This document shows positions 1 through 64,000 of a DNA stretch of 64,000 bases, one piece after another; within the stretch, counting starts at the first letter, position 1; every line of letters starts with the position of its first letter. The notes under the pieces are model-generated. The model did no database searches. It was not told the DNA's origin and was given only the letters and a program-made list of their open reading frames with translations. Origin of the DNA: Puniceicoccaceae bacterium (GTDB lineage: Bacteria; Verrucomicrobiota; Verrucomicrobiia; Opitutales; Coraliomargaritaceae); the NCBI GenBank assembly GCA_002729725.1, contig PBYS01000102.1:1-64000 (forward strand), given 5' to 3'. Position numbers and translations under genes: made by a program.

Positions 1-83
1 CATCAAGAAATGAAATCGATTTTGTAGTGCCTTTGGAGACGACACCCCTTGTTTATGCACCATAGACGACAGTCATAAGAAAC

Positions 84-395
84 TTGGGTTATCTATTAGA
101 AGCCAAGTGGCAAAACGATCTTACTCCCGCAAAGGATCTTCGCGATTTTCAGGGCAAGATTGAAGCTAAGGCTGCTTGGTCGAGAGGTCTTTTTGTCAGC
201 AACAGCGGCTTCACCGAAGAAGGCCTTGTCTCTTTCGGCAGCGGTAAAAGAATTATTTGCATGGACGGGCTCGACCTCTTTGAGATCTTCCACCGCCGCC
301 GTTCTTTCAACGAAGTTATGCGTTTGAAGTTAAGGAAAGCTGCGGAGACTGGGCGTCCTTTCGTGCGCGTGCGTGACCTTTATCCAAATGAGTGA
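84..395 (+). pseudogene. C-terminal fragment of a restriction endonuclease-like (PD-(D/E)xK) protein
   Basis: This 103-residue reading frame opens with the strand YLLEAKW, which looks like the E-x-K half of a PD-(D/E)xK nuclease core. It continues with a pattern (DFQGK, AAWSRGLFVSNSGFT, GKRIICMDG) that I recognise from the C-terminal half of restriction endonuclease-like proteins related to Mrr_cat. The family's N-terminal half is not encoded upstream. The same frame is stopped by TAG at 63-65, and the frame before that stop reads a different peptide. The only available start is TTG at 84, with no ribosome binding site visible. I read it as a 5'-truncated remnant. A short independent gene is possible but less likely, because the first Asp of the catalytic core would be missing. 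Confidence 0.55.
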
Positions 396-445
396 CTTAC
401 TAGAAATACAGTCCTCATAAATTCTAAATTTACCTATATCATTGC

Positions 446-1378
446 ATGAGTAATAGTATACCAGATGATCCAGACGAGCGCCTTAATTGGTATACGAAAA
501 AAATGCAGGAGTTTTATGAAACCTTCCTGGAAGAAAATCCAAATTGGTTAGCCGGCACGACATTAAGTATTCTGGAAATGGGTATCCATTCACTTAAGGC
601 ATACATTGATGATACTGGCAATGGCGATATCGACTGGAGTCAGCCGACTGTAGAATTACACTTTCCGGTTGATATTGAGCGTGTTGGTAACGTTAAAGAT
701 GAGGCTTTTAGGATAAAGGATCCTCAGCTGACATTTGAAGATATAGAGGATTCTAATAGTGCAGCCAAAGCCATTGGCAGGAAAGTTTTGTCTCATCTTG
801 AAACATCTGTGCTAGATACGCATGTAATGGGTGCAGCAGTATTTGAGAAAGCTGACGGTTACACACCCGCACTACTTCCTGAGGTCATTGATACTCTCGA
901 AAAACTAGGCGATGAAACCTTAATAGAACGTGAACTGCGTGCATACCTACAACCTCGATCTTTCGGCGCTGGCACCATTGGTTCCGATGAGGATTTCGAC
1001 CTGACAGACGAATCTGCGGTGCCACCTGAGGTCTTAGAGCAATTGGAAAGCATTGAACCATCACTCATTAGCTTACCTATAACTTTAGAGGGTTATAAAC
1101 TGGATGTGATCACCATTTTTGAAATCAACCCTCTGGTTGTCGACTTAGAGAATGAACAGGCTTATTATCCCATTCTGGTCGGTCTAGCACTCCAAGGCAA
1201 TGAGGACACCAAAGACGACAACTGGATAGACCAATCTTTGAGCCGGATTGGGAAAGTTGGACAGGTTGCTACAACTAAACAAAGTAAAGCAACCAATGAA
1301 AAAAAGACGTACATTCACCGCCGAGTTCAAAAGCAAAGTAGCCCTAGAGGCACTGCGCGAGCAGCAGCCGCTGCATGA
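446..1378 (+). CDS. Hypothetical protein, 3' end replaced by IS sequence
   Basis: I do not recognise this 310-residue protein. It is acidic, has no signal peptide or membrane segment, and looks cytoplasmic. Residues 1-270 appear native. From about base 1258 the frame runs into the left end of an IS3-family element, and the last 40 residues (ending in an Arg/Ala-rich tail) are translated from IS sequence in a frame different from the transposase. The gene is therefore truncated and its true C-terminus is lost. The sequence right of the IS does not obviously continue it, so adjacent sequence may have been deleted. It lies on the same mobile element as the serine recombinase at 4520-5890. Function unknown. 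Confidence 0.6.
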   Translation: MSNSIPDDPDERLNWYTKKMQEFYETFLEENPNWLAGTTLSILEMGIHSLKAYIDDTGNGDIDWSQPTVELHFPVDIERVGNVKDEAFRIKDPQLTFEDIEDSNSAAKAIGRKVLSHLETSVLDTHVMGAAVFEKADGYTPALLPEVIDTLEKLGDETLIERELRAYLQPRSFGAGTIGSDEDFDLTDESAVPPEVLEQLESIEPSLISLPITLEGYKLDVITIFEINPLVVDLENEQAYYPILVGLALQGNEDTKDDNWIDQSLSRIGKVGQVATTKQSKATNEKKTYIHRRVQKQSSPRGTARAAAAA

Positions 1379-1616
1379 GATCGCCAAGCGCTATCAAGTT
1401 CACGCCAGTCAGGTGACTGAGTGGAAGAAGGCCTTGCAAGGCAACGCCAGCAGCGTGTTTGAGAGCACGAGCGCTAAACACGATGAGGCGTTCAAGCAGA
1501 AGCGCAAAGAAGACCGTTTATTCAAGCAGATAGGCCAGCTCCAAGTGGAGGGGGATTTTTTAAAAGACAGCTGCGATAAGCTCGGTGTCATTATCCCTGA
1601 GGACGAGCTTCGTTGA
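1296..1616 (+). CDS. IS3-family transposase OrfA (helix-turn-helix)
   Basis: A 106-residue OrfA beginning MKKRRTFTAEFKSKVALEAL. It has the typical HTH_Tnp_1 helix-turn-helix (residues about 5-45, including HEIAKRYQVHASQVTEWKK) and a C-terminal helical segment, probably the leucine-zipper-like part. It would bind the terminal repeats of the element. The ATG at 1296 is chosen because family homology starts there. Upstream in-frame sequence lies in the inverted repeat and interrupted gene. It ends 16 nt before the likely OrfB start. Confidence 0.88.
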   Translation: MKKRRTFTAEFKSKVALEALREQQPLHEIAKRYQVHASQVTEWKKALQGNASSVFESTSAKHDEAFKQKRKEDRLFKQIGQLQVEGDFLKDSCDKLGVIIPEDELR

Positions 1617-1632
1617 TGGGGACAGCAAGAAA

Positions 1633-2436
1633 ATGAGCATCAAAAAACAGTGCAAACTGCTGGGCGTGCCGCGTTCAAGCTATTACCATAAACCGAAGCG
1701 CAAGGTGAGCCTGGAAGACGAGCTGATCATGCAGGCGATCGACCGGATTTATCTCGATGAACCGACTTATGGGAGTCGCCGCATGCTCGATGAACTCAAA
1801 CTGCTGGGCTATAAATTGGGGCGTGACCGGTGCAGGCGACTGATGCGGATCATGGGGATTGAACCGATCTATCCAAAGCCGCGTTTGAGTACGCCGGCCA
1901 AGGGGCACAAGAAGTACCCTTACCTGCTCAGAGGGCTTGAGATCGAACGCAGCAACCAGGTCTGGAGCACGGACATCACCTACATCCCGCTGGGAGACGG
2001 CCATGTCTACCTGACAGCTGTGATCGATTGGTCGAGCCGTTATGTGATCAGCTGGAAGCTCAGCAACAGCTTGGACACCTCGTTCTGCATCGAATGCCTG
2101 GAAGAAGCTTTGGAGGCCGAAGGGAAGCCCGGGATCTTCAACACCGACCAAGGCTGCCAATACACCAGCGACGCCTTCACCGGAGTATTGAAAAGCCATG
2201 GGATCCGCATCAGCATGGATGGCAAAGGCCGAGCCTTGGACAACGTCATGATCGAGCGGCTCTGGCGCACGGTGAAGTATGACGACATCTTCATCCGCTG
2301 CTACGAAACAATGAGCGAACTCTACCAGGGCTTGAGCGCGTTCTTCCTCAAATACAACGCACGCAAGCATCAGACCTTGGGGATGAGCCCCGAACAGAAA
2401 TATCGCGAGGGCTTGTCTATGGAAGAAGCGGCATGA
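1633..2436 (+). CDS. IS3-family transposase OrfB (DDE integrase domain)
   Basis: A 267-residue DDE transposase with an N-terminal HTH_21-like region and an rve integrase core. Visible catalytic motifs are the first Asp in STDITYI, the second in NTDQGCQYTS, and the Glu in MIERLWRTVKYDD. The C-terminal YNARKHQTLGMSPEQKY stretch is typical. The reading frame is open from 1585, but the ATG at 1633 fits the family start. OrfB lies in the +1 frame relative to OrfA, so the usual IS3 -1 frameshift fusion cannot be made here as sequenced. Independent initiation, or a frame-altering mutation, has to be assumed. The core looks complete. Confidence 0.87.
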   Translation: MSIKKQCKLLGVPRSSYYHKPKRKVSLEDELIMQAIDRIYLDEPTYGSRRMLDELKLLGYKLGRDRCRRLMRIMGIEPIYPKPRLSTPAKGHKKYPYLLRGLEIERSNQVWSTDITYIPLGDGHVYLTAVIDWSSRYVISWKLSNSLDTSFCIECLEEALEAEGKPGIFNTDQGCQYTSDAFTGVLKSHGIRISMDGKGRALDNVMIERLWRTVKYDDIFIRCYETMSELYQGLSAFFLKYNARKHQTLGMSPEQKYREGLSMEEAA

Positions 2437-2448
2437 TAGCCTCCATCC

Positions 2449-2533
2449 ACTGCGTCCGTCGCTTCGCTCCGGCCTTGCCGCTACGCGGCACCTCCCTCCG
2501 GGAGGACGGCCTACGCGAAGCGACGGACGCAGT
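2449..2533. repeat. Long hairpin with 18-bp perfect arms inside the IS 3' region
   Basis: The arm ACTGCGTCCGTCGCTTCG at 2449-2466 is exactly complementary to 2516-2533. The 49 bases between contain two smaller palindromes (around CCGCTACGCGG and CCTCCCTCCGGGAGG). It resembles a chromosomal REP-like element carried within the IS, downstream of orfB. It could act as a transcription terminator or as a target that the IS picked up. Confidence 0.75.
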
Positions 2534-2627
2534 CCTCCCCACAACCACAATCAAACCATCTCCGCAGTTTGGACTTCCATCCTGAACTCCCCCAGACTAC
2601 ATCTAAACAATCGCCGCGACCTGTCCA

Positions 2628-3033
2628 AGGTTCAGGGCCAGCTCATATTTGCGTTCAGTTCGGCTCGTTATTCAGGAAAAGCGTCAAACTGATTGACAAA
2701 TTACCTTAAAGGTTCATTGGATAAATATAGTTATTTAGAGCAGTGATTACCTTACTATAGGTATGGCTTTGATTTAACAATCCCTCGCCTATAGGGATAA
2801 GATTAATTTCGCACATCGCTCGCTATAGCGATTAGTAGAAATTATAATTGTAACCTACAACTTCCAGCGCAACCACGACTGGAATAATTAGGGAAAGACA
2901 TAAGAAGCCTGATGAATTATTAAGTCAGGCAGTTACCAACAGCATTATACTTGTTGGTATTGTCGTAATGACAAAATGGTGTGGCGACTAAACCTCGCTA
3001 CCCCTCAATCAAATATCAAAGAAAGATATAGAA
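2628..3033. other. Intergenic region, no gene seen
   Basis: About 400 bp of AT-rich sequence between the IS right end and the next gene. Stops are frequent in all frames and I see no family resemblance. It may contain the lost remainder of the gene cut by the IS, but the reading frame does not resume. Confidence 0.5.
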
Positions 3034-3927
3034 TTGGAAGACTCCAAAATTAGCGCAGCAAAAACTGACGCTACCAAAACAGAGGTGCGCATTTCAGATG
3101 CGTCGCCCAAACAATTGGACGCACTGTTGTCCAGAATCCCCGGGACAGTGCGCGATGCACTACAACCCGTTTTAACAGTAAAAGACCGCGTTAATTTCTT
3201 CGTGGTCACTATCGAATGCGCACCTATGGACTCGCAAAATCAGTCAGCGCTGATCGAAGAGTTGAAGATGCCTGAAATGGCCCGCGCCGCATTTATCCAC
3301 GACGGGATTGTTCATCAAGTCCTCACCCTTAAAATGGCGCAAACTTTGGCCGATTGGGTGAATCATCTGGAGCAGCGTTCGCTTGATTTCCAAGTCGCCT
3401 ACATTGCGACGAGTGACTTCAAACCCAACTTCGACCTGTCCAAAGCAACAGTTTCCCCTGAAAGGAAGCTAAGCTTTGAACGAGGCACTCCTCATAACCA
3501 ATGGCCCGTAGACGAGCCCCACAACCCTGATGATCCGCTCGGACTCCTTCAGACCTTGTGGACACTAAAACCTCCCCCCGGGACACTGGGGTCTAGTCAA
3601 GAAGATTGGCTCCACACACTACCGAGTAAGTTACTACGACTCTGCACGCACTGGTTTTACGACTTCCGTCCATTATCCATAACACCGGATTGGACATTGT
3701 TCTTAAACTACATCGAAACAGTAACTAAGGGCGAAGCTCTTGAATGTATGGTCGCACTAGCCGAAGACTATGGTCAGGTGCTCGAATTGGACTCGGACAA
3801 CGTACAGTATACGCTGTCCGAAGCTGCCACCTGCGAAGTAATCGATAGCTTCAAGTCACTGTCCCACATGATCGATTGTCACTTCGAGGAGATACTACAG
3901 CCGCACGAAGTTTACGTCGGCGACTAA
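3034..3927 (+). CDS. Hypothetical protein
   Basis: A 297-residue protein I do not recognise. It starts with TTG at 3034. The next methionine in frame is about 60 residues in, and the intervening sequence looks coding. It is acidic, has no signal peptide or transmembrane segment, and carries a Pro-rich stretch near residue 185. It is followed by a strong intrinsic terminator, so it is the last gene of its transcript. It lies inside the mobile element whose recombinase is at 4520-5890. Function unknown. Confidence 0.55.
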   Translation: MEDSKISAAKTDATKTEVRISDASPKQLDALLSRIPGTVRDALQPVLTVKDRVNFFVVTIECAPMDSQNQSALIEELKMPEMARAAFIHDGIVHQVLTLKMAQTLADWVNHLEQRSLDFQVAYIATSDFKPNFDLSKATVSPERKLSFERGTPHNQWPVDEPHNPDDPLGLLQTLWTLKPPPGTLGSSQEDWLHTLPSKLLRLCTHWFYDFRPLSITPDWTLFLNYIETVTKGEALECMVALAEDYGQVLELDSDNVQYTLSEAATCEVIDSFKSLSHMIDCHFEEILQPHEVYVGD

Positions 3928-3998
3928 CCTAAATAGACAATGAGTTGGGTTCGGCTGCGCCCTATCGCAGCCGAGCCTTATCACTCAATCTAAAAACG

Positions 3999-4032
3999 AC
4001 CCGCCTCGGATCCATTCGAGGCGGTTTTCTTT
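3999..4032 (+). terminator. Rho-independent terminator
   Basis: Stem CCGCCTCG (4001-4008) / CGAGGCGG (4017-4024) with an 8-nt loop, followed directly by TTTTCTTTT. It ends the plus-strand gene 3034-3927 and separates it from the convergent recombinase operon. Confidence 0.9.
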
Positions 4033-4103
4033 TCTACAAAATTTAATGGCTATCCAAGATACATCTGAACGTAAATCATTGTGCCGTGTAGTTGTTAGAG
4101 CGG

Positions 4104-4523
4104 CTATAACTGATCAACACGAACGGACCGCTTAGAGGAAGACTTTAATCTTTTCATGACACGCTGAATCTCCGCTTTAGTGAGACCATGCTCTTCCAAA
4201 ACCGGTAGAATATGTTCTTCCGAAAGTTGGCTAGCCGGTGGCAGCACAGGCTTGATTTCTTCGGTGCGAGGGTCACGTAAATACCAATGATATTCCGGAA
4301 ATTGATTGATTGCATCCTGAATGGATTTTAACCCAGTCACTCTAAAGGCCTCTCCGCCTTGGGCAATTGAGTCAGGAATCGTTTTTGACGTAGGGCTATC
4401 CTGGACGAACAAGGCTGACTCTTTGCCGTTGCGCCAATGAACGATGATTACCCGGTTATATAGATTAGAACGCACCCGTTCATTCGTCAGATGAATTGAG
4501 TCGATCTGAGCCTTTAATGTCAT
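4104..4523 (-). CDS. Hypothetical protein co-transcribed with serine recombinase
   Basis: A 139-residue basic protein of unknown family. It has no membrane segment. The C-terminal third is helical and Lys/Arg-rich (KRLKSSSKRSVRV), so nucleic-acid binding is possible. Its ATG overlaps the stop codon of the recombinase by 4 nt, which implies translational coupling. That position would suit an accessory or directionality factor for the recombinase, but this is inference from context only. Confidence 0.6.
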   Translation of the reverse strand: MTLKAQIDSIHLTNERVRSNLYNRVIIVHWRNGKESALFVQDSPTSKTIPDSIAQGGEAFRVTGLKSIQDAINQFPEYHWYLRDPRTEEIKPVLPPASQLSEEHILPVLEEHGLTKAEIQRVMKRLKSSSKRSVRVDQL

Positions 4524-5890
4524 GTTAGCTTTTCGTTCTGCTCTTGCTCAAAGTCCTCGTAACCGTCTAATTCGACAGGTGCTAAAGGTTCCTCGTTCTC
4601 CAAAACTAGAATTTGCTGATCCACATCTTTGGTAAGCTTTAATAGGTTCTCACGTTCTAAATGGAGCTCATCCACCTTTTTAGTGTATATACCGATCTGT
4701 TGCCCCCTTCCAATCGCATCGACATAGTTCTCCTCGCGCTCGTCCAATTGCACACGCTCCCCGTCCAAAGATTCACGATACTGCTTAAGCTTCTCCAAAC
4801 CGCTCATCTCATCCTCAGTTTCATTGAGGGCTCGGTAGTCGATGTCTTTGAACCACTCGAAGAATATAGTTCGAAAGGTTTCAAATTTCAGGGACGAATT
4901 ATCGCATGAGCCATTACGCTTCGTCCCGCAACGAAACGTATGATAGCGCTGCTCGTTTCGACTAGGACTTCCCATTTGAGTGTAATAAAGACTATTACCA
5001 CATTTCAGGAGTCCTGAGAACACGTTCTGATGGTTAACTGACCTGCGTCCTCGCGTCGTCGTATTGCGTGCTCGCTGCAACTGAACCCGATTGAAATCCT
5101 CCTTGGATATTATCTGCGGGTAGTAATTCTCAACCTCTTGGCCATCGATGCGGAATAAGCCGTAAACAGCTGGATTGGCGAGCAGATCCTGCATGACCTT
5201 GACTTCCCATTTCACTCCACGTGCACTCTTGATACCCTCCGCATTTAATAATTTGCAAATCTTACTGACGCCATTGCCCTTCAGGTATAAGTGAAAGATG
5301 CGTTGAACGACATTGGCAGCATTCTCCGCGATAGCAATTTTGTTGTCATCACCGATTCGAGTCCAGTGCGGCATCGAACCACGCCAAAGTTTCCCCTCCT
5401 CAAGGACCGCCTTTTTCCTAGATTTTACGCTACTCTTAATCCGTTCACTCTTCGTCCTAGACTCTTCGTAAGCACGCTGCATTACGAACAAACTGCCGAG
5501 CAACTGAAAGAAATCACGATCAACGCTCTCACGCGTATAAATTTGTCTATCGATCAGCGTGTGTATCTCCAGCCCTGCATACAAAAGACGCTTAAAAATC
5601 TCCAAGGCATCCAGTGGCGTCTGACGCGATACACGATCAAGGCGCTCCACAATCAGAACTGTCCCCGCCGGGATAAGACCTGCCTCTGCACTTGTTAGCA
5701 GTGTCGACAAATTCCCGCTGTTGGCATTGTTTTTCTTCTTAAAGGCACTGACACCTCGATCCGTTACTTCAACCAGTTCCAGCCCCAGCTTCTCAGCATA
5801 AGCCTTCCCTTTTTCGGTCTGACGGCGCATAGTATCCCCCCGACTTTGCTGAGCCGAGGAATACCGCGAATACAGGATCGCCTTCTTCAT
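4520..5890 (-). CDS. Large serine recombinase / site-specific integrase
   Basis: A 456-residue recombinase. The N-terminal resolvase catalytic domain (residues about 1-150) shows the nucleophile motif YSRYSS (Ser11) and the arginine motif ERLDRVSR. It is followed by the Recombinase DNA-binding domain (about 190-290, NAEGIKSARGVKW, NPAVYGLFR), a zinc-ribbon-like region near residue 320 and a C-terminal coiled coil. The ribbon begins LLKCG but lacks the usual second Cys, so metal binding may be altered. The ATG at 5890 is chosen because the catalytic domain begins there. Sequence upstream in the same frame is antisense to the HI0933-type gene fragment. The start lies about 55 bp from the predicted attachment junction, the usual place for an integrase of a mobile element. 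Confidence 0.9.
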   Translation of the reverse strand: MKKAILYSRYSSAQQSRGDTMRRQTEKGKAYAEKLGLELVEVTDRGVSAFKKKNNANSGNLSTLLTSAEAGLIPAGTVLIVERLDRVSRQTPLDALEIFKRLLYAGLEIHTLIDRQIYTRESVDRDFFQLLGSLFVMQRAYEESRTKSERIKSSVKSRKKAVLEEGKLWRGSMPHWTRIGDDNKIAIAENAANVVQRIFHLYLKGNGVSKICKLLNAEGIKSARGVKWEVKVMQDLLANPAVYGLFRIDGQEVENYYPQIISKEDFNRVQLQRARNTTTRGRRSVNHQNVFSGLLKCGNSLYYTQMGSPSRNEQRYHTFRCGTKRNGSCDNSSLKFETFRTIFFEWFKDIDYRALNETEDEMSGLEKLKQYRESLDGERVQLDEREENYVDAIGRGQQIGIYTKKVDELHLERENLLKLTKDVDQQILVLENEEPLAPVELDGYEDFEQEQNEKLT

Positions 5891-7183
<1,293 letters not shown>

Positions 7184-7331
7184 TTAAAGCTCAAAATGGC
7201 GGTTTTACGGCGAAAGGCCTGCGTCATGCGCGACTTCAACGCGAGCTCTTGGTGCTGGCGAGATGAGAATCGCTGTTTTGCTGGCTTGACTGTATGCGCA
7301 GTCCTGTCTGCTTTTTCAGACAACTTTTCTC

Positions 7332-8603
7332 ATGATCGACATTAAGCTACTTCGCGAGCAACCGGACTTCGTCCGCGCTGCCATTGCTAACAAGAAATTC
7401 AAGACCGACATCGACGCGGTGCTTGAACTCGATGCTGCCCGCCGCAGTAAAATTACCGAGGCGGAACAAGCCCGTGCGGCGCAAAAAGCAGCCAACAAAG
7501 AGATGGCCGCGCTGGCCAAGGGCTCCCCTGAGTTTATGGAGGCGGTCAAAGGCATGAAAGCCACCGCGAATCGCGCAAAGGACTTGGAAGCCGAAGCGAA
7601 GGCAGCCGATGAAGCTTTCCAGGAGGCCTTCCTCTCGATTCCCAACTTGCCCGATCCTTCGGTGCCCGTAGGCAAGGGCGAAGACGAGAATGTAGTCGCC
7701 TCCACTTGGGGCGATGCGGACGCAGAGTTTCCGCACGCCTTGCCACACTTCGATATTCCATGGTTTGAGTCGCGCATTGATTTCTCGCGTGGAGTTAAAA
7801 CCGCAGGTGCGGGCTTCCCCTTCTACGTGGGAGAAATGGCACGTCTAGTGCGTGCCTTGGTGAATTACTTCCTGGAAGAGGCCCGCTTAAATGGTTACGA
7901 AGAAGTCTTGCCCCCGATCGTGGTGAATGCCGAAAGCGCGACAGCCACGGGACAGTTGCCCGACAAAGAAGGCCAGATGTATGTCGACGAGAAAGAAGGC
8001 CTGTATTTGATTCCGACGGCTGAAGTGCCGGTGACTAATTTCTATCGCGACGAGATTCTGGATAGCGATCAATTGCCCATTCAACGCTGTGCCTATACGC
8101 CCTGCTTCCGCCGTGAGGCTGGCAGCTGGGGGGCGCACGTACGTGGGCTAAACCGCCTGCATCAGTTTGACAAAGTCGAGCTGGTGAAGTGGACCGATGC
8201 AGAGAGCTCGATGGAAGAGCTAGAAAAGCTGCGTGAAAACGTCGAATCGACTCTACAAAAGTTGGAACTGCCCTATCGCGTGCTGCGCATGTGCACTGGC
8301 GACATTGGTTTCCCACATGCGAAACAATACGACCTCGAAGTGTTCGCTGCGGGCCAAAAACGCTGGTTGGAAGTTTCGAGTTGCTCGAACTTCACAGACT
8401 TCCAGGCGCGCCGTGCTGGCATCCGCTATCGTGGCGCCGATGGCAAGCCGGTGACTGCTCATACACTCAACGGCTCAGGCTTAGCAGTGCCGCGCGTGCT
8501 AGCTGCGATCTTGGAAAACCACCTCCAGCCTGATGGCCGGGTGAAAATCCCTGCCTGCCTGCAATATTGGATGGGTCAAGAATACATCGGCGAAGTCAAG
8601 TAA
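7332..8603 (+). CDS. serS: Seryl-tRNA synthetase
   Basis: A 423-residue class II aminoacyl-tRNA synthetase charging tRNA-Ser. The N-terminal coiled-coil tRNA-binding arm (residues about 1-110, Ala/Lys/Glu-rich heptads) precedes the catalytic core. Motif 2 lies around TPCFRREAGSWG and motif 3 around TLNGSGLAVPRVLAAILEN. Length is normal. The ATG at 7332 gives the standard start MIDIKLLRE. It is first in a same-strand run of three synthetase genes (serS, proS, gltX). Confidence 0.97.
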   Translation: MIDIKLLREQPDFVRAAIANKKFKTDIDAVLELDAARRSKITEAEQARAAQKAANKEMAALAKGSPEFMEAVKGMKATANRAKDLEAEAKAADEAFQEAFLSIPNLPDPSVPVGKGEDENVVASTWGDADAEFPHALPHFDIPWFESRIDFSRGVKTAGAGFPFYVGEMARLVRALVNYFLEEARLNGYEEVLPPIVVNAESATATGQLPDKEGQMYVDEKEGLYLIPTAEVPVTNFYRDEILDSDQLPIQRCAYTPCFRREAGSWGAHVRGLNRLHQFDKVELVKWTDAESSMEELEKLRENVESTLQKLELPYRVLRMCTGDIGFPHAKQYDLEVFAAGQKRWLEVSSCSNFTDFQARRAGIRYRGADGKPVTAHTLNGSGLAVPRVLAAILENHLQPDGRVKIPACLQYWMGQEYIGEVK

Positions 8604-8633
8604 GACTCGCCACTCGCCCATTTAGAATTGTAA

Positions 8634-8667
8634 CGGGCGAATTTCGCAGACTTGCCAAATTCGCCCG
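8634..8667. repeat. Inverted repeat in the serS 3' region
   Basis: CGGGCGAATT (8634-8643) pairs perfectly with AATTCGCCCG (8658-8667), with a 14-nt loop. No T-tract follows, so it is either a weak terminator after serS or an mRNA-stabilising hairpin between serS and the small membrane protein. Confidence 0.6.
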
Positions 8668-8686
8668 TGCTGTCAGCCTAAGAGCC

Positions 8687-8926
8687 ATGGAATTCCTACA
8701 AGAAGCTATCGCATCACGTAATATCGTGGTCTGGGTGATCCTAGTGGTATTACTGCTTCTCATCATTAAGTTACTCAAGGCTGCTGGCAAGGGACTGGTG
8801 ATGCTGCTAATCGGCCTGGCCGTGGTGTTTATTCTGGCAAAATTATTTCCCAATCTAATGAGCCCGATGGTTGATTTCATACAAGGTGGTTGGCTGGGCA
8901 CTAGCGCAGAAGATCAGACTTGGTAA
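8687..8926 (+). CDS. Small membrane protein, function unknown
   Basis: A 79-residue protein from the ATG at 8687 with two closely spaced hydrophobic stretches (about 14-31, VVWVILVVLLLLIIK, and 36-52, GLVMLLIGLAVVFIL) joined by a short basic turn. This suggests a membrane hairpin. A longer frame opens at 8567 inside serS, but its first 40 residues are Arg-rich and look untranslated. It sits between serS and proS. I do not recognise a family. Confidence 0.55.
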   Translation: MEFLQEAIASRNIVVWVILVVLLLLIIKLLKAAGKGLVMLLIGLAVVFILAKLFPNLMSPMVDFIQGGWLGTSAEDQTW

Positions 8927-9065
8927 GCCGCATGCGCCTGTGGCAAGTCCTCCCCCCATGCTGCGGTAAACAGCCCACTCGGCTTTGAAAATAGCAGTGC
9001 AGACTGCATCTTCTTGGTAATTTGGCATTGCAGGCGAGCGCGAGGCGCATTTGCTAGCTCCCCTT

Positions 9066-10577
9066 ATGGCAAAGCAGGCACAAACCGCAATCACTCCTAC
9101 TCGTAACGAGGACTATCCCGAATGGTATCAACAGGTCGTCAAGGCCGCCGATCTCGCGGAGAGTTCTCCCGTGCGCGGCTGCATGGTGATTAAGCCCTGG
9201 GGCTATGCGATCTGGGAAAATATTCAACAAGACCTGGACCGTCGCTTTAAAGAGACGGGGCATAAGAATGCCTATTTCCCACTCTTCATCCCTATGAGCT
9301 TTTTGCAAAAAGAAGCTGACCACGTGGAAGGCTTTGCCAAGGAGTGCGCCGTCGTGACCCACTCGCGCCTAGAGGCCGACGAAGATGGCAAGTTGCAACC
9401 AGCTGGTCCACTGGAAGAGCCACTAATCGTGCGCCCGACCTCCGAGACCATTATCGGCGAACTCTTTTCCAAATGGGTGCAGTCCTATCGCGACCTGCCC
9501 CTGCTGATCAACCAATGGGCCAACGTCGTCCGCTGGGAGATGCGCACTCGCCTATTTTTGCGCACCGCAGAATTTCTCTGGCAAGAGGGCCACACCGTGC
9601 ACGCCACTTCCGAAGAAGCGATGGCGGAGACTCGCCAAATGCTGGAAGTGTATGCCGACTTTGCGGAAAATTTCATGGCCATGCCAGTCATCACCGGCGA
9701 GAAGACCGAAGCAGAACGCTTCCCCGGCGCGGACGCAACCTTTGCCATTGAAGCCATGATGCAGGACCGCAAAGCATTGCAAGCGGGCACCTCTCACTTC
9801 CTCGGGCAGAATTTTGCCAAGTCCAGCAACATTAAATACCTCAGCGCCGAAGGCAAAGAGGAGTTTGCTTGGACGACTTCTTGGGGCGTATCCACCCGCC
9901 TGGTGGGCGGCCTGATCATGACGCACTCCGACGACGACGGTTTGGTTTTGCCACCGCGCATCGCGCCTTCCCACATCGTGATCATTCCTGTCACACCCAA
10001 GGAAGCCACACGTCAACAAGTGCTCGATTACTGCCACGAACTGAAACAGCAGCTGATCGCCCAGAACTACATGGGCGCGCCCGTGCGCGTCGAGTTCGAC
10101 GATCGAGATATCCGCGGCGGCGAAAAGTCTTGGGGCTGGATTAAGAAAGGCATCCCTCTCCGCGTCGAAGTTGGCCCTCGCGACATGGAAGCGGGTAATG
10201 TATTTGTCGGGCGCCGCGACCGCGCCCCCAAGGACAAGCAGAGCATCCCACGCGATCAATTCGTATCCGGCGTGGCCGACCTGCTGGACGAGATGCAAGC
10301 CGGCCTGCTGGCCAAGGCCAAAGCTTTCCGCAAAGCACACACGCGCGAAATCACCACCGAGGCTGAATTTGTCGAGTTCTTCACGCCCAAAGGAAACGAG
10401 ATCCACGGCGGCTTCGCCTCGATGGGCTTTTGCTGCGATGCTGAACTCGAAGAGAAGATTGCCAAGCAATACAAAGTGACCGTCCGCTGCATTCCAAATG
10501 CCACCGTCGACGAAGTCGTGCCTTGCGTCTTTACCGGCAAGCCGGGCAAACGTGTCATCTTCGCCAAGAGCTATTAG
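9066..10577 (+). CDS. proS: Prolyl-tRNA synthetase, eukaryote/archaeal-type
   Basis: A 503-residue class II synthetase charging tRNA-Pro. It is the short type lacking the bacterial editing insertion and carrying the extra C-terminal domain (ending GKRVIFAKSY). Motifs visible are YPEWYQQVV near the N-terminus, motif 2 around WANVVRWEMRTRLFLRT, and the ASMGFCCDAELE stretch with paired cysteines in the C-terminal zinc-binding-like domain. The ATG at 9066 (MAKQAQ) is preferred over the in-frame codon at 9051. This ProRS class is scattered among bacteria, so ancient transfer is a plausible origin, by inference. Confidence 0.95.
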   Translation: MAKQAQTAITPTRNEDYPEWYQQVVKAADLAESSPVRGCMVIKPWGYAIWENIQQDLDRRFKETGHKNAYFPLFIPMSFLQKEADHVEGFAKECAVVTHSRLEADEDGKLQPAGPLEEPLIVRPTSETIIGELFSKWVQSYRDLPLLINQWANVVRWEMRTRLFLRTAEFLWQEGHTVHATSEEAMAETRQMLEVYADFAENFMAMPVITGEKTEAERFPGADATFAIEAMMQDRKALQAGTSHFLGQNFAKSSNIKYLSAEGKEEFAWTTSWGVSTRLVGGLIMTHSDDDGLVLPPRIAPSHIVIIPVTPKEATRQQVLDYCHELKQQLIAQNYMGAPVRVEFDDRDIRGGEKSWGWIKKGIPLRVEVGPRDMEAGNVFVGRRDRAPKDKQSIPRDQFVSGVADLLDEMQAGLLAKAKAFRKAHTREITTEAEFVEFFTPKGNEIHGGFASMGFCCDAELEEKIAKQYKVTVRCIPNATVDEVVPCVFTGKPGKRVIFAKSY

Positions 10578-10626
10578 GCTACTACTAGAGCTCATATCGA
10601 TTTAAAACAATTTATACCATTTTATC

Positions 10627-11991
10627 ATGTCTAACGTTCGCGTTCGTTTCGCTCCCAGTCCCACTGGCTTCTTCCACATCGGCAGTGCCCGCACCGCCCT
10701 CTTTAACTGGCTGTATGCTCGCCATACAGGCGGCACATTTGTGCTGCGCATCGAAGACACCGACAAAGAGCGCAATACCGACGAAGCGCTACGCGTGCTT
10801 CTCGATGGCATGAAATGGATGGGTATGGACTGGGACGAAGGTCCCGACGTAGGCGGTCCATACGGCCCCTATTTTCAGAGCGAACGCCAAGCGATCTACG
10901 ACGAGTATCTCAAGAAGCTCCAAGATGCAGGCCGCACTTACGAGAAGGATGGCGCGATCTGGTTTAAACTCGAAGGCGAACGCTACACCGCCTACGACGA
11001 CTACCTGAAGGCCGAAATCGAAAAGGTTAAAGCCGAGCCCGTCGTGATCGACGATGCGGTGCGCGGACGCGTCGAGCGAGCCGAAGAAAAAGACTTCGTG
11101 CTAGTGCGCAAAGACGGCAGCCCCGTCTTCCACTTCGTCAACGTAGTCGACGATATCGCCATGGGCATCACCCACGTCATTCGTGGCGAGGACCACTTGT
11201 CCAACACCAGCAAGCATGTCGAACTCTTCAAAGCCTTTGGCGTCGAGCCACCCAAATTCGCCCACATTCCGCTCATTCTCAAAGAAGAAGGCTCCGGAAA
11301 GATGAGCAAGCGCGACAAGGGCGCCCTGATCGAAGAATACGAAACACGCGGCTTCCTCGCGGCTGCGGTGCGCAACTACATTTCACTACTGGGCTGGAAC
11401 CCCAAAGATGAGCGCGAAAAAATGGATATCGATGAGATCATCGAGCTATTCGACTTTTCCGGCATCAACAAGGGGAACTCACGCTTCGACGAAAAGAAGC
11501 TCTCCGCCCTCAACGCCGAGTATTTGCGTGAGCTCAACATCGAGAGCTTCACCTTCCTGGCGCGCCCACTGCTCAACGAAGCAGGCGTGGTCAGCGAAGA
11601 TGTTGAAGAAGACTATTTGCAAGCCGTGCTCAGCCTCTGCCAGCCCAAAGCTCGCTCCTTGGATACACTTGCGGAACTCTGCGGCTACTTCTTCATCGAC
11701 GACTACGTCATGGATGAAAAAACCGGTGTCAAAATCGCCAAGAAAGCAGATCCCAAGCAACTACTGGCCGAAGTGCTGCCCATCCTCGAAAAACTCGAAA
11801 CTTTCGACGCCGACAGCCTCAAGAGTGCGCTGGAGGCACACGCAGAAGCACAAGGCAAAAAAGTCTTCGCCTACTTCCCAGCCTTGCGCTACGCCACCAG
11901 CGGACAAGCTGGCGGCCCCGACCTACTGCCGATGCTGTCCGTCATGGGCCGCGAGCGCGTGGTGGCACGCATTCAGCGCTTTATCGGATAA
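10627..11991 (+). CDS. gltX: Glutamyl-tRNA synthetase
   Basis: A 454-residue class I synthetase. It has the HIGH-type motif [14 protein letters not shown] at residues 10-23, the [10 protein letters not shown] stretch, and the KMSKR motif in [12 protein letters not shown] near residue 225. The C-terminal anticodon-binding domain is complete but slightly short for the family. It is preceded by about 50 bp of AT-rich sequence after proS. Its TAA is immediately followed by the convergent yaaA stop with no intervening base. Whether it also charges tRNA-Gln cannot be told from the window. Confidence 0.96.
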
Positions 11992-12771
11992 TTACTCCGC
12001 TCCCTCTGCGCGCAGAAAGACCGGCTTTGCCTCAGTCGAACTTTCTGCGTCGTAGCGGTAGCCGGCAGACGAGAATTTAAGTAAATCTCCAAGCTGTGTG
12101 ACGTCATTTTTAATGACGTAATCAGCCATCATGCCACGTGCCTTCTTCGCGTAGAACGAGATAATTTTATATTTCCCGTTCTTTTCGTCTTTAAACACCG
12201 GGCTGATCAAATTGCCCTCAAGCTTCGAGGTATTGACCGCAGAGAAATACTCATTCGAGGCCAAGTTCAAAACGACATCTGATTTAGACTTCTTTAGATC
12301 TGCGTTTAACAGTTCAGTAATGCGGTCGCCCCAGAACTGGTAAAGGTTTTTGCCACGCGCATTTTCAAAGCGAGTGCCCATCTCCAAACGATACGGCTGC
12401 ATGCGGTCCAACGGGCGCAAAACCCCATAGAGCCCCGACAAGATACGAATCTTATCTTGCGCCATGGCATAGTCCTCCTCGTTCCAGTCGGCCAATGCCA
12501 TGCCTTGGTACACATCGCCCACAAAGGCAAAGATCGCCTGGCGACTATTGTCTTTAGTATAGGCCGCGTCGAAGCCCTGAAAACGCTCATAGTTCAGTGT
12601 CGCCAGCTTATCGCTCACCTTCATAAGCGCCCCGATATCTTCAGCAGAGAGCGCTTGCAGCTCAGAGATCAATGCAGCCGTATCCGCTTTCAAACGAGGC
12701 TGAGTCGCACGCGTGATCGGCAAAGGAGATTCGTAGTCTAAAGACTTCGCAGGAGAGAGTAATGTAAGCAT
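11992..12771 (-). CDS. yaaA: YaaA-family peroxide stress protein (UPF0246)
   Basis: A 259-residue YaaA/DUF328 protein. It opens with the diagnostic MLTLLSPAKSLDYESPLP and continues with KVSDKLATLNYERFQ, AIFAFVGDVYQG, RILSGLYGVLRPLD, MGTRFENARGKNLYQFW and the C-terminal KKARGMMADYV. In E. coli the family limits intracellular free iron and DNA damage during peroxide stress. The start at 12771 is set by family homology. The frame extends 25 residues upstream but that part does not resemble the family. It is convergent with gltX. Confidence 0.92.
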   Translation of the reverse strand: MLTLLSPAKSLDYESPLPITRATQPRLKADTAALISELQALSAEDIGALMKVSDKLATLNYERFQGFDAAYTKDNSRQAIFAFVGDVYQGMALADWNEEDYAMAQDKIRILSGLYGVLRPLDRMQPYRLEMGTRFENARGKNLYQFWGDRITELLNADLKKSKSDVVLNLASNEYFSAVNTSKLEGNLISPVFKDEKNGKYKIISFYAKKARGMMADYVIKNDVTQLGDLLKFSSAGYRYDAESSTEAKPVFLRAEGAE

Positions 12772-13239
12772 AGCCAGAGCTAAACTCAAGCGCCCCCAGT
12801 CTGCAACCCAGCTCAAAGAAAAAATGCATACCATACGAAAGCTCATGAAGCCCTAGCTCAAGGGTTTGGATGCTCCAATGCTGCGGTTCGCAAACGGTGT
12901 CGCACCCCGGGAATAAAGCTGCCAAAGAACGGCCATTGGCAACGAGAGTTCCAGCGGGCTAAGGTTAGGGCGTGAGTCACACAACCGAATTATTACGTAA
13001 GTCCTCGATAAAATTCATGTGTATGCTCACGCAAGATCACCCCCACTTACAAACCTCACCTGATTCCATCACAGTCCCAAGCTTGCTGGTTTATTCATAT
13101 TGCATCAATGCCACAACAATGACCTAAGTAAGAAATCTGGCAAGCCTCGTGGCAAACGCAGATTACTCATTTTATCTCTGTATTTTTCTGGATCTCATCC
13201 CGTAGTGCTGACTATATCCTACACCGTTGCTTATATTAA
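12772..13239. other. Intergenic region upstream of the hsd locus
   Basis: About 470 bp between divergent yaaA and hsdM. It must contain both promoters. The AT-rich stretch just before hsdM (around 13190-13235) is a candidate promoter region but I cannot assign a convincing -35/-10 pair. I looked for a copy of the tRNA-Gly 3' end that would mark an island boundary and found none. Confidence 0.45.
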
Positions 13240-15948
13240 ATGTTGAAGACTGAAAAAATCACCCTCTCCCAACTGGAATCCTTCCTCCTCAAATCGGCGG
13301 ACATTCTCCGTGGTAAGATGGATGCCTCGGAATTTAAGGAGTTCATCTTCGGTATGCTCTTCCTGAAGCGCCTCTCTGATGAATTCGATCTCAAGCGTAA
13401 GCACCTACGGGAAGTTGAATACAAGCACTATGCGGACGATCCCGAGGCGATGGCTGACATCATGGAGGACAAGACCTCCTACGGAGAGACCTTTTTTGTG
13501 CCGATACGTGCCCGCTGGAATGAGTCTTGGACCGACGAGAACGGCGATCTCGTGCCAGCCATCAAGGATCTTAAGTCCGACATCGGTGCGATGCTGAACA
13601 AGGCCATAGCAGCCATTGAGGACGAGAACGAGGCGCTCGACGGCGTGCTGAAGAACAATATCGATTTCAACGAGATCAAGGGAAAGACTAAAATCGCCGA
13701 TTCCAAGTGGAAGGATCTGCTCGACCACTTCAATCAACCCGGCTTCCAGCTGGTGAATGATAATTTCGAGTTCCCAGATCTCTTGGGGGCTGCTTACGAA
13801 TACCTGATCAAATTCTTTGCCGACAGTGCGGGTAAAAAGGGAGGCGAGTTCTACACCCCGGCCGAAGTGGTGCGCCTGCTGGTGCAGCTCACCAAGCCCG
13901 CCGCTGGTCAGACGGTTTACGATCCGACCTCCGGCTCCGGGGGCTTCCTGATCCAAGCACACCAGTATGTAGAGGAACAGGGACAGAACGCGGACGACCT
14001 CTACCTCTATGGGCAGGATAGCAACGGCACGGTCTGGTCGATCTGTAACATGAACATGATCCTCCACAACATCACCCGCTTCACCATCGAGAACGGGGAT
14101 ACTCTGGAAGATCCGCAGATCCTCGACACCACAGGTCGCCCGCAGAAGTTCGACCGCGTGCTGGCCAATCCCCCCTTCTCTCAGAACTACGACCGCGCCA
14201 ACGTCAAATTCCCCAACCGCTTCCGCGAGTGGTGCCCGGAAACTGGCAAAAAGGCCGACCTGATGTTTGTGCAACACATGCTGGCGAGTCTCAAGACCGA
14301 CGGGCATATGGCCACGGTCATGCCGCACGGCGTGCTCTTCCGGGGAGGTAAAGAAAAGCTGATCCGTGAGCTGCTGATCGAAGACGATGTCATCGAAGCG
14401 ATCATCAGCCTCCCCCCCGGACTCTTCTACGGCACCGGCATTCCTGCCTGCGTGATCGTCTGCAACAAGCAGAAGCCTGAGGCCCTGGCTAACAAGGTGC
14501 TTTTTATCAATGCCGACCGCGAATTCGCCGAAGGTAAGAATCAGAACAAACTCCGCCCCGAGGACATCGAGAAGATCGACTACGTCTTTACCCACAAACG
14601 CGAGATCCCGCAATACTCACGCATGGTGGACAAGTCGGAGATCGTGGAGACACATGAGTTTAATCTCAATATCCGCCGCTACGTGGACAACACCCCTGCC
14701 CCCGAGCCCGAGGATGTGCAGGCACACTTAATCGGCGGCATCCCGGAGGAAGAAGTGAGAAGTGAGAAGTTGGAAGTGAGAAGAGCCGCCTTTGGCTTAA
14801 ACTTGGACGCGTTCCTAGAGCCCGAACGCCCCGGCTATCTCAAATTTGTCGCGGCCATCGAGAGCAAGCCAGCGATCAAAGCAGCGATCGAAGCCGATGC
14901 GGCTGTGCAGACCACCCTACTCGACCATCAAGACGCACTCAAGGACTGGTGGGCAACCGCACAGATCGACTTCGCGCAGCTGCGCACTGGCAAGACCATG
15001 CCTGAGGTGCGACAGGGGCTTCTCACCACCCTCAAAGAAAAGCTGGTGCCGCTCTCCGTGCTCGACGAGTTCAAGAGCGCGGGCGTCTTCGTCAACTGGT
15101 GGCAGCAAATCCGCTTCGACCTCAAGACGATCATGGCCACCGGCTGGCATCACACCCTGATCCCGGATGATTACCTGATCACCGCATTCTTCCAAGCGGA
15201 GGCGGACGCCATTGAGGCACTCGACGCCACCGCCTCCGAGAAACAGAGCGAACTCGCCGAAGCCGTGGAAGCCGGGCAAGAACTGTGCAACTACGAGCCA
15301 GACGAAGGCGAGACCGTCACCACCGCCACGATCAAGAAAGCACTCAAAGACCAGATCGACGACCTAAAGGGCAGCGAAAGCAAGTCCGCCAAGGCAGAGC
15401 TTGCGGCGCTAAAAGCACAGGACAAAGCGATCAAGGATCTGGAGAAGGCGATCAAAGAGGCCAAGGCCGCAGGCAAGCGTCAGACCGACGAGCTGACCCA
15501 TAAGTTGCTACTCAAACGGATCGGCGACGAAAACTTCAAGATCGAGACCCAAGCCCTGTTACAAAGTGTGAAGTGTGAAGTGGAAAGTTTGAAGTCGGAT
15601 GCGGCCTTTAAGACCGCATCCGATAAAAAGCAAAAATCACAGCTCAAGCCTTTTGAAAACGATCGTTTGGCACTAGAGGCACGACTCGCAGAAACCGATA
15701 CCTTAATGGAGTCCATCGGCGGCCCACTCACCGAAGAAGAAGCCCGCACCCTGATTCTGAAAAAGTTGCACGACATCGTCAGCCAAGAACTGGAACGCTA
15801 CCTCAATGCCGAGAAACGCGCCCTCATCGCAGGCATCGAAAACCTCTGGGATAAATACGCCGTCAGCAGCCAACAACTCGAAACCGACCGAGAGGCCACC
15901 CTCGGCCAGCTCAATGGATTTCTAAGTGGATTGGGGTATTTGGGATGA
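13240..15948 (+). CDS. hsdM: Type I restriction-modification methyltransferase subunit HsdM
   Basis: A 902-residue N6-adenine methyltransferase of a type I system. The N-terminal HsdM_N helical domain (about 1-165) precedes the catalytic domain with GGEFYTP (201-207), SAM-binding motif [10 protein letters not shown] (228-236) and motif IV NPPF (310-313). The C-terminal 380 residues are unusually long and Lys/Glu/Ala-rich, with coiled-coil character. They contain two repeat-derived insertions (about residues 505-516 and 775-797). The C-terminus reads [13 protein letters not shown] and its stop is part of ATGA, the remnant of a former overlap with hsdS. The final 46 codons are duplicated downstream. 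It heads the defence operon. Confidence 0.95.
14752..14786 (+). repeat. In-frame AGTGAGAAGT-type repeat insertion in hsdM
   Basis: A run of near-identical GAAGTGAGAAGTGAGAAGTT units encodes [11 protein letters not shown] between the RM core and the C-terminal extension of HsdM. It looks like an interspersed intergenic repeat inserted in frame, because its composition differs from the surrounding codons. Confidence 0.6.
15562..15630 (+). repeat. In-frame AGTGTGAAGT repeat plus hairpin in hsdM
   Basis: A second insertion of the same flavour (AGTGTGAAGTGTGAAGTGG) is followed by an inverted repeat, CGGATGCGG (15596-15604) and CCGCATCCG (15614-15622). It is translated in frame as part of the coiled-coil C-terminal region. 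Confidence 0.65.
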
Positions 15949-15950
15949 GT

Positions 15951-16104
15951 GCTAATCAAAATACGCCAAAAGTGACTCACAAGTCAGTTTGTGAATCATC
16001 TGTGAGCGACAAACCTCGTTGTGAATCACAAATGCGCCAAAATGATTAACAACTTGATTTGTGAATCATCCGTGATAGACAAAAGCCATTGCTAATCAAA
16101 AACA
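15951..16104 (+). repeat. 70-bp degenerate tandem repeat between hsdM and fic
   Basis: Two 70-bp units (15951-16020 and 16021-16090) are followed by the first 14 bp of a third. Shared blocks include ATCAAAATACGCCAAAA-like and TTTGTGAATCATC(T/C)GTGA. Each unit carries smaller TTGTGAATCA/TGATTCACAA-type inverted motifs. The array fills most of the 174-bp gap before fic and could hold regulator binding sites or be a scar of cassette insertion. Confidence 0.8.
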
Positions 16105-16122
16105 CTAATATTTGATCGTCAA

Positions 16123-17250
16123 ATGGAATTAAACTTCGACAACGCCGTCGCTTACCACGAGGGGCACTTTCCCCCTCCAAATGTTGATTACAGCCGAATC
16201 ATTCAGGCGCTGTTGAACGCGAACGACGCGCTGGCACGCTACGATCAAGCACTCGTGCACTTACATAATCGAGAGCTATTCCTCGCCCCTTTACGCAATC
16301 AAGAAGCGGTGCTCTCCTCACGCATGGAGGGCACGATTAGCACCGTCGATGAAATCCTCGAATACGAGAGCGATGATGATACCAACAAAGACGACGCAGG
16401 CGCTGTCCGTTCAGACATCATCGAAACCATCCTTTACCGCCGAGCGCTCAATTACGCGCAAGCAGACATCGAAGACGGTCGCCCAATGAACCAAGCGCTC
16501 CTACGCAGCATGCACCAGCTACTGCTTTCGCTGGGGCGTGGAGCCACGAAATCCCCGGGGCAGTTCAAGAGCGAACAAAACTACATCGGCGACGAACGCA
16601 CTGGCCGCATCAGTTACATCCCAATCAGCCCCGAAAAACTCGACGAAGGGCTCGACCGCCTCTTCCAATACATTGGTAGTGATGTGCATCCCGCACTGAT
16701 TCGCACCGCATTTGCCCATGTTGAATTCGAAGCCTTACACCCATTTAAAGACGGCAACGGACGCATTGGGCGCATGCTCATCACCTTGATGCTCTGGTCT
16801 TCTGGCATCATCTCATCCCCGCACTTCTATATCAGTCGCTACATGGAGGAGAATAAAGACGCCTACATCGCGCAGATGAAGGCCGTCTCCGCTGAAAATG
16901 ATTGGACCGGCTGGCTCCTTTTTTTCCTAGAAGCGGTCAAAGCCCAAGCCGACTACAACCTCAACGCGATGAACCGCATCCGTGAACTCTACGAAGCGAT
17001 GAAAGCTGTATTCGCAGAAATCACCGGCTCGAAGCATTCCATCGCCGTATTGGACGCAGTCTTCACGAGCCCGATCTTTAGAAATCAGCAAATCTGTAAG
17101 TGCTCTGGCGTTCCTCCGGCCACCATCAATCGCTTCACCAAAGCACTTTTAGCTGACCCACGCACCCTCCTTAAAGTCGCCCGCCCCGCCGCTGGCAGAC
17201 GGGCCGCAGTCTACTCCTTCGAACCCTTGTTAGAGCTTATCCGTGTGTAA
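16123..17250 (+). CDS. Fic-domain protein with N-terminal inhibitory motif
   Basis: A 375-residue Fic protein. Fic enzymes transfer AMP or other nucleotide moieties to target proteins. The active-site loop HPFKDGNGRIGR is complete (206-217). An N-terminal inhibitory helix motif SSRMEG (65-70), matching (S/T)xxxE(G/N), identifies the class II self-inhibited form. The C-terminal part has a winged-helix-like segment (NQQICKCSGVPPATINRFTKAL). The gene lies between hsdM and hsdS, a position Fic genes are often reported in. Its target, and whether it modifies the restriction enzyme, are unknown. Its stop overlaps the next reading frame (TAATG). Confidence 0.92.
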   Translation: MELNFDNAVAYHEGHFPPPNVDYSRIIQALLNANDALARYDQALVHLHNRELFLAPLRNQEAVLSSRMEGTISTVDEILEYESDDDTNKDDAGAVRSDIIETILYRRALNYAQADIEDGRPMNQALLRSMHQLLLSLGRGATKSPGQFKSEQNYIGDERTGRISYIPISPEKLDEGLDRLFQYIGSDVHPALIRTAFAHVEFEALHPFKDGNGRIGRMLITLMLWSSGIISSPHFYISRYMEENKDAYIAQMKAVSAENDWTGWLLFFLEAVKAQADYNLNAMNRIRELYEAMKAVFAEITGSKHSIAVLDAVFTSPIFRNQQICKCSGVPPATINRFTKALLADPRTLLKVARPAAGRRAAVYSFEPLLELIRV

Positions 17251-17714
17251 TGCAAAACGCCTCCTCAAACACTCACTCACAATCCATCTTATTCACACGA
17301 AAGGCCTTTCGCGTGAATAAGGCCCCCGTTCATTCACACGAACTCACGTTCGCGTTCATTAGAAGCGAACGCGCACAGAAATCGCTCCGCCCCGTAGCGC
17401 GAAGCTTCAGTAAGCGTCCCCCGCAGCAGCCGTCCATCCCGCCAATGCAATCGCCCGTAGCGTGGTGCTTCAGCAAGCTTCCCCCGCAGCCGCCGTCCTC
17501 CCCGCCAATGCAATCGGCCGTAGCGCGGTGCTTCAGCCCGCGTCCGTTTCGTCGGCCCGCCCTGCAGAATCAAACGGAGCAACGCGCCTTCATCGCAGGT
17601 GTCGAAAACCTCTGGGTTGCATACACGGTCAGCAGCCAACAACTCGAAACCGAGCGCGAAGCCACTCTTGGTCAGCTCAATGGATTTCTAAGTGAATTGG
17701 GGTATCTAGGATGA
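17250..17714 (+). CDS. Repeat-rich ORF ending in a duplicate HsdM C-terminus
   Basis: This 154-residue frame overlaps the fic stop by one base. Its N-terminal half is translated from palindromic repeats. The middle is a 21-residue tandem repeat (unit resembling VARSFSKRPPQQPSIPPMQSP). The last 46 residues, RAFIAGVENLWVAYTVSSQQ and onward to LSELGYLG, are a near copy of the HsdM C-terminus. It is probably not an independent functional protein. More likely it is a scar in which repeats and a duplicated hsdM 3' end happen to stay in frame, keeping translation flowing toward hsdS. Confidence 0.4.
   Translation: MQNASSNTHSQSILFTRKAFRVNKAPVHSHELTFAFIRSERAQKSLRPVARSFSKRPPQQPSIPPMQSPVAWCFSKLPPQPPSSPPMQSAVARCFSPRPFRRPALQNQTEQRAFIAGVENLWVAYTVSSQQLETEREATLGQLNGFLSELGYLG
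17393..17551 (+). repeat. 63-bp tandem repeat (2.5 copies), 21 codons per unit
   Basis: The marker CGTAGCG recurs at 17393, 17456 and 17519, exactly 63 bp apart. Units share GCTTCAG(T/C)AAGC..CCCCCGCAGC and CCCGCCAATGCAATCG. Because the period is a multiple of three the reading frame is kept. Confidence 0.85.
17577..17714 (+). repeat. Second copy of the hsdM 3' end (138 bp)
   Basis: Bases 17577-17714 closely match hsdM 15811-15948 over the full 138 bp with scattered substitutions, including the terminal GGATGA. It marks one boundary of the fic cassette insertion. Confidence 0.85.
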
Positions 17715-18037
17715 AGCAGCCACGCAACGAACTGATCGAATGGGCAACTACCGAGGAATCCTCGGTAGTTCAAAAAGAAGGCAAGCGAACCGTGCCATCC
17801 ATCTCTCGTCGATCCCCACAACCTCTATTCTCGCGAAGTATCGTTCGCGTTAATAGAGGCTCCGCTTATTCACACGAACTCCGGTTCGCGTTAATTAGAA
17901 ACGAACGAATCCAAAAACTACTTCATTCCGTAGCGCGAAGCTTCAGCAAGCGTCCGTATCCGCAGTTTGTCTTACGCGGTAACGCCGATACGCGCCAACT
18001 CAATGGATTTTTAAGTGGATTGGGGGCTTTGGGATGA
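17711..18037 (+). CDS. Short ORF between duplicated hsdM ends, probable insertion scar
   Basis: A 108-residue frame starts at an ATG overlapping the preceding stop (ATGA) and ends by reading [13 protein letters not shown], a third, 43-bp copy of the hsdM terminus. Its stop overlaps the hsdS start. The body is largely palindromic repeat, and shares RSFSKRP-like sequence with the preceding ORF. A perfect 12-bp stem (17746-17757 / 17759-17770) sits near the beginning. I regard it as coupled translation through a scar, not a recognised protein. Confidence 0.35.
   Translation: MKQPRNELIEWATTEESSVVQKEGKRTVPSISRRSPQPLFSRSIVRVNRGSAYSHELRFALIRNERIQKLLHSVARSFSKRPYPQFVLRGNADTRQLNGFLSGLGALG
17746..17770. 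repeat. Perfect 12-bp palindrome
   Basis: AACTACCGAGGA (17746-17757) pairs with TCCTCGGTAGTT (17759-17770) around a single central base. It could form a cruciform or be a dyad binding site. No T-tract follows. Confidence 0.7.
17995..18037 (+). repeat. Third copy of the hsdM terminus
   Basis: Forty-three bases matching the last 43 of hsdM (CAACTCAATGG... GGGATGA), ending in the ATGA that overlaps the hsdS start codon. This is the junction expected of the ancestral hsdM-hsdS pair. Confidence 0.8.
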
Positions 18038-19263
18038 GTGCGATTGAAGGATGGCAGACTCACACACTTGAGGAGTGCTGTGATATTCTAGATAATAAGC
18101 GTATTCCGATTAATGGCGAAGAAAGAGAAAGCCGAATCGGCACAGTTCCATACTATGGCGCTAACGGTTTGCAGGGATACATCGATGGTTTCATCTTTGA
18201 TGAGCCATTGATTCTAATCGCAGAGGATGGAGGTGTCTTCGATGAATATGCCACAAGGCCAATAGCATATAAGATCAGCGGGAAGAGCTGGGTAAATAAC
18301 CACGCGCATGTGCTTCGAGCTAAAGCCTCATTTGATCAAGACCTCATATTCTACAATTTAGAGCACAAGGATATTCAGTCTTATATCGTAGGTGGAACGC
18401 GCTCGAAACTAAATCAGGGAGCATTGCGGCAGATCGAGATCAACCTCCCCGAATCCCTCCCCGAACAAGCCAAGATCGCAGAGGTCTTATCGACGGTGGA
18501 TCGTGCCATCGCGCAGACGGAAGCGCTGATTACAAAGCAGCAGCGGATCAAGACGGGCCTGATGGCCGACCTCCTAACCCGGGGGATCGATGCAGACGGC
18601 AACCTCCGCTCCGAAGCCACCCACGCATTCAAAGACTCCCCCCTCGGCAGAATCCCGGTTGAGTGGGAGGTGAAGGATTTGAAGTCAGTTGGCAATTGGT
18701 ATAGTGGTGGAACTCCCTCTCGCTCCAATTCCGAGAATTGGGGAAATGAAGTCCCATGGGTCTGCCCCAAAGACATGAAGGTTTTTGACCTGAAAACTAC
18801 TATCGAAAAGTTAACAGCTTTGGGATTGAAACGTGGAAGTCGACTACTGCCTGCTGAAGCAATCTTTATTGTCGTTCGCGGAATGATCTTAGCCCATACA
18901 TTCCCTGTCTGTATTACAAACAAACCGATGGCGTTAAACCAAGATGTAAAGGGGATCGTAACAGATCCTAATGTTTGCTCACGTTTTTTCGCTTACTGGC
19001 TCTCTGAGCATGGACAGTCGTTATTGAAAATCACTACAACAGCAACCCATGGAACCAAGCGTTTCGATATGGGTGAATTGCATGCAGTCGATATCGCGAT
19101 ACCTCGCTTAAATGAGCAAAACGAGATAGTCCGATTAATAAACGAGGCTGAAAAACTTGGAATAAACTATCAGTCTGATCTTAAAAAATTCCGCTCCCTG
19201 AAAGCCGCACTAATGCAAGACCTGCTGACCGGGAAGGTACGGGTCACGACACTCTTAACTTAA
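18034..19263 (+). CDS. hsdS: Type I restriction-modification specificity subunit HsdS
   Basis: A 409-residue DNA-recognition subunit with two target recognition domains (about 5-150 and 215-350). The TRDs are separated and followed by conserved helical spacers: PEQAKIAEVLSTVDRAIAQTEALI...KTGLMADLLTRG in the centre and LKAALMQDLLTGKVRV at the end. Each TRD would read half of a bipartite site. The ATG overlaps the stop of the upstream frame by 4 nt. The half-sites cannot be deduced from the sequence alone. Confidence 0.95.
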   Translation: MSAIEGWQTHTLEECCDILDNKRIPINGEERESRIGTVPYYGANGLQGYIDGFIFDEPLILIAEDGGVFDEYATRPIAYKISGKSWVNNHAHVLRAKASFDQDLIFYNLEHKDIQSYIVGGTRSKLNQGALRQIEINLPESLPEQAKIAEVLSTVDRAIAQTEALITKQQRIKTGLMADLLTRGIDADGNLRSEATHAFKDSPLGRIPVEWEVKDLKSVGNWYSGGTPSRSNSENWGNEVPWVCPKDMKVFDLKTTIEKLTALGLKRGSRLLPAEAIFIVVRGMILAHTFPVCITNKPMALNQDVKGIVTDPNVCSRFFAYWLSEHGQSLLKITTTATHGTKRFDMGELHAVDIAIPRLNEQNEIVRLINEAEKLGINYQSDLKKFRSLKAALMQDLLTGKVRVTTLLT

Positions 19264-19289
19264 CAACGAATAATTAATCAAACCAGTCC

Positions 19290-21869
19290 ATGACCAAGAT
19301 ATTCCTAAGCTACTCTCATAAAGACGAGGAACATGTCAGAAATTTCCTGACCCACACTGCACCTTTAAAGAATGAAGGAAATGTAGAGTTTTGGTATGAC
19401 CGGAAGCTTATTCCTGGGAACGAGTTACTCCCTCCAATTGACAAACAACTCGAAGACTCAGATGTTGTCTGCCTTTTTGTGTCCTCGTATTTTTTGGCTT
19501 CCCCTGCCTGCATGAAGGAAAAGCAACGGGCATTTGAACTTTATCATTCAAAAGCTATTTTTGTAATTCCTATCATCATTTCGAAGTGTGCTTGGCTAGA
19601 TGACAAAGAGATACAGGATTTTCTAGCGCTTCCGACAGATGGAAAAACGGTAACAAGCCATGAAGACGTCCACGAGGCATGGTTCGATGTGTATGAAGGT
19701 TTAAAGATATCAGTTGATCAGAGTCAAAAACTGTCTCGTCTCACAATAAAGGAATCATTCAGCGAATTTTTGGAGGATTCCGGCTTGTTACGCAACGCGC
19801 ATTCGCAGAAGGAAGAAGTTGCCCTTAGCGACATCTTCGTTCACCCGGAATTCGAATTATATGACAGCGAAGGAGAGCTTGAAGAAGAGGTAAAGGGCGA
19901 AACCCTGACGGAAGGCCTCTTCAAACATCAAAAAGTTCTAATTGCTGGCGATAGTCAGGCAGGCAAAAGTTGCCTACTGAAGATGACATATAAGGATCTT
20001 TATAAACGGGGCTACGTTCCGATCTTAGTCGAAGATAAAGAACACTCTTTTCAAGGTAAGATTTCAAACCACTTGAGGAAGTCTTTCGAAAAGCAGTATG
20101 AAGGATGTGTTTTTGACGATTTGCCACATCAAAGGATCATTCCGATAATCGACGACTTCCATTATGCACGAGACAAGGAATCTATCTTAGATGGGTTAGA
20201 ATCCTATGATACGCAAATAGTCGCGACTGACGATATCTTCAATTTAAACATAAGAAACGACCTGCTTGTAGATCAATACTCTCGCTTCACAATAAAAGAG
20301 CTAAAGCCCTCCTTGCGGCATAAGTTGATAAAGAAGTGGCTCACAGTCGGTGAATCTTCTGATGGCCTAATGATACAAGACAACGATATGTATCAAAAGG
20401 TAGATAGTAATCTCGAATTCGTAGAGGCATCATTGGGTAAAGTCTTGGGTAAAGGGATAATACCATCATATCCGTTCTTCATACTTTCAATTCTAAGTTC
20501 TAAAGATGCTTACCAGAAGCCGCTCGACCAAGAAATCACCTCGCAGGGCTACTGCTACCAGGCTCTTATTTACATGTATTTAAAGAAACATGGCGTTAAG
20601 AGCGATGAAATCGACTCATACCTAAATTTCCTCACAGAATTCGCATACAGCATGTTCACAAGGAAAGAAGTGGTGTTACAGGAAGCAGACTTTGTCACGT
20701 TCTTAGAAGGTTATAAGAGCAGATTCAATATGACGGTAGAAGCTGAAAAACTGATAACTACACTCACAAGTATTCAGATTATAAGCCGATCTAGCGTGAA
20801 CGACTATAAATTTAAGCACGACTACTTGTATTACTTCTTTGCAGCTAGGCACATCAGCGAGAACATCTCATCATGCAAAGACGATGTCTCTAGAATAATG
20901 TCGAATCTGCACAAGAACGAGAACGCCTATATTGCAATTTTTATCACACATCATTGCAAAAAGGATGATGTCATAGACGAGATAATACTTAACGCGTATT
21001 GCTTGTTTGATAAGTATAAACCGGCAGTGCTAGATACAAAAGAGTTATCCTTTTTTGACAAAGAGGTAAACCAAATTGCCCAAGAAGTCCTTCCTAATGG
21101 CTCAGAAACTCCTGAAAAGCACCGACACAGGCATCTCGAACAACACGACCAGGAGGAGAAAAGTCAGTCAAAGTCCGAGGATGAAGACATTCAGCAGGAT
21201 GAAGAACTAGGCGACGAATATGCTGCCATTTCCAAGGACTTAAGGCGAAGTATCAAAACAGTCGAGGTGATGGGACGGATTATTAAAAACCGCTCAGGCT
21301 CTATGCTTAAAGCCCGCCTTGAAGAGATATTCGAAGAGGCTATGAATGTTCACCTAAGAATTTTGACCTCGTTCATAAATATAATCGAGACGCCAAAAGG
21401 ACAGGCTGAGATCCTAGATTTCCTTACGCAGCGCATTGATCAAATCATTCAAGAGTCACCTAAGAAACAGAAGCCTACAAGAGACGAAATCAAGCGAATG
21501 GCAAAAGCTCTTTTTTGGAATGTCAACTTCATGGTCATTTACTCTACAGTGAAGAAAATTGTCCATTCGATCGGATCGGAGAATCTCATTGGCATCGCAG
21601 AAGAGGTTTGTAACAGGCGAAACACACCCGCCTCACATCTAGTCAAACACGGCATCTTAATGTGGTATAAGAAGAATGTGCGGGTCGAAGAAATCGCGAC
21701 CGAAATCAACAAGTCTGATTTTCCAGAGACAGCAAAAAGAGTAATGAAATATCAGATCGTAAACCATTGTTCAATGCACTCGATTAACTATAAAGATAAA
21801 CAACGGATCGCCGACAAGATTGGCATCCCTACGAAGCGACTACTTCTTGAGCAAGTAAAGTCGAAGTAG
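19290..21869 (+). CDS. TIR-domain STAND NTPase, putative anti-phage effector
   Basis: An 859-residue protein. The N-terminal TIR domain (about 1-140) has KIFLSYSHKDE, FWYDRKLIPGNE and SSYFLASPACMKEKQ, where Glu77 is the likely NADase catalytic residue. A P-loop NTPase follows with Walker A GDSQAGKS (220-227) and Walker B-like IIPIIDDF (283-290), typical of STAND/NACHT sensors. The C-terminal half is helical with an acidic, charged linker (about 610-640), and probably senses the trigger. Known TIR-STAND proteins deplete NAD+ on infection. The role here is inferred from domains and position after hsdS. The gene appears more AT-rich than hsdM, suggesting separate acquisition. Confidence 0.82.
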   Translation: MTKIFLSYSHKDEEHVRNFLTHTAPLKNEGNVEFWYDRKLIPGNELLPPIDKQLEDSDVVCLFVSSYFLASPACMKEKQRAFELYHSKAIFVIPIIISKCAWLDDKEIQDFLALPTDGKTVTSHEDVHEAWFDVYEGLKISVDQSQKLSRLTIKESFSEFLEDSGLLRNAHSQKEEVALSDIFVHPEFELYDSEGELEEEVKGETLTEGLFKHQKVLIAGDSQAGKSCLLKMTYKDLYKRGYVPILVEDKEHSFQGKISNHLRKSFEKQYEGCVFDDLPHQRIIPIIDDFHYARDKESILDGLESYDTQIVATDDIFNLNIRNDLLVDQYSRFTIKELKPSLRHKLIKKWLTVGESSDGLMIQDNDMYQKVDSNLEFVEASLGKVLGKGIIPSYPFFILSILSSKDAYQKPLDQEITSQGYCYQALIYMYLKKHGVKSDEIDSYLNFLTEFAYSMFTRKEVVLQEADFVTFLEGYKSRFNMTVEAEKLITTLTSIQIISRSSVNDYKFKHDYLYYFFAARHISENISSCKDDVSRIMSNLHKNENAYIAIFITHHCKKDDVIDEIILNAYCLFDKYKPAVLDTKELSFFDKEVNQIAQEVLPNGSETPEKHRHRHLEQHDQEEKSQSKSEDEDIQQDEELGDEYAAISKDLRRSIKTVEVMGRIIKNRSGSMLKARLEEIFEEAMNVHLRILTSFINIIETPKGQAEILDFLTQRIDQIIQESPKKQKPTRDEIKRMAKALFWNVNFMVIYSTVKKIVHSIGSENLIGIAEEVCNRRNTPASHLVKHGILMWYKKNVRVEEIATEINKSDFPETAKRVMKYQIVNHCSMHSINYKDKQRIADKIGIPTKRLLLEQVKSK

Positions 21870-21889
21870 CAAATGAAGGCCCAAAGCAA

Positions 21890-21958
21890 ATGATCCAACC
21901 CACCGTCCAACACTTTGAGCCATTCTGGGAAGCGATCCAGGGGCATTTAGAGAAATAG
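21890..21958 (+). CDS. 22-residue mini-ORF (possible gene remnant)
   Basis: Between the TIR-STAND gene and the next gene an ATG frame encodes MIQPTVQHFEPFWEAIQGHL plus two residues. It overlaps the end of an even shorter frame by ATGA. It could be a start-proximal remnant of a deleted gene or a leader. No family can be assigned at this length. Confidence 0.2.
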   Translation: MIQPTVQHFEPFWEAIQGHLEK

Positions 21959-21962
21959 GAAT

Positions 21963-22610
21963 ATGAATGATTTTACAGTAATAATTCTATCTGCCTTTGG
22001 CGGCGGTGTCGGGGCATGTCTTGGTGCTTATATTAAGGAGAAGGGGAAGAACTTGGCGACCAAGGAGGACATTGCTGATATTACTGATCAGGTTGAAGGC
22101 GTGAAGCAGGCATACCACCAAGACCTTGAAACCTTGAAAAATGAGTTGGCTCGGACGCTTGTAGTATCGCAGCAACAAATCGAAAAAGAAATTTCAGTCT
22201 ATTACGAATTATGCGAACTTCTTGGTGAAATTCGTGCAGAGTATTATCGTGTCATGCCCGGCTACCGGGGGATCGATCCTCCAAATGCGGAGCGCCAAGA
22301 GGATTTCCGAGCGTTCAATCGTAAGCTAATGAGTCTTCAGGTTCTACTAGATCAGCGTTCCCCCTTCTACTCTCCTAAAATCAAAGAAAAGGCGTTTAAG
22401 ATTATGAATGTAGCATCTGAACGTTCGACAGATGGGATGTTAGCAGAGGGGCAAAGAATGACCGGCTTCTGGGGCAAAGAAGATCAGGTGCGCAAGGTAT
22501 TTTTCGGTTTGCATGAAGAGCTATACGAACTCGTCCGATTGAGAATTGAAGAGTTGAAGATGCCTCCAGTGCAGCAGGTAAATGAGATGAGCCTCAAACT
22601 AGAAGCTTAA
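21963..22610 (+). CDS. Membrane-anchored coiled-coil protein of unknown function
   Basis: A 215-residue protein with one N-terminal hydrophobic segment (about 4-24, TVIILSAFGGGVGACLGAYI) followed by EKGKNLATKEDIADITDQVE and a helical, charged body likely to form a coiled coil. The KGKNLATKEDI signature recurs in short membrane-anchored hypothetical proteins. It sits between the TIR-STAND gene and the DUF262 nuclease genes on the same strand, so a membrane-associated effector or accessory role in defence is possible. That is inference only. Confidence 0.6.
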   Translation: MNDFTVIILSAFGGGVGACLGAYIKEKGKNLATKEDIADITDQVEGVKQAYHQDLETLKNELARTLVVSQQQIEKEISVYYELCELLGEIRAEYYRVMPGYRGIDPPNAERQEDFRAFNRKLMSLQVLLDQRSPFYSPKIKEKAFKIMNVASERSTDGMLAEGQRMTGFWGKEDQVRKVFFGLHEELYELVRLRIEELKMPPVQQVNEMSLKLEA

Positions 22611-22632
22611 TTAGAAATAGTAGATTAAAAAG

Positions 22633-24759
22633 ATGCCCCCCTTCGCCGAAACACCAGTGCCTCCCATGCTCACTCTCCGCCAGATTGCAGGGTGGAGCAC
22701 TGCGGTCGCTAACGGTGAAGATCAATCGCCGATCCGAGCCAGTGTGCCAGCATTACAACGCGGGTTGGTTTGGCAGCCGCAACAGGTAGAAATGCTGTGG
22801 GATTCGATCCTTCGAGGCTTTCCTATTGGGGCGTTCGTCGTCTGCCAGAAAGTGGACGAGCAAGAGCGAGGGAAGGATGATCGTGTGACGCATCATCTCC
22901 TTGACGGACAACAGCGCTGCAATGCAATCACGCTTGGTTTTAAAGACGTGTTTGAGAATCCGAAGCTGGCCTCAGGAGAGCACTCGGCGTCTTCCATCCT
23001 TTGGCTAGATCTAAACCCAAAATTGGACTCAAACAGCACTCGGAACTTCCTAACTCGAATTACCACTTTAGCGCACCCTTGGGGGTATCGAGGTAATGAT
23101 GATGCCGGATGTATCTCTACTTCTGCGATTCGAGACTCTCTCTGGAAAATTGGATTAAAGGATCTTTCATCTGCTGATTACGAACGGCCAAAGCCTGTCC
23201 AACTCTGGCCGCATGTGGCAATCGCTCCGATTCCGTTGGCATGGCTGTTAAACATTCAGGCTGAGGATCAAGTGACTTTCTGGGAGGCAGTCGACCGTCG
23301 GCTTGTTACAGAAGCATCCTACCCTTGGACTGCGAAGGCACGTGAGTTTTTGAGCGATCACTCTGACGAAGCGCAATCGCAACGTGATTACATCTTCCAA
23401 GGCATACAACGTGCAGCTGTGATTCGAATCATTGCCTTAGAAGCACCAGCTGAGATTTTAGAGGCTTCGAAGCAGGAAATTAGCCTTGGCCAAGAGCGAG
23501 AGAACATCTCGAATATTGAACACCTCTTTCAGCGTTTGAATCGTCAAGGCACACGCTTAGATGGAGAAGAGTTGGCCTATTCGATGATCAAGGCGTATTG
23601 GCCTGAGATCGCAGATGACATCGATACAGTGGCTGAGGGGCTGATGCCACAAGCTCGGTTGGTATCGTTGGCTGTGCGGGCGGCATTGGTAACTGCTGAA
23701 CAGGAACGACTGCCCCGGGTGATTGGGGTAAGTGCACTACGCAAGATGGTGAAGGCTGACACCGAGAAGCGAGACCTCATTCATCACTACATTACTAAGC
23801 GTTTAGAGGCGGCCTGTGAATTGGTAGGGAAATGGTTGCGCTATCACCCAGAGGACAAGCGAGAGGGGCTTTTGCCTGTGCATGTGACTAGCATCGCTCA
23901 TGGCGCTCCGGATCTGTATTTGCTTTTATTAACTTTCGCAGAACGGACACAGTCGGGGGAAGTGACGAATGATGGATGGGATCGACTCCTACCGGGATTG
24001 GTGACAGCCGTGCACTGGTTTGCAAAAGATAAAGCTAAAGTCGTCAACCGAATCTTCGTTGCCTGTCGGAATGAGATCTCTGTCGCAAACTTAAGGGAGG
24101 GCTTGGCCGATGCCATTGAGCCTGAGAAACTGAGCCCGATTCATACTCCCGAGAAAGTTCAAGCGTTTATTCGCTTTCCAGATAAGGATCTAAATAAATG
24201 GAATTGGTGGCACTTAATTGAAGGTGATGGTTCACCTGATGAGCTGGCACAGCGGCAAGCCCAATGGTGGGACTTTCTCGGGTTTCGAGGGAACCGTGAA
24301 TTGTTGCTTTATGTTCAGCGTGAGTTTTTGAATGATCGTTTCCACAACTATGATCCTGCACGTCGTGACTTATGGGAAGCGCACAATCGACCGTGGGACT
24401 TTGATCACATCCTCGCCTATAAGTATTTTTATAACCGAAGAGGCGATAATACGTTCATGCGTGTTTGTGCGCAACTGGGGAATACAATTGGGAATCTACG
24501 AGCCTGGCCGTTTGAAGACAATCGTTCGGATCAGTATGATACGGCAACGCAGAAGATCATCGATGACCGACTACTGAGCGCTAGTTTTGTGCTGCAAGAA
24601 GAATTACCTGCCTTCTCATTAGCGGATGAAGTTCGGAGTAAGGAACCAGCTGCCCGTGAATTTATTGGGAGCTGCCGCAGTCGGCTAATACGTATTTATG
24701 AATCTTGGTATGAAGATTCACACATCGCGGAACTCTTAGCTCCCCAAGATAAACAATAA
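22633..24759 (+). CDS. DUF262/HNH nuclease (GmrSD-like)
   Basis: A 708-residue protein of the DUF262 class. The N-terminal ParB-like/DUF262 domain shows LQRGLVW (41-47) and the hallmark DGQQR (91-95), which in this family form an NTP-hydrolysing site. Near the C-terminus is an HNH-type site: WDFDHILAYK (Asp591-His592), then GNTIGN and NRSDQYD, as in DUF1524. Relatives include GmrSD type IV restriction enzymes that cut modified phage DNA, and SspE. The gene starts 22 bp after the preceding one and is followed 20 bp later by a second, divergent DUF262 protein. The target modification is unknown. Confidence 0.85.
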   Translation: MPPFAETPVPPMLTLRQIAGWSTAVANGEDQSPIRASVPALQRGLVWQPQQVEMLWDSILRGFPIGAFVVCQKVDEQERGKDDRVTHHLLDGQQRCNAITLGFKDVFENPKLASGEHSASSILWLDLNPKLDSNSTRNFLTRITTLAHPWGYRGNDDAGCISTSAIRDSLWKIGLKDLSSADYERPKPVQLWPHVAIAPIPLAWLLNIQAEDQVTFWEAVDRRLVTEASYPWTAKAREFLSDHSDEAQSQRDYIFQGIQRAAVIRIIALEAPAEILEASKQEISLGQERENISNIEHLFQRLNRQGTRLDGEELAYSMIKAYWPEIADDIDTVAEGLMPQARLVSLAVRAALVTAEQERLPRVIGVSALRKMVKADTEKRDLIHHYITKRLEAACELVGKWLRYHPEDKREGLLPVHVTSIAHGAPDLYLLLLTFAERTQSGEVTNDGWDRLLPGLVTAVHWFAKDKAKVVNRIFVACRNEISVANLREGLADAIEPEKLSPIHTPEKVQAFIRFPDKDLNKWNWWHLIEGDGSPDELAQRQAQWWDFLGFRGNRELLLYVQREFLNDRFHNYDPARRDLWEAHNRPWDFDHILAYKYFYNRRGDNTFMRVCAQLGNTIGNLRAWPFEDNRSDQYDTATQKIIDDRLLSASFVLQEELPAFSLADEVRSKEPAAREFIGSCRSRLIRIYESWYEDSHIAELLAPQDKQ

Positions 24760-24779
24760 ATTTAACCAACAACTACTTT

Positions 24780-26915
24780 ATGAAAATATCTACAATACTC
24801 GATAAAATTGACGAGCATCAGCTCTTTGTCCCTGCCTTTCAACGTGAGTATGTTTGGAAGCGTGATGATGCAAAGCAACTGATTGATTCGCTGATCAAGG
24901 AATACCCAACTGGCACGATGCTGACGTGGGAGACGGCAAGCCCTCCCGAGTTAAAAGGGCCGCACAAGTATAGCTCTTCTCAAGGGGCGGTGAAGCTATT
25001 GCTCGATGGGCAGCAGCGGATCACTACGCTCTATATGCTGATTCATGGCGAGATCCCTTCTTACTACACGGCACCGGAGATCATGAACGACACTCGGGGG
25101 CTTTATGTGAATGTAGAGACCTTGGAGCTGTCCTACTACATGAAAACCAAGATGGAGAATAAGCCTTTATGGTTGAACATCACTGAGATCTTTAAGCGTA
25201 ACGTGCGTGCGAAAGACGTGGTGCGTGGGCTAGAGGCTTTAGGGGAAACAGTGGATCGCGATCGCGATGACCTTATTGATGATAATTTCACCGCCATTCA
25301 CAATATCCTGGATCGGGAATTCCCGGAGCAGACCATCCCGGTCAAAGCGAATATTCGCGAGGCCATTGATATCTTTTATAAGGTGAATGCGAGTGGAGTG
25401 GCGCTCACCGATGCAGAACTAGCACTTGCGCAAATTTCGGGCTATTGGCCCGAGGCTCGGGATCTATTTAAGGCAAAACTCTCAAAGTTGAAGGCTGATG
25501 GTTACGTCTTCAAATTAGACTTCCTTGTCTACGTTTTACTGGGATGCCTCTATCATCAGGGCTCTGAGATGAAGAAACTACATGACTCGGAGAACCGGGA
25601 ACCTCTCATCGCAGCATGGAAGCAATTGGATGGTCAGATTTTGGATTACGTTGTGAATGTTTTGCGTTCGAAGGCATTCGTGGATCACACGCATGAGATC
25701 AACTCGATCTATGCCTTAGTGACTATTATTGTTTACTGTTTCGACAAGGGAGGTGCCCATCTTTCGGAAGCGGAAATAAACAAGGTGGTGAAGTGGTTTT
25801 ACTATTCTCAGATACGTGCCCGCTATGTGAGTCAACTGCCGCAGAAGTTAGATCGCGATTTACGCACGCTACAAGAGTCTTCAAGTCCCTTTGACGATCT
25901 ACTACAAGTAATCGCGGATGAGCGCCGACTAGAAGTGACGCCAGAAGAAATGGAGGGCCGTGCGATTGGACATCCACTGTTTAGCATGATGCGCTGGTAT
26001 CTAAAAAGTCGTGGAGCTGTCTGTCTAACGACGGGAGTGACCTTACGCCAAAACATGGGAGAGAAATATCAGCTGGAACTGGATCATATCTTTCCATACT
26101 CACGCTTGAAAACAGCAGGCTATGGAAAAGGAAATCGCGTAAAGTATGCCTTGGCTCAGGAGTTCACCAACCGGGCTATATTGACCCAAGTCGCCAATCG
26201 AAAAAAATCAGCTGCGCCTGCGGTTAGCTATTTAACTTCTGTAGTCGAAAATTTCCCGAAGTCGCTAAAGCTACAATGTATCCCGGAAGATACTGAGCTA
26301 TGGCAATTGGAGAAGTATGAATCATTTTTAGCGACACGCCGTAAGATGCTGGCAACTGAACTGAATCGTTTCCTTGAAGGGATTACTCTAACTGAAGAAA
26401 CGGAGACTCCTATCTCAATCGAAGAGCTCATAGCAGATGGGGAGAGTGATGAACTGGAATTCAAATCGACTCTGCGCTGGGATTTACGCGAAGGTAAGCT
26501 GAATAAGAAACTCGAAGAAGTCATACTTAAAACGGTGGCAGCCTTTGCGAATTCAGACGGTGGCACCCTACTCGTTGGCGTGGATGATGCAGGTAATATT
26601 CTAGGGCTGGATAACGACTATACGTCACTAGGCGATGCAGACAAAGATAAGTTCGAAATGCATCTAAGGAATTTGATCGCAAATGCATACGGCAAGTCAT
26701 TCGCAGCGACTAAAGTGAAGATTCGCTTCCCACAGGTGAATGGTCTGGAGATTTGTCAGGTCGACACTCAAGAAGCAAGTGAACCGCTCATTCTAGCGAC
26801 AACTGATAAGAGCGGTCAAAAGGTGGAGAAGTTCTTTGTCCGAAATGGCAATGCCTCCCATGAGATGCCAATGAGTCAGATGAACAGCTATATGAAGGGG
26901 CGCTTTACCTCTTAG
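24780..26915 (+). CDS. DUF262-HNH nuclease fused to a C-terminal AlbA_2 (Schlafen-type) domain
   Basis: A 711-residue three-part protein. Residues about 1-230 form a DUF262 domain with FQREYVW (20-26) and DGQQR (76-80). A helical middle leads to an HNH site, LELDHIFPYSRL with Asp435-His436, then NRAILTQVANRKKS. Residues about 550-700 are an AlbA_2 domain (GESDELEFKSTL, ILKTVAAFANSDGGTLLVGV), a putative nucleic-acid-binding module. The fusion places a GmrSD-like nuclease and an AlbA_2 domain in one chain, and a free AlbA_2 protein lies 1.4 kb downstream. It is co-directional with the neighbouring DUF262 gene. Activity against modified DNA is inferred. Confidence 0.85.
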   Translation: MKISTILDKIDEHQLFVPAFQREYVWKRDDAKQLIDSLIKEYPTGTMLTWETASPPELKGPHKYSSSQGAVKLLLDGQQRITTLYMLIHGEIPSYYTAPEIMNDTRGLYVNVETLELSYYMKTKMENKPLWLNITEIFKRNVRAKDVVRGLEALGETVDRDRDDLIDDNFTAIHNILDREFPEQTIPVKANIREAIDIFYKVNASGVALTDAELALAQISGYWPEARDLFKAKLSKLKADGYVFKLDFLVYVLLGCLYHQGSEMKKLHDSENREPLIAAWKQLDGQILDYVVNVLRSKAFVDHTHEINSIYALVTIIVYCFDKGGAHLSEAEINKVVKWFYYSQIRARYVSQLPQKLDRDLRTLQESSSPFDDLLQVIADERRLEVTPEEMEGRAIGHPLFSMMRWYLKSRGAVCLTTGVTLRQNMGEKYQLELDHIFPYSRLKTAGYGKGNRVKYALAQEFTNRAILTQVANRKKSAAPAVSYLTSVVENFPKSLKLQCIPEDTELWQLEKYESFLATRRKMLATELNRFLEGITLTEETETPISIEELIADGESDELEFKSTLRWDLREGKLNKKLEEVILKTVAAFANSDGGTLLVGVDDAGNILGLDNDYTSLGDADKDKFEMHLRNLIANAYGKSFAATKVKIRFPQVNGLEICQVDTQEASEPLILATTDKSGQKVEKFFVRNGNASHEMPMSQMNSYMKGRFTS

Positions 26916-26917
26916 AT

Positions 26918-28255
26918 ATGAATCCCTTATTACTTAAAAGAGCTCCCGGAGTGAAAACCACGATTTCGACCGTATTTGCAGTGTTCGCGTTGGCTTCTTC
27001 TGTTAGTGGTTACAGATTGGGAAAGGTTGCTCTAGGACTAAAAGCTATAAATGAAGAGATAGCTCAGCGTGAGCAAGTCTCAGAGCCTACACAAATAGAA
27101 GATCTACGATACATTGAAGTCGAATCGATCGATGGACGGAAGTTAGAGGCGGAAGTTATCGAGCATGATGGTGAAACGCTTAAGTTTTACAGCATGGCGG
27201 CCAAGCAGGAGTATGAGGTGAGTTTTGATCGGCTATCTGATAAGACACAGAAATTATTGAGAGAAGAAATTCCGACCAGATTTCTAGATTTGCCACAAGG
27301 GTGGGCGGATAAAAGTCATAATGGCGAAGAGGCGAATGCAGTTGAAGATGTGCTCACTGGGTTGAGCATTGATAAGGTGCATATCGACATCAAGGACTAT
27401 GACTCCAAGGAGAGAGCAAAATATTATAGATTAAGGGAAAGTCGTGGGATGATGTCGTCGAATGAACTATTAGAGTCCTTCGTCTGCCTTCCCAATTCCG
27501 ATCGCTTTCCAGTCGAGGCACTGCGTGGTGACTTGCTGGGAGAAAAGACTTCGTTGTATGGGGCTATAGAATACTTAATGCCATTACATGAGGCAGATTT
27601 GGCTTTGAAGGGCGTCGTTGAACAACCTTCTTCTCAGATGATTATCTGCCCAGGGTTTCCTGATAAAGCGTTCAAACTACATCTTTACCCAATCAAAAAA
27701 GAATATCGAGAAGAGTATGGAGTTAATGATGAAAGCAAGATTAGCGGTTATAATTCGATTGGTCTTGCTGTTGATGGCCGCAGGCAAGTTGTAGCGGTTC
27801 AGTTGAACCGGACGACGGATGTGGCCGATTTGCCCAGTGCTCCCTATGGTTCTAACGGCCATAGGTTATTTAACTTTCTAGAATACAAAAAAAGTGCAAC
27901 CGAAAGCGGCGGTGTTAGTATTCGTGGTGATATAGGCACGGGCTCCGATTTGACTCTTTACAAGACGCGTCCCCAACTTGGTTTTTATCTCTTTAAAGTG
28001 GATCAATTCTCAAGCAAGAAGCCAGTCATAGCTATTCGCAAAAGCTTCCGTAGTGATCGAAGACTAGAAAATTATAGTATGCTCATGTTACATGCGAATT
28101 TAGGACGCATCATATTATATAACATCGAAAAGAACTGGCTGCTTCAAGAAAGTGATGAATTTAAGCGAATCGATTCGATCGACATGGACGAATTACTTGA
28201 GATTCGCGATAAATTAAAAGCGCTTCCATCTGAAGGAAACGATCAACCCTTTTAA
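26918..28255 (+). CDS. Membrane-anchored protein with SHD1-like domain
   Basis: A 445-residue protein starting 2 bp after the previous stop. An N-terminal hydrophobic segment (about 14-33) could be a signal anchor. Residues about 67-115 (IEVESIDGRKLEAEVIEHDG, SFDRLSDKTQKLL) resemble the SHD1 (SLA1 homology) SH3-like domain common in exported proteins of Planctomycetes and Verrucomicrobia. The remaining 330 residues are unrecognised, with mixed alpha/beta character. Its place between the DUF262-AlbA fusion and the AlbA/winged-helix gene suggests it belongs to the same module. No catalytic motif is visible. Confidence 0.6.
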   Translation: MNPLLLKRAPGVKTTISTVFAVFALASSVSGYRLGKVALGLKAINEEIAQREQVSEPTQIEDLRYIEVESIDGRKLEAEVIEHDGETLKFYSMAAKQEYEVSFDRLSDKTQKLLREEIPTRFLDLPQGWADKSHNGEEANAVEDVLTGLSIDKVHIDIKDYDSKERAKYYRLRESRGMMSSNELLESFVCLPNSDRFPVEALRGDLLGEKTSLYGAIEYLMPLHEADLALKGVVEQPSSQMIICPGFPDKAFKLHLYPIKKEYREEYGVNDESKISGYNSIGLAVDGRRQVVAVQLNRTTDVADLPSAPYGSNGHRLFNFLEYKKSATESGGVSIRGDIGTGSDLTLYKTRPQLGFYLFKVDQFSSKKPVIAIRKSFRSDRRLENYSMLMLHANLGRIILYNIEKNWLLQESDEFKRIDSIDMDELLEIRDKLKALPSEGNDQPF

Positions 28256-28265
28256 CCCGTTTTCA

Positions 28266-28925
28266 ATGAATCCAGCAGAATCCCAACATCTTGAATACAA
28301 ACGTGAGCTGAGCGATGGCTTGGAACGCGAGGTCGTGGCCTTTCTCAACCATCGGGATGGCGGGCAGATTCATGTCGGGATCGATGATGCGGGCACGGTG
28401 GTCGGCTTGACCGATCCGGATGGGGATCAGCTCAATTCTGAAAATAAGGAGTTGATGCGCATCTTCCGTGACTTGGAAATGGTCGAGTATCTCGGCTCAG
28501 GCATGCCCCGGATCTTGCGTGTTTACCCGAAAGAGTGTTTCCGGTTTACGGAGAATTTTACGCGTATGGTCTTCGTATCGGCCGAACCAAGTGTCGGAGA
28601 GGCGCCACCAGAAACGTCGGAGACAGCGTCGGAGAGGGGTAAGGTAGAAAATGAGGTAGAGAGTAAGGTAGAAACGCCACCAGAAACGTCGAAGACTACC
28701 CCAAAGACGACCCCAAAGACTACCCCAAAGACTACCCCAAAGACGACTTCGGAGCGATTGCTGAAAATCCTGAAGCAACAGCCAGGGATAGGTCGGACCG
28801 AGCTGGCCGCTCAGTTGGGAATGACTACGGACGGCGTGAAATACCATCTGAACCGGCTCAGAGACGAGGAGCGTATCCAACATAAGGGCTCCACTCGCGG
28901 CGGTCACTGGGAGGTTTTAAAATGA
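28266..28925 (+). CDS. AlbA_2 / winged-helix protein, internally deleted
   Basis: A 219-residue protein. It starts with an AlbA_2 domain (LEYKRELSDG, VVAFLNHRDGGQIHVGIDD), jumps to NKELMRIFRDLEMVEYLGSG, the HATPase_c_4-like part found near the end of these proteins, and ends with a winged helix (residues about 163-219, finishing GGHWEVLK). Full-length relatives are about 450 residues, so roughly 200 residues of the middle are missing. A 12-bp tandem repeat encodes KTTP units before the winged helix. It may be a functional short regulator or a decaying gene. Its stop overlaps the hsdR start (ATGA). Confidence 0.7.
   Translation: MNPAESQHLEYKRELSDGLEREVVAFLNHRDGGQIHVGIDDAGTVVGLTDPDGDQLNSENKELMRIFRDLEMVEYLGSGMPRILRVYPKECFRFTENFTRMVFVSAEPSVGEAPPETSETASERGKVENEVESKVETPPETSKTTPKTTPKTTPKTTPKTTSERLLKILKQQPGIGRTELAAQLGMTTDGVKYHLNRLRDEERIQHKGSTRGGHWEVLK
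28691..28746 (+). repeat. 12-bp tandem repeat encoding KTTP
   Basis: Almost five units of AAAGAC(T/G)ACCCC within the linker of the AlbA/winged-helix gene. A similar run appears at about 36203-36230 in a remnant of a related gene, so the linker repeat is a family trait. Confidence 0.8.
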
Positions 28926-31900
28926 AGAAGCCTACGAACAAATACAAAATCGACGAGCGCAACCACGTCGAACTCCCCCTACTCGATCAGCTGCGTGGGC
29001 TGGACTGGGAGGTGCTGGACTTGGGCCTGGAGCAAAAGCCGCAGGATAGCCATCGGGAAAATTTCGCAGAGGCGGTCATGCTCCCTGTCCTACGGGAGCA
29101 ATTGATGGTGATCAATCCTTGGCTGGAATTGGATCAGGTGGAGTCGGTGGTCAAGTCACTCACCGCCAGCTTCCCGGGGACGAATCTGCTCAAGAATAAT
29201 CAGTTTGTGCTCCAGCTCTTGCATGAGGGCGTCAGTGTGTCGGAGAACCGAGTCACGGGGGAACAGAGCCCTTCGGTTCGCTACATCGACTACAAGGATG
29301 TTTCGAAGAATCGATACATCGCAGTCTGCCAGTTTAAGCAGCGCATCCGTGGCACGGAGCATCACATCATCCCGGATGTGGTCTTGTTTCTAAATGGCCT
29401 GCCGGTGGCGGTGATCGAATGCAAGTCGCCCAAGGTGAAGGATGCCATCCCTGAAGCGATTGATCAGATGCTGCGCTACAGTGAGCAACGCGGCGCGAGG
29501 GGCGAAGGCAATGCCTCGCTCTTTTACTACAATCAGATCGTGGTGGCGACCTGTCGGCAGGAAGCAAAGTTTGGCACGATCAGCACCCACACGGAAAAGT
29601 ATTTTTATCGCTGGGCAGACCCCTACCCTCGTAAACTGGAAGAGCTGGAGCATGGCACCAGCAGCCCCAACGATCAGCAACGTCTCGTCGCCGGGATGTT
29701 TGACCACAAGAACCTGTTGGACCTGATTCGCACCTTCACCCTCTTCTCGACCAACGACAAGGGGGAGATGATTAAGATCGTCGGGCGTTATCAGCAATTC
29801 CGTGCGGTCAAACTGGCCGTCGCACGCTTGCTGACGGGGAAGACACCTCGTAAGTGTGGCGGCATCGTCTGGCACACTCAGGGCTCTGGCAAATCACTGA
29901 CCATGATGTTCATGGTGCGGGAAATGTATCGGCACGCGAAGCTGGCCAACTGGAAGGTGATCTTTGTCACCGACCGCACCCAACTAGAAGAGCAACTGAG
30001 TGAGACCAGTCAGAGCATCGGCTACACGGTGAAGATCGCGAACAGCATTAATCGCCTCAAGGAACTGCTGCGGGCGGAGACCTCGGATCTGGTGATGGCC
30101 ATGATCCATAAATTCCGGGAGAAGGACATGGAGCAAGCCTTCCCGGAATTAAACACCAGCCCCAATATTTTGGTAATGACGGATGAAGCCCACCGTTCGC
30201 AATACAAGATGCTCGGAGCCAATCTGGACAAGGGACTACCGAATGCCACCAAGATCGGCTACACGGGCACTCCGATCGATGCGACAGAGCGATGGTTCGG
30301 CGATTACATCGACAAATACACCATGCGCCAAGCCATCGATGATGGTGTGACGCTGGAAATCGTCTACGAGGGGCGCACACATACCTCCTGCGTAAAGGAC
30401 GCGGACGGGATGGATGCCACCTTCAAGAATGTCTTTAAAGATTACACGGCGGAGGAATGCCTCGAAATTCTGGGCTACGGCTCAAAGGTCGCCTACCTGG
30501 AGGCGGACTCGACCGTTGAGGCCAAGGCGAAGGATATGGTCGCGCACTATCTCACGCATGTGTATCCCAATGGGTATAAGGCGCAGATCGTGGCCACCTC
30601 GCGCGAGGCTGCGGTTCGCTACAAAAAGCACGTGGATGATGCCCTGGCCGAGCAGTTGGCCGAACTGAAGACTGAAAATCCGGAAGGCCTGAATGCCGAG
30701 CAATTGGAACAACTCAAGCAGCTGCAAACCGATGTCATCATTTCGTCGGGGCATAACGACTTCCCCCACCTAAAAGCGTATGCAGACGCTGGGACTCACG
30801 AGAAGAGCATTAAGAGCTTTAAGCTCTCGTTTGGCGCAGAGGATGAAGGTGTGAGTGGGAGCATGGGCATTCTGATCGTGAACAATATGCTCCTGACCGG
30901 CTTTGACGCCCCGGTGGAACAAGTGATGTATCTCGACAAGGTGGTGACCAATCATGGGCTGCTACAAGCGATTGCCCGGGTGAACCGTGTCGGAGGCGAA
31001 GCAAAGGAGAAAGGCTTCGTGGTCGACTATGTCGGCATCGGGTCGGATCTAAAGAAAGCGATCGATGCCTACGAAGACCGGGAACAGAAGGAAGTGCTCA
31101 ATGCCCTCAGCTTCCCGGAGGATGAATATCAGGATCTAGTCGCGAGTCATCAAGCGATCTTAACCCTACTCGAAACGAACGGCCTGACCGACTTAACGGA
31201 TACCGATGCGTTCTACGATCTATTCTACGACGAAGACCTACGCTTCGACTACATGGATGCCTTCCGGAAGTTTACCAGGTGTCTGAACTTGGTCTATCCA
31301 TCCAAGGAGGCGCTTAATTTCGTCAGCGATTACAACGCCTTGGCTGCGGTGAATGTGATGGCATCCAAACACCTCCGGGATGAGCGCTTGAGCATGAAGG
31401 GCATCCCACCAAAGTTGCGCGGGATCACCGACCAGTATTTGGAATCAAAAGGCATCGACCCAAAGATTAAGCCGATCTCGATTCTGGATGATGATTTTGA
31501 AAAGCAAGTCGGCAAGCGCAGCCGCACCAAGACTAAGGCAGCTGAGATCGAGCATGCGATCCGGCACCACCTGGATATCGATCTGGATGATGATCCGGAC
31601 CTGCAAGCCTCCTTTGCCGAAGCACTGGCACAGATTTTCAAAGACTTCCAAGATAACTGGAAGAAGATCTACGAGGAGCTGGAGAAGCTGCGCCAGCGCA
31701 TCATCAACGCCAGCAAGGAAGAAACCTACGGCCTGCATCGCAAGAAGGAGATGCCCTTCTTCCGCCGCTTTAAGCTCGAAATCTTCGGTAAGACGCCTGA
31801 TGTGGACATGGGATTTACAGAACAGGCGGCCGCGCCAAGCCAAGCCCCCTTCAATATGAGCGAGGAAGATCAAATCTCGTTGCTAGTTTCACTCACGAAG

Positions 31901-32113
31901 GATGTCACGATAACGGTCGAGCGGGAACTCAGTTTAGTCGGATTCTGGGAGTCGATCCCCGCCCGCAAACGACTGGAGCAGGACTTACAAAAGATACTGC
32001 TGCAACCAGAACTAAAGAAGCTACCAGTGCTCTTCAAAAATCGACGCGCCATCATCAGCCGCATTATGGAAATTGCGAAGAATAACCACGATGCGATTCT
32101 CTACTCAGAATGA
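28922..32113 (+). CDS. hsdR: Type I restriction endonuclease subunit HsdR
   Basis: A 1063-residue motor and nuclease subunit. The N-terminal PD-(D/E)xK nuclease has IIPDVV (Asp152) and VIECKSP (Glu166, Lys168), followed by the QMLRYSEQRG Q-box-like helix. The SF2 translocase has Walker A GSGKS (321-325) and DEAH (421-424), with later motifs around GYTGTPI and LLTGFDAP. The C-terminal helical domain binds the methyltransferase. It completes the hsdM/hsdS pair although about 9.7 kb of other defence genes separate hsdS from hsdR. Translation is coupled on both sides by ATGA overlaps. Confidence 0.96.
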   Translation: MKKPTNKYKIDERNHVELPLLDQLRGLDWEVLDLGLEQKPQDSHRENFAEAVMLPVLREQLMVINPWLELDQVESVVKSLTASFPGTNLLKNNQFVLQLLHEGVSVSENRVTGEQSPSVRYIDYKDVSKNRYIAVCQFKQRIRGTEHHIIPDVVLFLNGLPVAVIECKSPKVKDAIPEAIDQMLRYSEQRGARGEGNASLFYYNQIVVATCRQEAKFGTISTHTEKYFYRWADPYPRKLEELEHGTSSPNDQQRLVAGMFDHKNLLDLIRTFTLFSTNDKGEMIKIVGRYQQFRAVKLAVARLLTGKTPRKCGGIVWHTQGSGKSLTMMFMVREMYRHAKLANWKVIFVTDRTQLEEQLSETSQSIGYTVKIANSINRLKELLRAETSDLVMAMIHKFREKDMEQAFPELNTSPNILVMTDEAHRSQYKMLGANLDKGLPNATKIGYTGTPIDATERWFGDYIDKYTMRQAIDDGVTLEIVYEGRTHTSCVKDADGMDATFKNVFKDYTAEECLEILGYGSKVAYLEADSTVEAKAKDMVAHYLTHVYPNGYKAQIVATSREAAVRYKKHVDDALAEQLAELKTENPEGLNAEQLEQLKQLQTDVIISSGHNDFPHLKAYADAGTHEKSIKSFKLSFGAEDEGVSGSMGILIVNNMLLTGFDAPVEQVMYLDKVVTNHGLLQAIARVNRVGGEAKEKGFVVDYVGIGSDLKKAIDAYEDREQKEVLNALSFPEDEYQDLVASHQAILTLLETNGLTDLTDTDAFYDLFYDEDLRFDYMDAFRKFTRCLNLVYPSKEALNFVSDYNALAAVNVMASKHLRDERLSMKGIPPKLRGITDQYLESKGIDPKIKPISILDDDFEKQVGKRSRTKTKAAEIEHAIRHHLDIDLDDDPDLQASFAEALAQIFKDFQDNWKKIYEELEKLRQRIINASKEETYGLHRKKEMPFFRRFKLEIFGKTPDVDMGFTEQAAAPSQAPFNMSEEDQISLLVSLTKDVTITVERELSLVGFWESIPARKRLEQDLQKILLQPELKKLPVLFKNRRAIISRIMEIAKNNHDAILYSE

Positions 32114-32799
32114 GTCTGGATTTCGAGTATAGCATCCAACGATCCGCGAAACGGAAACGCCTGACCATCACCGTCGAGCGCGACCGAACAGTCGTCGTCC
32201 ATGCGCCCACGGAAGTTTCCGAAGCAAAGATCGAAGAGATCCTGCTAGCCAAACAGCGCTGGATACGGGACAAAATAAACCACTCTCAAAAATATACGGC
32301 CCCGATCCATCCCCCCGGGAAGGAGATCGTGAATGGAGAGTCGGCCCTCTACCTCGGACGTCACTATCAGATCGAACTGATCCCCGGGAAAGAGAAAGCC
32401 ATCCGCTTCGAGCAGAAGTTTCTAATCCCCGCCTGGCTGGCCTCCGGACGGCGCACAGTGCTGCGCTCGTGGTATAAAGAACGAGCAGAGGAAAAGATCC
32501 TCCCAAAAGTCGAGAAAATCGCCAAGCAGCTCGGAGTCAACTACGGCAAGGCCCGCCTAATCGACGATCTCTACCGCTGGGGCTCCTGCACGCCGAACGA
32601 CAACCTACATTTCAACTGGCGACTGATTAAGGCACCAGTCTACGTGATCGACTACGTGATCATCCACGAACTCGCCCACCTAAGAGAACCCAACCACACC
32701 CCCCGCTTCTGGAGCATCGTGCATTCCCAATGCCCAAAGATGGACAAGGCCAAGCAATGGCTCAAGGAGCACGGCCAGATTCTGGAAGAGGAAGTTTAG
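32110..32799 (+). CDS. YgjP-like zinc metallopeptidase (DUF45)
   Basis: A 229-residue YgjP/DUF45 (SprT-like) protein. The N-terminal beta-rich domain (RSAKRKRLTITVERD...VVVHAPTEV) is typical, and the catalytic zinc motif HELAHLREPNH lies near residue 185, in which both histidines of HELAH and the later His are present. RWGSCTPNDNLHFNW is the conserved pre-motif. The ATG overlaps the hsdR stop by 4 nt. YgjP-type genes are often found directly after type I hsdR, so it is likely part of the operon. Its substrate is unknown. Confidence 0.9.
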   Translation: MSLDFEYSIQRSAKRKRLTITVERDRTVVVHAPTEVSEAKIEEILLAKQRWIRDKINHSQKYTAPIHPPGKEIVNGESALYLGRHYQIELIPGKEKAIRFEQKFLIPAWLASGRRTVLRSWYKERAEEKILPKVEKIAKQLGVNYGKARLIDDLYRWGSCTPNDNLHFNWRLIKAPVYVIDYVIIHELAHLREPNHTPRFWSIVHSQCPKMDKAKQWLKEHGQILEEEV

Positions 32800-33400
32800 G
32801 CGAAGGGCAATGCAATGGGGTCAGCCCAATGATTCATGTTTTTGGAGTTTTCTCCAAGTGTCTTTGATCTGCTTGACTGCGGTTCGGTGCCGTCTAACTG
32901 CACTTTGAGGCAAATCGAAGATCGCGTGCTAAAATGGGGTCGTTCCCGAATACTTTGAATAACTTGAACAAGCTTAGACTTCTATTCTTTTATTTTCGGG
33001 CCAGAGCCATGAGGTAAGTTGACTCTGACTGCTGCGGTCTAAAGATCCGCGCTACGGCTTTAGCTCGGCGGTCGAAATGAGTTCCTCATTCCGCTACTCT
33101 TTGGTTCAGTGCTTAAGCTCGGTAATGGACATAAGTGTCCATGCTCCTGGACTGATCCCTGATTTGACTTCGCGTTACCTTCGCCACAGACAAATAGGGG
33201 CCACAGCCAAATAGAGTAGTCCAATTCGCCATGTATTCTGTAAAAATCTGAAGAAAGGCATTCGCTTGCGCCCCCGCCCACAAGCACCTGGACTGGCACC
33301 CAAAGAGTGTATTGGAAACACCAATACTGCGAATTAACTTGATCGACTACAGGTTTTAAGTAAAGTAGGCACTTACTGTAAAAGTGGCGATAATTATTAA
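32800..33400. other. Intergenic region with repeat remnants
   Basis: About 600 bp without a supported gene. It holds two copies of an (A)AATGGGGTC motif (32813-32822 and 32931-32941) and a stretch near 33030-33080 (GCTACGGCTTTAGCTCGGCGG) resembling interspersed repeat sequence. A minus-strand frame spans part of it but has atypical composition. The abiEi promoter must lie at the right end. Confidence 0.5.
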
Positions 33401-33997
33401 ATGCCCAATCAACTAGAGAAACTGGAGAAAATTCTGAAGGCACGTGGTATTCTACGTGTCGGCGAGCTTGCCCCGATGGGCTTTCCTCTGTCCTACCTGA
33501 GCGAACTTGAAAAACGTGAAAAAGCCATCAAGCACGCCCGTGGCGTTTACATGCATCCCGATGCCGACATCCCGAACCACTACAGTCTCGCTCTTGCCTG
33601 CCAACAAAGTCCGAACGGCGTGATCTGTCTATTGTCGGCCCTCGCCTACCATGAGATCGGCACCCAAAACCCGCAGGACGTCTGGATTGCAATTGATGGA
33701 AAAGCAAAAGCGCCGAAAACAGACTACCCTCCCCTGCGGGTGATGCGCTTCTCCGGCGAGTCCCTAAGTGAGGGCATTGAACGCACGGAAGGAGCCTTTC
33801 CACTTCGGGTGTATTGCCCCGCTAAAACCATCGCAGACTGCTTTAAGTTTCGAAACAAAATCGGGCTGGATGTCACGATCGAAGCGCTACGCGATGGCTG
33901 GCAGCACAAGCGCTTCACACTGGACGCGCTCGACCACTACGCCAAAATTTGCCGAGTGGACAAAGTGATCACACCCTACCTGGAGGCGATTCTATGA
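33401..33997 (+). CDS. abiEi: AbiEi-family type IV antitoxin
   Basis: A 198-residue AbiEi-like protein with an N-terminal winged helix (about 5-60, GILRVGELAPMGFPLSYLSEL) followed by the AbiEi C-terminal region (LSALAYHEIGTQNP, VYCPAKTIADCFKFRNKIG). In AbiE systems the antitoxin represses the operon and counters the nucleotidyltransferase toxin AbiEii without direct binding. The frame is intact. Its stop overlaps the start of abiEii (ATGA). Because the toxin gene is broken, the antitoxin may survive as a regulator only. Confidence 0.88.
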   Translation: MPNQLEKLEKILKARGILRVGELAPMGFPLSYLSELEKREKAIKHARGVYMHPDADIPNHYSLALACQQSPNGVICLLSALAYHEIGTQNPQDVWIAIDGKAKAPKTDYPPLRVMRFSGESLSEGIERTEGAFPLRVYCPAKTIADCFKFRNKIGLDVTIEALRDGWQHKRFTLDALDHYAKICRVDKVITPYLEAIL

Positions 33998-34912
33998 GCG
34001 AAAAATCTGACAAAAAGAACGTCAGCGCTTCGATCAAGCAGAAGCTACTCAATCATGCGCGGCAGTCGAACTTGGATTTTAATGCCCTGCTCATTCGATT
34101 CACGATGGAGCGTCTCCTATACCGCTTATCTATTTCGCCCTACAGCGAGCAGTTCTATTTGAAGGGAGCCATGCTCTTCGTGATGTGGGAGAACACGGCC
34201 CATCGCCCCACTAAAGATCTGGATTTGCTCTTTATTCCACAGCATGACAGCGATCAATTGGTGAAGACATTTCAGCAAATCGCGATGCTTCCTAACATTC
34301 ACGATGGCATCCTAATCGACCCAGCATCAGTAAAAGCCGAACAAATCCGCGAAGAAAACACTTATGGTGGACTGCGGATCAAATTAATCTGTGAACTGGG
34401 GACGATCAAGATCCCCTTACAAATTGATGTTGGACTGGGTGACTCAGTCTATCCTTCAACCGAGATCTCAGCGTTCCCTTCATTACTCGATTTCGAAATC
34501 CCTAGAATTCGTGCTTACCCGGCCGAAACTGTCGTTGCCGAGAAATTACAAACGATGGTCGAGCTCGGGATGCGTAATAGCCGCATCAAAGATTACTACG
34601 ATGTCTATTACCTGTCACAAAAGTTTGGCTTCAATGGAGCCGAACTCAGTGAAGCCGTGCAGCTCACCTTTCAACGTCGGAAAACCGCATGGCCGGACGC
34701 TTGCCCAATCGGACTCAGTCAGATGTTTGCAACCGAACCCTAGAAACAAACGCAATGGCAGGCATTTATCCGCAAAAACCGATTAGAAGCCCCCCAACGA
34801 ACTGCCCAAAATCGTTGACCGAATTGTAGACTTTGTGCTGCCGATATTCCTCGATTCAACCATAGCCGATCAAATGTGGAATCCAAGCAAGGACTGGATC
34901 CCACGAGCTTGA
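33994..34912 (+). pseudogene. abiEii: AbiEii-family nucleotidyltransferase toxin, interrupted
   Basis: The first 249 codons encode an AbiEii/MenT-type nucleotidyltransferase with LKGAMLFVMW, the catalytic pattern RPTKDLDLL, LQIDVGLGD and an IKDYYDVYYLS segment. A TAG at 34741-34743 ends it, but the same frame continues with QTQWQAFIRKNRLEAP. After a run of six C at 34790-34795 the family's C-terminal sequence (ELPKIVDRIVDFVLPIFLD) resumes in the +1 frame and ends at 34912. So there is one nonsense mutation and one probable single-base insertion. The catalytic part is intact, so residual toxin activity cannot be excluded. Confidence 0.85.
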
Positions 34913-35249
34913 TTGATCAAAATAAACCCAGATGATGCTAAAATGGGGGCACATCATTACCTTTCAGGCATTATATATTCTGGTCAGACACTGCACCTTT
35001 TGCCCCGCCCAGACAGGCTTCTAAAATGTTAAAATTTACGAATGACCCGTTTGCCCGCTCGCGTTTGCCCGCTCGATGAAATTAGCCAATGGCAACAATA
35101 CCTGCGTTTACCCATGTGGGAAGACCAAGGAGGCAACACAGGCTTGTTGATCTGCATTAAATGCCGCCGAACGCCGACAAAATATAAAATGTCGACGAAC
35201 GCCCACATTATAGCAATGTAGCTAATCGACTACATTCAGTCGCTTACTT
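34913..35249. other. Intergenic region upstream of hipB-like gene
   Basis: About 340 bp with no supported gene. It contains a further AAATGGGGGC motif at 34941 and a direct repeat of GTTTGCCCGCTCG near 35045-35075. The last 60 bp are AT-rich and should carry the promoter of the helix-turn-helix gene. Confidence 0.45.
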
Positions 35250-35534
35250 ATGAACATCATCAGCATCAAAGATCTCGCGGGCCTGATCAAACAGGAACGT
35301 AAAAGCCGCGGATGGACTCAGGTTCAATTGGCTGAACGCTCAGGCGTGAGCAGGGATTGGATTATTGGCTTGGAAAAAGCCAAACCGAGCGTCGAACTGG
35401 GCCTGGTATTACGCACTCTAAAAGCATTACACCTCCCGCTCGAAATCAATCAATCAAGTCAGTCAGTTCAAGACGGGATCGACTTGAACGATATCCTCAA
35501 TCAAACGAGGCAGCGAGATAACGAATCATCATGA
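35250..35534 (+). CDS. HipB-like helix-turn-helix antitoxin
   Basis: A 94-residue XRE-family regulator: ERKSRGWTQVQLAERSGVSR is a standard helix-turn-helix (residues about 16-36), followed by LEKAKPSVELGLVLRTLKAL. This is the HipB type, which represses its operon and neutralises the HipA kinase. The stop overlaps the start of a hipA remnant by ATGA, confirming the pairing. Confidence 0.85.
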   Translation: MNIISIKDLAGLIKQERKSRGWTQVQLAERSGVSRDWIIGLEKAKPSVELGLVLRTLKALHLPLEINQSSQSVQDGIDLNDILNQTRQRDNESS

Positions 35535-35698
35535 ATACGGAAAGCCTCAGCGTCATTGCCAATCAGCAAAAGCTCGGCACGGTGAATTACCACAAAAACC
35601 GACTGAGCTTTCGCTATGCGCCGGAATGGCAAGTTTCCAGCCGTGCCTTCCCTCTCTCGGTCTCGATGCCGCTCTCGCGTAATGAGCACCCACCGTAG
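35531..35698 (+). pseudogene. Truncated HipA N-terminal domain
   Basis: A 55-residue frame coupled to hipB: it reads MNTESLSVIANQQKLGTVNY and SRAFPLSVSMPLS, the start of the HipA N-terminal (couple_hipA) domain. It then stops at TAG. The kinase domain (about 370 residues in full-length HipA) is absent downstream. The toxin is lost while the antitoxin remains. Confidence 0.8.
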
Positions 35699-35907
35699 CC
35701 AACGATCTAAACAGACAAGGCCTCTCATATCCAATCGTGCAAACGCTATCAGAGTCCATCAGCAAACGAGCTAGTGAGCTGCTTGCCCATTATTTCTAAA
35801 TTCGAAGCAACCTAAATGGGGTCGTTATATTTCAATTAGTGCTGCAGCCGTCTTCATGATATAAACGTAAACAAGCGACTGGAAGCACGCTTCTACTGTT
35901 CATTCGA

Positions 35908-36144
35908 AAGTGAAAAGGTTCGGTGAAAAGTTCGGTGAAAGGTTCGGTGAAAGGTTCGGTGTAAACACCCGACCGTATTCTTACATTATTGAAGGCCAAC
36001 CCTGAATGGTCGCTCGCGAATGTAGCAGAAGGGCTAGAGATGACCGTAAGAGGTATCGAGAAGGACACCGCTAAATTAGTTGAGGGCAATAAATTGAAAT
36101 ACGTTGGACCACAAAAAGGCGAACACTGGGAAGTATTAAAATAA
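35908..36144 (+). pseudogene. Remnant of an AlbA/winged-helix protein C-terminus
   Basis: A 12-bp repeat (GTTCGGTGAAA(A/G), about 4 units, encoding FGEK/FGER in one frame) is followed, one frame away, by an open frame from about 35965: RILTLLKANPEWSLANVAEG, with EMTVRGIEKDTAKL and a final GEHWEVLK. This matches the winged-helix tail of the gene at 28266-28925 (which ends GGHWEVLK). The frame change and absence of an AlbA_2 domain indicate a decayed relative. Confidence 0.7.
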
Positions 36145-36480
36145 GCAAGACCTGCAAAGCAATGAATTCGATTGGGGTAGTTTCTAGGGTAGTGACTGCC
36201 CAAGAAACTACCCCAAAGACTACCCAAGAAACTAGATAAGCAAAATAGGTAAACCAGAGCGCGTCACACAGAACCGAGTCATCGAGTTGTTCACGGATCA
36301 TTGCTGACTGGCATAGTTCTGGTGTGAGGCTGATGCGTTTATTCGTCCGGAAAAGATGTGGCTGTTGTCGGGGAAGAAATACATCGCAGTCATCCAAAAT
36401 GATGTAACTACCCTTTCTGTGATTGACGCCCGCTTAATTAAGTGAACATTTGAATACACGAAATCAGCCCACTCTTGAGC
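36145..36480. other. Intergenic region with a second KTTP-type remnant and inverted repeat
   Basis: About 330 bp. TTGGGGTAGTTTCT (36172-36185) and AGAAACTACCCCAA (36203-36216) form a 14-bp inverted repeat. The right part reads ETTPKTTQET in one frame, as in the linker of the AlbA/winged-helix family, but stops soon after. No intact gene is visible. The rhuM promoter should be in the AT-rich last 60 bp. Confidence 0.5.
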
Positions 36481-37536
36481 ATGAGCAAGGAAAAGAAAAA
36501 TACGGATTCCAATCGCAATGAAAAACCAAATATTCGTTCTTCGGCTGCGGAATACCTAAGCTTTGTCGCCGCAGGCGGTGGCTCGGAAGGAGCCGTCGAA
36601 ATGCGCTATGAAGATGAGAACATCTGGCTGACACAGAAGCTGATGGCGGAGCTCTACGGAGTCTCTGTCCCCGCGATCAATCAACACCTAAAACGAATCT
36701 TTGGGGACAACGAACTGCAGGAAGAGGCAGTTATTAAGCACTACTTAATAACTGCCTCCGACGGTAAAAACTACAAAACGAAGCACTACAGCCTACAAGC
36801 GATCATCGCAGTGGGCTTCAAAATCGAGAACGAGCGTGCGGTCCAATTTCGCAAGTGGGCGAACCAGATCGTCAAAGACTACACGATTCAGGGCTGGACG
36901 ATGGATGTGGAACGCCTGAAGCACGGTGGCAATTTGACGGATACCTTTTTCGAGCGCCAACTCGAAAAGATTCGTGAGATCCGCCTCTCGGAGCGAAAAT
37001 TCTACCAGAAAATCACCGATATTTACGCAACCGCGTTGGACTACGATCCCTCTGCAACAGCAACTCAGCGCTTCTTTGCCGCTGTTCAAAACAAGATGCA
37101 CTATGCGGTGCACGGCAACACCGCGGCCGAAGTAATCATTGATCGCGCGAACCATGAGGTCGATCACATGGGGCTCACGAATTGGGAAGGTGCACCGCAA
37201 GGGAAGATTCACAAATACGATGTGAGCATCGCTAAAAACTACCTTTCCGATTTCGAATTGGAACAGATGCAGCGCATCGTCTCTGCTTACCTAGATATGG
37301 CTGAAATGCAGGCCATGCGAAAAATCCCAATGACGATGGAAGACTGGGAACAGCGACTGAGCGGCTTCTTACAACTCTGGGACCGAGAGGTTCTGCAAGA
37401 CGCAGGAAAAGTAAGCGCGGAGATCGCCAAAACCCACGCCGAATCCGAATTTGAAAAATATCGAATCGTGCAAGATCGCCTATTTGAAAGTGATTTTGAT
37501 AAAATGCTCAAAGCCATCGATCCAGAAACAGAGTGA
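36481..37536 (+). CDS. RhuM-family protein
   Basis: A 351-residue RhuM-like protein with EMRYEDENIWLTQKLMAELY and the helix-turn-helix-like SVPAINQHLKRIF, then HYSLQAIIAVGFKIENERAV and FRKWANQIV. A C-terminal region follows with FFAAVQNKMHYAVHGNTAAE and DMAEMQAMRKIPM. RhuM proteins are widespread on genomic islands; the first was named from a Salmonella pathogenicity island and their molecular role is not established. An in-frame TTG lies two codons upstream (36475). I prefer the ATG at 36481, though neither has a clear ribosome binding site. It is the last gene of the accessory zone. Confidence 0.85.
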   Translation: MSKEKKNTDSNRNEKPNIRSSAAEYLSFVAAGGGSEGAVEMRYEDENIWLTQKLMAELYGVSVPAINQHLKRIFGDNELQEEAVIKHYLITASDGKNYKTKHYSLQAIIAVGFKIENERAVQFRKWANQIVKDYTIQGWTMDVERLKHGGNLTDTFFERQLEKIREIRLSERKFYQKITDIYATALDYDPSATATQRFFAAVQNKMHYAVHGNTAAEVIIDRANHEVDHMGLTNWEGAPQGKIHKYDVSIAKNYLSDFELEQMQRIVSAYLDMAEMQAMRKIPMTMEDWEQRLSGFLQLWDREVLQDAGKVSAEIAKTHAESEFEKYRIVQDRLFESDFDKMLKAIDPETE

Positions 37537-37634
37537 CTCAGAAGCCAGAACCAGGGTAGATTAGGTGGCGGTGATCGACGCGATTGGCATCGCATCGCTA
37601 CGAAACTTTGAAAGACAGCTCTTCGCGTAAGGGT

Positions 37635-37800
37635 GTAGCTCGAAGAGCGAAGCCCCGACGTCCTACTAAGGGCTGTGCCATGCGTAGCTCGAAGAGCGAA
37701 GCCTACAACCGTCGTGCTAAGGGTGTGCCGTGCGTAGCTCGAAGAGCGAAGCCTACCGTCGTGTTAAGGGCTGTGCCATGCGTAGCTCGAAGAGCGAAGC
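37635..37800. repeat. Four tandem copies of a ~49-bp repeat abutting tRNA-Gly
   Basis: GTAGCTCGAAGAGCGAAGC occurs at 37635, 37684, 37734 and 37782 (spacing 49, 50, 48). The intervening sequence is also conserved (CCTAC..CGTCGTG(C/T)TAAGGG(C/T)TGTGCC(A/G)TGC). Each copy has a small palindrome GCTC-GAA-GAGC. The last copy ends one base before the encoded CCA of the tRNA gene. Confidence 0.88.
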
Positions 37801-37875
<75 letters not shown>

Positions 37876-37893
37876 GTGGATTGAAGGTTCGGA

Positions 37894-37922
37894 AGATGTC
37901 GACAGTCATGCCTATGGGTCAA
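37894..37922 (-). promoter_or_regulatory. Possible sigma-70 promoter for tRNA-Gly
   Basis: On the minus strand TTGACC (37922-37917) and ACATCT (37899-37894) are 17 bp apart, and the latter is 18 bp before the tRNA 5' end. The -35 is good and the -10 weak. Confidence 0.35.
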
Positions 37923-38077
37923 GTAGGAATTGATAGAATGTAGAAAAAAAGTGCTTTTTTAAGAACGACCGTGACAAACACGATTGAAGACATAGGTTCT
38001 ATGCTTTCAAATTAAAGTGATTAGGCATGCGCCTACATTGGAATGTGCCCAATCCCTCCCCAGTTATCATACATCTA

Positions 38078-38998
38078 ATGAAAAAAATACGTCTAGGAAC
38101 GATCGCCCTATTACTCTGCTTGACGCTCAGCTTGACCGCCGAGACCATCCAAATCCTTGGAGTGGGTAACAGCTTTACCGTAAACTCGCAGAAGTATCTG
38201 CCCCAAATTATTGCATCCGATCCGGAGGTGGATGCTGTCGTGGCCTGCGCATACATCGGAGGCTGTCCCTTGGATAAGCACATGAGCTTGGCAAAGGCCC
38301 ATGAAGCGAATTCTGAGGAAGGTGCTAAATATACTTACAAAATCGACGGCAAAGATGCGGCTCGCAATGTCTCCCTCAAGCATATGCTACAGGACCGTGA
38401 ATGGGACTATATCACCATCCAGCAAGTCAGCACCAAGAGCTATAAGATCGAGAGTTATTACCCCCATGCGAAGGACTTGATCGACTATATCAAAAAATAC
38501 GCACCTCAGGCAGAGATTATCGTGCATGAAACTTGGTCGCATAGTGTCGACAGTTATCGGGCAACTGACTGGGGCCTCGATCCACGTGAAATGTATGCCA
38601 AACTTCACGCGGCCTATAATCAAATCGCCGAGGAATACGGCCTACGCATCATCCCAGTGGGCACCGCCTTCGAAAATGCCCGCAAGACTGAAATGTGGCA
38701 TTACGAGCCGACTAGCATCGATCTCAACAGCCTGAGCTATCCAGAAGACAAGGCGAATCTGCCTGACGAAAGCAAAAGTATGAACCGTATTTTCTACTGG
38801 AAAAAAGACAAAGAAGACAATTGGTCCGTCAAAACTGATGGCTTTCACGCGGGGCGTAATGGCGAATACCTGGGAGGCTTGATGTGGTATCAATTTTTCT
38901 TCGAAAAGGACCCACGTGAAATTACTTACAAGCCTGAAAAAATGACAGAGGCACAAGCCGTATCACTACGTCAGATTGCCCACGACACAATTCAATAA
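38078..38998 (+). CDS. Secreted DUF4886 (SGNH-like) hydrolase
   Basis: A 306-residue protein with a signal peptide (KKIRLGTIALLLCLTLSLTA, cleavage near residue 21). The mature part starts IQILGVGNSFTVNSQKYLP, where GNSF carries the presumed nucleophile Ser of an SGNH-like fold, and near the C-terminus DGFHAGRNGEYLGG carries the likely Asp/His. The family is DUF4886, common in Bacteroidetes and Verrucomicrobia polysaccharide-degrading strains. An esterase on acylated carbohydrate is plausible but unproven. The start at 38078 is chosen by the signal peptide. Confidence 0.8.
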   Translation: MKKIRLGTIALLLCLTLSLTAETIQILGVGNSFTVNSQKYLPQIIASDPEVDAVVACAYIGGCPLDKHMSLAKAHEANSEEGAKYTYKIDGKDAARNVSLKHMLQDREWDYITIQQVSTKSYKIESYYPHAKDLIDYIKKYAPQAEIIVHETWSHSVDSYRATDWGLDPREMYAKLHAAYNQIAEEYGLRIIPVGTAFENARKTEMWHYEPTSIDLNSLSYPEDKANLPDESKSMNRIFYWKKDKEDNWSVKTDGFHAGRNGEYLGGLMWYQFFFEKDPREITYKPEKMTEAQAVSLRQIAHDTIQ

Positions 38999-39043
38999 GG
39001 ACGGCACCTGCCAGTCGCGGCGCCGGTGAAGTGTCCGTTAAAT

Positions 39044-41182
39044 ATGAATATAATCCCGAGCTTTAACGGAACACACTCTTGGAACTTCACCCGCCGCGGC
39101 GGCATTTTTCAAGTTCAGATCGATACAGTCGAAGACTTGCGTGCGCTGAGTACTCTTGATCCCAAACTCTGGGTCGCACTTAGCTGCCCTGTCAACGATC
39201 TCGAAATTGATCCACGCACATTGTCCTTAATCGACCACGATGCCGACAGTCGTGTCCGTATTGAGGAAATGCTCACTGCCGTGGATTGGACTTTAGCACG
39301 TCTGTCACACCCGGAGTCACTCTTCGCTGGTGGTGACTTGCCACTGGCGGCAATCAATTGTGAGGATGCTGAGGGGGAGAAACTACTGGCCTCCGCCAAG
39401 CGCATCTTAGCAAATATGGGCGCGCCGGAGGCCACATCGATTTCGGTCGAGCAAGCCGCAAATACCGAACAGATCTATGGCAAGTCTCGCCTGAATGGAG
39501 ATGGTGTAATCGCCAAAGACGCCAGCGGCGATCCCGAACTACAGACATTGATCGGCGAGATCATGGACTGCTTGGGAGCGGAAATCGACCGCAGCGGCGA
39601 GCCCGGTATCACGAAGGCGAAACTCGATGCCTTTTTCGATCAAATGCAGCGCTACGAAAGCTGGTGGCGACAAGGTGAAATCGACACCACTCAGGGCGAA
39701 GATGTCTTTCCGCTCGGTGACGCCACGCCTGATGCTTTCAAACATTTCATCGCAGTCGAGCAGAAGATCGATGATTTTTTTGCGCGTTGCCAACTGGCCG
39801 CCTTCGACGCCCGCGCTGAGGCGCCTCTCAATCCTGGAGTGGCTCTGTATTCTGAAATCGCCGACAGTGATTTTTCACAGCCTCGTAAAGATATCGAAGC
39901 TTTACCGCTCGCCAGGATTTCGCCGAGCTCAACCGTGCCCATTCTCGAAGGGATCAACCCAGAATGGCGCGCCCGCATGCTCAGCCTGTGTGAAAAAGTG
40001 ATTCGCCCGCTCGGCATAGGCCCCGGCGATTCTTTAGAGATCGATGAGTGGCAAGCGGTTAAAGCACGCTTTGAAGCCTATCGGCTTTGGCGACAGTCGA
40101 AACCCTCTACCGGCATAGAAAAGCTAAAAATCAAACGAGTGCGCGCCCTACTCGCCTCGGACTTGCGGGACAAAATTAATGCCTTACTAGAGGAAGACGC
40201 ACGCTTAGCCCCCGAAATGAAAGCAATCGATAGTGTAGAAAAATTGGCCCGCTATCACCGTGATTTAATTGTATTGCTACAAAATTTCGTTAATTTCAAA
40301 CAGTTCTACGACGAGCAAGTGTCTGCAATTTTTCAAGCGGGCGAGCTTTATCTGGATGGGCGGGAGTGCCAGCTTTGCCTACGTGTAGGCGACCCGACTA
40401 AACACGCAGTGTTGGCGACGCTCTCGCGGGCTTTTGTCGCCTACTGTGAGTGTCGGCGTCAGGACTCACCGACCAAATTCTACATTGCCGCCGTCTTTTC
40501 TGCCGGTGACTCCTCGAACCTAATCGTAGGTCGCAATGGGGTCTTTCGCGATCGCAAGGGTCTCCTGTGGGACACGACTATAGTGCGCCTGATCGAAAAC
40601 CCGATCAGCATCCACGAAGCCTTCTTGATGCCCTATGTTCGCATCGGCCGCTTCATCGGAGAGAAAATTGAGAAATGGGCCGTAACTCGCGATAAAGCGA
40701 TGCAGAAACAAATGGAAACCGGAGTGGATTCCGTAGGCGATCCTAAAGCGACTGAAACCAGTGCGAATGGCCCCGCAATCGGGGGACTTGCGGCCATGCT
40801 AGCAGCTGGCGGGATCGCGCTCGGCGCTGTTGGAGCCGGCCTGGCCTCGCTCTTTAATACCATGAAAGCGCTGACATGGTGGGAGCTGCCCTTGGTTGTT
40901 TTAGGCGTAATTTTAATGATCTCACTACCTTCGATGGTGATTGCGTGGCTAAAATTGCGCAAGCGCACCCTCGCCCCCTTGCTGGACGCATCTGGCTGGG
41001 CCGTCAATGGGCGCACCCTAATATCAGCTAAACTCGGACGTGTATTAACCAAACGAGCAAGCTTACCACTGAGTTCACATTGTAAATTTGATGAACGAAG
41101 TGGCGTGCGCAACGGTCTTTGGGCAGCTCTGGGGCTGACACTGCTAGCGACAATCGTCGTATGGCTCTACCTAATGTTCTAG
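39044..41182 (+). CDS. Large membrane protein of unknown function
   Basis: A 712-residue protein. The N-terminal 590 residues are soluble, with an EF-hand-like loop (LIDHDADSRVRIEEML, near residue 65). The C-terminal part has three hydrophobic segments (about 590-615, 625-648 and 692-711), giving a tail-anchored arrangement. A GTG six codons upstream (39026) is an alternative start. I prefer the ATG at 39044 because homologous-looking sequence begins MNIIPSFNG. I do not recognise a named family or catalytic motif. Confidence 0.6.
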   Translation: MNIIPSFNGTHSWNFTRRGGIFQVQIDTVEDLRALSTLDPKLWVALSCPVNDLEIDPRTLSLIDHDADSRVRIEEMLTAVDWTLARLSHPESLFAGGDLPLAAINCEDAEGEKLLASAKRILANMGAPEATSISVEQAANTEQIYGKSRLNGDGVIAKDASGDPELQTLIGEIMDCLGAEIDRSGEPGITKAKLDAFFDQMQRYESWWRQGEIDTTQGEDVFPLGDATPDAFKHFIAVEQKIDDFFARCQLAAFDARAEAPLNPGVALYSEIADSDFSQPRKDIEALPLARISPSSTVPILEGINPEWRARMLSLCEKVIRPLGIGPGDSLEIDEWQAVKARFEAYRLWRQSKPSTGIEKLKIKRVRALLASDLRDKINALLEEDARLAPEMKAIDSVEKLARYHRDLIVLLQNFVNFKQFYDEQVSAIFQAGELYLDGRECQLCLRVGDPTKHAVLATLSRAFVAYCECRRQDSPTKFYIAAVFSAGDSSNLIVGRNGVFRDRKGLLWDTTIVRLIENPISIHEAFLMPYVRIGRFIGEKIEKWAVTRDKAMQKQMETGVDSVGDPKATETSANGPAIGGLAAMLAAGGIALGAVGAGLASLFNTMKALTWWELPLVVLGVILMISLPSMVIAWLKLRKRTLAPLLDASGWAVNGRTLISAKLGRVLTKRASLPLSSHCKFDERSGVRNGLWAALGLTLLATIVVWLYLMF

Positions 41183-41323
41183 GCTTGGCAACCAGATGTT
41201 ACTTATGTCTCGGGCAGATCCCATCAGATCCGCCTATTAACTCCATGTCACAGAAACCTCGTATCCTGCCATGCGCCACTCGATTCAGTCGCGCAGAGAG
41301 CAATCTCCGGTCCAGCGCCTCGC

Positions 41324-41917
41324 TCACGCCAAGGCTTGCTGTACCAAGCGCGTCGCATGCTCGGACAACGGCAACTGAAGCGCGGCGGCATGCCCGCGCT
41401 CACTCATTTTCGCCCAAGTTTTTTGTAAGATGCGGATGATTTTGTCTTCTTCCCACTGGCTCAGATACGACTCAAACTGTGTTTCAAGAAAGACCAAGCA
41501 GAGCGCATCTTCGATTTGTTGCACGTCCTGGTTCGACTTCAGGCCTTCTTTCAGGTTGATGGTAGTGACAGCCTGGACCGTGGCATCCTCATAGCCGTGA
41601 GCTCGTAGCAGTTCGGCGCTCTTTTGTGCATGCCATTTTTTTAAGTCGCTACGCCATCTCAGATAGCCTTTGCGGCCTTCGGGATAGTCACCGCGCGGCA
41701 TTTCCCAACGACACAAGTGCTGACAGCGTGCCGCCAAATGTACTGCTTCGCTGGCATCTGGGTAAAGAGCGTCCACCCAGCGTGTCATTGCCAATGCATC
41801 GTGGAGCTCCTTTGGCACCGGCCCTCCCTCTGATGCGAGCACATTCGGATCCTGACTGTTAAGCGAATCAAATGCTGCGATGGTTTTTATAAAACGCGAC
41901 TCTTCTTTAAAATGCAT
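41324..41917 (-). CDS. DUF4202 family protein
   Basis: A 197-residue cytoplasmic protein with the DUF4202 pattern: [60 protein letters not shown] and [15 protein letters not shown]. The His residues in HLAARCQHL could bind metal, but no activity is established for the family. The frame extends 63 residues further upstream, overlapping the divergent CHASE gene. The ATG at 41917 fits the family start. Confidence 0.85.
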
Positions 41918-42093
41918 ACCCCCAATTGACTGCAGCAGAGGCGGCGACAAGTCACACCTAAAAAACATTATCATGCATAGATATGGAACGAAAAATGCGA
42001 CTCGTCGGTGAATATAACAGTTGAAAGATTCATATATCTGAATAAACGACCCAATCATATTCATGGGCAAACGCCCCTTCACTTTCACCAAAC

Positions 42094-43029
42094 ATGTCAC
42101 CCCCAAGCCAGCAAATCACTCACAAACGCAGTCGTAAGGGCTCCCCGCTACCTTACCTGCTAGTGATCGCCAGCCTAATTATAGTGGCGGCGGTGGCGAT
42201 CGACCTCTATCTGGAGCGTATCGACCTCGAAATCGCAGTTAATGATCAGCGCGAAGAATGCTTGCTAGAGGCCTCGATTTTAGCTTCTCGCATCCAGGCA
42301 GAAGCCATCTCCACCTTTTATTTAGTCGTGGGCCTGGCACGTGTGATCGAAATCAATGGCGGCATCACAGATGCGCAATTTCAAGACATTTGCTCGCAAC
42401 TGGTGCGCTCTCGCCCCGGATTACGTAATATCGCGGCGGCACCGGACATGGTTGTCAAATATGTCTATCCCCTCGAGGGTAATGAAGCGGCTGTGGGACT
42501 TGATTATTCTAAGCACCCAACCCAACGGGATAGTGCCTTCAAAGTCAAAAAAACAGGTCAGCCGCTGATCGCAGGTCCCTTTATACTTGTCCAAGGCGGG
42601 GAAGCGGTCATTGGACGCTTCCCGGTCTATGTCCGTTCACCAGAAAGCAATGAACGAAGTTTTTGGGGCATTATCTCGACCCCATTAGACACGGGCATTC
42701 TATACAAAGAGGCAGGCTTGTTGGATCCCTCCTTGCCGATCGAAGTCAACATTCGTGGACTCGACGCATCCGGAGCGCGGGGCAAGTTTTTTTACGGTCA
42801 CGAGAGCATTAGCCAGTCCAATCCAGTCCATTTCCCCATCGAGTTGCTTTCAGGCAGCTGGGAAATGGCTGCAGTGCCCAAAGGCGGTTGGCTGCAGGTA
42901 AGTCCCAATGCAACATACATACGTAGTATTACGGGTATTGTCACTCTCTTGCTGTTACTCCTGATCACGATCTACTACCTTTTTTACGGCGCGTCCAGCA
43001 CAGCCAAAAAATGGAGCGTGAACTTGTAA
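42094..43029 (+). CDS. CHASE-domain sensor protein (N-terminal half of a split histidine kinase)
   Basis: A 311-residue membrane sensor. A transmembrane helix at about 21-40 and another at about 278-297 flank a periplasmic CHASE domain (residues about 70-250, including [20 protein letters not shown] and [19 protein letters not shown]). The frame ends 10 codons after the second helix. A histidine kinase begins in the -1 frame and overlaps it by 19 nt. Restoring one A in the A6 run at 43006-43011 would fuse the two into a normal CHASE-HisKA-HATPase protein. Confidence 0.82.
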
Positions 43030-43709
43030 CTATGCGAGAGCGCTTTTATGCCAACATGAGCCATGAGTTGCGCACACCACTGAATGGGATTTGTGGCATG
43101 TCCGAGCTCATAAAAATGTCATCACAAGATGCAGAAATTGTAGACAATGCAACTATCATACTACGATCCGCTCAGACCTTAACACGTTTATTGGACGACG
43201 TACTCGTGCTGAGCCAATCGCAAAATATACAAATTGATCATATTCAAGAAATTTCACTTGAAGACTTCCTCGCAGAATTAGTGCCACCACTGCAGCATCA
43301 AGCCGAAGCGAAAGGACTGATCCTATCCATCAAGAGCATTCCTTTAGAATGCAAACAGATCGAATGTGAACCTGCGATGCTGCGGCAAATACTTTGGAAT
43401 CTGCTCTCCAACTCTGTCAAATTCACCCACACTGGGGAAGTCTCACTACAAGTGAGCGCTCAAAAAAGAGAGCAAATTTGCTTTCACGTTCGCGACACGG
43501 GCATTGGTATTGATGCGAGTCAGCGAGAGCGTATATTTGAAGCCTTCGTGCAAGAAGACGCCAGCGATTCTCGAAAATTTGGAGGCGCGGGTATGGGGCT
43601 GGCCATCGTTCATCGATTTGTTCAGCAACTCGGCGGCAGCATTGAGGTCAGCAGCGATAAAGGGCGCGGCAGTGAATTTATCGTTACCCTCAATCGAATA
43701 AAAAAGTAA
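43011..43709 (+). CDS. Histidine kinase catalytic part (split from CHASE sensor)
   Basis: A 232-residue HisKA plus HATPase_c protein. The H-box is ERFYANMSHELRTPLNG (His18), the N-box LRQILWNLLSNSVKF, and the G-boxes DTGIGI and GAGMGLAI. There is no transmembrane region of its own and no receiver domain. It overlaps the CHASE gene in the -1 frame. It may be made by independent initiation at 43011, by ribosome slippage on the A-run, or not at all if the frameshift is a recent mutation. No response regulator is adjacent. Confidence 0.85.
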   Translation: MERELVTMRERFYANMSHELRTPLNGICGMSELIKMSSQDAEIVDNATIILRSAQTLTRLLDDVLVLSQSQNIQIDHIQEISLEDFLAELVPPLQHQAEAKGLILSIKSIPLECKQIECEPAMLRQILWNLLSNSVKFTHTGEVSLQVSAQKREQICFHVRDTGIGIDASQRERIFEAFVQEDASDSRKFGGAGMGLAIVHRFVQQLGGSIEVSSDKGRGSEFIVTLNRIKK

Positions 43710-43752
43710 AGCAATCGTCGCCTCTCCCCGCTCCCGCCGGGCTGCACAGCTG

Positions 43753-44250
43753 CTACTCGCCGACGTAAACGCGCACATAATCCACCAGTGCGCGTGACAT
43801 CTCACGCATCTCTTCAGAATCCGAAACATAGGGCCCCGAGATGCGACCGTCGCCTTGGTTGGGGTCCCATGCGTTGACCTGAAATTCCATCGTCAGTAGC
43901 AACATCATATCAACCGGATCGCTGGGAATGTTCTCCGTAAAGCTGTAATAAAGCTGTCCATCCACATAACACTTCATCGACTCAGTGGTCCACTCCAAGC
44001 CATAGACATGATAGTCACTGTCCATCACATCTACCAAAGAAAGCGCTGGAGGGTCGGACAGAGGGTTGAACTGCTTAGACTCGGAACCACCCGATTGTGA
44101 CCAGTGATTGCCAAGTGAGAGAAATATCTTCCCCGCAGTTCTACACGAGTCAACTGCTGCACTGATGCAAATAGACCGCCCATAGCGTCGGCAACTTGGA
44201 CGAAAAATCGTAAAAAGCACAATTCGCAGCACCTGATTAAAATAAGGCAA
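43753..44250 (-). pseudogene. C-terminal remnant of a GH16-type glycoside hydrolase
   Basis: The frame ends with a recognisable GH16/laminarinase C-terminal sheet: GNHWSQSGGSESKQF, DYHVYGLEWTTESMKCYVDG and SRALVDYVRVYVGE. The catalytic ExDxxE region and the N-terminal half are missing. The first 50 residues do not fit the family and a frameshift is likely upstream of about 44100. I read it as a truncated remnant. It is divergent from the PEP-CTERM gene. Confidence 0.6.
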
Positions 44251-44256
44251 ACACCC

Positions 44257-44285
44257 TTGACTAACTACGTATTATTACGTATCGA
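44257..44285 (+). promoter_or_regulatory. Candidate promoter/operator of the PEP-CTERM gene
   Basis: TTGACT (44257) and TATCGA (44280) are spaced by 17 bp. The spacer contains TACGTA-TTAT-TACGTA (44266-44281), a perfect dyad that could be an operator. This supports a translation start downstream, at 44296. Confidence 0.4.
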
Positions 44286-44295
44286 TTTTAGTAAT

Positions 44296-45342
44296 ATGCA
44301 ATTTACACTTTTATTACAAGCCATCCCCAATTACACCCGCATGGCGCTGTTCGCAGCTGGAAGCTGCCTCATGATGGCACCAATCAGTCAAGCGAGCACA
44401 TTGGATCTGCCCGTAGCGGATTTGCTCACAAAGTATAATATGGTGGCACTCGGCGATTATACAACAAACGCACACACTGAAGGCCGCTTTATCGTATACG
44501 GCTCCACCTATGGTGATGTTTCCGGTGCGCCTAACACATTGACTGTGACACCCCCCGATGAATCAGTCATCGTCGGCGGTTCCGTAAATGGCAATATGAC
44601 CATCAACTCCGGCAACGTTCGCATCAGCACAAATGGCGTGAATGCAGGCGTCTTACTCACCAACGGTGGCAGCATGGCGACCTTCAGTAATGGTAAACGA
44701 ATTCAAGTCAACTCTGGCGGCAAAGTGATCCTAGACCCCACGATGGATATCAACTCCAGCGCACAAGCGATGAAACAATTCGCGGTGAATGTCGGCAACC
44801 TGAACAACGACAGTGGCGCCTCGATTTATGTAAATAATCAAGGGGACTTAGTCGGAAACTTGGTGGATTCGAACAGCGATGGCTTAGTAGTCGTTAACAT
44901 GGCCTTTAGTGAACTGACGGAGATCAGGAATAATAACGACAAGTCATTGTTGAATCAACTCGCAGCAGTCGACGGTGTCGTCATTAATGTGACAGGCACC
45001 CCAACTGGTACGTTCAAAAACGATGGTTGGAACGATACATTCGCCTCTAAAATGCTCTTCAATTTCGTCGACGCCACCGCAGCGGACACCATCAAGATTT
45101 CTGGCAGTGGTAAATTCTGGGGCAGTATTCTCGCTCCTGAAGCCAATATTAATAGCGTCAGCAATATTATCGAGGGAGTCGTCGTGGCTAACAACGTCGT
45201 CACCGGCGGACAAGAACTACACCTCCCCGCTCTAGATACAAACTTCACTGAGAAACTGGTATCTGCAGTGCCAGAACCTAGCACCTATGCACTAATTTTC
45301 GGATTGTCGGCATTCGTTCTGGTCGCCAGCAGACGAAGATAA
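44296..45342 (+). CDS. Choice-of-anchor A family protein with PEP-CTERM sorting signal
   Basis: A 348-residue secreted protein with a signal peptide (hydrophobic MALFAAGSCLMMAPISQAS after a short N-region). The choice-of-anchor A domain has FIVYGSTYGDVSG, VIVGGSVNGNM and SGKFWGSILAPEANI. It ends in a classic PEP-CTERM tail, VPEPSTYALIFGLSAFVLVA then RRR. Such proteins are processed by exosortase and placed at the cell surface or into extracellular matrix. No exosortase gene is in the window. The frame opens at a TTG at 44257, but that overlaps the probable promoter, so ATG 44296 is preferred. Confidence 0.85.
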   Translation: MQFTLLLQAIPNYTRMALFAAGSCLMMAPISQASTLDLPVADLLTKYNMVALGDYTTNAHTEGRFIVYGSTYGDVSGAPNTLTVTPPDESVIVGGSVNGNMTINSGNVRISTNGVNAGVLLTNGGSMATFSNGKRIQVNSGGKVILDPTMDINSSAQAMKQFAVNVGNLNNDSGASIYVNNQGDLVGNLVDSNSDGLVVVNMAFSELTEIRNNNDKSLLNQLAAVDGVVINVTGTPTGTFKNDGWNDTFASKMLFNFVDATAADTIKISGSGKFWGSILAPEANINSVSNIIEGVVVANNVVTGGQELHLPALDTNFTEKLVSAVPEPSTYALIFGLSAFVLVASRRR

Positions 45343-45494
45343 ATACCTGCCCTATTTGCATGACAAAAAAATGGTAGACTCGTAAAAATACCAAGGTGCG
45401 ATCGGATCACGTTCGCATTGCATGAGTCCGTGTTAAAACTTGCACTCCTCACTAGAATGCAGGAATTTTGTATTTTTAACAAGATCGCCGATTC

Positions 45495-46487
45495 ATGCGC
45501 CAAGATACAGCTTCAGTTACAGACAGTCATCCGATACCCATAGCAGCGAATCAATCGGTTCGCAAAGATGAGCCATCCACGCCCCTAGAATTGCTACAAC
45601 CTCTGCGGCTGATGGCTAACGCAATCGAGGTTCCGGACAGCTTGTTCAATGGCTTACGTATTCGACAATCACCGACTCCGGACAACATCATAATCTTTGA
45701 CCGCAGGGACCGGACCGCCTTTCGACCAGAGGGCGTGAGCCATAATTTCCACCATCGTTTCGAACTCGTTTGCGTGCTAGAAGGCAGCGGCTCGGTGCGT
45801 ATTGGAGAGCAGAGCTTCCTACTTGAGCCGGGCGATTGTGCACTCATTCACCCAAACCAGTTTCACCATTATATGGATGTCGATGCTAAGCAACTTGACT
45901 GGCTCTTCATCACCTTCGAGATGAATGAAGCCGATAGCTTAGCGACTCTCAAAAGCTCGCCCCGACGACTGAACGCGACTGGTATTCTAGGGCTACAGAA
46001 CACACTGCTGCACTACCATGCAAACGATGGAAAACAACCGAACGCACTGGAGACGGCCTACCACTTATCTCATTTCCTAAAGCACATGCGGCAGCTCCGC
46101 AATATCCCCGATCAACGCATCTATCAAAGCGTAGCCGAAGACGATAGTCGGGATGCAATTCTAGAACAGATTAATAGCTACGTGCGCGACCACCTAAGCG
46201 ATGCGCCTACAATCTCAGACCTAGCTGAAGGGATCGGCTACTCCGTCAGTCACATACGAGCGGTCTTTCGTGATCGCCTCGGCGTCAGCCTCGGTCGTTA
46301 CATTCGCGAGTCGCGCTTATCGGAAGCCGCCAAATTATTGCAGGACAGTGAGCTTAATGTAACTGAGGTGGCCAAGCGCACAGGATTTGACTCACTATTC
46401 GCATTTTCGCGCGCCTTTAAAAATACCTATGGCATGCCCCCGAAGGCCTACAGCCTGAAAATCCGTAACGGCCCCAATCAAGAGTAA
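45495..46487 (+). CDS. AraC-family transcriptional regulator
   Basis: A 330-residue regulator. The N-terminal cupin sensor (FHHRFELVCVLEGSGSVRIG, LLEPGDCALIHPNQFHHYM, about 75-140) precedes a C-terminal double helix-turn-helix HTH_18 (about 225-322, ISDLAEGIGYSVSHIRAVFR and TEVAKRTGFDSLFAFSRAFK). It lies 85 bp upstream of the sugar-phosphate operon 46573-49526 on the same strand, so it probably controls it in response to a sugar. This is inferred from position. Confidence 0.9.
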   Translation: MRQDTASVTDSHPIPIAANQSVRKDEPSTPLELLQPLRLMANAIEVPDSLFNGLRIRQSPTPDNIIIFDRRDRTAFRPEGVSHNFHHRFELVCVLEGSGSVRIGEQSFLLEPGDCALIHPNQFHHYMDVDAKQLDWLFITFEMNEADSLATLKSSPRRLNATGILGLQNTLLHYHANDGKQPNALETAYHLSHFLKHMRQLRNIPDQRIYQSVAEDDSRDAILEQINSYVRDHLSDAPTISDLAEGIGYSVSHIRAVFRDRLGVSLGRYIRESRLSEAAKLLQDSELNVTEVAKRTGFDSLFAFSRAFKNTYGMPPKAYSLKIRNGPNQE

Positions 46488-46572
46488 GTCACCTCGCTAA
46501 ACGAGAGAATCAATATTGTTGAAATTTATCATTGTCATTTTTGTTAATTAATTAAATTTAACCACAAAAACA

Positions 46573-47469
46573 ATGAAACCATTAAAACCAACACTACTCG
46601 TTCTGGCAGCTGGCATGGGCAGCCGCTATGGAGGCTTAAAACAACTGGACGCCGTCGGCCCGAATGGGGAGACGATCCTCGACTACTCCGTGCATGACGC
46701 CATGGCAGCGGGCTTTGGCAAAGTGGTCTTTGTCATCCGTCGCGATTTTGAGACACAGTTCAGGCAGGTTGTAGGCGCACGCTATGAAGCGCTCATTCAG
46801 GTTGAATACGTCTTTCAAGAATTAACGACTGTCCCCGAAGGTTTTGAGGTGCCCGCAACCCGCAGCAAGCCCTGGGGCACCGGGCACGCCATCCTGATGG
46901 CCCAAGATGTCATCAACGAGCCTTTTGGAGTGATCAACGCGGACGACTTTTACGGCAGAGACGCCTATCAGCAGTTGGCACAATTCTTATCGGATTCGCA
47001 TGGCGCACAAGAGCACGCCATGGTGGCCTACCCGCTGCGCAACACCTTGAGCGAGCACGGCACAGTTTCCCGAGGCGTATGCCGCACAGACGAGGCCAAT
47101 CAGTTATTGAGTGTCGAAGAAGTCACCGCCATCTCCAAAACTGACACAGGTGCGCAGGCCGGCAAAATTAATTTTACCGGCGAAGAGCTCGTATCCATGA
47201 ATTTATGGGGCTTCCAATGCAGCATTTTTGACGCGCTCAATGCGCAATTTCGCGAGTTCTTATCCGCTCACGGCGAGGAGGCGAAATCTGAATTCTTTAT
47301 CCCTTTTGTAGTGGACGAAGAAATTAAGAATGGCCGCAGTCAAGTCACAGTCCTTCGCACAAATAGCCAGTGGACAGGCGTCACTTACCGCGAAGACAAA
47401 GCAGCGGTTGAGGCATTTATCCAACAACTCATCACTGAGGGTGTTTACCCCAACAAGCTCCACGCATAA
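46573..47469 (+). CDS. Sugar-1-phosphate nucleotidyltransferase
   Basis: A 298-residue NTP_transferase protein. It opens with PTLLVLAAGMGSRYGGLKQL, the nucleotide-binding signature (GMGSR.G..K). NADDFYGRDAY carries the metal-binding Asp. It would couple a hexose- or hexosamine-1-phosphate to UTP or dTTP. In the neighbouring order with a NahK-type kinase and a GalE-type epimerase it matches the uridylyltransferase role of the bifidobacterial lnp/gnb operon, by analogy. It has an AT-rich leader and lies 10 bp before the kinase gene. Confidence 0.85.
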   Translation: MKPLKPTLLVLAAGMGSRYGGLKQLDAVGPNGETILDYSVHDAMAAGFGKVVFVIRRDFETQFRQVVGARYEALIQVEYVFQELTTVPEGFEVPATRSKPWGTGHAILMAQDVINEPFGVINADDFYGRDAYQQLAQFLSDSHGAQEHAMVAYPLRNTLSEHGTVSRGVCRTDEANQLLSVEEVTAISKTDTGAQAGKINFTGEELVSMNLWGFQCSIFDALNAQFREFLSAHGEEAKSEFFIPFVVDEEIKNGRSQVTVLRTNSQWTGVTYREDKAAVEAFIQQLITEGVYPNKLHA

Positions 47470-47478
47470 ATCCATATC

Positions 47479-48618
47479 ATGAAATTTGAACGCACACCCG
47501 TCTCCCAAGACCAACTGAAAAGTGTCACCCAGGCATTTGCACTTTATGGCGACTTCGTCAGCGGCGCTCCTTACGGATCGGGGCATATCAACGATACTTT
47601 TGCCATTCACGTGAATCAAGGTGGCAGCTTGTTGCGCTACATCTTCCAGCGCATCAATCACGGTATCTTTCAGAATCCCGTCGAATTGATGGACAACATT
47701 GCCCGCGTGTGCGCGCACAACCTTGCGGTTAGCGAGCGGGCCGAAATTGCCGACAGTTCTCGGCGCGTGATGAGCATCATCCCCGCTCGCAGCGGCGAAC
47801 CCTATGTCCGCGACGCAGACGGCTACTACTGGCGCTGCTACGTCTTTATCGAACAAGCCAAAACCTACGATCAAATCGAGAGCCCGCAACAAGCCTTCGA
47901 GGCCGCCAAGGCCTTCGGCGACTTCCAGCAACTCTTGGCCGATATCGGCGGCGAACGCTTACACGAGACCATTCCCGACTTCCACAACACAGCCGCGCGT
48001 TATCAAAATCTAGTGCGTGCCATCGAAGCGGACCCTTGCAATCGAGCGGCGTCCGTGCGCGACGAGATTGCCTTCTTTACCCAACGTGAAAAAGACGCAA
48101 GTCGCCTGCTGCGAATGATGGAAGCAGGCCAACTGCCCGAGCGCGTCACACATAACGACTGTAAGCTCAACAACGTAATGATCGACGACGAGACTGGCGC
48201 CGGCATCTGCGTCATCGATCTAGACACCACCATGCCTGGCCTCGCACTCTACGACTTTGGCGACTTGGTGCGCACCGCGACCAGTCCAGCGCTAGAAGAC
48301 GAGCCCGACACCAGTAAAGTTGTCATGCAAATGCCTATGTTTGAAGCCTTGGTTAAAGGCTACCTGCAAGGCACTGGCTCGATGCTAAATTCACACGAAC
48401 TCGCAGAACTCCCCTTTGCCGGCAAACTAATCACATTAGAAACGGGTATGCGCTTCCTGGCCGACTACCTAGAGGGCGACCAATATTTCAAAATCAAACG
48501 CGAAGGCCACAACCTAGATCGCTGCCGCACACAAATTGCGCTTGTGCAATCCATCGAACAACAATTTGAAGCTATGAACGACATGGTCACTCACACCAAT
48601 AAGGAGAACACACAATAA
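47479..48618 (+). CDS. N-acetylhexosamine 1-kinase-like phosphotransferase
   Basis: A 379-residue APH-fold kinase. Features are the N-lobe YGSGHINDTFAIHV and LLRYIFQRINHGIF, the catalytic loop THNDCKLNNVMID (Asp at the base position) and the metal site VIDLDTTMPG. This pattern is that of NahK, the anomeric kinase of GlcNAc/GalNAc. The product would be the substrate of the upstream nucleotidyltransferase. The exact sugar cannot be read from sequence. The stop overlaps the next start (TAATG), and AAGGAG at 48601 serves the epimerase. Confidence 0.82.
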   Translation: MKFERTPVSQDQLKSVTQAFALYGDFVSGAPYGSGHINDTFAIHVNQGGSLLRYIFQRINHGIFQNPVELMDNIARVCAHNLAVSERAEIADSSRRVMSIIPARSGEPYVRDADGYYWRCYVFIEQAKTYDQIESPQQAFEAAKAFGDFQQLLADIGGERLHETIPDFHNTAARYQNLVRAIEADPCNRAASVRDEIAFFTQREKDASRLLRMMEAGQLPERVTHNDCKLNNVMIDDETGAGICVIDLDTTMPGLALYDFGDLVRTATSPALEDEPDTSKVVMQMPMFEALVKGYLQGTGSMLNSHELAELPFAGKLITLETGMRFLADYLEGDQYFKIKREGHNLDRCRTQIALVQSIEQQFEAMNDMVTHTNKENTQ

Positions 48619-49526
48619 TGCGTATTTTAATCACAGGAGGAGCTGGGTTCATCGGCAGTCACGTCGTCGAGCACTATCAAGGCAAAGCAGAGATCCGTGT
48701 TCTCGACAACTTGCGAACCGGTTATCGCAGTAATTTAGACGGTCTCGATTGCGAATTCATCGAAGCTAGTATACTCGACAAGGAGGCTTTGACCCAAGCC
48801 ATGGAAGGCGTCGATTACGTCTTCCACCTTGCCGCACTGATCAGTGTGCCCGAATCGATGGAGCGTCCACACGAGTGCGCGGAGCTCAACATCAATGGCC
48901 TGCTCAATGTCTTACAAGCCGCCCAAGCCGCCAAAGCAAAGAAACTCGTGCTGGCGAGCTCTGCTGCGATTTACGGGGACAACCCCAGCGTGCCAAAAGT
49001 TGAAAGTATGACACCCGAGCCACGCAGCCCCTACGCGATCACCAAGCTCGATGGCGAATACTACTGCGAACTCTGGCAACGCGAGAACTGGCTCCAGACC
49101 GCTTGCCTACGTTTCTTTAATGTATTTGGCCCACGTCAAGATCCCAACAGCGCCTATGCGGCCGCCGTGCCCATCTTTATCGACAAAGCTCGTAAGTCCG
49201 AGACAATTACGATCTTCGGCGATGGCGAACAAACCCGCGACTTCATTTATGTGAAAGATATTGCAGCCGGTCTCGCCTACGCGGCCGAGACCGAGAGCGT
49301 CACAGGTGCCTACAATATCGGCTATGGAGGCAGCATTCGCATTAACGATCTGGCACAACAAATTGTGGCACTAACAGGTTCCAGCTCGGAAATCACTCAC
49401 GCGCCCACTCGCGCCGGCGATGTTAAACACTCCTCCGCCAGTGCCGACAAACTAGCCGCGACTGGCTGGCGTCCACAATTCGGCTTCGAACAAGGCTTGA
49501 ACGAAACGCTCGCAGCAACGATTTAA
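48618..49526 (+). CDS. NAD-dependent nucleotide-sugar epimerase (GalE-like)
   Basis: A 302-residue extended short-chain dehydrogenase. It has the Rossmann motif GGAGFIGSHVV (7-17), the SSAAIYG serine, and the catalytic YAITK (Tyr and Lys). It would interconvert UDP-glucose/galactose or the N-acetyl forms. It closes the AraC-nucleotidyltransferase-kinase-epimerase cluster and is translationally coupled to the kinase. It is convergent with the MurQ fusion 28 bp away. Confidence 0.88.
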   Translation: MRILITGGAGFIGSHVVEHYQGKAEIRVLDNLRTGYRSNLDGLDCEFIEASILDKEALTQAMEGVDYVFHLAALISVPESMERPHECAELNINGLLNVLQAAQAAKAKKLVLASSAAIYGDNPSVPKVESMTPEPRSPYAITKLDGEYYCELWQRENWLQTACLRFFNVFGPRQDPNSAYAAAVPIFIDKARKSETITIFGDGEQTRDFIYVKDIAAGLAYAAETESVTGAYNIGYGGSIRINDLAQQIVALTGSSSEITHAPTRAGDVKHSSASADKLAATGWRPQFGFEQGLNETLAATI

Positions 49527-49554
49527 AACAATAGGCACAAACAGTGCACCAAGG

Positions 49555-51570
49555 CTATAAGCTGCCTATCGCGGCACGCACGTAGCCTTGGTGTTGCTCG
49601 AGTTTGTGTTTGGCTGTGGCGAAATCGAGGCCAGTATGCGCCATCACAATGGCGGCCTTGATTTCGCCCTGCGCGCGCTCAAGTAATACGCCGGCTTCGT
49701 GCTCGCTGCTCAAGGCGCCGGCTTGATATACGATGCGACGAGCCCGGACCTTAAGCTTTTCGTTGGTCGCTTGCATATCGACCATATGGCCCGCATAGAC
49801 CTTGCCCATGCGGATCATGACTGTGGTGCTTAGCATGTTGAGCACGATTTTTTGCGCGGTGCCTGCCTTCATACGGGTGGAGCCTGCAATCATCTCGCAG
49901 CCGGTCGCGACTTCGATCGGATACTCGGCCCACTGACTTAATGGGGCATCGCGATTGCAAGCGATCGAAACAGTGCGTGCACCCAAAGCACGGGCGGCTT
50001 GCAGGGCTCCGATGCAATAAGGAGTGCGCCCACTCGCCGCGATGGCGACCACCACATCATGCTGCGTCAAGGCTCGGTCACGCAAATCTTTGCCCGCTTG
50101 CGAGGCATCATCTTCGGCGCCTTCAGCGGGATAAATTAATGCGGACTCGCCACCAGCAATCACTCCTTGCACTTTTTCGTGCGACACACCGAAGGTCGGA
50201 GGACATTCCGACGCATCCAACACGCCTAAGCGTCCACTGGTTCCGGCACCCACATAGAAGAGCCGCCCACCAGCCGACAAACTGGCAAAGATGCCTTCCA
50301 CTGCAGCTGCAATACTCTCAGCGACGGCCGAGACTGCGCTCACGGCTTCTTGATTCGTTTCTGCAATCAAACGCACGATCGCCAGCGAGTCCAACATGTC
50401 GAGATCCCGCATCGCAGGGTCGCCACCTTCAGTCGCCAACGCGCCGAAATCCTCGCAACGCGTAGCTTTCGACGCGTCGGCTTCGAATGCTTCGCGACTT
50501 GTGCTGGCTTCACGCTCAGAGTCGAAACTCTTCGAGCTGATAAAGCGATTGAAGCCCTGCGTGAATTTAGCATCAAAGCTGGCCTCAGTGGCATGCCCCT
50601 GCATGCGTAGCAAATAGCGTGCACCACCAAAGACAGGTGGCAAACTGGGTCGTATCAAATTAATGGCTGCGGACAGCCCACAGTCTGAAAGACGCATCTC
50701 GAAGTTGTGTCTAAAGATTGCTGCCTCCCACAAGCCCCCAGCCAGCACCACGTCAACAGGCAAGCGGATATCAAAGCTTTGCTCTGCTTTTTTGACCGAT
50801 TGAGCCAATAGCTCCGCTGCTGAAGATGTCACCTCTGAGATGATTTGCAACGCTACAGCATCTTCTTCACTGGCGGCGTCAATGAGCCACGGTGCCAAGG
50901 CTGCAATCTGCTTTTTACCATCGCGATAGACTCGCGGAATTAAATCACGCACGCAATCCACTGCGCAGGCGGCACAAATGCGATCGGTCAAAACTGTAGC
51001 TGGTCCCACGCCGTCGTGCGCAGCAGTGATCGCCTGCAAGGCACGCTGCCCGAGGTCGTAGCCTCCTCCGTGATCTCCGATTAAGTAGCCCCAGCCCCCG
51101 ACGCGAAATTCCTGTCCCTGCCCATCGATACCATAGCTCACCGTGCCCGTGCCCGCAATCAACACCAGCCCAGGTAGCTGATGAATGCCACTCCAGAGCG
51201 CAGCTACGGCGTCGTGCATCACCTGCACCCTAGCCTGAGCTCCAAAAGCTTGTGCGGTCTGCGCTTGGAAGTGAGCGTTAATCTCGGCATTGGAGCCACC
51301 GGCCAGTCCCACAAAAACAGCCTCCAATTCGGACAAAGAAGTCTGCGCACTCAAGCCAGCATAAATCCGTGCCAAGACCTGGGAAGTCTCCACATCAGAA
51401 CCGTTGGGGTTCAGTGGCAGATCCAGTAAGACATGCGCCCGGACTTCTCCATTCGCCAGAAACGCCACAGCCTCGGTTTTACTGCCACCGCCATCAATGG
51501 AAACGTAGACCTCTTTTAGTTTAGCGACTGGCGTGCCCAGGACGCTGCCCTCTGGATTCTTTGTATTCAT
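49555..51570 (-). CDS. Fusion of BadF/NagK-type sugar kinase and MurQ (MurNAc-6-phosphate etherase)
   Basis: A 671-residue two-domain enzyme. Residues about 20-335 are a BadF/BadG-type ATPase, like N-acetylglucosamine or MurNAc kinases (VSIDGGGSKTEAV, LIAGTGTVSYG, GGWGYLIGDHGGGYDLG). A 50-residue polar linker leads to MurQ (about 385-671) with LFYVGAGTSGRLGVLDASECPP and MKAGTAQKIVLNMLSTTVMI. MurQ cleaves the lactyl ether of MurNAc-6-P to give GlcNAc-6-P. The fusion would phosphorylate MurNAc and cleave it, in peptidoglycan recycling. Both catalytic cores appear intact. Confidence 0.9.
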   Translation of the reverse strand: MNTKNPEGSVLGTPVAKLKEVYVSIDGGGSKTEAVAFLANGEVRAHVLLDLPLNPNGSDVETSQVLARIYAGLSAQTSLSELEAVFVGLAGGSNAEINAHFQAQTAQAFGAQARVQVMHDAVAALWSGIHQLPGLVLIAGTGTVSYGIDGQGQEFRVGGWGYLIGDHGGGYDLGQRALQAITAAHDGVGPATVLTDRICAACAVDCVRDLIPRVYRDGKKQIAALAPWLIDAASEEDAVALQIISEVTSSAAELLAQSVKKAEQSFDIRLPVDVVLAGGLWEAAIFRHNFEMRLSDCGLSAAINLIRPSLPPVFGGARYLLRMQGHATEASFDAKFTQGFNRFISSKSFDSEREASTSREAFEADASKATRCEDFGALATEGGDPAMRDLDMLDSLAIVRLIAETNQEAVSAVSAVAESIAAAVEGIFASLSAGGRLFYVGAGTSGRLGVLDASECPPTFGVSHEKVQGVIAGGESALIYPAEGAEDDASQAGKDLRDRALTQHDVVVAIAASGRTPYCIGALQAARALGARTVSIACNRDAPLSQWAEYPIEVATGCEMIAGSTRMKAGTAQKIVLNMLSTTVMIRMGKVYAGHMVDMQATNEKLKVRARRIVYQAGALSSEHEAGVLLERAQGEIKAAIVMAHTGLDFATAKHKLEQHQGYVRAAIGSL

Positions 51571-51643
51571 TTTTTAAGGACTTTCGATTGCTCTATAAGA
51601 TAGCTAGCAAGGACTCTTATTGAGCACCAGCTGTTTATTAGAC

Positions 51644-51676
51644 ATAAAAAAAGCTTCACGCACGATACGTGAAGCT
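51644..51676 (-). terminator. Rho-independent terminator of the HU-like gene
   Basis: On the minus strand AGCTTCACG (51676-51668) pairs with CGTGAAGCT (51660-51652), followed by a run of T (51651-51645). It lies 24 bp after the stop at 51700. Confidence 0.9.
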
Positions 51677-51699
51677 CAGGAACATCGCGCGAGCGATGT

Positions 51700-52023
51700 T
51701 TAAAGTTTTGCAGCAATCGAAGGTGAGGCCTTGAAGGAAATCTTCTTTTTAGCTTTCACATTGACTGAAGAACCGTCGAGGGGGTTACGGCCCTTGCGAG
51801 GTGCCGATGCACCCAAGTAGAAATTACCAACGCCAGGAAGCGGAGCCACTACAGCAGGCTTTACGGATGCTTCGCCACGCTTCGGTTTCTTCACAGCCTT
51901 AGCCGCTTTTTTGAGAGCTTTTAAGTAAACGGCGCCCACAGCATCCAAGGTGCGTGTTGCCTCTGCTTTACTTTCCAGACCGAGCTCCTTTTGGAGCGCT
52001 TCAACGAGTTCAATCTTTGACAT
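51700..52023 (-). CDS. HU/IHF-like DNA-binding protein
   Basis: A 107-residue basic protein beginning MSKIELVEALQKELGLESKA, like HU N-terminal helices, followed by VGNFYLGASAPRKGRNPLDG in the position of the HU beta arm (GFGTF..., ARKGRNPxTG) and a Lys-rich tail. It has an extra Lys/Ala-rich insertion (KKAAKAVKKPKRGE). It likely bends or compacts DNA in the nucleoid. The frame extends 22 residues upstream, but the ATG at 52023 fits the family start. Confidence 0.8.
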   Translation of the reverse strand: MSKIELVEALQKELGLESKAEATRTLDAVGAVYLKALKKAAKAVKKPKRGEASVKPAVVAPLPGVGNFYLGASAPRKGRNPLDGSSVNVKAKKKISFKASPSIAAKL

Positions 52024-52143
52024 ATATTTATTCTGTTTTGGGTTTAAGGTCACCACAGCGGCGGTAACAGCAGAACTCAAGATAAGCATATCTCATTAAA
52101 AAACCAAGCATTTATGACATTTCTGTGTCACTGCAGGTTTTTA

Positions 52144-53490
52144 TCAAATGGTAGCTAGCACCCCACTACTATCGCCGAAGCGCTCCACTGGCTTGCCTGC
52201 TTTTTCCAGCATCGTACAATAAAGGTTACACATGGGCTCGTTCTTATAGCTCAAATGCCGACCACCAGGAATGGCGCCACCCGCTAAAACCACCGGCAAA
52301 TTGTCATGGTTGTGGCGATTACCATCCCCGATACCGCCGCCATACACCAGCATACAACTGTCAATCAAGTTGCGACCTTGTCCGTCTTGAGTTTTCGATA
52401 ACTTATCTAAAAAGCGCGCAAAGGCTTGCAGATAAAACTCGTCGATACGTTTCAAGGATTCGATTTTTTGCGGATCTCCCTTGTGGTGCGACAATTGATG
52501 ATGTCCGGAACGTATGTCCAACTCGGGAAAGGCACGCGCGGAACCGTCGTGCGCTTGCAGGAAAGTAATCACACGCGTGGAATCGGTGCGAAAAGCCAAG
52601 AGCATCAAATCATACATGGTGTCTAGGTATTCCCGGTAGGACGCAGGAATCCCGCCCGGCAATTCAAAGTCGAGGGGCATCTCATTGGCTTCGAAGTGAG
52701 TGTTTTGCAAACGCCGCTCCACCGTGCGCAAGGAAGTGAAATACTCCTCCAATTGCTCACGATCTTCGGAGCTAATTTTACGGTTCAAACGTGCGGTATC
52801 CGCACGCAGGGTATCAAGTACGCTTTTCTGGCGCGTCATGCGCTGCTCCATCAAAGCGAGTTCACGTGGATCACTCGCGCCATAGAGTTGCTTAAAAATT
52901 GCGCGCGGATTCCCCTGCGGCGGCAGCGGCGTATGTGCATTTTGCCAGGAGAAGTTATATTGATAGGCGCAACTATAGCCGCTGTCACACACACCGCTGC
53001 GGCGATAGTGGCTCGCCGAAAATTCCAATGAGCGAAAACGACTGCCGGGGCTGAGATGGTCCGCGGCCACTTGATCAAACGAGCGGCCTAAATAGATATC
53101 TGCCCCGCCGGTTTTCTTCGCCTGCGCGCCGGTCAAAAAAGTCGCGGTGGCCCGCGCATGATCCCCGGGACCATCACCGTTGCCATTGGCATTGCGATGC
53201 TCCAGGCCGCTAATCACATTTACGTAGCGTCGATAAGGGGACAATGGCTCCAGGGTTCGCGAAAGGGAGCCAGTTAGGCGTCCCACTGCGCCGGGGTTCC
53301 AGTTTTCCTGGATCACGCCATTGGGATGATAGATGAATGCCATGCGCGTGGGCGCGTGAGCGCCGGCAGTCGCCGCGGCTTGCAAGCGTGTCGGCACGAG
53401 TGATTGCAAAAACGGCAATGCCACTAAGGCACCGGCACCACGTAAAAAAGCACGACGTGAAAGAGAAGCTGGGCGATCGGGCGTATTCAT
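52144..53490 (-). CDS. DUF1552 protein with Tat signal
   Basis: A 448-residue exported protein. The N-terminus carries a twin-arginine signal (SRRAFLRGAGALVALPFLQS). The DUF1552 body includes RMAFIYHPNGV, SGLEHRNANGNGDGPGDHAR and a C-terminal VYGGGIGDGNRHNHDNLPVV. The family is found beside DUF1592-type cytochromes in Planctomycetes and Verrucomicrobia, and its role is unestablished. It starts 7 bp after the upstream gene, so the two are co-transcribed. Several conserved His/Asp residues suggest a metal-dependent hydrolase-like fold, by inference. Confidence 0.88.
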   Translation of the reverse strand: MNTPDRPASLSRRAFLRGAGALVALPFLQSLVPTRLQAAATAGAHAPTRMAFIYHPNGVIQENWNPGAVGRLTGSLSRTLEPLSPYRRYVNVISGLEHRNANGNGDGPGDHARATATFLTGAQAKKTGGADIYLGRSFDQVAADHLSPGSRFRSLEFSASHYRRSGVCDSGYSCAYQYNFSWQNAHTPLPPQGNPRAIFKQLYGASDPRELALMEQRMTRQKSVLDTLRADTARLNRKISSEDREQLEEYFTSLRTVERRLQNTHFEANEMPLDFELPGGIPASYREYLDTMYDLMLLAFRTDSTRVITFLQAHDGSARAFPELDIRSGHHQLSHHKGDPQKIESLKRIDEFYLQAFARFLDKLSKTQDGQGRNLIDSCMLVYGGGIGDGNRHNHDNLPVVLAGGAIPGGRHLSYKNEPMCNLYCTMLEKAGKPVERFGDSSGVLATI

Positions 53491-53497
53491 AAAAAGA

Positions 53498-55786
53498 TCA
53501 AGGGGCGTGATGACTAATTGAAAGCATATTCCTATTGGGGAGCGGTGCAAATTCTTTTACCACGGCTTGCACCAGTGCAGAAAACCGAAAGTCTTGCGCA
53601 GCAGTGGCGTCGGCAATACGTTGCAGAGCAGCGTCGTCTCGCCAATCGAGCCCACGGCCCGCGGCATAGATCGCGAGTTTACCAGCCACATTGCGCACGA
53701 AATCGCCGCTACGTTGCTGCTCAAAATACTGCGCCAGCTCGATTGGACTGGCGATGCGCGCACCATCGAAGAGCGTCTCCTCCGTCAGTTCTTTGCGCTC
53801 CTTCGGCGAGCGCAAGCGCCCGACTCCATCGAAATGCTCCAAGGCCAAACCGAAGGGGTCCATAATGTCGTGGCAAGAGGCGCAGTTCGGGTTCGCACGG
53901 TGCTGAGCTAAGCTGACACGCAGATCACTTGGATCGGGGCGCCCCTCAGTGTTGGGCAGAGAAGGAATGTTGTCTGGCGGTGGAGGAGGCGCAAGTCCGA
54001 TCAAGTTTTCTAAGATCCACTGACCACGCAAGACTGGGCTGGTATGATTGGGATACGAGCTCACAGTCAACACGCCCCCCTGCGCCCAGACACCTCGCCG
54101 TGGCGTATCCGCTATAGAGACCTTGCGGAAGTCAGCTCCGCGCACGCCAGAGATTCCGTAATGCTCCGCCAGCAATTGATTTGCAAAGGTATAGTCAGCA
54201 TTGAGAAAATCCAATACGGGGCGGTCGTGTTCTAAGACATACATAAAAAACTGCTCCGTCTCTTCGCGCATGGCCTGCAATAATTTTCGGTTCGCATTTT
54301 TATAAATGCTTAGATCTGGCTGATGCACTTCCAAGTCTCGAATACGCCACCACTGCCCAGCAAAGTTCTGCGCGAGTGCAATCACTTTCGGGTCCGCCAG
54401 CATGCGCGTCACTTCGCTCGCTAGGTTTTCGTGTAGCTGACGTCGCAGGGCGAGCTCAAAGAGTCGATCGTCGGGCATCGAACTCCACAGGAAATAAGAG
54501 AGCCAACTGGCCAACGCAAAGCTGTCCTCACGCATCGAATCGACCTGCCCTTCAAAGCGAAAGAGAAACGAGGGCGAGCTCAGTACGGCATCGATGACGG
54601 CGTAAAGCCCATTGCGCACATCTCTACCTTCGCGGTTGCCACCATCATTGGCTTGAAAGACGCGCCACAATGCGTCGACTTCTTCTACTAGAGCCGGACG
54701 TCGGTAGGCTCGGCTGGCAAAGCGATGTATGCCATCGCGCATTTTTTGCCGACTCAGAAGCTCGGGCTGTGAGCCAAAATGACGATCCAAAAAGAGGCTC
54801 TGCAAGTCCTCACTCGATTGCTCCGGCCCCAGCAGTCGGACATGGTGAAAAATTAAATTACGGTCCAGCTTCCCCGTGGCATCCTGCTGATAATAATCGT
54901 TTAAGAAACGTAATTCCAATAAATGCTCCCCCGCACGCTGGATTGAGATCGACTGCTCAAATACCTCAGCTGCATCGCCCTTAGCCGCACTCACTTCGTA
55001 TTCAGCCACGGCTTGGCCGTCTAAATAAAATGCTGCTCGCGCCTTTTCCGAACCCGCCTGCTCGGCACTCAATGCAAATTGCAAGTCATAGCGGCCATTT
55101 GCAGGGAAGAAGACGCGTTGCTTCACGGCATGCCGCGCGCCATTGGCAACGATCACACGCGAGCTTCCACGGTTATGCCCGCCCGTCCACTCTCCGGCAC
55201 CCAGTTGCCACTCTTGCTGGGGCCAGCGCTGCGGCACCGCCACCCCGGCCACGCTAGCCGCCACATCAAAATAGCGCTCCATTAAAAGCGGGGAAACCGT
55301 CAGCGCCGCCGCAATATTATCAAAGCCATAGCCGGCATCGTCCGCGGGTAAAGCACTCGCCCAGTCGCCCTCAATGAAAAAGAGATCGTTTAAGCTGTTA
55401 TTGAACTCCACTCGATTTAAACGCCGTAGCGAAGCTGAGGTCGGCTGATAGTCCGCCGCCAGTAGCACCAGCTCACTCTCAATCTTACGCACGAGTTGCT
55501 GACGTGCTTCCTGAGGCATCTCTCTGCCATCCGGATGCGGCATATAGTGCGTACGCAACGCATGCGCCACCTCGGCCCAACGCTCCGGTTGCGCCACGAG
55601 GTCGGCTCGTGGGTCGATATTAATTAAGTCCAGCCCCGCATCGGTGGAAAAGCCACCGTGGCACTCATAGCAATACAGATTTAACGCTCGGTCGGTTGCC
55701 TCCCATGTCAGTAGTGCCTGCTCGGCCTTACAATCAATGGCTAATAGCCAAAGTAAACCGATGAGGAGATAGTTGGGGTGTAACAT
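53498..55786 (-). CDS. Planctomycete-type cytochrome c, DUF1587/DUF1592/DUF1588/DUF1585 protein
   Basis: A 762-residue exported protein. After a signal peptide (NYLLIGLLWLLAIDCKAE) comes a heme-like CYECHGG motif. DUF1587 follows (LNRVEFNNSLNDLF), then a carbohydrate-binding-like segment, DUF1595/DUF1592 (SPSFLFRFEG, ALASWLSYFLWSSMPDD), DUF1588 with a second CASCHDIMDPFG motif, and DUF1585 at the end. These proteins are typical of Planctomycetes/Verrucomicrobia, and extracellular electron-transfer or carbohydrate oxidation roles have been suggested but not proven. An earlier in-frame start (55828) exists. ATG 55786 gives the better signal peptide. Confidence 0.9.
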   Translation of the reverse strand: MLHPNYLLIGLLWLLAIDCKAEQALLTWEATDRALNLYCYECHGGFSTDAGLDLINIDPRADLVAQPERWAEVAHALRTHYMPHPDGREMPQEARQQLVRKIESELVLLAADYQPTSASLRRLNRVEFNNSLNDLFFIEGDWASALPADDAGYGFDNIAAALTVSPLLMERYFDVAASVAGVAVPQRWPQQEWQLGAGEWTGGHNRGSSRVIVANGARHAVKQRVFFPANGRYDLQFALSAEQAGSEKARAAFYLDGQAVAEYEVSAAKGDAAEVFEQSISIQRAGEHLLELRFLNDYYQQDATGKLDRNLIFHHVRLLGPEQSSEDLQSLFLDRHFGSQPELLSRQKMRDGIHRFASRAYRRPALVEEVDALWRVFQANDGGNREGRDVRNGLYAVIDAVLSSPSFLFRFEGQVDSMREDSFALASWLSYFLWSSMPDDRLFELALRRQLHENLASEVTRMLADPKVIALAQNFAGQWWRIRDLEVHQPDLSIYKNANRKLLQAMREETEQFFMYVLEHDRPVLDFLNADYTFANQLLAEHYGISGVRGADFRKVSIADTPRRGVWAQGGVLTVSSYPNHTSPVLRGQWILENLIGLAPPPPPDNIPSLPNTEGRPDPSDLRVSLAQHRANPNCASCHDIMDPFGLALEHFDGVGRLRSPKERKELTEETLFDGARIASPIELAQYFEQQRSGDFVRNVAGKLAIYAAGRGLDWRDDAALQRIADATAAQDFRFSALVQAVVKEFAPLPNRNMLSISHHAP

Positions 55787-55874
55787 CTGAAGTAAAATAG
55801 CAGAGCTCCCCAACACAACGAAGTACAAAAAATGGTCTTACAGAGTGCAAAACTGAAAATAATAAGCATTTTTC

Positions 55875-56933
55875 ATGCTAGATTCACAAATCCGCTTGCG
55901 GAAATTAAATTTTACGCATTTGATGCGCCGAGTGAGTCACATAAAACACATATTCAATGAGCTACACTTTAAACTCGTGCGAATCATCGCCGAGGGGGGC
56001 ATGGGCATTGTTTATGAAGCAGAGCAAAAAGGCGCAGGCAAGTTTGTAAAGCGTGTGGCCGTTAAATTGATTCGCGAAGAGTATTCCAAGATCGAAGAGT
56101 TTCGCAGTAATTTTGTGGGCGAAGCGCGTCTGGTGGCAGACTTAATTCACACAAATATTGTGCAGACCTATCACCTAGGCGAGATTAGTGGTCAGTATTT
56201 TATGACGATGGAGTATGTCGATGGCATTACGCTGGAAGACTTCATCATGCGTCATCGCGACACCAAGCAGCTGGTGCCCACTGATCTGGCTGGATTTATT
56301 GTATCACGCATCTGCCGCGGGCTCTCCCATGCTCACCAGCGCTGTGACAAGTCAGGGCGCAACCTCGGCATCGTACACCGCGACGTCAACCCGCGCAACA
56401 TCATGCTAGCGCGCGAGGGCGACGTCAAACTCACCGATTTCGGAATCGCGAAGGCCTTCGACTTGATGTATAACGAAGAAGGCGAAGTGATCGCGGGCAA
56501 AGATGAATACCTCTCGCCCGAGCAAGCCCGCCGTGAAGTGACGGATGCACGTGCCGACCTGTTTAGCTGTGCGATCTTACTTTCCGAACTCTTGCTGGGC
56601 GAAAACATTTTCGAAGCCAATCGCGAAGAAGCGACTCGCAAGAACATACTGGAACTCAGCATTCCTGACTTTACAGACTTACGACCAGAGATTGACCCGC
56701 GCTTGGATGACATTCTCCAGCGCGCCTTCAAGCGCGACCGCGAAAAGCGCTATCAAAGCGCGCAAGCGATGCTTACCGCTCTAGAAATGTTTCTATATGG
56801 CGACGGCTACGGCCCCACAAACGAAAAGCTGGCCGCCTACATGCTGGACCTCTTCGATGAGGGCGGCGAAAACGCAGCCGAAAGGTGGAACAAAGGCCTT
56901 ACCCCAGGCCTAGAACAAAACGAATCTGATTAA
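55875..56933 (+). CDS. Serine/threonine protein kinase
   Basis: A 352-residue Hanks-type kinase. It has the Gly-rich loop [13 protein letters not shown] (38-50), VAVK lysine (64), catalytic HRDVNPRN (168-175), DFG (188-190) and [10 protein letters not shown] activation segment. There is no membrane helix or extracellular sensor, so it is cytoplasmic. It lies 20 bp before rpoN on the same strand, suggesting joint expression. The start could also be Met17. The 55787-55874 leader is AT-rich. Confidence 0.92.
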
Positions 56934-56953
56934 CGCAATCGAACGCTCTCACT

Positions 56954-58402
56954 ATGAGTACACAGGGGTTTCAACAAGTACAGAAGCAAACACAATCACT
57001 CGTCTTAGCGCCACAATTGCGCAATTCGTTGAAGATTTTGCAGGCCCCTGCCGTCGAACTGCGCACCTCGATACTGGAGGAACTGCAGGCCAACCCTTTA
57101 CTGGAAGAGTTGCCCATCGATAGCATTAGTGTCGAGGAGCACAAAGAGTCGCCCAACGAAAACGAGCCCGAAGCTAACGTCGAACTCGACTTCAATGCGG
57201 AGGATTTCAGCGCACTTGAAAAAATGAGCGATGAAATGCGCGAACATTACGCGCAAGAAAATACAGGGCAATCGCACACTTCAGAAGACGATGAACGTCG
57301 TGACTTTTTCTTAAATTCACTGACTGAAAACGTCTCACTCCAGCAGCACTTAATTGAACAAGCCGAACTCACTGATTGCAGTGAACAAGAGTTTGAGGCC
57401 CTACTCTACCTGATCGGTAGCTTAGATGACAGCGGCTACCTAACGGAAACCATTTCAAACGTCGCGCTAACTGCGCGCATACCTTACGGCGTGGTCACTA
57501 GCGCAGCGGCCACACTCAAGACATTCGACCCTCCCGGCATCGGCACCGAGAACTTAGAAGATTGCTTAGCCACCCAGCTGGAGCTGCGTGGCCGCGGCGA
57601 CTCCCTTGCGGCCAAAATCTTGCGCGAACACTTTGACTTATTGGTACGTCGACGCGTACCCGAACTCAAACGCAAGACAGGCGCCAGCCCTGAAGACATA
57701 CAAGATGCGATCGAAGAAATTTCCACGCTAGAACCCGCACCGGGCAAACGCTTCAGCCCCGATAGTAATAGCGTGATCCAGCCCGACGTCAGTGTATTTC
57801 AGGATGAATATGACGAGTGGCAAGTGGTCCTCAACAGTGATTATATCCCCCGCCTACGCATCAGCAGCACCTACAAGGACATGCTAGCCAAAGGCACACT
57901 GAGCAAGCAGGAGAAAGAGTTTATGCTCGAGCGTATGCGCTCTGGCAAGTTCTTGATTAATTCGATCGAGCAACGCCAACAAACCATTGAGCGCATCACG
58001 CGTGAGATCCTAAAATTTCAAAATGAGTTCTTCGAAGTCGGTGTTTCCAAACTACGACCGCTCACAATGAATACCATCGCAGAAACTGTCGGCGTGCACG
58101 AGACGACAGTTAGTCGTGCGATTGCCAACAAGTACATCCGCACGCCGCATGGGGTCTTTGCTTTCAAGTATTTCTTCACACCAGGCTACAAGGCTGGCAA
58201 TGGCGAGTCGGTCTCGAATAAAACGATTAAAGACATGATTGCTCAAATCATCGAAGAGGAGCCGCCCGCCAAACCATTGAGTGACCAGAAGATCGTCGAG
58301 CAGTTGAAGGCAAAAGATATTAAAATCGCCCGCCGCACGGTGGCAAAATACCGCGAAGAGTTAGGCATTTTACCCACGAATTTGCGTCGTCGCTACGATT
58401 AA
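56954..58402 (+). CDS. rpoN: RNA polymerase sigma-54 factor
   Basis: A 482-residue sigma-54. Region I is Gln/Leu-rich ([20 protein letters not shown]), followed by an acidic region II, the core-binding domain, the DNA-binding HTH ([20 protein letters not shown]), and the C-terminal RpoN box [10 protein letters not shown]. It directs transcription of -24/-12 promoters with AAA+ activators. No such activator is in the window. PEP-CTERM genes are sigma-54 dependent in some bacteria, but I see no clear -24/-12 site near 44296. Confidence 0.96.
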
Positions 58403-58432
58403 GCTTCTGTAGTTTTCGCTTTAAGCAGAAGC
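58403..58432. terminator. Hairpin between rpoN and hemW-like gene
   Basis: GCTTCTG (58403-58409) pairs with CAGAAGC (58426-58432). There is no adjacent T-run, so it is at most a weak terminator between convergent genes. Confidence 0.35.
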
Positions 58433-58451
58433 CTGTTGCCGACACTTCCAC

Positions 58452-59597
58452 CTATACTTCTAACAAGGCGCTCCCGATTGCATCACATACGAGGCGACCA
58501 CGATGTGTGAGCGCATATTGACTTCCTTGCGACCGTAACAGCCCCTCACGTTCAAAGATTTTCAACTGCCCCTCCAGCTCTGCCCGATTACTGGCAGTTG
58601 GAAAGCGTTCGTTGATCGACTTCAGGTCGACACCACGATTCATACGTAGGCCAAATATAATAGAATCTGCCAGCAATAAGTCATGGTCCAAAGTGACACA
58701 CTCCGTCTTCGGCGGCTGGCCCAATTCCATAGCAGTACACCACTCATCTAAATTAGCCGGGCGCTGGTAGCGCTCACCAGCAAATTGACTGGCCGCAGAA
58801 GGGCCACAACCGATCCATTCCTGCATGCGCCATGTATTCATATTATGACGACATTCCGCATCGGGCTGCGCGAAATTTGAGATTTCATATTGCGCGTAAC
58901 CGAGCTCTGCCAGCAGCTCCCAACCACGCTCGTAGAAACGCAGTTCTTTGGCTTCATCAATCGACACCTTGCCCTGCGAGAGTTTGACGTAAAGTGCAGT
59001 GTCCTCCTCAAAAGTAAGGCAATACGTGGAAAGGTGCGTCGGCTCCAGTCGTGCCGCTTCACGTATGTCTGCCTCCCACTGCTCGATACTCTGGTTTGGA
59101 ATCGCAAACATCAGATCAAGATTTGTCTGCGGAAAACCAGCCGCCTGCACCCGCTCCCAGGCGGTATAAACTTGCTTCGGATTGTGCAAGCGCCCGAGCG
59201 ATTCAAGCAATTTGGGATCAAAACTTTGCACCCCCATGGAAATGCGCGTCACGCCCAGGTCGCGCAACACCGCGAGCTTGTCGGCCTTGACGGTGGACGG
59301 CGCCATTTCAATCGTCCACTCCTCAGGGGGCTGCGGTAAGCGCTTTAATAAAGAACGGCCAAGGCGCTCTAAATCCTTTGCCGCCAGCAAGCCTGGCGTG
59401 CCCCCACCCCAGAATACCGTGTCCACGACACGATCCTGCGGCAGCTGAGCAAACTCCAGATCCATCGCTGCCAAATAGCGATCCAAGTCCCCACGTCGTG
59501 GCTTCTCTTGATAAAAGGCACAAAAGTCGCAGGTCGAAGCGCAAAAAGGCACATGACAATAGATGCCAATGGGAGGGGCTGTGGTCGAAAGGGCCAT
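58452..59597 (-). CDS. HemW-like radical SAM protein
   Basis: A 381-residue radical SAM protein of the HemN/HemW family. The cluster motif CASTCDFC provides Cys19, 23 and 26 after HVPF, followed by FWGGGTPGLL and the HemN_C region (HNMNTWRMQEWIGCGPSA). The HNxxxW pattern and the lack of the HemN-specific fourth Cys favour HemW (a heme chaperone) over coproporphyrinogen dehydrogenase. Length is typical of HemW. It is convergent with rpoN. Function is by homology. Confidence 0.88.
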   Translation of the reverse strand: MALSTTAPPIGIYCHVPFCASTCDFCAFYQEKPRRGDLDRYLAAMDLEFAQLPQDRVVDTVFWGGGTPGLLAAKDLERLGRSLLKRLPQPPEEWTIEMAPSTVKADKLAVLRDLGVTRISMGVQSFDPKLLESLGRLHNPKQVYTAWERVQAAGFPQTNLDLMFAIPNQSIEQWEADIREAARLEPTHLSTYCLTFEEDTALYVKLSQGKVSIDEAKELRFYERGWELLAELGYAQYEISNFAQPDAECRHNMNTWRMQEWIGCGPSAASQFAGERYQRPANLDEWCTAMELGQPPKTECVTLDHDLLLADSIIFGLRMNRGVDLKSINERFPTASNRAELEGQLKIFEREGLLRSQGSQYALTHRGRLVCDAIGSALLEV

Positions 59598-59689
59598 ATA
59601 GCAGCCAGTGATAGTTCATTTATCTGTGCGCGCAAGTCGAAGCTCGCGAGTTACAAAGCTTCCTCCCAACAGCACCTGCGAAGCAGTCA

Positions 59690-60118
59690 TCAGCTAACCC
59701 GCATCCAAAACTTCAATGCCAGCAAAGAAAGCGCCGCTGTGGGAATCCACAAACTGACACCAAGCGCCAGCGGACGCCAGCCGACTTGCTTCAACATTGC
59801 AGGCACCATGCCCACGCCGATCAAGAACAAGGCGACCGTCAAAGCGCGCTGACTCCAGTGAAAGAGCTCTGCCCCGAGTGGCTGCAATGCGGGCAGCAGC
59901 CAGACCAAGCCCGCCAAACCGACAAAGCCGAGAATAAACCATGGCAGAGGGAAACGCGCCTTCGTCTCAACAACCTGCCCTTGTGGTGCGTTGCGACGTT
60001 CCGCTTGGTGGTAGTAGCTCGCTAAGCAAGCAACCGGAATGATCCAGAGCGAACGCGCCAACTTCACAGTCGTGGCAATCAATAAAGCGTCTGGGCCATA
60101 GGCCAAACCGTGTCTCAC
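59690..60118 (-). pseudogene. 5'-truncated YeiH/UPF0324 membrane transporter remnant
   Basis: The frame encodes only the C-terminal 140 residues of a YeiH-family putative sulfate exporter: DALLIATTVKLARSLWIIPV, then FPLPWFILGFVGLAGLVWL and further helices to the stop. The N-terminal 200 or so residues are missing. At its 5' side it runs into the truncated LysR gene within a few bases. I infer one deletion removed the 5' halves of both and their shared promoter. Confidence 0.8.
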
Positions 60119-60120
60119 TG

Positions 60121-60600
60121 GGGGCAGTGGAGGGGCTCACGCGTGCATCGGGACTGCACTTAGAGCCTTTCACCCTGGACGAAATTATACCGATCTACGC
60201 ACCGGGCCAAGTGAGCAAAGCACTCAAGCAGCAGCTCGCACAACCCGTAAGCCTAGAGATGCTGCCACAGTTGCCGATACTATGGCGCGAGTCTGGCTCG
60301 GGCACACGACGCGTAATCGAAGAGCACTTTAGTAAACATGGGCTACGGATCCAGTCGCTTAAGCCCAATCTAGTATTTGGTAGCACCATGGCACTCAAGC
60401 ATGCCACCCTAGCTGGCTTGGGCATCGCCTTCATGCCACGGCGCGTACTACAACAAGAATTGGCTCTCAAGCGCCTACGGCAAATTGACTCTCTCAAGCT
60501 TTCAATCGAGCGAACCTTCAGCTGGGTGATTCCAGCTGGCGAGCTCCCCCCTGAGCTGAAATCCTTCTACCGCTGGGTGAATGCGCATTTTCGCACATAA
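60121..60600 (+). pseudogene. 5'-truncated LysR-family regulator (substrate-binding domain only)
   Basis: About 158 residues of a LysR effector-binding domain: LALVEGL-type start, FTLDEIIPIYAPG, PILWRESGSGTRRVIEEHF and HATLAGLGIAFMPRRVL. The N-terminal helix-turn-helix and hinge are absent. LysR genes are commonly divergent from yeiH, so this is the other partner of the head-to-head deletion at about 60119. Confidence 0.82.
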
Positions 60601-60654
60601 AGAAATCAAAAGCCTAGTTTGCATTTTTGATCATTCCCGTAAGAGTATGCGGCC

Positions 60655-61122
60655 ATGAAGACATTCCATATACTAACATTCGCTCTCGCTTCACTGGTTT
60701 CAACCGCCTCGCTCAGCGCACACTGCCAGGTGCCCTGTGGCATCTACGGAGACGAAATGAAATTCGGAGAGTTAGAGCAACACATCGAAACGATTGCTAA
60801 AGCATCCAAGAGCATTCGCGAAATCGCAGCGAAGGACACGCTGACTGCGCAAGACCAACAACAGCTGATCCGCTGGACCAATAATAAAGAAAGTCACGCC
60901 CAAAAGATCATAGATGAAACCGCCAACTACTTCTTAGCCCAACGCATCAAGCCTGGCGCGGATCATTATGCTGACAAATTAGAGGTGCTGCATCACATCA
61001 TCGTCTATTCAATGAAGTCTAAGCAAAGTGTCGAAGACGAGCCCGTCGAAACACTCTCCAAGAAAGTCGCCGCATTTAAAGAGCTCTACCTAGACCACAG
61101 TCACGAGCATCACACACACTAA
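60655..61122 (+). CDS. sodN: Nickel-type superoxide dismutase, exported
   Basis: A 155-residue Ni-SOD. The nickel hook HCQVPCGIY (His23, Cys24, Cys28) lies directly after a Sec-type signal peptide (residues 1-22, FHILTFALASLVSTASLSA). Cleavage after Ala22 would expose His23 as the N-terminal residue needed for nickel binding. The remaining helical bundle is normal in length, with a His-rich tail (HSHEHHTH). The enzyme would dismutate superoxide outside the cytoplasm. No sodX-like peptidase gene is adjacent, consistent with signal peptidase doing the maturation, by inference. Confidence 0.92.
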   Translation: MKTFHILTFALASLVSTASLSAHCQVPCGIYGDEMKFGELEQHIETIAKASKSIREIAAKDTLTAQDQQQLIRWTNNKESHAQKIIDETANYFLAQRIKPGADHYADKLEVLHHIIVYSMKSKQSVEDEPVETLSKKVAAFKELYLDHSHEHHTH

Positions 61123-61135
61123 ATTTGATTAGATC

Positions 61136-61173
61136 GGGCGTCGCGAATCAAGGAATCAAGTGTCGCGACGCCC
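61136..61173. terminator. Hairpin between convergent sodN and panE
   Basis: GGGCGTCGCGA (61136-61146) pairs perfectly with TCGCGACGCCC (61163-61173). It lies in the 54 bp between the two stop codons and could terminate transcription from both sides, although T-runs are short. Confidence 0.65.
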
Positions 61174-61176
61174 ACT

Positions 61177-62129
61177 CTAATGAGTAGATAAAAGCTGCTT
61201 CAACTCGTCGTATAACTTTTGCAGCTCGGGCATCTGCGCACCCAGAGCATGCCCACGACGTAGAGGCTCGCCCCAAATGGACTCGAGCTCCACTGGTTTG
61301 CGCGCTAAATAATCGATCAGCGAGGATGGCTTATAGGCCCCCATTTTTTCAGTCACGCTGAATTGGCCAGCAATAAATTTATCGGAAATGCGGTGACCGG
61401 CCAGCACTGCTACAGCACGCACTTCCTCCATCAAAACGCGCGCGCGCTGTATCAGCTCGAGGTCCGCGAGTATTTTATCCGTGGTGATTCCGCCTGCAGC
61501 AATAGACAGGCCGTTAAAAGGCACATTCCAGCAAAGCTTGCGCCAGAGTGCGGCGTCGAGTTGCTCGGCATGGCTCGTCACGACGCCGGAGTGATTAAAG
61601 GCATCCACCACTGCTTGCGCAGCCTGAGGCCAGCGATCCCCAAGAGAACCCACTTCAACACGGCCAGGATGATAATTTTCGACGTAGCCCGGTGCGGTGC
61701 GGTTCACGCATACGAAACATAATCCGGACAGTATTGGGTTTTCGGGAAAATGCTTCGCAAAAAATTCGGCGTTGCCCATCCCGTTTTGCAGACAGAGCAG
61801 CACGGTATGCCCAGGCTCTACAATCGACTTGAGAGATTCGACGAGCGCTTCATTGACCGTCGATTTTGCGGCAATTATAACGCAATCGGTCGGAGCCATC
61901 GTATGCGCCTCGCGGGTGACGTATTCCAGAGGTGCTTCGATCGAATCTAAGATCTTAGCATTCTTAGGATTCACCATAGCGATACGGATCCCTTCGTTGG
62001 CCAGCGTATCTGCATCAGAGCGCGCTAGGACCGAAAGCTTACGAGTGGGCCCCGCGATACGCCCTCCATAATAAAGGCCAACCGCTCCCGGCCCCACTAA
62101 AGTCCAACGTCCTAAATCGTTTTCTTTCA

Positions 62130-62130
<1 letters not shown>
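61177..62130 (-). CDS. panE: 2-dehydropantoate 2-reductase
   Basis: A 317-residue ketopantoate reductase of the PanE/ApbA family: NADPH-binding VGPGAVGLYYGG near the N-terminus, and KLCWNVPFNGLSIAAGG with the catalytic Lys near residue 190. It reduces ketopantoate to pantoate for pantothenate synthesis. The start codon overlaps the nadB stop by one base (TGATG). A GTG one codon earlier is possible. It is the last gene of a panC-nadB-panE run. Confidence 0.9.
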
Positions 62131-63728
<1,598 letters not shown>

Positions 63729-63732
63729 GCGC

Positions 63733-64000
63733 TTAGAGTTGGATGTTATCAATCAGGCGAGTTTGTTCCGCCCATGCAGCCACACAAAGTAATTGTTTGC
63801 CAGGTAGAATCTCACGCGCCGGCTCCATGCTATCGCGATCGACGACCTGCACATAGATGACGCGCAGGCGGCGTGAGCCCATCAAGTGATGCGTGACTTC
63901 GGCCACGATACGATCCACACTTTTGGTGCCGCGAGCAACCATCTCTTGCGCCATCATCAGTGCTTTGGAAATGTTGCTCGCCTCTTCACGTTGCTGATCC
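63733..64000 (-). CDS. panC: Pantothenate synthetase, C-terminal part (runs off window)
   Basis: The last 88 residues of PanC are encoded, starting in frame DQQREEASNISKALMMAQEM at the window edge and ending LRVIYVQVVDRDSMEP...AEQTRLIDNIQL. The N-terminal nucleotide-binding part is outside the window. It makes pantothenate from pantoate and beta-alanine, complementing panE at the end of the run. Confidence 0.9.
   Translation of the reverse strand, partial: DQQREEASNISKALMMAQEMVARGTKSVDRIVAEVTHHLMGSRRLRVIYVQVVDRDSMEPAREILPGKQLLCVAAWAEQTRLIDNIQL

Follow-up and report, generated by a model that had tools for sequence, protein, structure and literature searches.

Background

Enzymes of the GmrSD family use a DUF262 domain to sense modified DNA with an NTP, and an HNH nuclease to cut it. 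Two systems of this kind are BrxU, encoded beside BREX, and TgvAB, encoded in a type I operon; both act against phages whose cytosines are modified (PMC12707154, PMC11411939). The additional domains given in a 2015 survey of GmrSD proteins are DUF4268, DUF4357 and DNA_binding_1, with AlbA and Schlafen left unmentioned; DUF262-HNH proteins fused to HEPN domains are also on record (PMC3710099). In the literature searched we found no paper on a protein that combines DUF262 with a Schlafen domain. Type I-embedded GmrSD genes (TgvAB, RloF; PMC11411939) are already known, and bacterial Schlafen effectors have been reported (as cited in PMC12839542).

Here we analyze such a fusion gene, encoded in a 64,000 nucleotide stretch of a Puniceicoccaceae bacterium (contig PBYS01000102.1, positions 1 to 64,000), hereafter the window. 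Over residues 1-540 the protein shares DUF262, a helical linker and HNH with the GmrSD-family type IV enzyme BrxU/HEC-05 (PDB 7p9k/7p9m), and both occur beside a methylation-based defence system, but the solved BrxU lacks an AlbA_2 domain and its partner system is BREX. RloF, a DUF262 protein of Campylobacter jejuni type I loci as cited in PMC11411939, is similarly encoded between hsd genes, and the description given there includes no AlbA_2 fusion. Fusions of the VNG7073 type (PMC3710099) also add an RNase-family domain to DUF262-HNH, HEPN standing in place of the Schlafen RNase fold. The AlbA_2 fold is shared with the tRNase domain of SAMD9, and fold plus E-E-D triad with the Schlafen RNases SLFN13 and SLFN14; unlike Schlafens, each chain of the fusion has a single lobe, which forms the C-terminal part of a restriction enzyme. 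PrrC in EcoprrI is likewise a tRNase-type effector within a type I operon, whereas in the fusion an RNase-fold domain shares its chain with a DNA nuclease, and the domains of PrrC are unrelated to those of the fusion.

Results and discussion

The fusion gene within a type I operon

The fusion gene sits inside a type I restriction-modification operon that extends from hsdM (13240) to hsdR (32113), with hsdM, hsdS and hsdR on one strand and separated by short gaps. The unbroken same-strand run continues to 32799 (intergenic gaps -4 to 174 bp) and includes the following annotated genes:

13240-15948, + strand, hsdM (N6_Mtase E 1.3e-100, HsdM_N)
16123-17250, + strand, Fic-domain gene (SoFic-like), inside the operon
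18034-19263, + strand, hsdS (Methylase_S E 9.9e-37)
19290-21869, + strand, embedded TIR and STAND-type NTPase gene (TIR_2, nSTAND4; PDC-S60 and ThsB matches)
22633-24759, + strand, P0002, 708 aa, a separate DUF262 protein that carries an HNH-like site of its own, probably an independent enzyme
24780-26915, + strand, the DUF262-HNH-AlbA_2 fusion gene, 711 aa, ATG start
28266-28925, + strand, short AlbA_2-wHTH gene, apparently internally deleted
28922-32113, + strand, hsdR (HSDR_N E 4e-36, SWI2_SNF2 E 9e-70)
32110-32799, + strand, YgjP-like metallopeptidase gene (PF01863 E 5.9e-58), last of the run

Two small ORFs lie between the Fic gene and hsdS, a 215-aa ORF between the TIR-STAND gene and P0002, and a 445-aa ORF between the fusion and the AlbA_2-wHTH gene. 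A preliminary description of the locus had noted both DUF262 genes; that observation was borne out but incomplete, having missed the type I operon around them.

Several neighbors merit separate mention. The C-terminal 700 residues of the TIR-STAND protein (19290-21869) resemble the DS8 anti-phage family (DS8_antiphage) at a score under the curated cut-off. The two small ORFs (17250-18037) share repeats (SVARSFSKRP/PVARSFSKRP, QLNGFLS.LG), and no family was found for them. The 445-aa protein (26918-28255) is hydrophobic near its N-terminus and reaches the cut-off of no family in Pfam, PADLOC or NCBIfam; its ORF begins 2 bp past the fusion gene, yet it is not a neighbor common to relatives. The AlbA_2-wHTH gene (28266-28925) looks internally deleted because a paralogue in the same genome (C125:53353-54177, a 382-aa frame) matches it in two parts with ~160 residues between them; that paralogue, too, has an HSDR_N match less than 3 kb away. 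Directly downstream of the operon is an AbiEii-type nucleotidyltransferase toxin gene (33949-34743).

Domain anatomy of the fusion protein

The 711-residue chain carries FQREYVW at 20-26, DGQQR at 76-80 and Asp-His at 435-436, all as the preliminary description had it, and divides into three parts:

24786-25433, + strand, DUF262/GmrSD_N domain, residues 3-218 (Pfam PF03235 E 5.8e-31; QR 21-22, DGQQR 76-80, FxxxN 199-203)
25962-26279, + strand, HNH (His-Me finger) nuclease region, approximately residues 395-500 (D435, H436, N464, N473; BrxU alignment and fold)
26442-26867, + strand, SLFN_AlbA_2 domain, residues 555-696 (Pfam PF04326 E 2.9e-18; E555, E560, D603)

Both Pfam matches are far over their cut-offs, SLFN_AlbA_2 scoring 66.9 bits where 25.3 would suffice; profile and structure comparison agree on the fusion of DUF262-HNH to a Schlafen-type AlbA_2 domain that had been proposed. 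The motifs of the GmrSD family are present, both those of DUF262 (QR, DGQQR, FxxxN) and the C-terminal D-H...N...N of HNH. Pfam DUF1524 gives no score on the 711-aa chain, and the HNH assignment rests on alignment to BrxU, fold and residue conservation. The best PADLOC match of the fusion is HEC-05 (residues 66-533, E 2.2e-43), which is equated with BrxU in PMC11411939, and an NCBIfam search of the protein returned no family. A profile of the fusion family matches BrxU with E 4e-25, aligning D435-H436 to the BrxU DHIYP motif, although the HNH stretch of this match, in which DH-N-N are aligned, is weak taken alone.

An AlphaFold2 model, computed from an alignment that left out three plasmid sequences, has a mean pLDDT of 88, with a poorly predicted linker at ~540-544. 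Residues 1-540 of this model match BrxU (Z 22.1, spanning BrxU 6-579) as well as SspE and DndI; the whole-chain rmsd against BrxU is large, so domain placement differs. By profile and predicted fold, the fusion is a GmrSD/BrxU-type protein, in which DUF262 is followed by an HNH site and then by a genuine SLFN_AlbA_2 domain.

Distribution and conservation

A single scan across 84,980 species genomes recovered 127 relatives, the best 80 of which were kept. These best 80 of 127 are 37-80% identical to the fusion, nearly all matched across the full 711 residues, and come from Verrucomicrobiota, Pseudomonadota, Bacteroidota, Cyanobacteria, Acidobacteriota, Desulfobacterota, several candidate phyla and one archaeal bin. 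Further carriers are Sinorhizobium, at 70% identity, and a pair of haloarchaeal plasmids, at 35%. A second group of fusions, ~29% identical and with the same architecture, occurs in the source's own order, and one of its members (L182) lies within an operon ordered R-M-S-AAA-fusion. Viral contigs yielded no relative with the AlbA_2 half, their best matches spanning residues 1-545 at ~30%.

Conservation was read from an alignment of 64 sequences, of which 63 are full-length relatives, many from isolate genomes, and both halves are kept throughout. DUF262 residues Q21, R22, D76-R80, F199 and N203 are each found in 64/64, as are H436 and N464 of the HNH site, with D435 and N473 in 63/64. In the AlbA_2 domain E555 and E560 are likewise kept in every sequence, and D603 in 61/64, being replaced by N in the other 3. 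All three predicted active sites are near-invariant in the alignment. Across species, the divergence of one half tracks that of the other (Mantel r 0.83, 0/1000 permutations). In some relatives from metagenome bins (L043, L062, L080) the fusion gene is split into two frames, where assembly error or decay is possible.

Genomic context of the relatives

Of the 58 relatives whose flanks reach 10 kb or more, 36 have type I genes near the fusion (hsdR 34, hsdM 31, hsdS 30), and none of the other gene families tested exceeded 8 of these loci. The background of HSDR_N is ~0.4 per Mb by our estimate from 96 genomes of the phylum, so by chance alone a match is expected in ~1% of flanks of this kind. 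If the chance rate were as high as 10%, the binomial tail for hsdR in 34/58 would still be 1e-19, a figure that overstates independence because some of the loci are close relatives.

The operons vary in gene order (with T for the fusion: RTMS 11, MSTR 6, MSRT 5, TMSR 4). Fusion proteins average 61% identity, their HsdM partners only 29%, and 149/215 fusion pairs that are more than 60% identical lie beside HsdM less than 30% identical. With its order varying and its HsdM partners unrelated, the fusion gene seems to be mobile among type I operons that are themselves unrelated. It also occurs near a DISARM-type methylase (L006), near a DUF499-DUF1156 methylase-PLD helicase system (L012, and L015 by clustering with L012), near type II-like methylases (L016, and L061 by clustering with L016) and near a type III enzyme with an HKD-Snf2 helicase (L047).

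Schlafen likeness of the AlbA_2 domain

The AlbA_2 profile matches SLFN11, 12, 13 and 14 (E down to 5e-11). Read from the printed profile alignment, E555/E560/D603 fall on SLFN14 E206/E211/D249, which are equivalent to the tRNase triad E205/E210/D248 of SLFN13, in which E205A and E210A abolish tRNA cleavage (PMC5862951). In structure comparison, for which Foldseek was also run, residues 544-710 match AlbA_2 and Schlafen structures at Z 7.0-13.8 overall, including DIP2311 (Z 13.8), the DNA-bound SAMD9 AlbA_2 domain (7ksp, Z 12.4), a SAMD9 domain whose deposition (9o0d, Z 11.7) names it a tRNase, and Schlafens 5, 11, 12, 13 and 14, though such likeness of fold is by itself no proof of activity. 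The fusion thus has the AlbA_2 fold and E-E-D triad of a Schlafen RNase, but only one AlbA_2 domain where Schlafens form an RNA-binding valley from two AlbA_2-like lobes in one chain; in a dimer, the other chain might contribute that second lobe.

The E....E.K plus D pattern is present in all 21 AlbA_2 sequences examined, some of them in signalling-like contexts, and for that reason the triad alone is no proof of RNase action. In these proteins AlbA_2 is consistently C-terminal behind differing N-terminal parts. Proteins of ~500-550 aa with a C-terminal AlbA_2 domain occur at L105:397-2004 and in L097-L104, with a PDC-like sensor in L105. At L181:5688-6977, within an RND efflux operon, AlbA_2 is joined to a cNMP-binding domain, a possible case of AlbA_2 as the output of a nucleotide sensor. 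A Pycsar-like reading of a similar protein (L095, cNMP-binding and AlbA_2) was rejected, as an RND efflux pump lies nearby and no cyclase was recognized among the neighbors checked.

Proposed mechanism and alternative explanations

The three-part anatomy, the conserved predicted sites, the predicted folds and the type I linkage of the fusion are established. The interpretation that we place on them, and regard as evenly balanced between right and wrong, is of a single-chain type IV enzyme of the GmrSD/BrxU family, carried as a cassette in type I and other methylation-based defence operons and equipped with a Schlafen RNase effector. By analogy with its family, the DUF262 part would bind NTP and sense foreign, probably base-modified, DNA, which the HNH site would cut, catching phages whose modification evades the neighboring restriction-modification system; we consider this part of the scheme quite likely. 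The C-terminal AlbA_2 domain would be a metal-dependent Schlafen-type RNase, paired across a BrxU-like dimer and switched on by the same trigger, which would cleave tRNA or another structured RNA and arrest translation if DNA cleavage fails. For this RNase step our confidence is a little short of even. The complete sequence of events, in which one polypeptide senses modified DNA, cuts it through HNH and cleaves tRNA through its Schlafen domain, all as a cassette among unrelated type I operons, is offered tentatively and may well prove wrong in some part. On balance the fusion is best read as a BrxU-like type IV restriction enzyme that is portable and complements defence based on methylation.

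The principal question is what AlbA_2 contributes. It may be a mere DNA-binding or targeting module that helps HNH find its substrate, making the protein an ordinary type IV enzyme; DNA-bound SAMD9 AlbA_2, the description of SLFN5-N as DNA-binding (7cux) and several regulator-like prokaryotic AlbA_2 proteins favor such a module, which we consider a serious though less probable explanation, because a pure binding domain would not need the acidic RNase triad kept in the alignment. Nucleic-acid binding or regulation, the role first suggested for this domain, is for the same reason too weak a statement, catalysis being at least as likely. The triad, the steady C-terminal position and the DUF262-HNH-HEPN precedent favor the RNase reading, in which a Schlafen-type RNase would be the probable second effector. 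Such an RNase could instead be a guard, held inactive by the intact type I complex and released when phages inhibit or bypass it, much as T4 Stp frees the PrrC of EcoprrI to cut tRNA-Lys (PMC12707154). Tight type I linkage across many families and positions fits a guard, but the fusion also lies near DISARM-like, type II/III and DUF1156-methyltransferase systems, or near no recognized restriction-modification system, and the low identity of the HsdM partners makes a specific Hsd contact less likely; we judge the guard improbable.

The preliminary description had further suggested that the fusion and P0002 form a hetero-complex. The two genes share a strand and are 20 bp apart, and P0002 is a complete DUF262-HNH protein that does have its own sites as described, LLDGQQR and an HNH-like RPWDFDH...IGN...NRSD, both kept in its relatives (RPWD(F/Y)DH...IGN...NR in P0002 and five of them). 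The locus resembles TgvAB of V. cholerae VPI-2, GmrSD-like genes in tandem within a type I operon where both proteins are needed (PMC11411939). An obligate pair of this kind is nevertheless very unlikely, and we rejected it: a DUF262 neighbor is found at 0/58 fusion loci with at least 10 kb of flank, relatives of P0002 (39-48% identity) lie in genomes without a detected fusion, and P0002 carries an HNH-like site whereas TgvA, the conserved partner of an HNH-bearing protein, has none, nor is an AlbA_2 domain described for TgvAB (PMC11411939). Judged by these comparisons P0002 is probably an independent enzyme; co-operation with the fusion is possible by analogy with the two-protein TgvAB, though nothing suggests that it is required. 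That the fusion or the tandem is an artefact of assembly or annotation has a negligible chance of being correct. A failure to detect AlbA_2, or an artefactual fusion, was to have overturned the original proposal; the Pfam match and the alignment speak against both, with both halves held in all 64 sequences and co-varying in distance, and beyond the few split metagenome copies nothing was found in support of an artefact.

Conclusions

The prevailing view is that type IV enzymes cut DNA and Schlafens cut RNA. If our interpretation is true, the presence of both sites in one conserved protein ties DNA restriction directly to translation arrest, and a single protein may cut viral DNA and stop protein synthesis of the infected cell. 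It would also be a bacterial Schlafen that occurs naturally, is simple to test and comes with a candidate trigger. That the fusion is placed in type I operons repeatedly lends support to the view of restriction loci as carriers of a second line of effectors, of which PrrC and TgvAB are examples.
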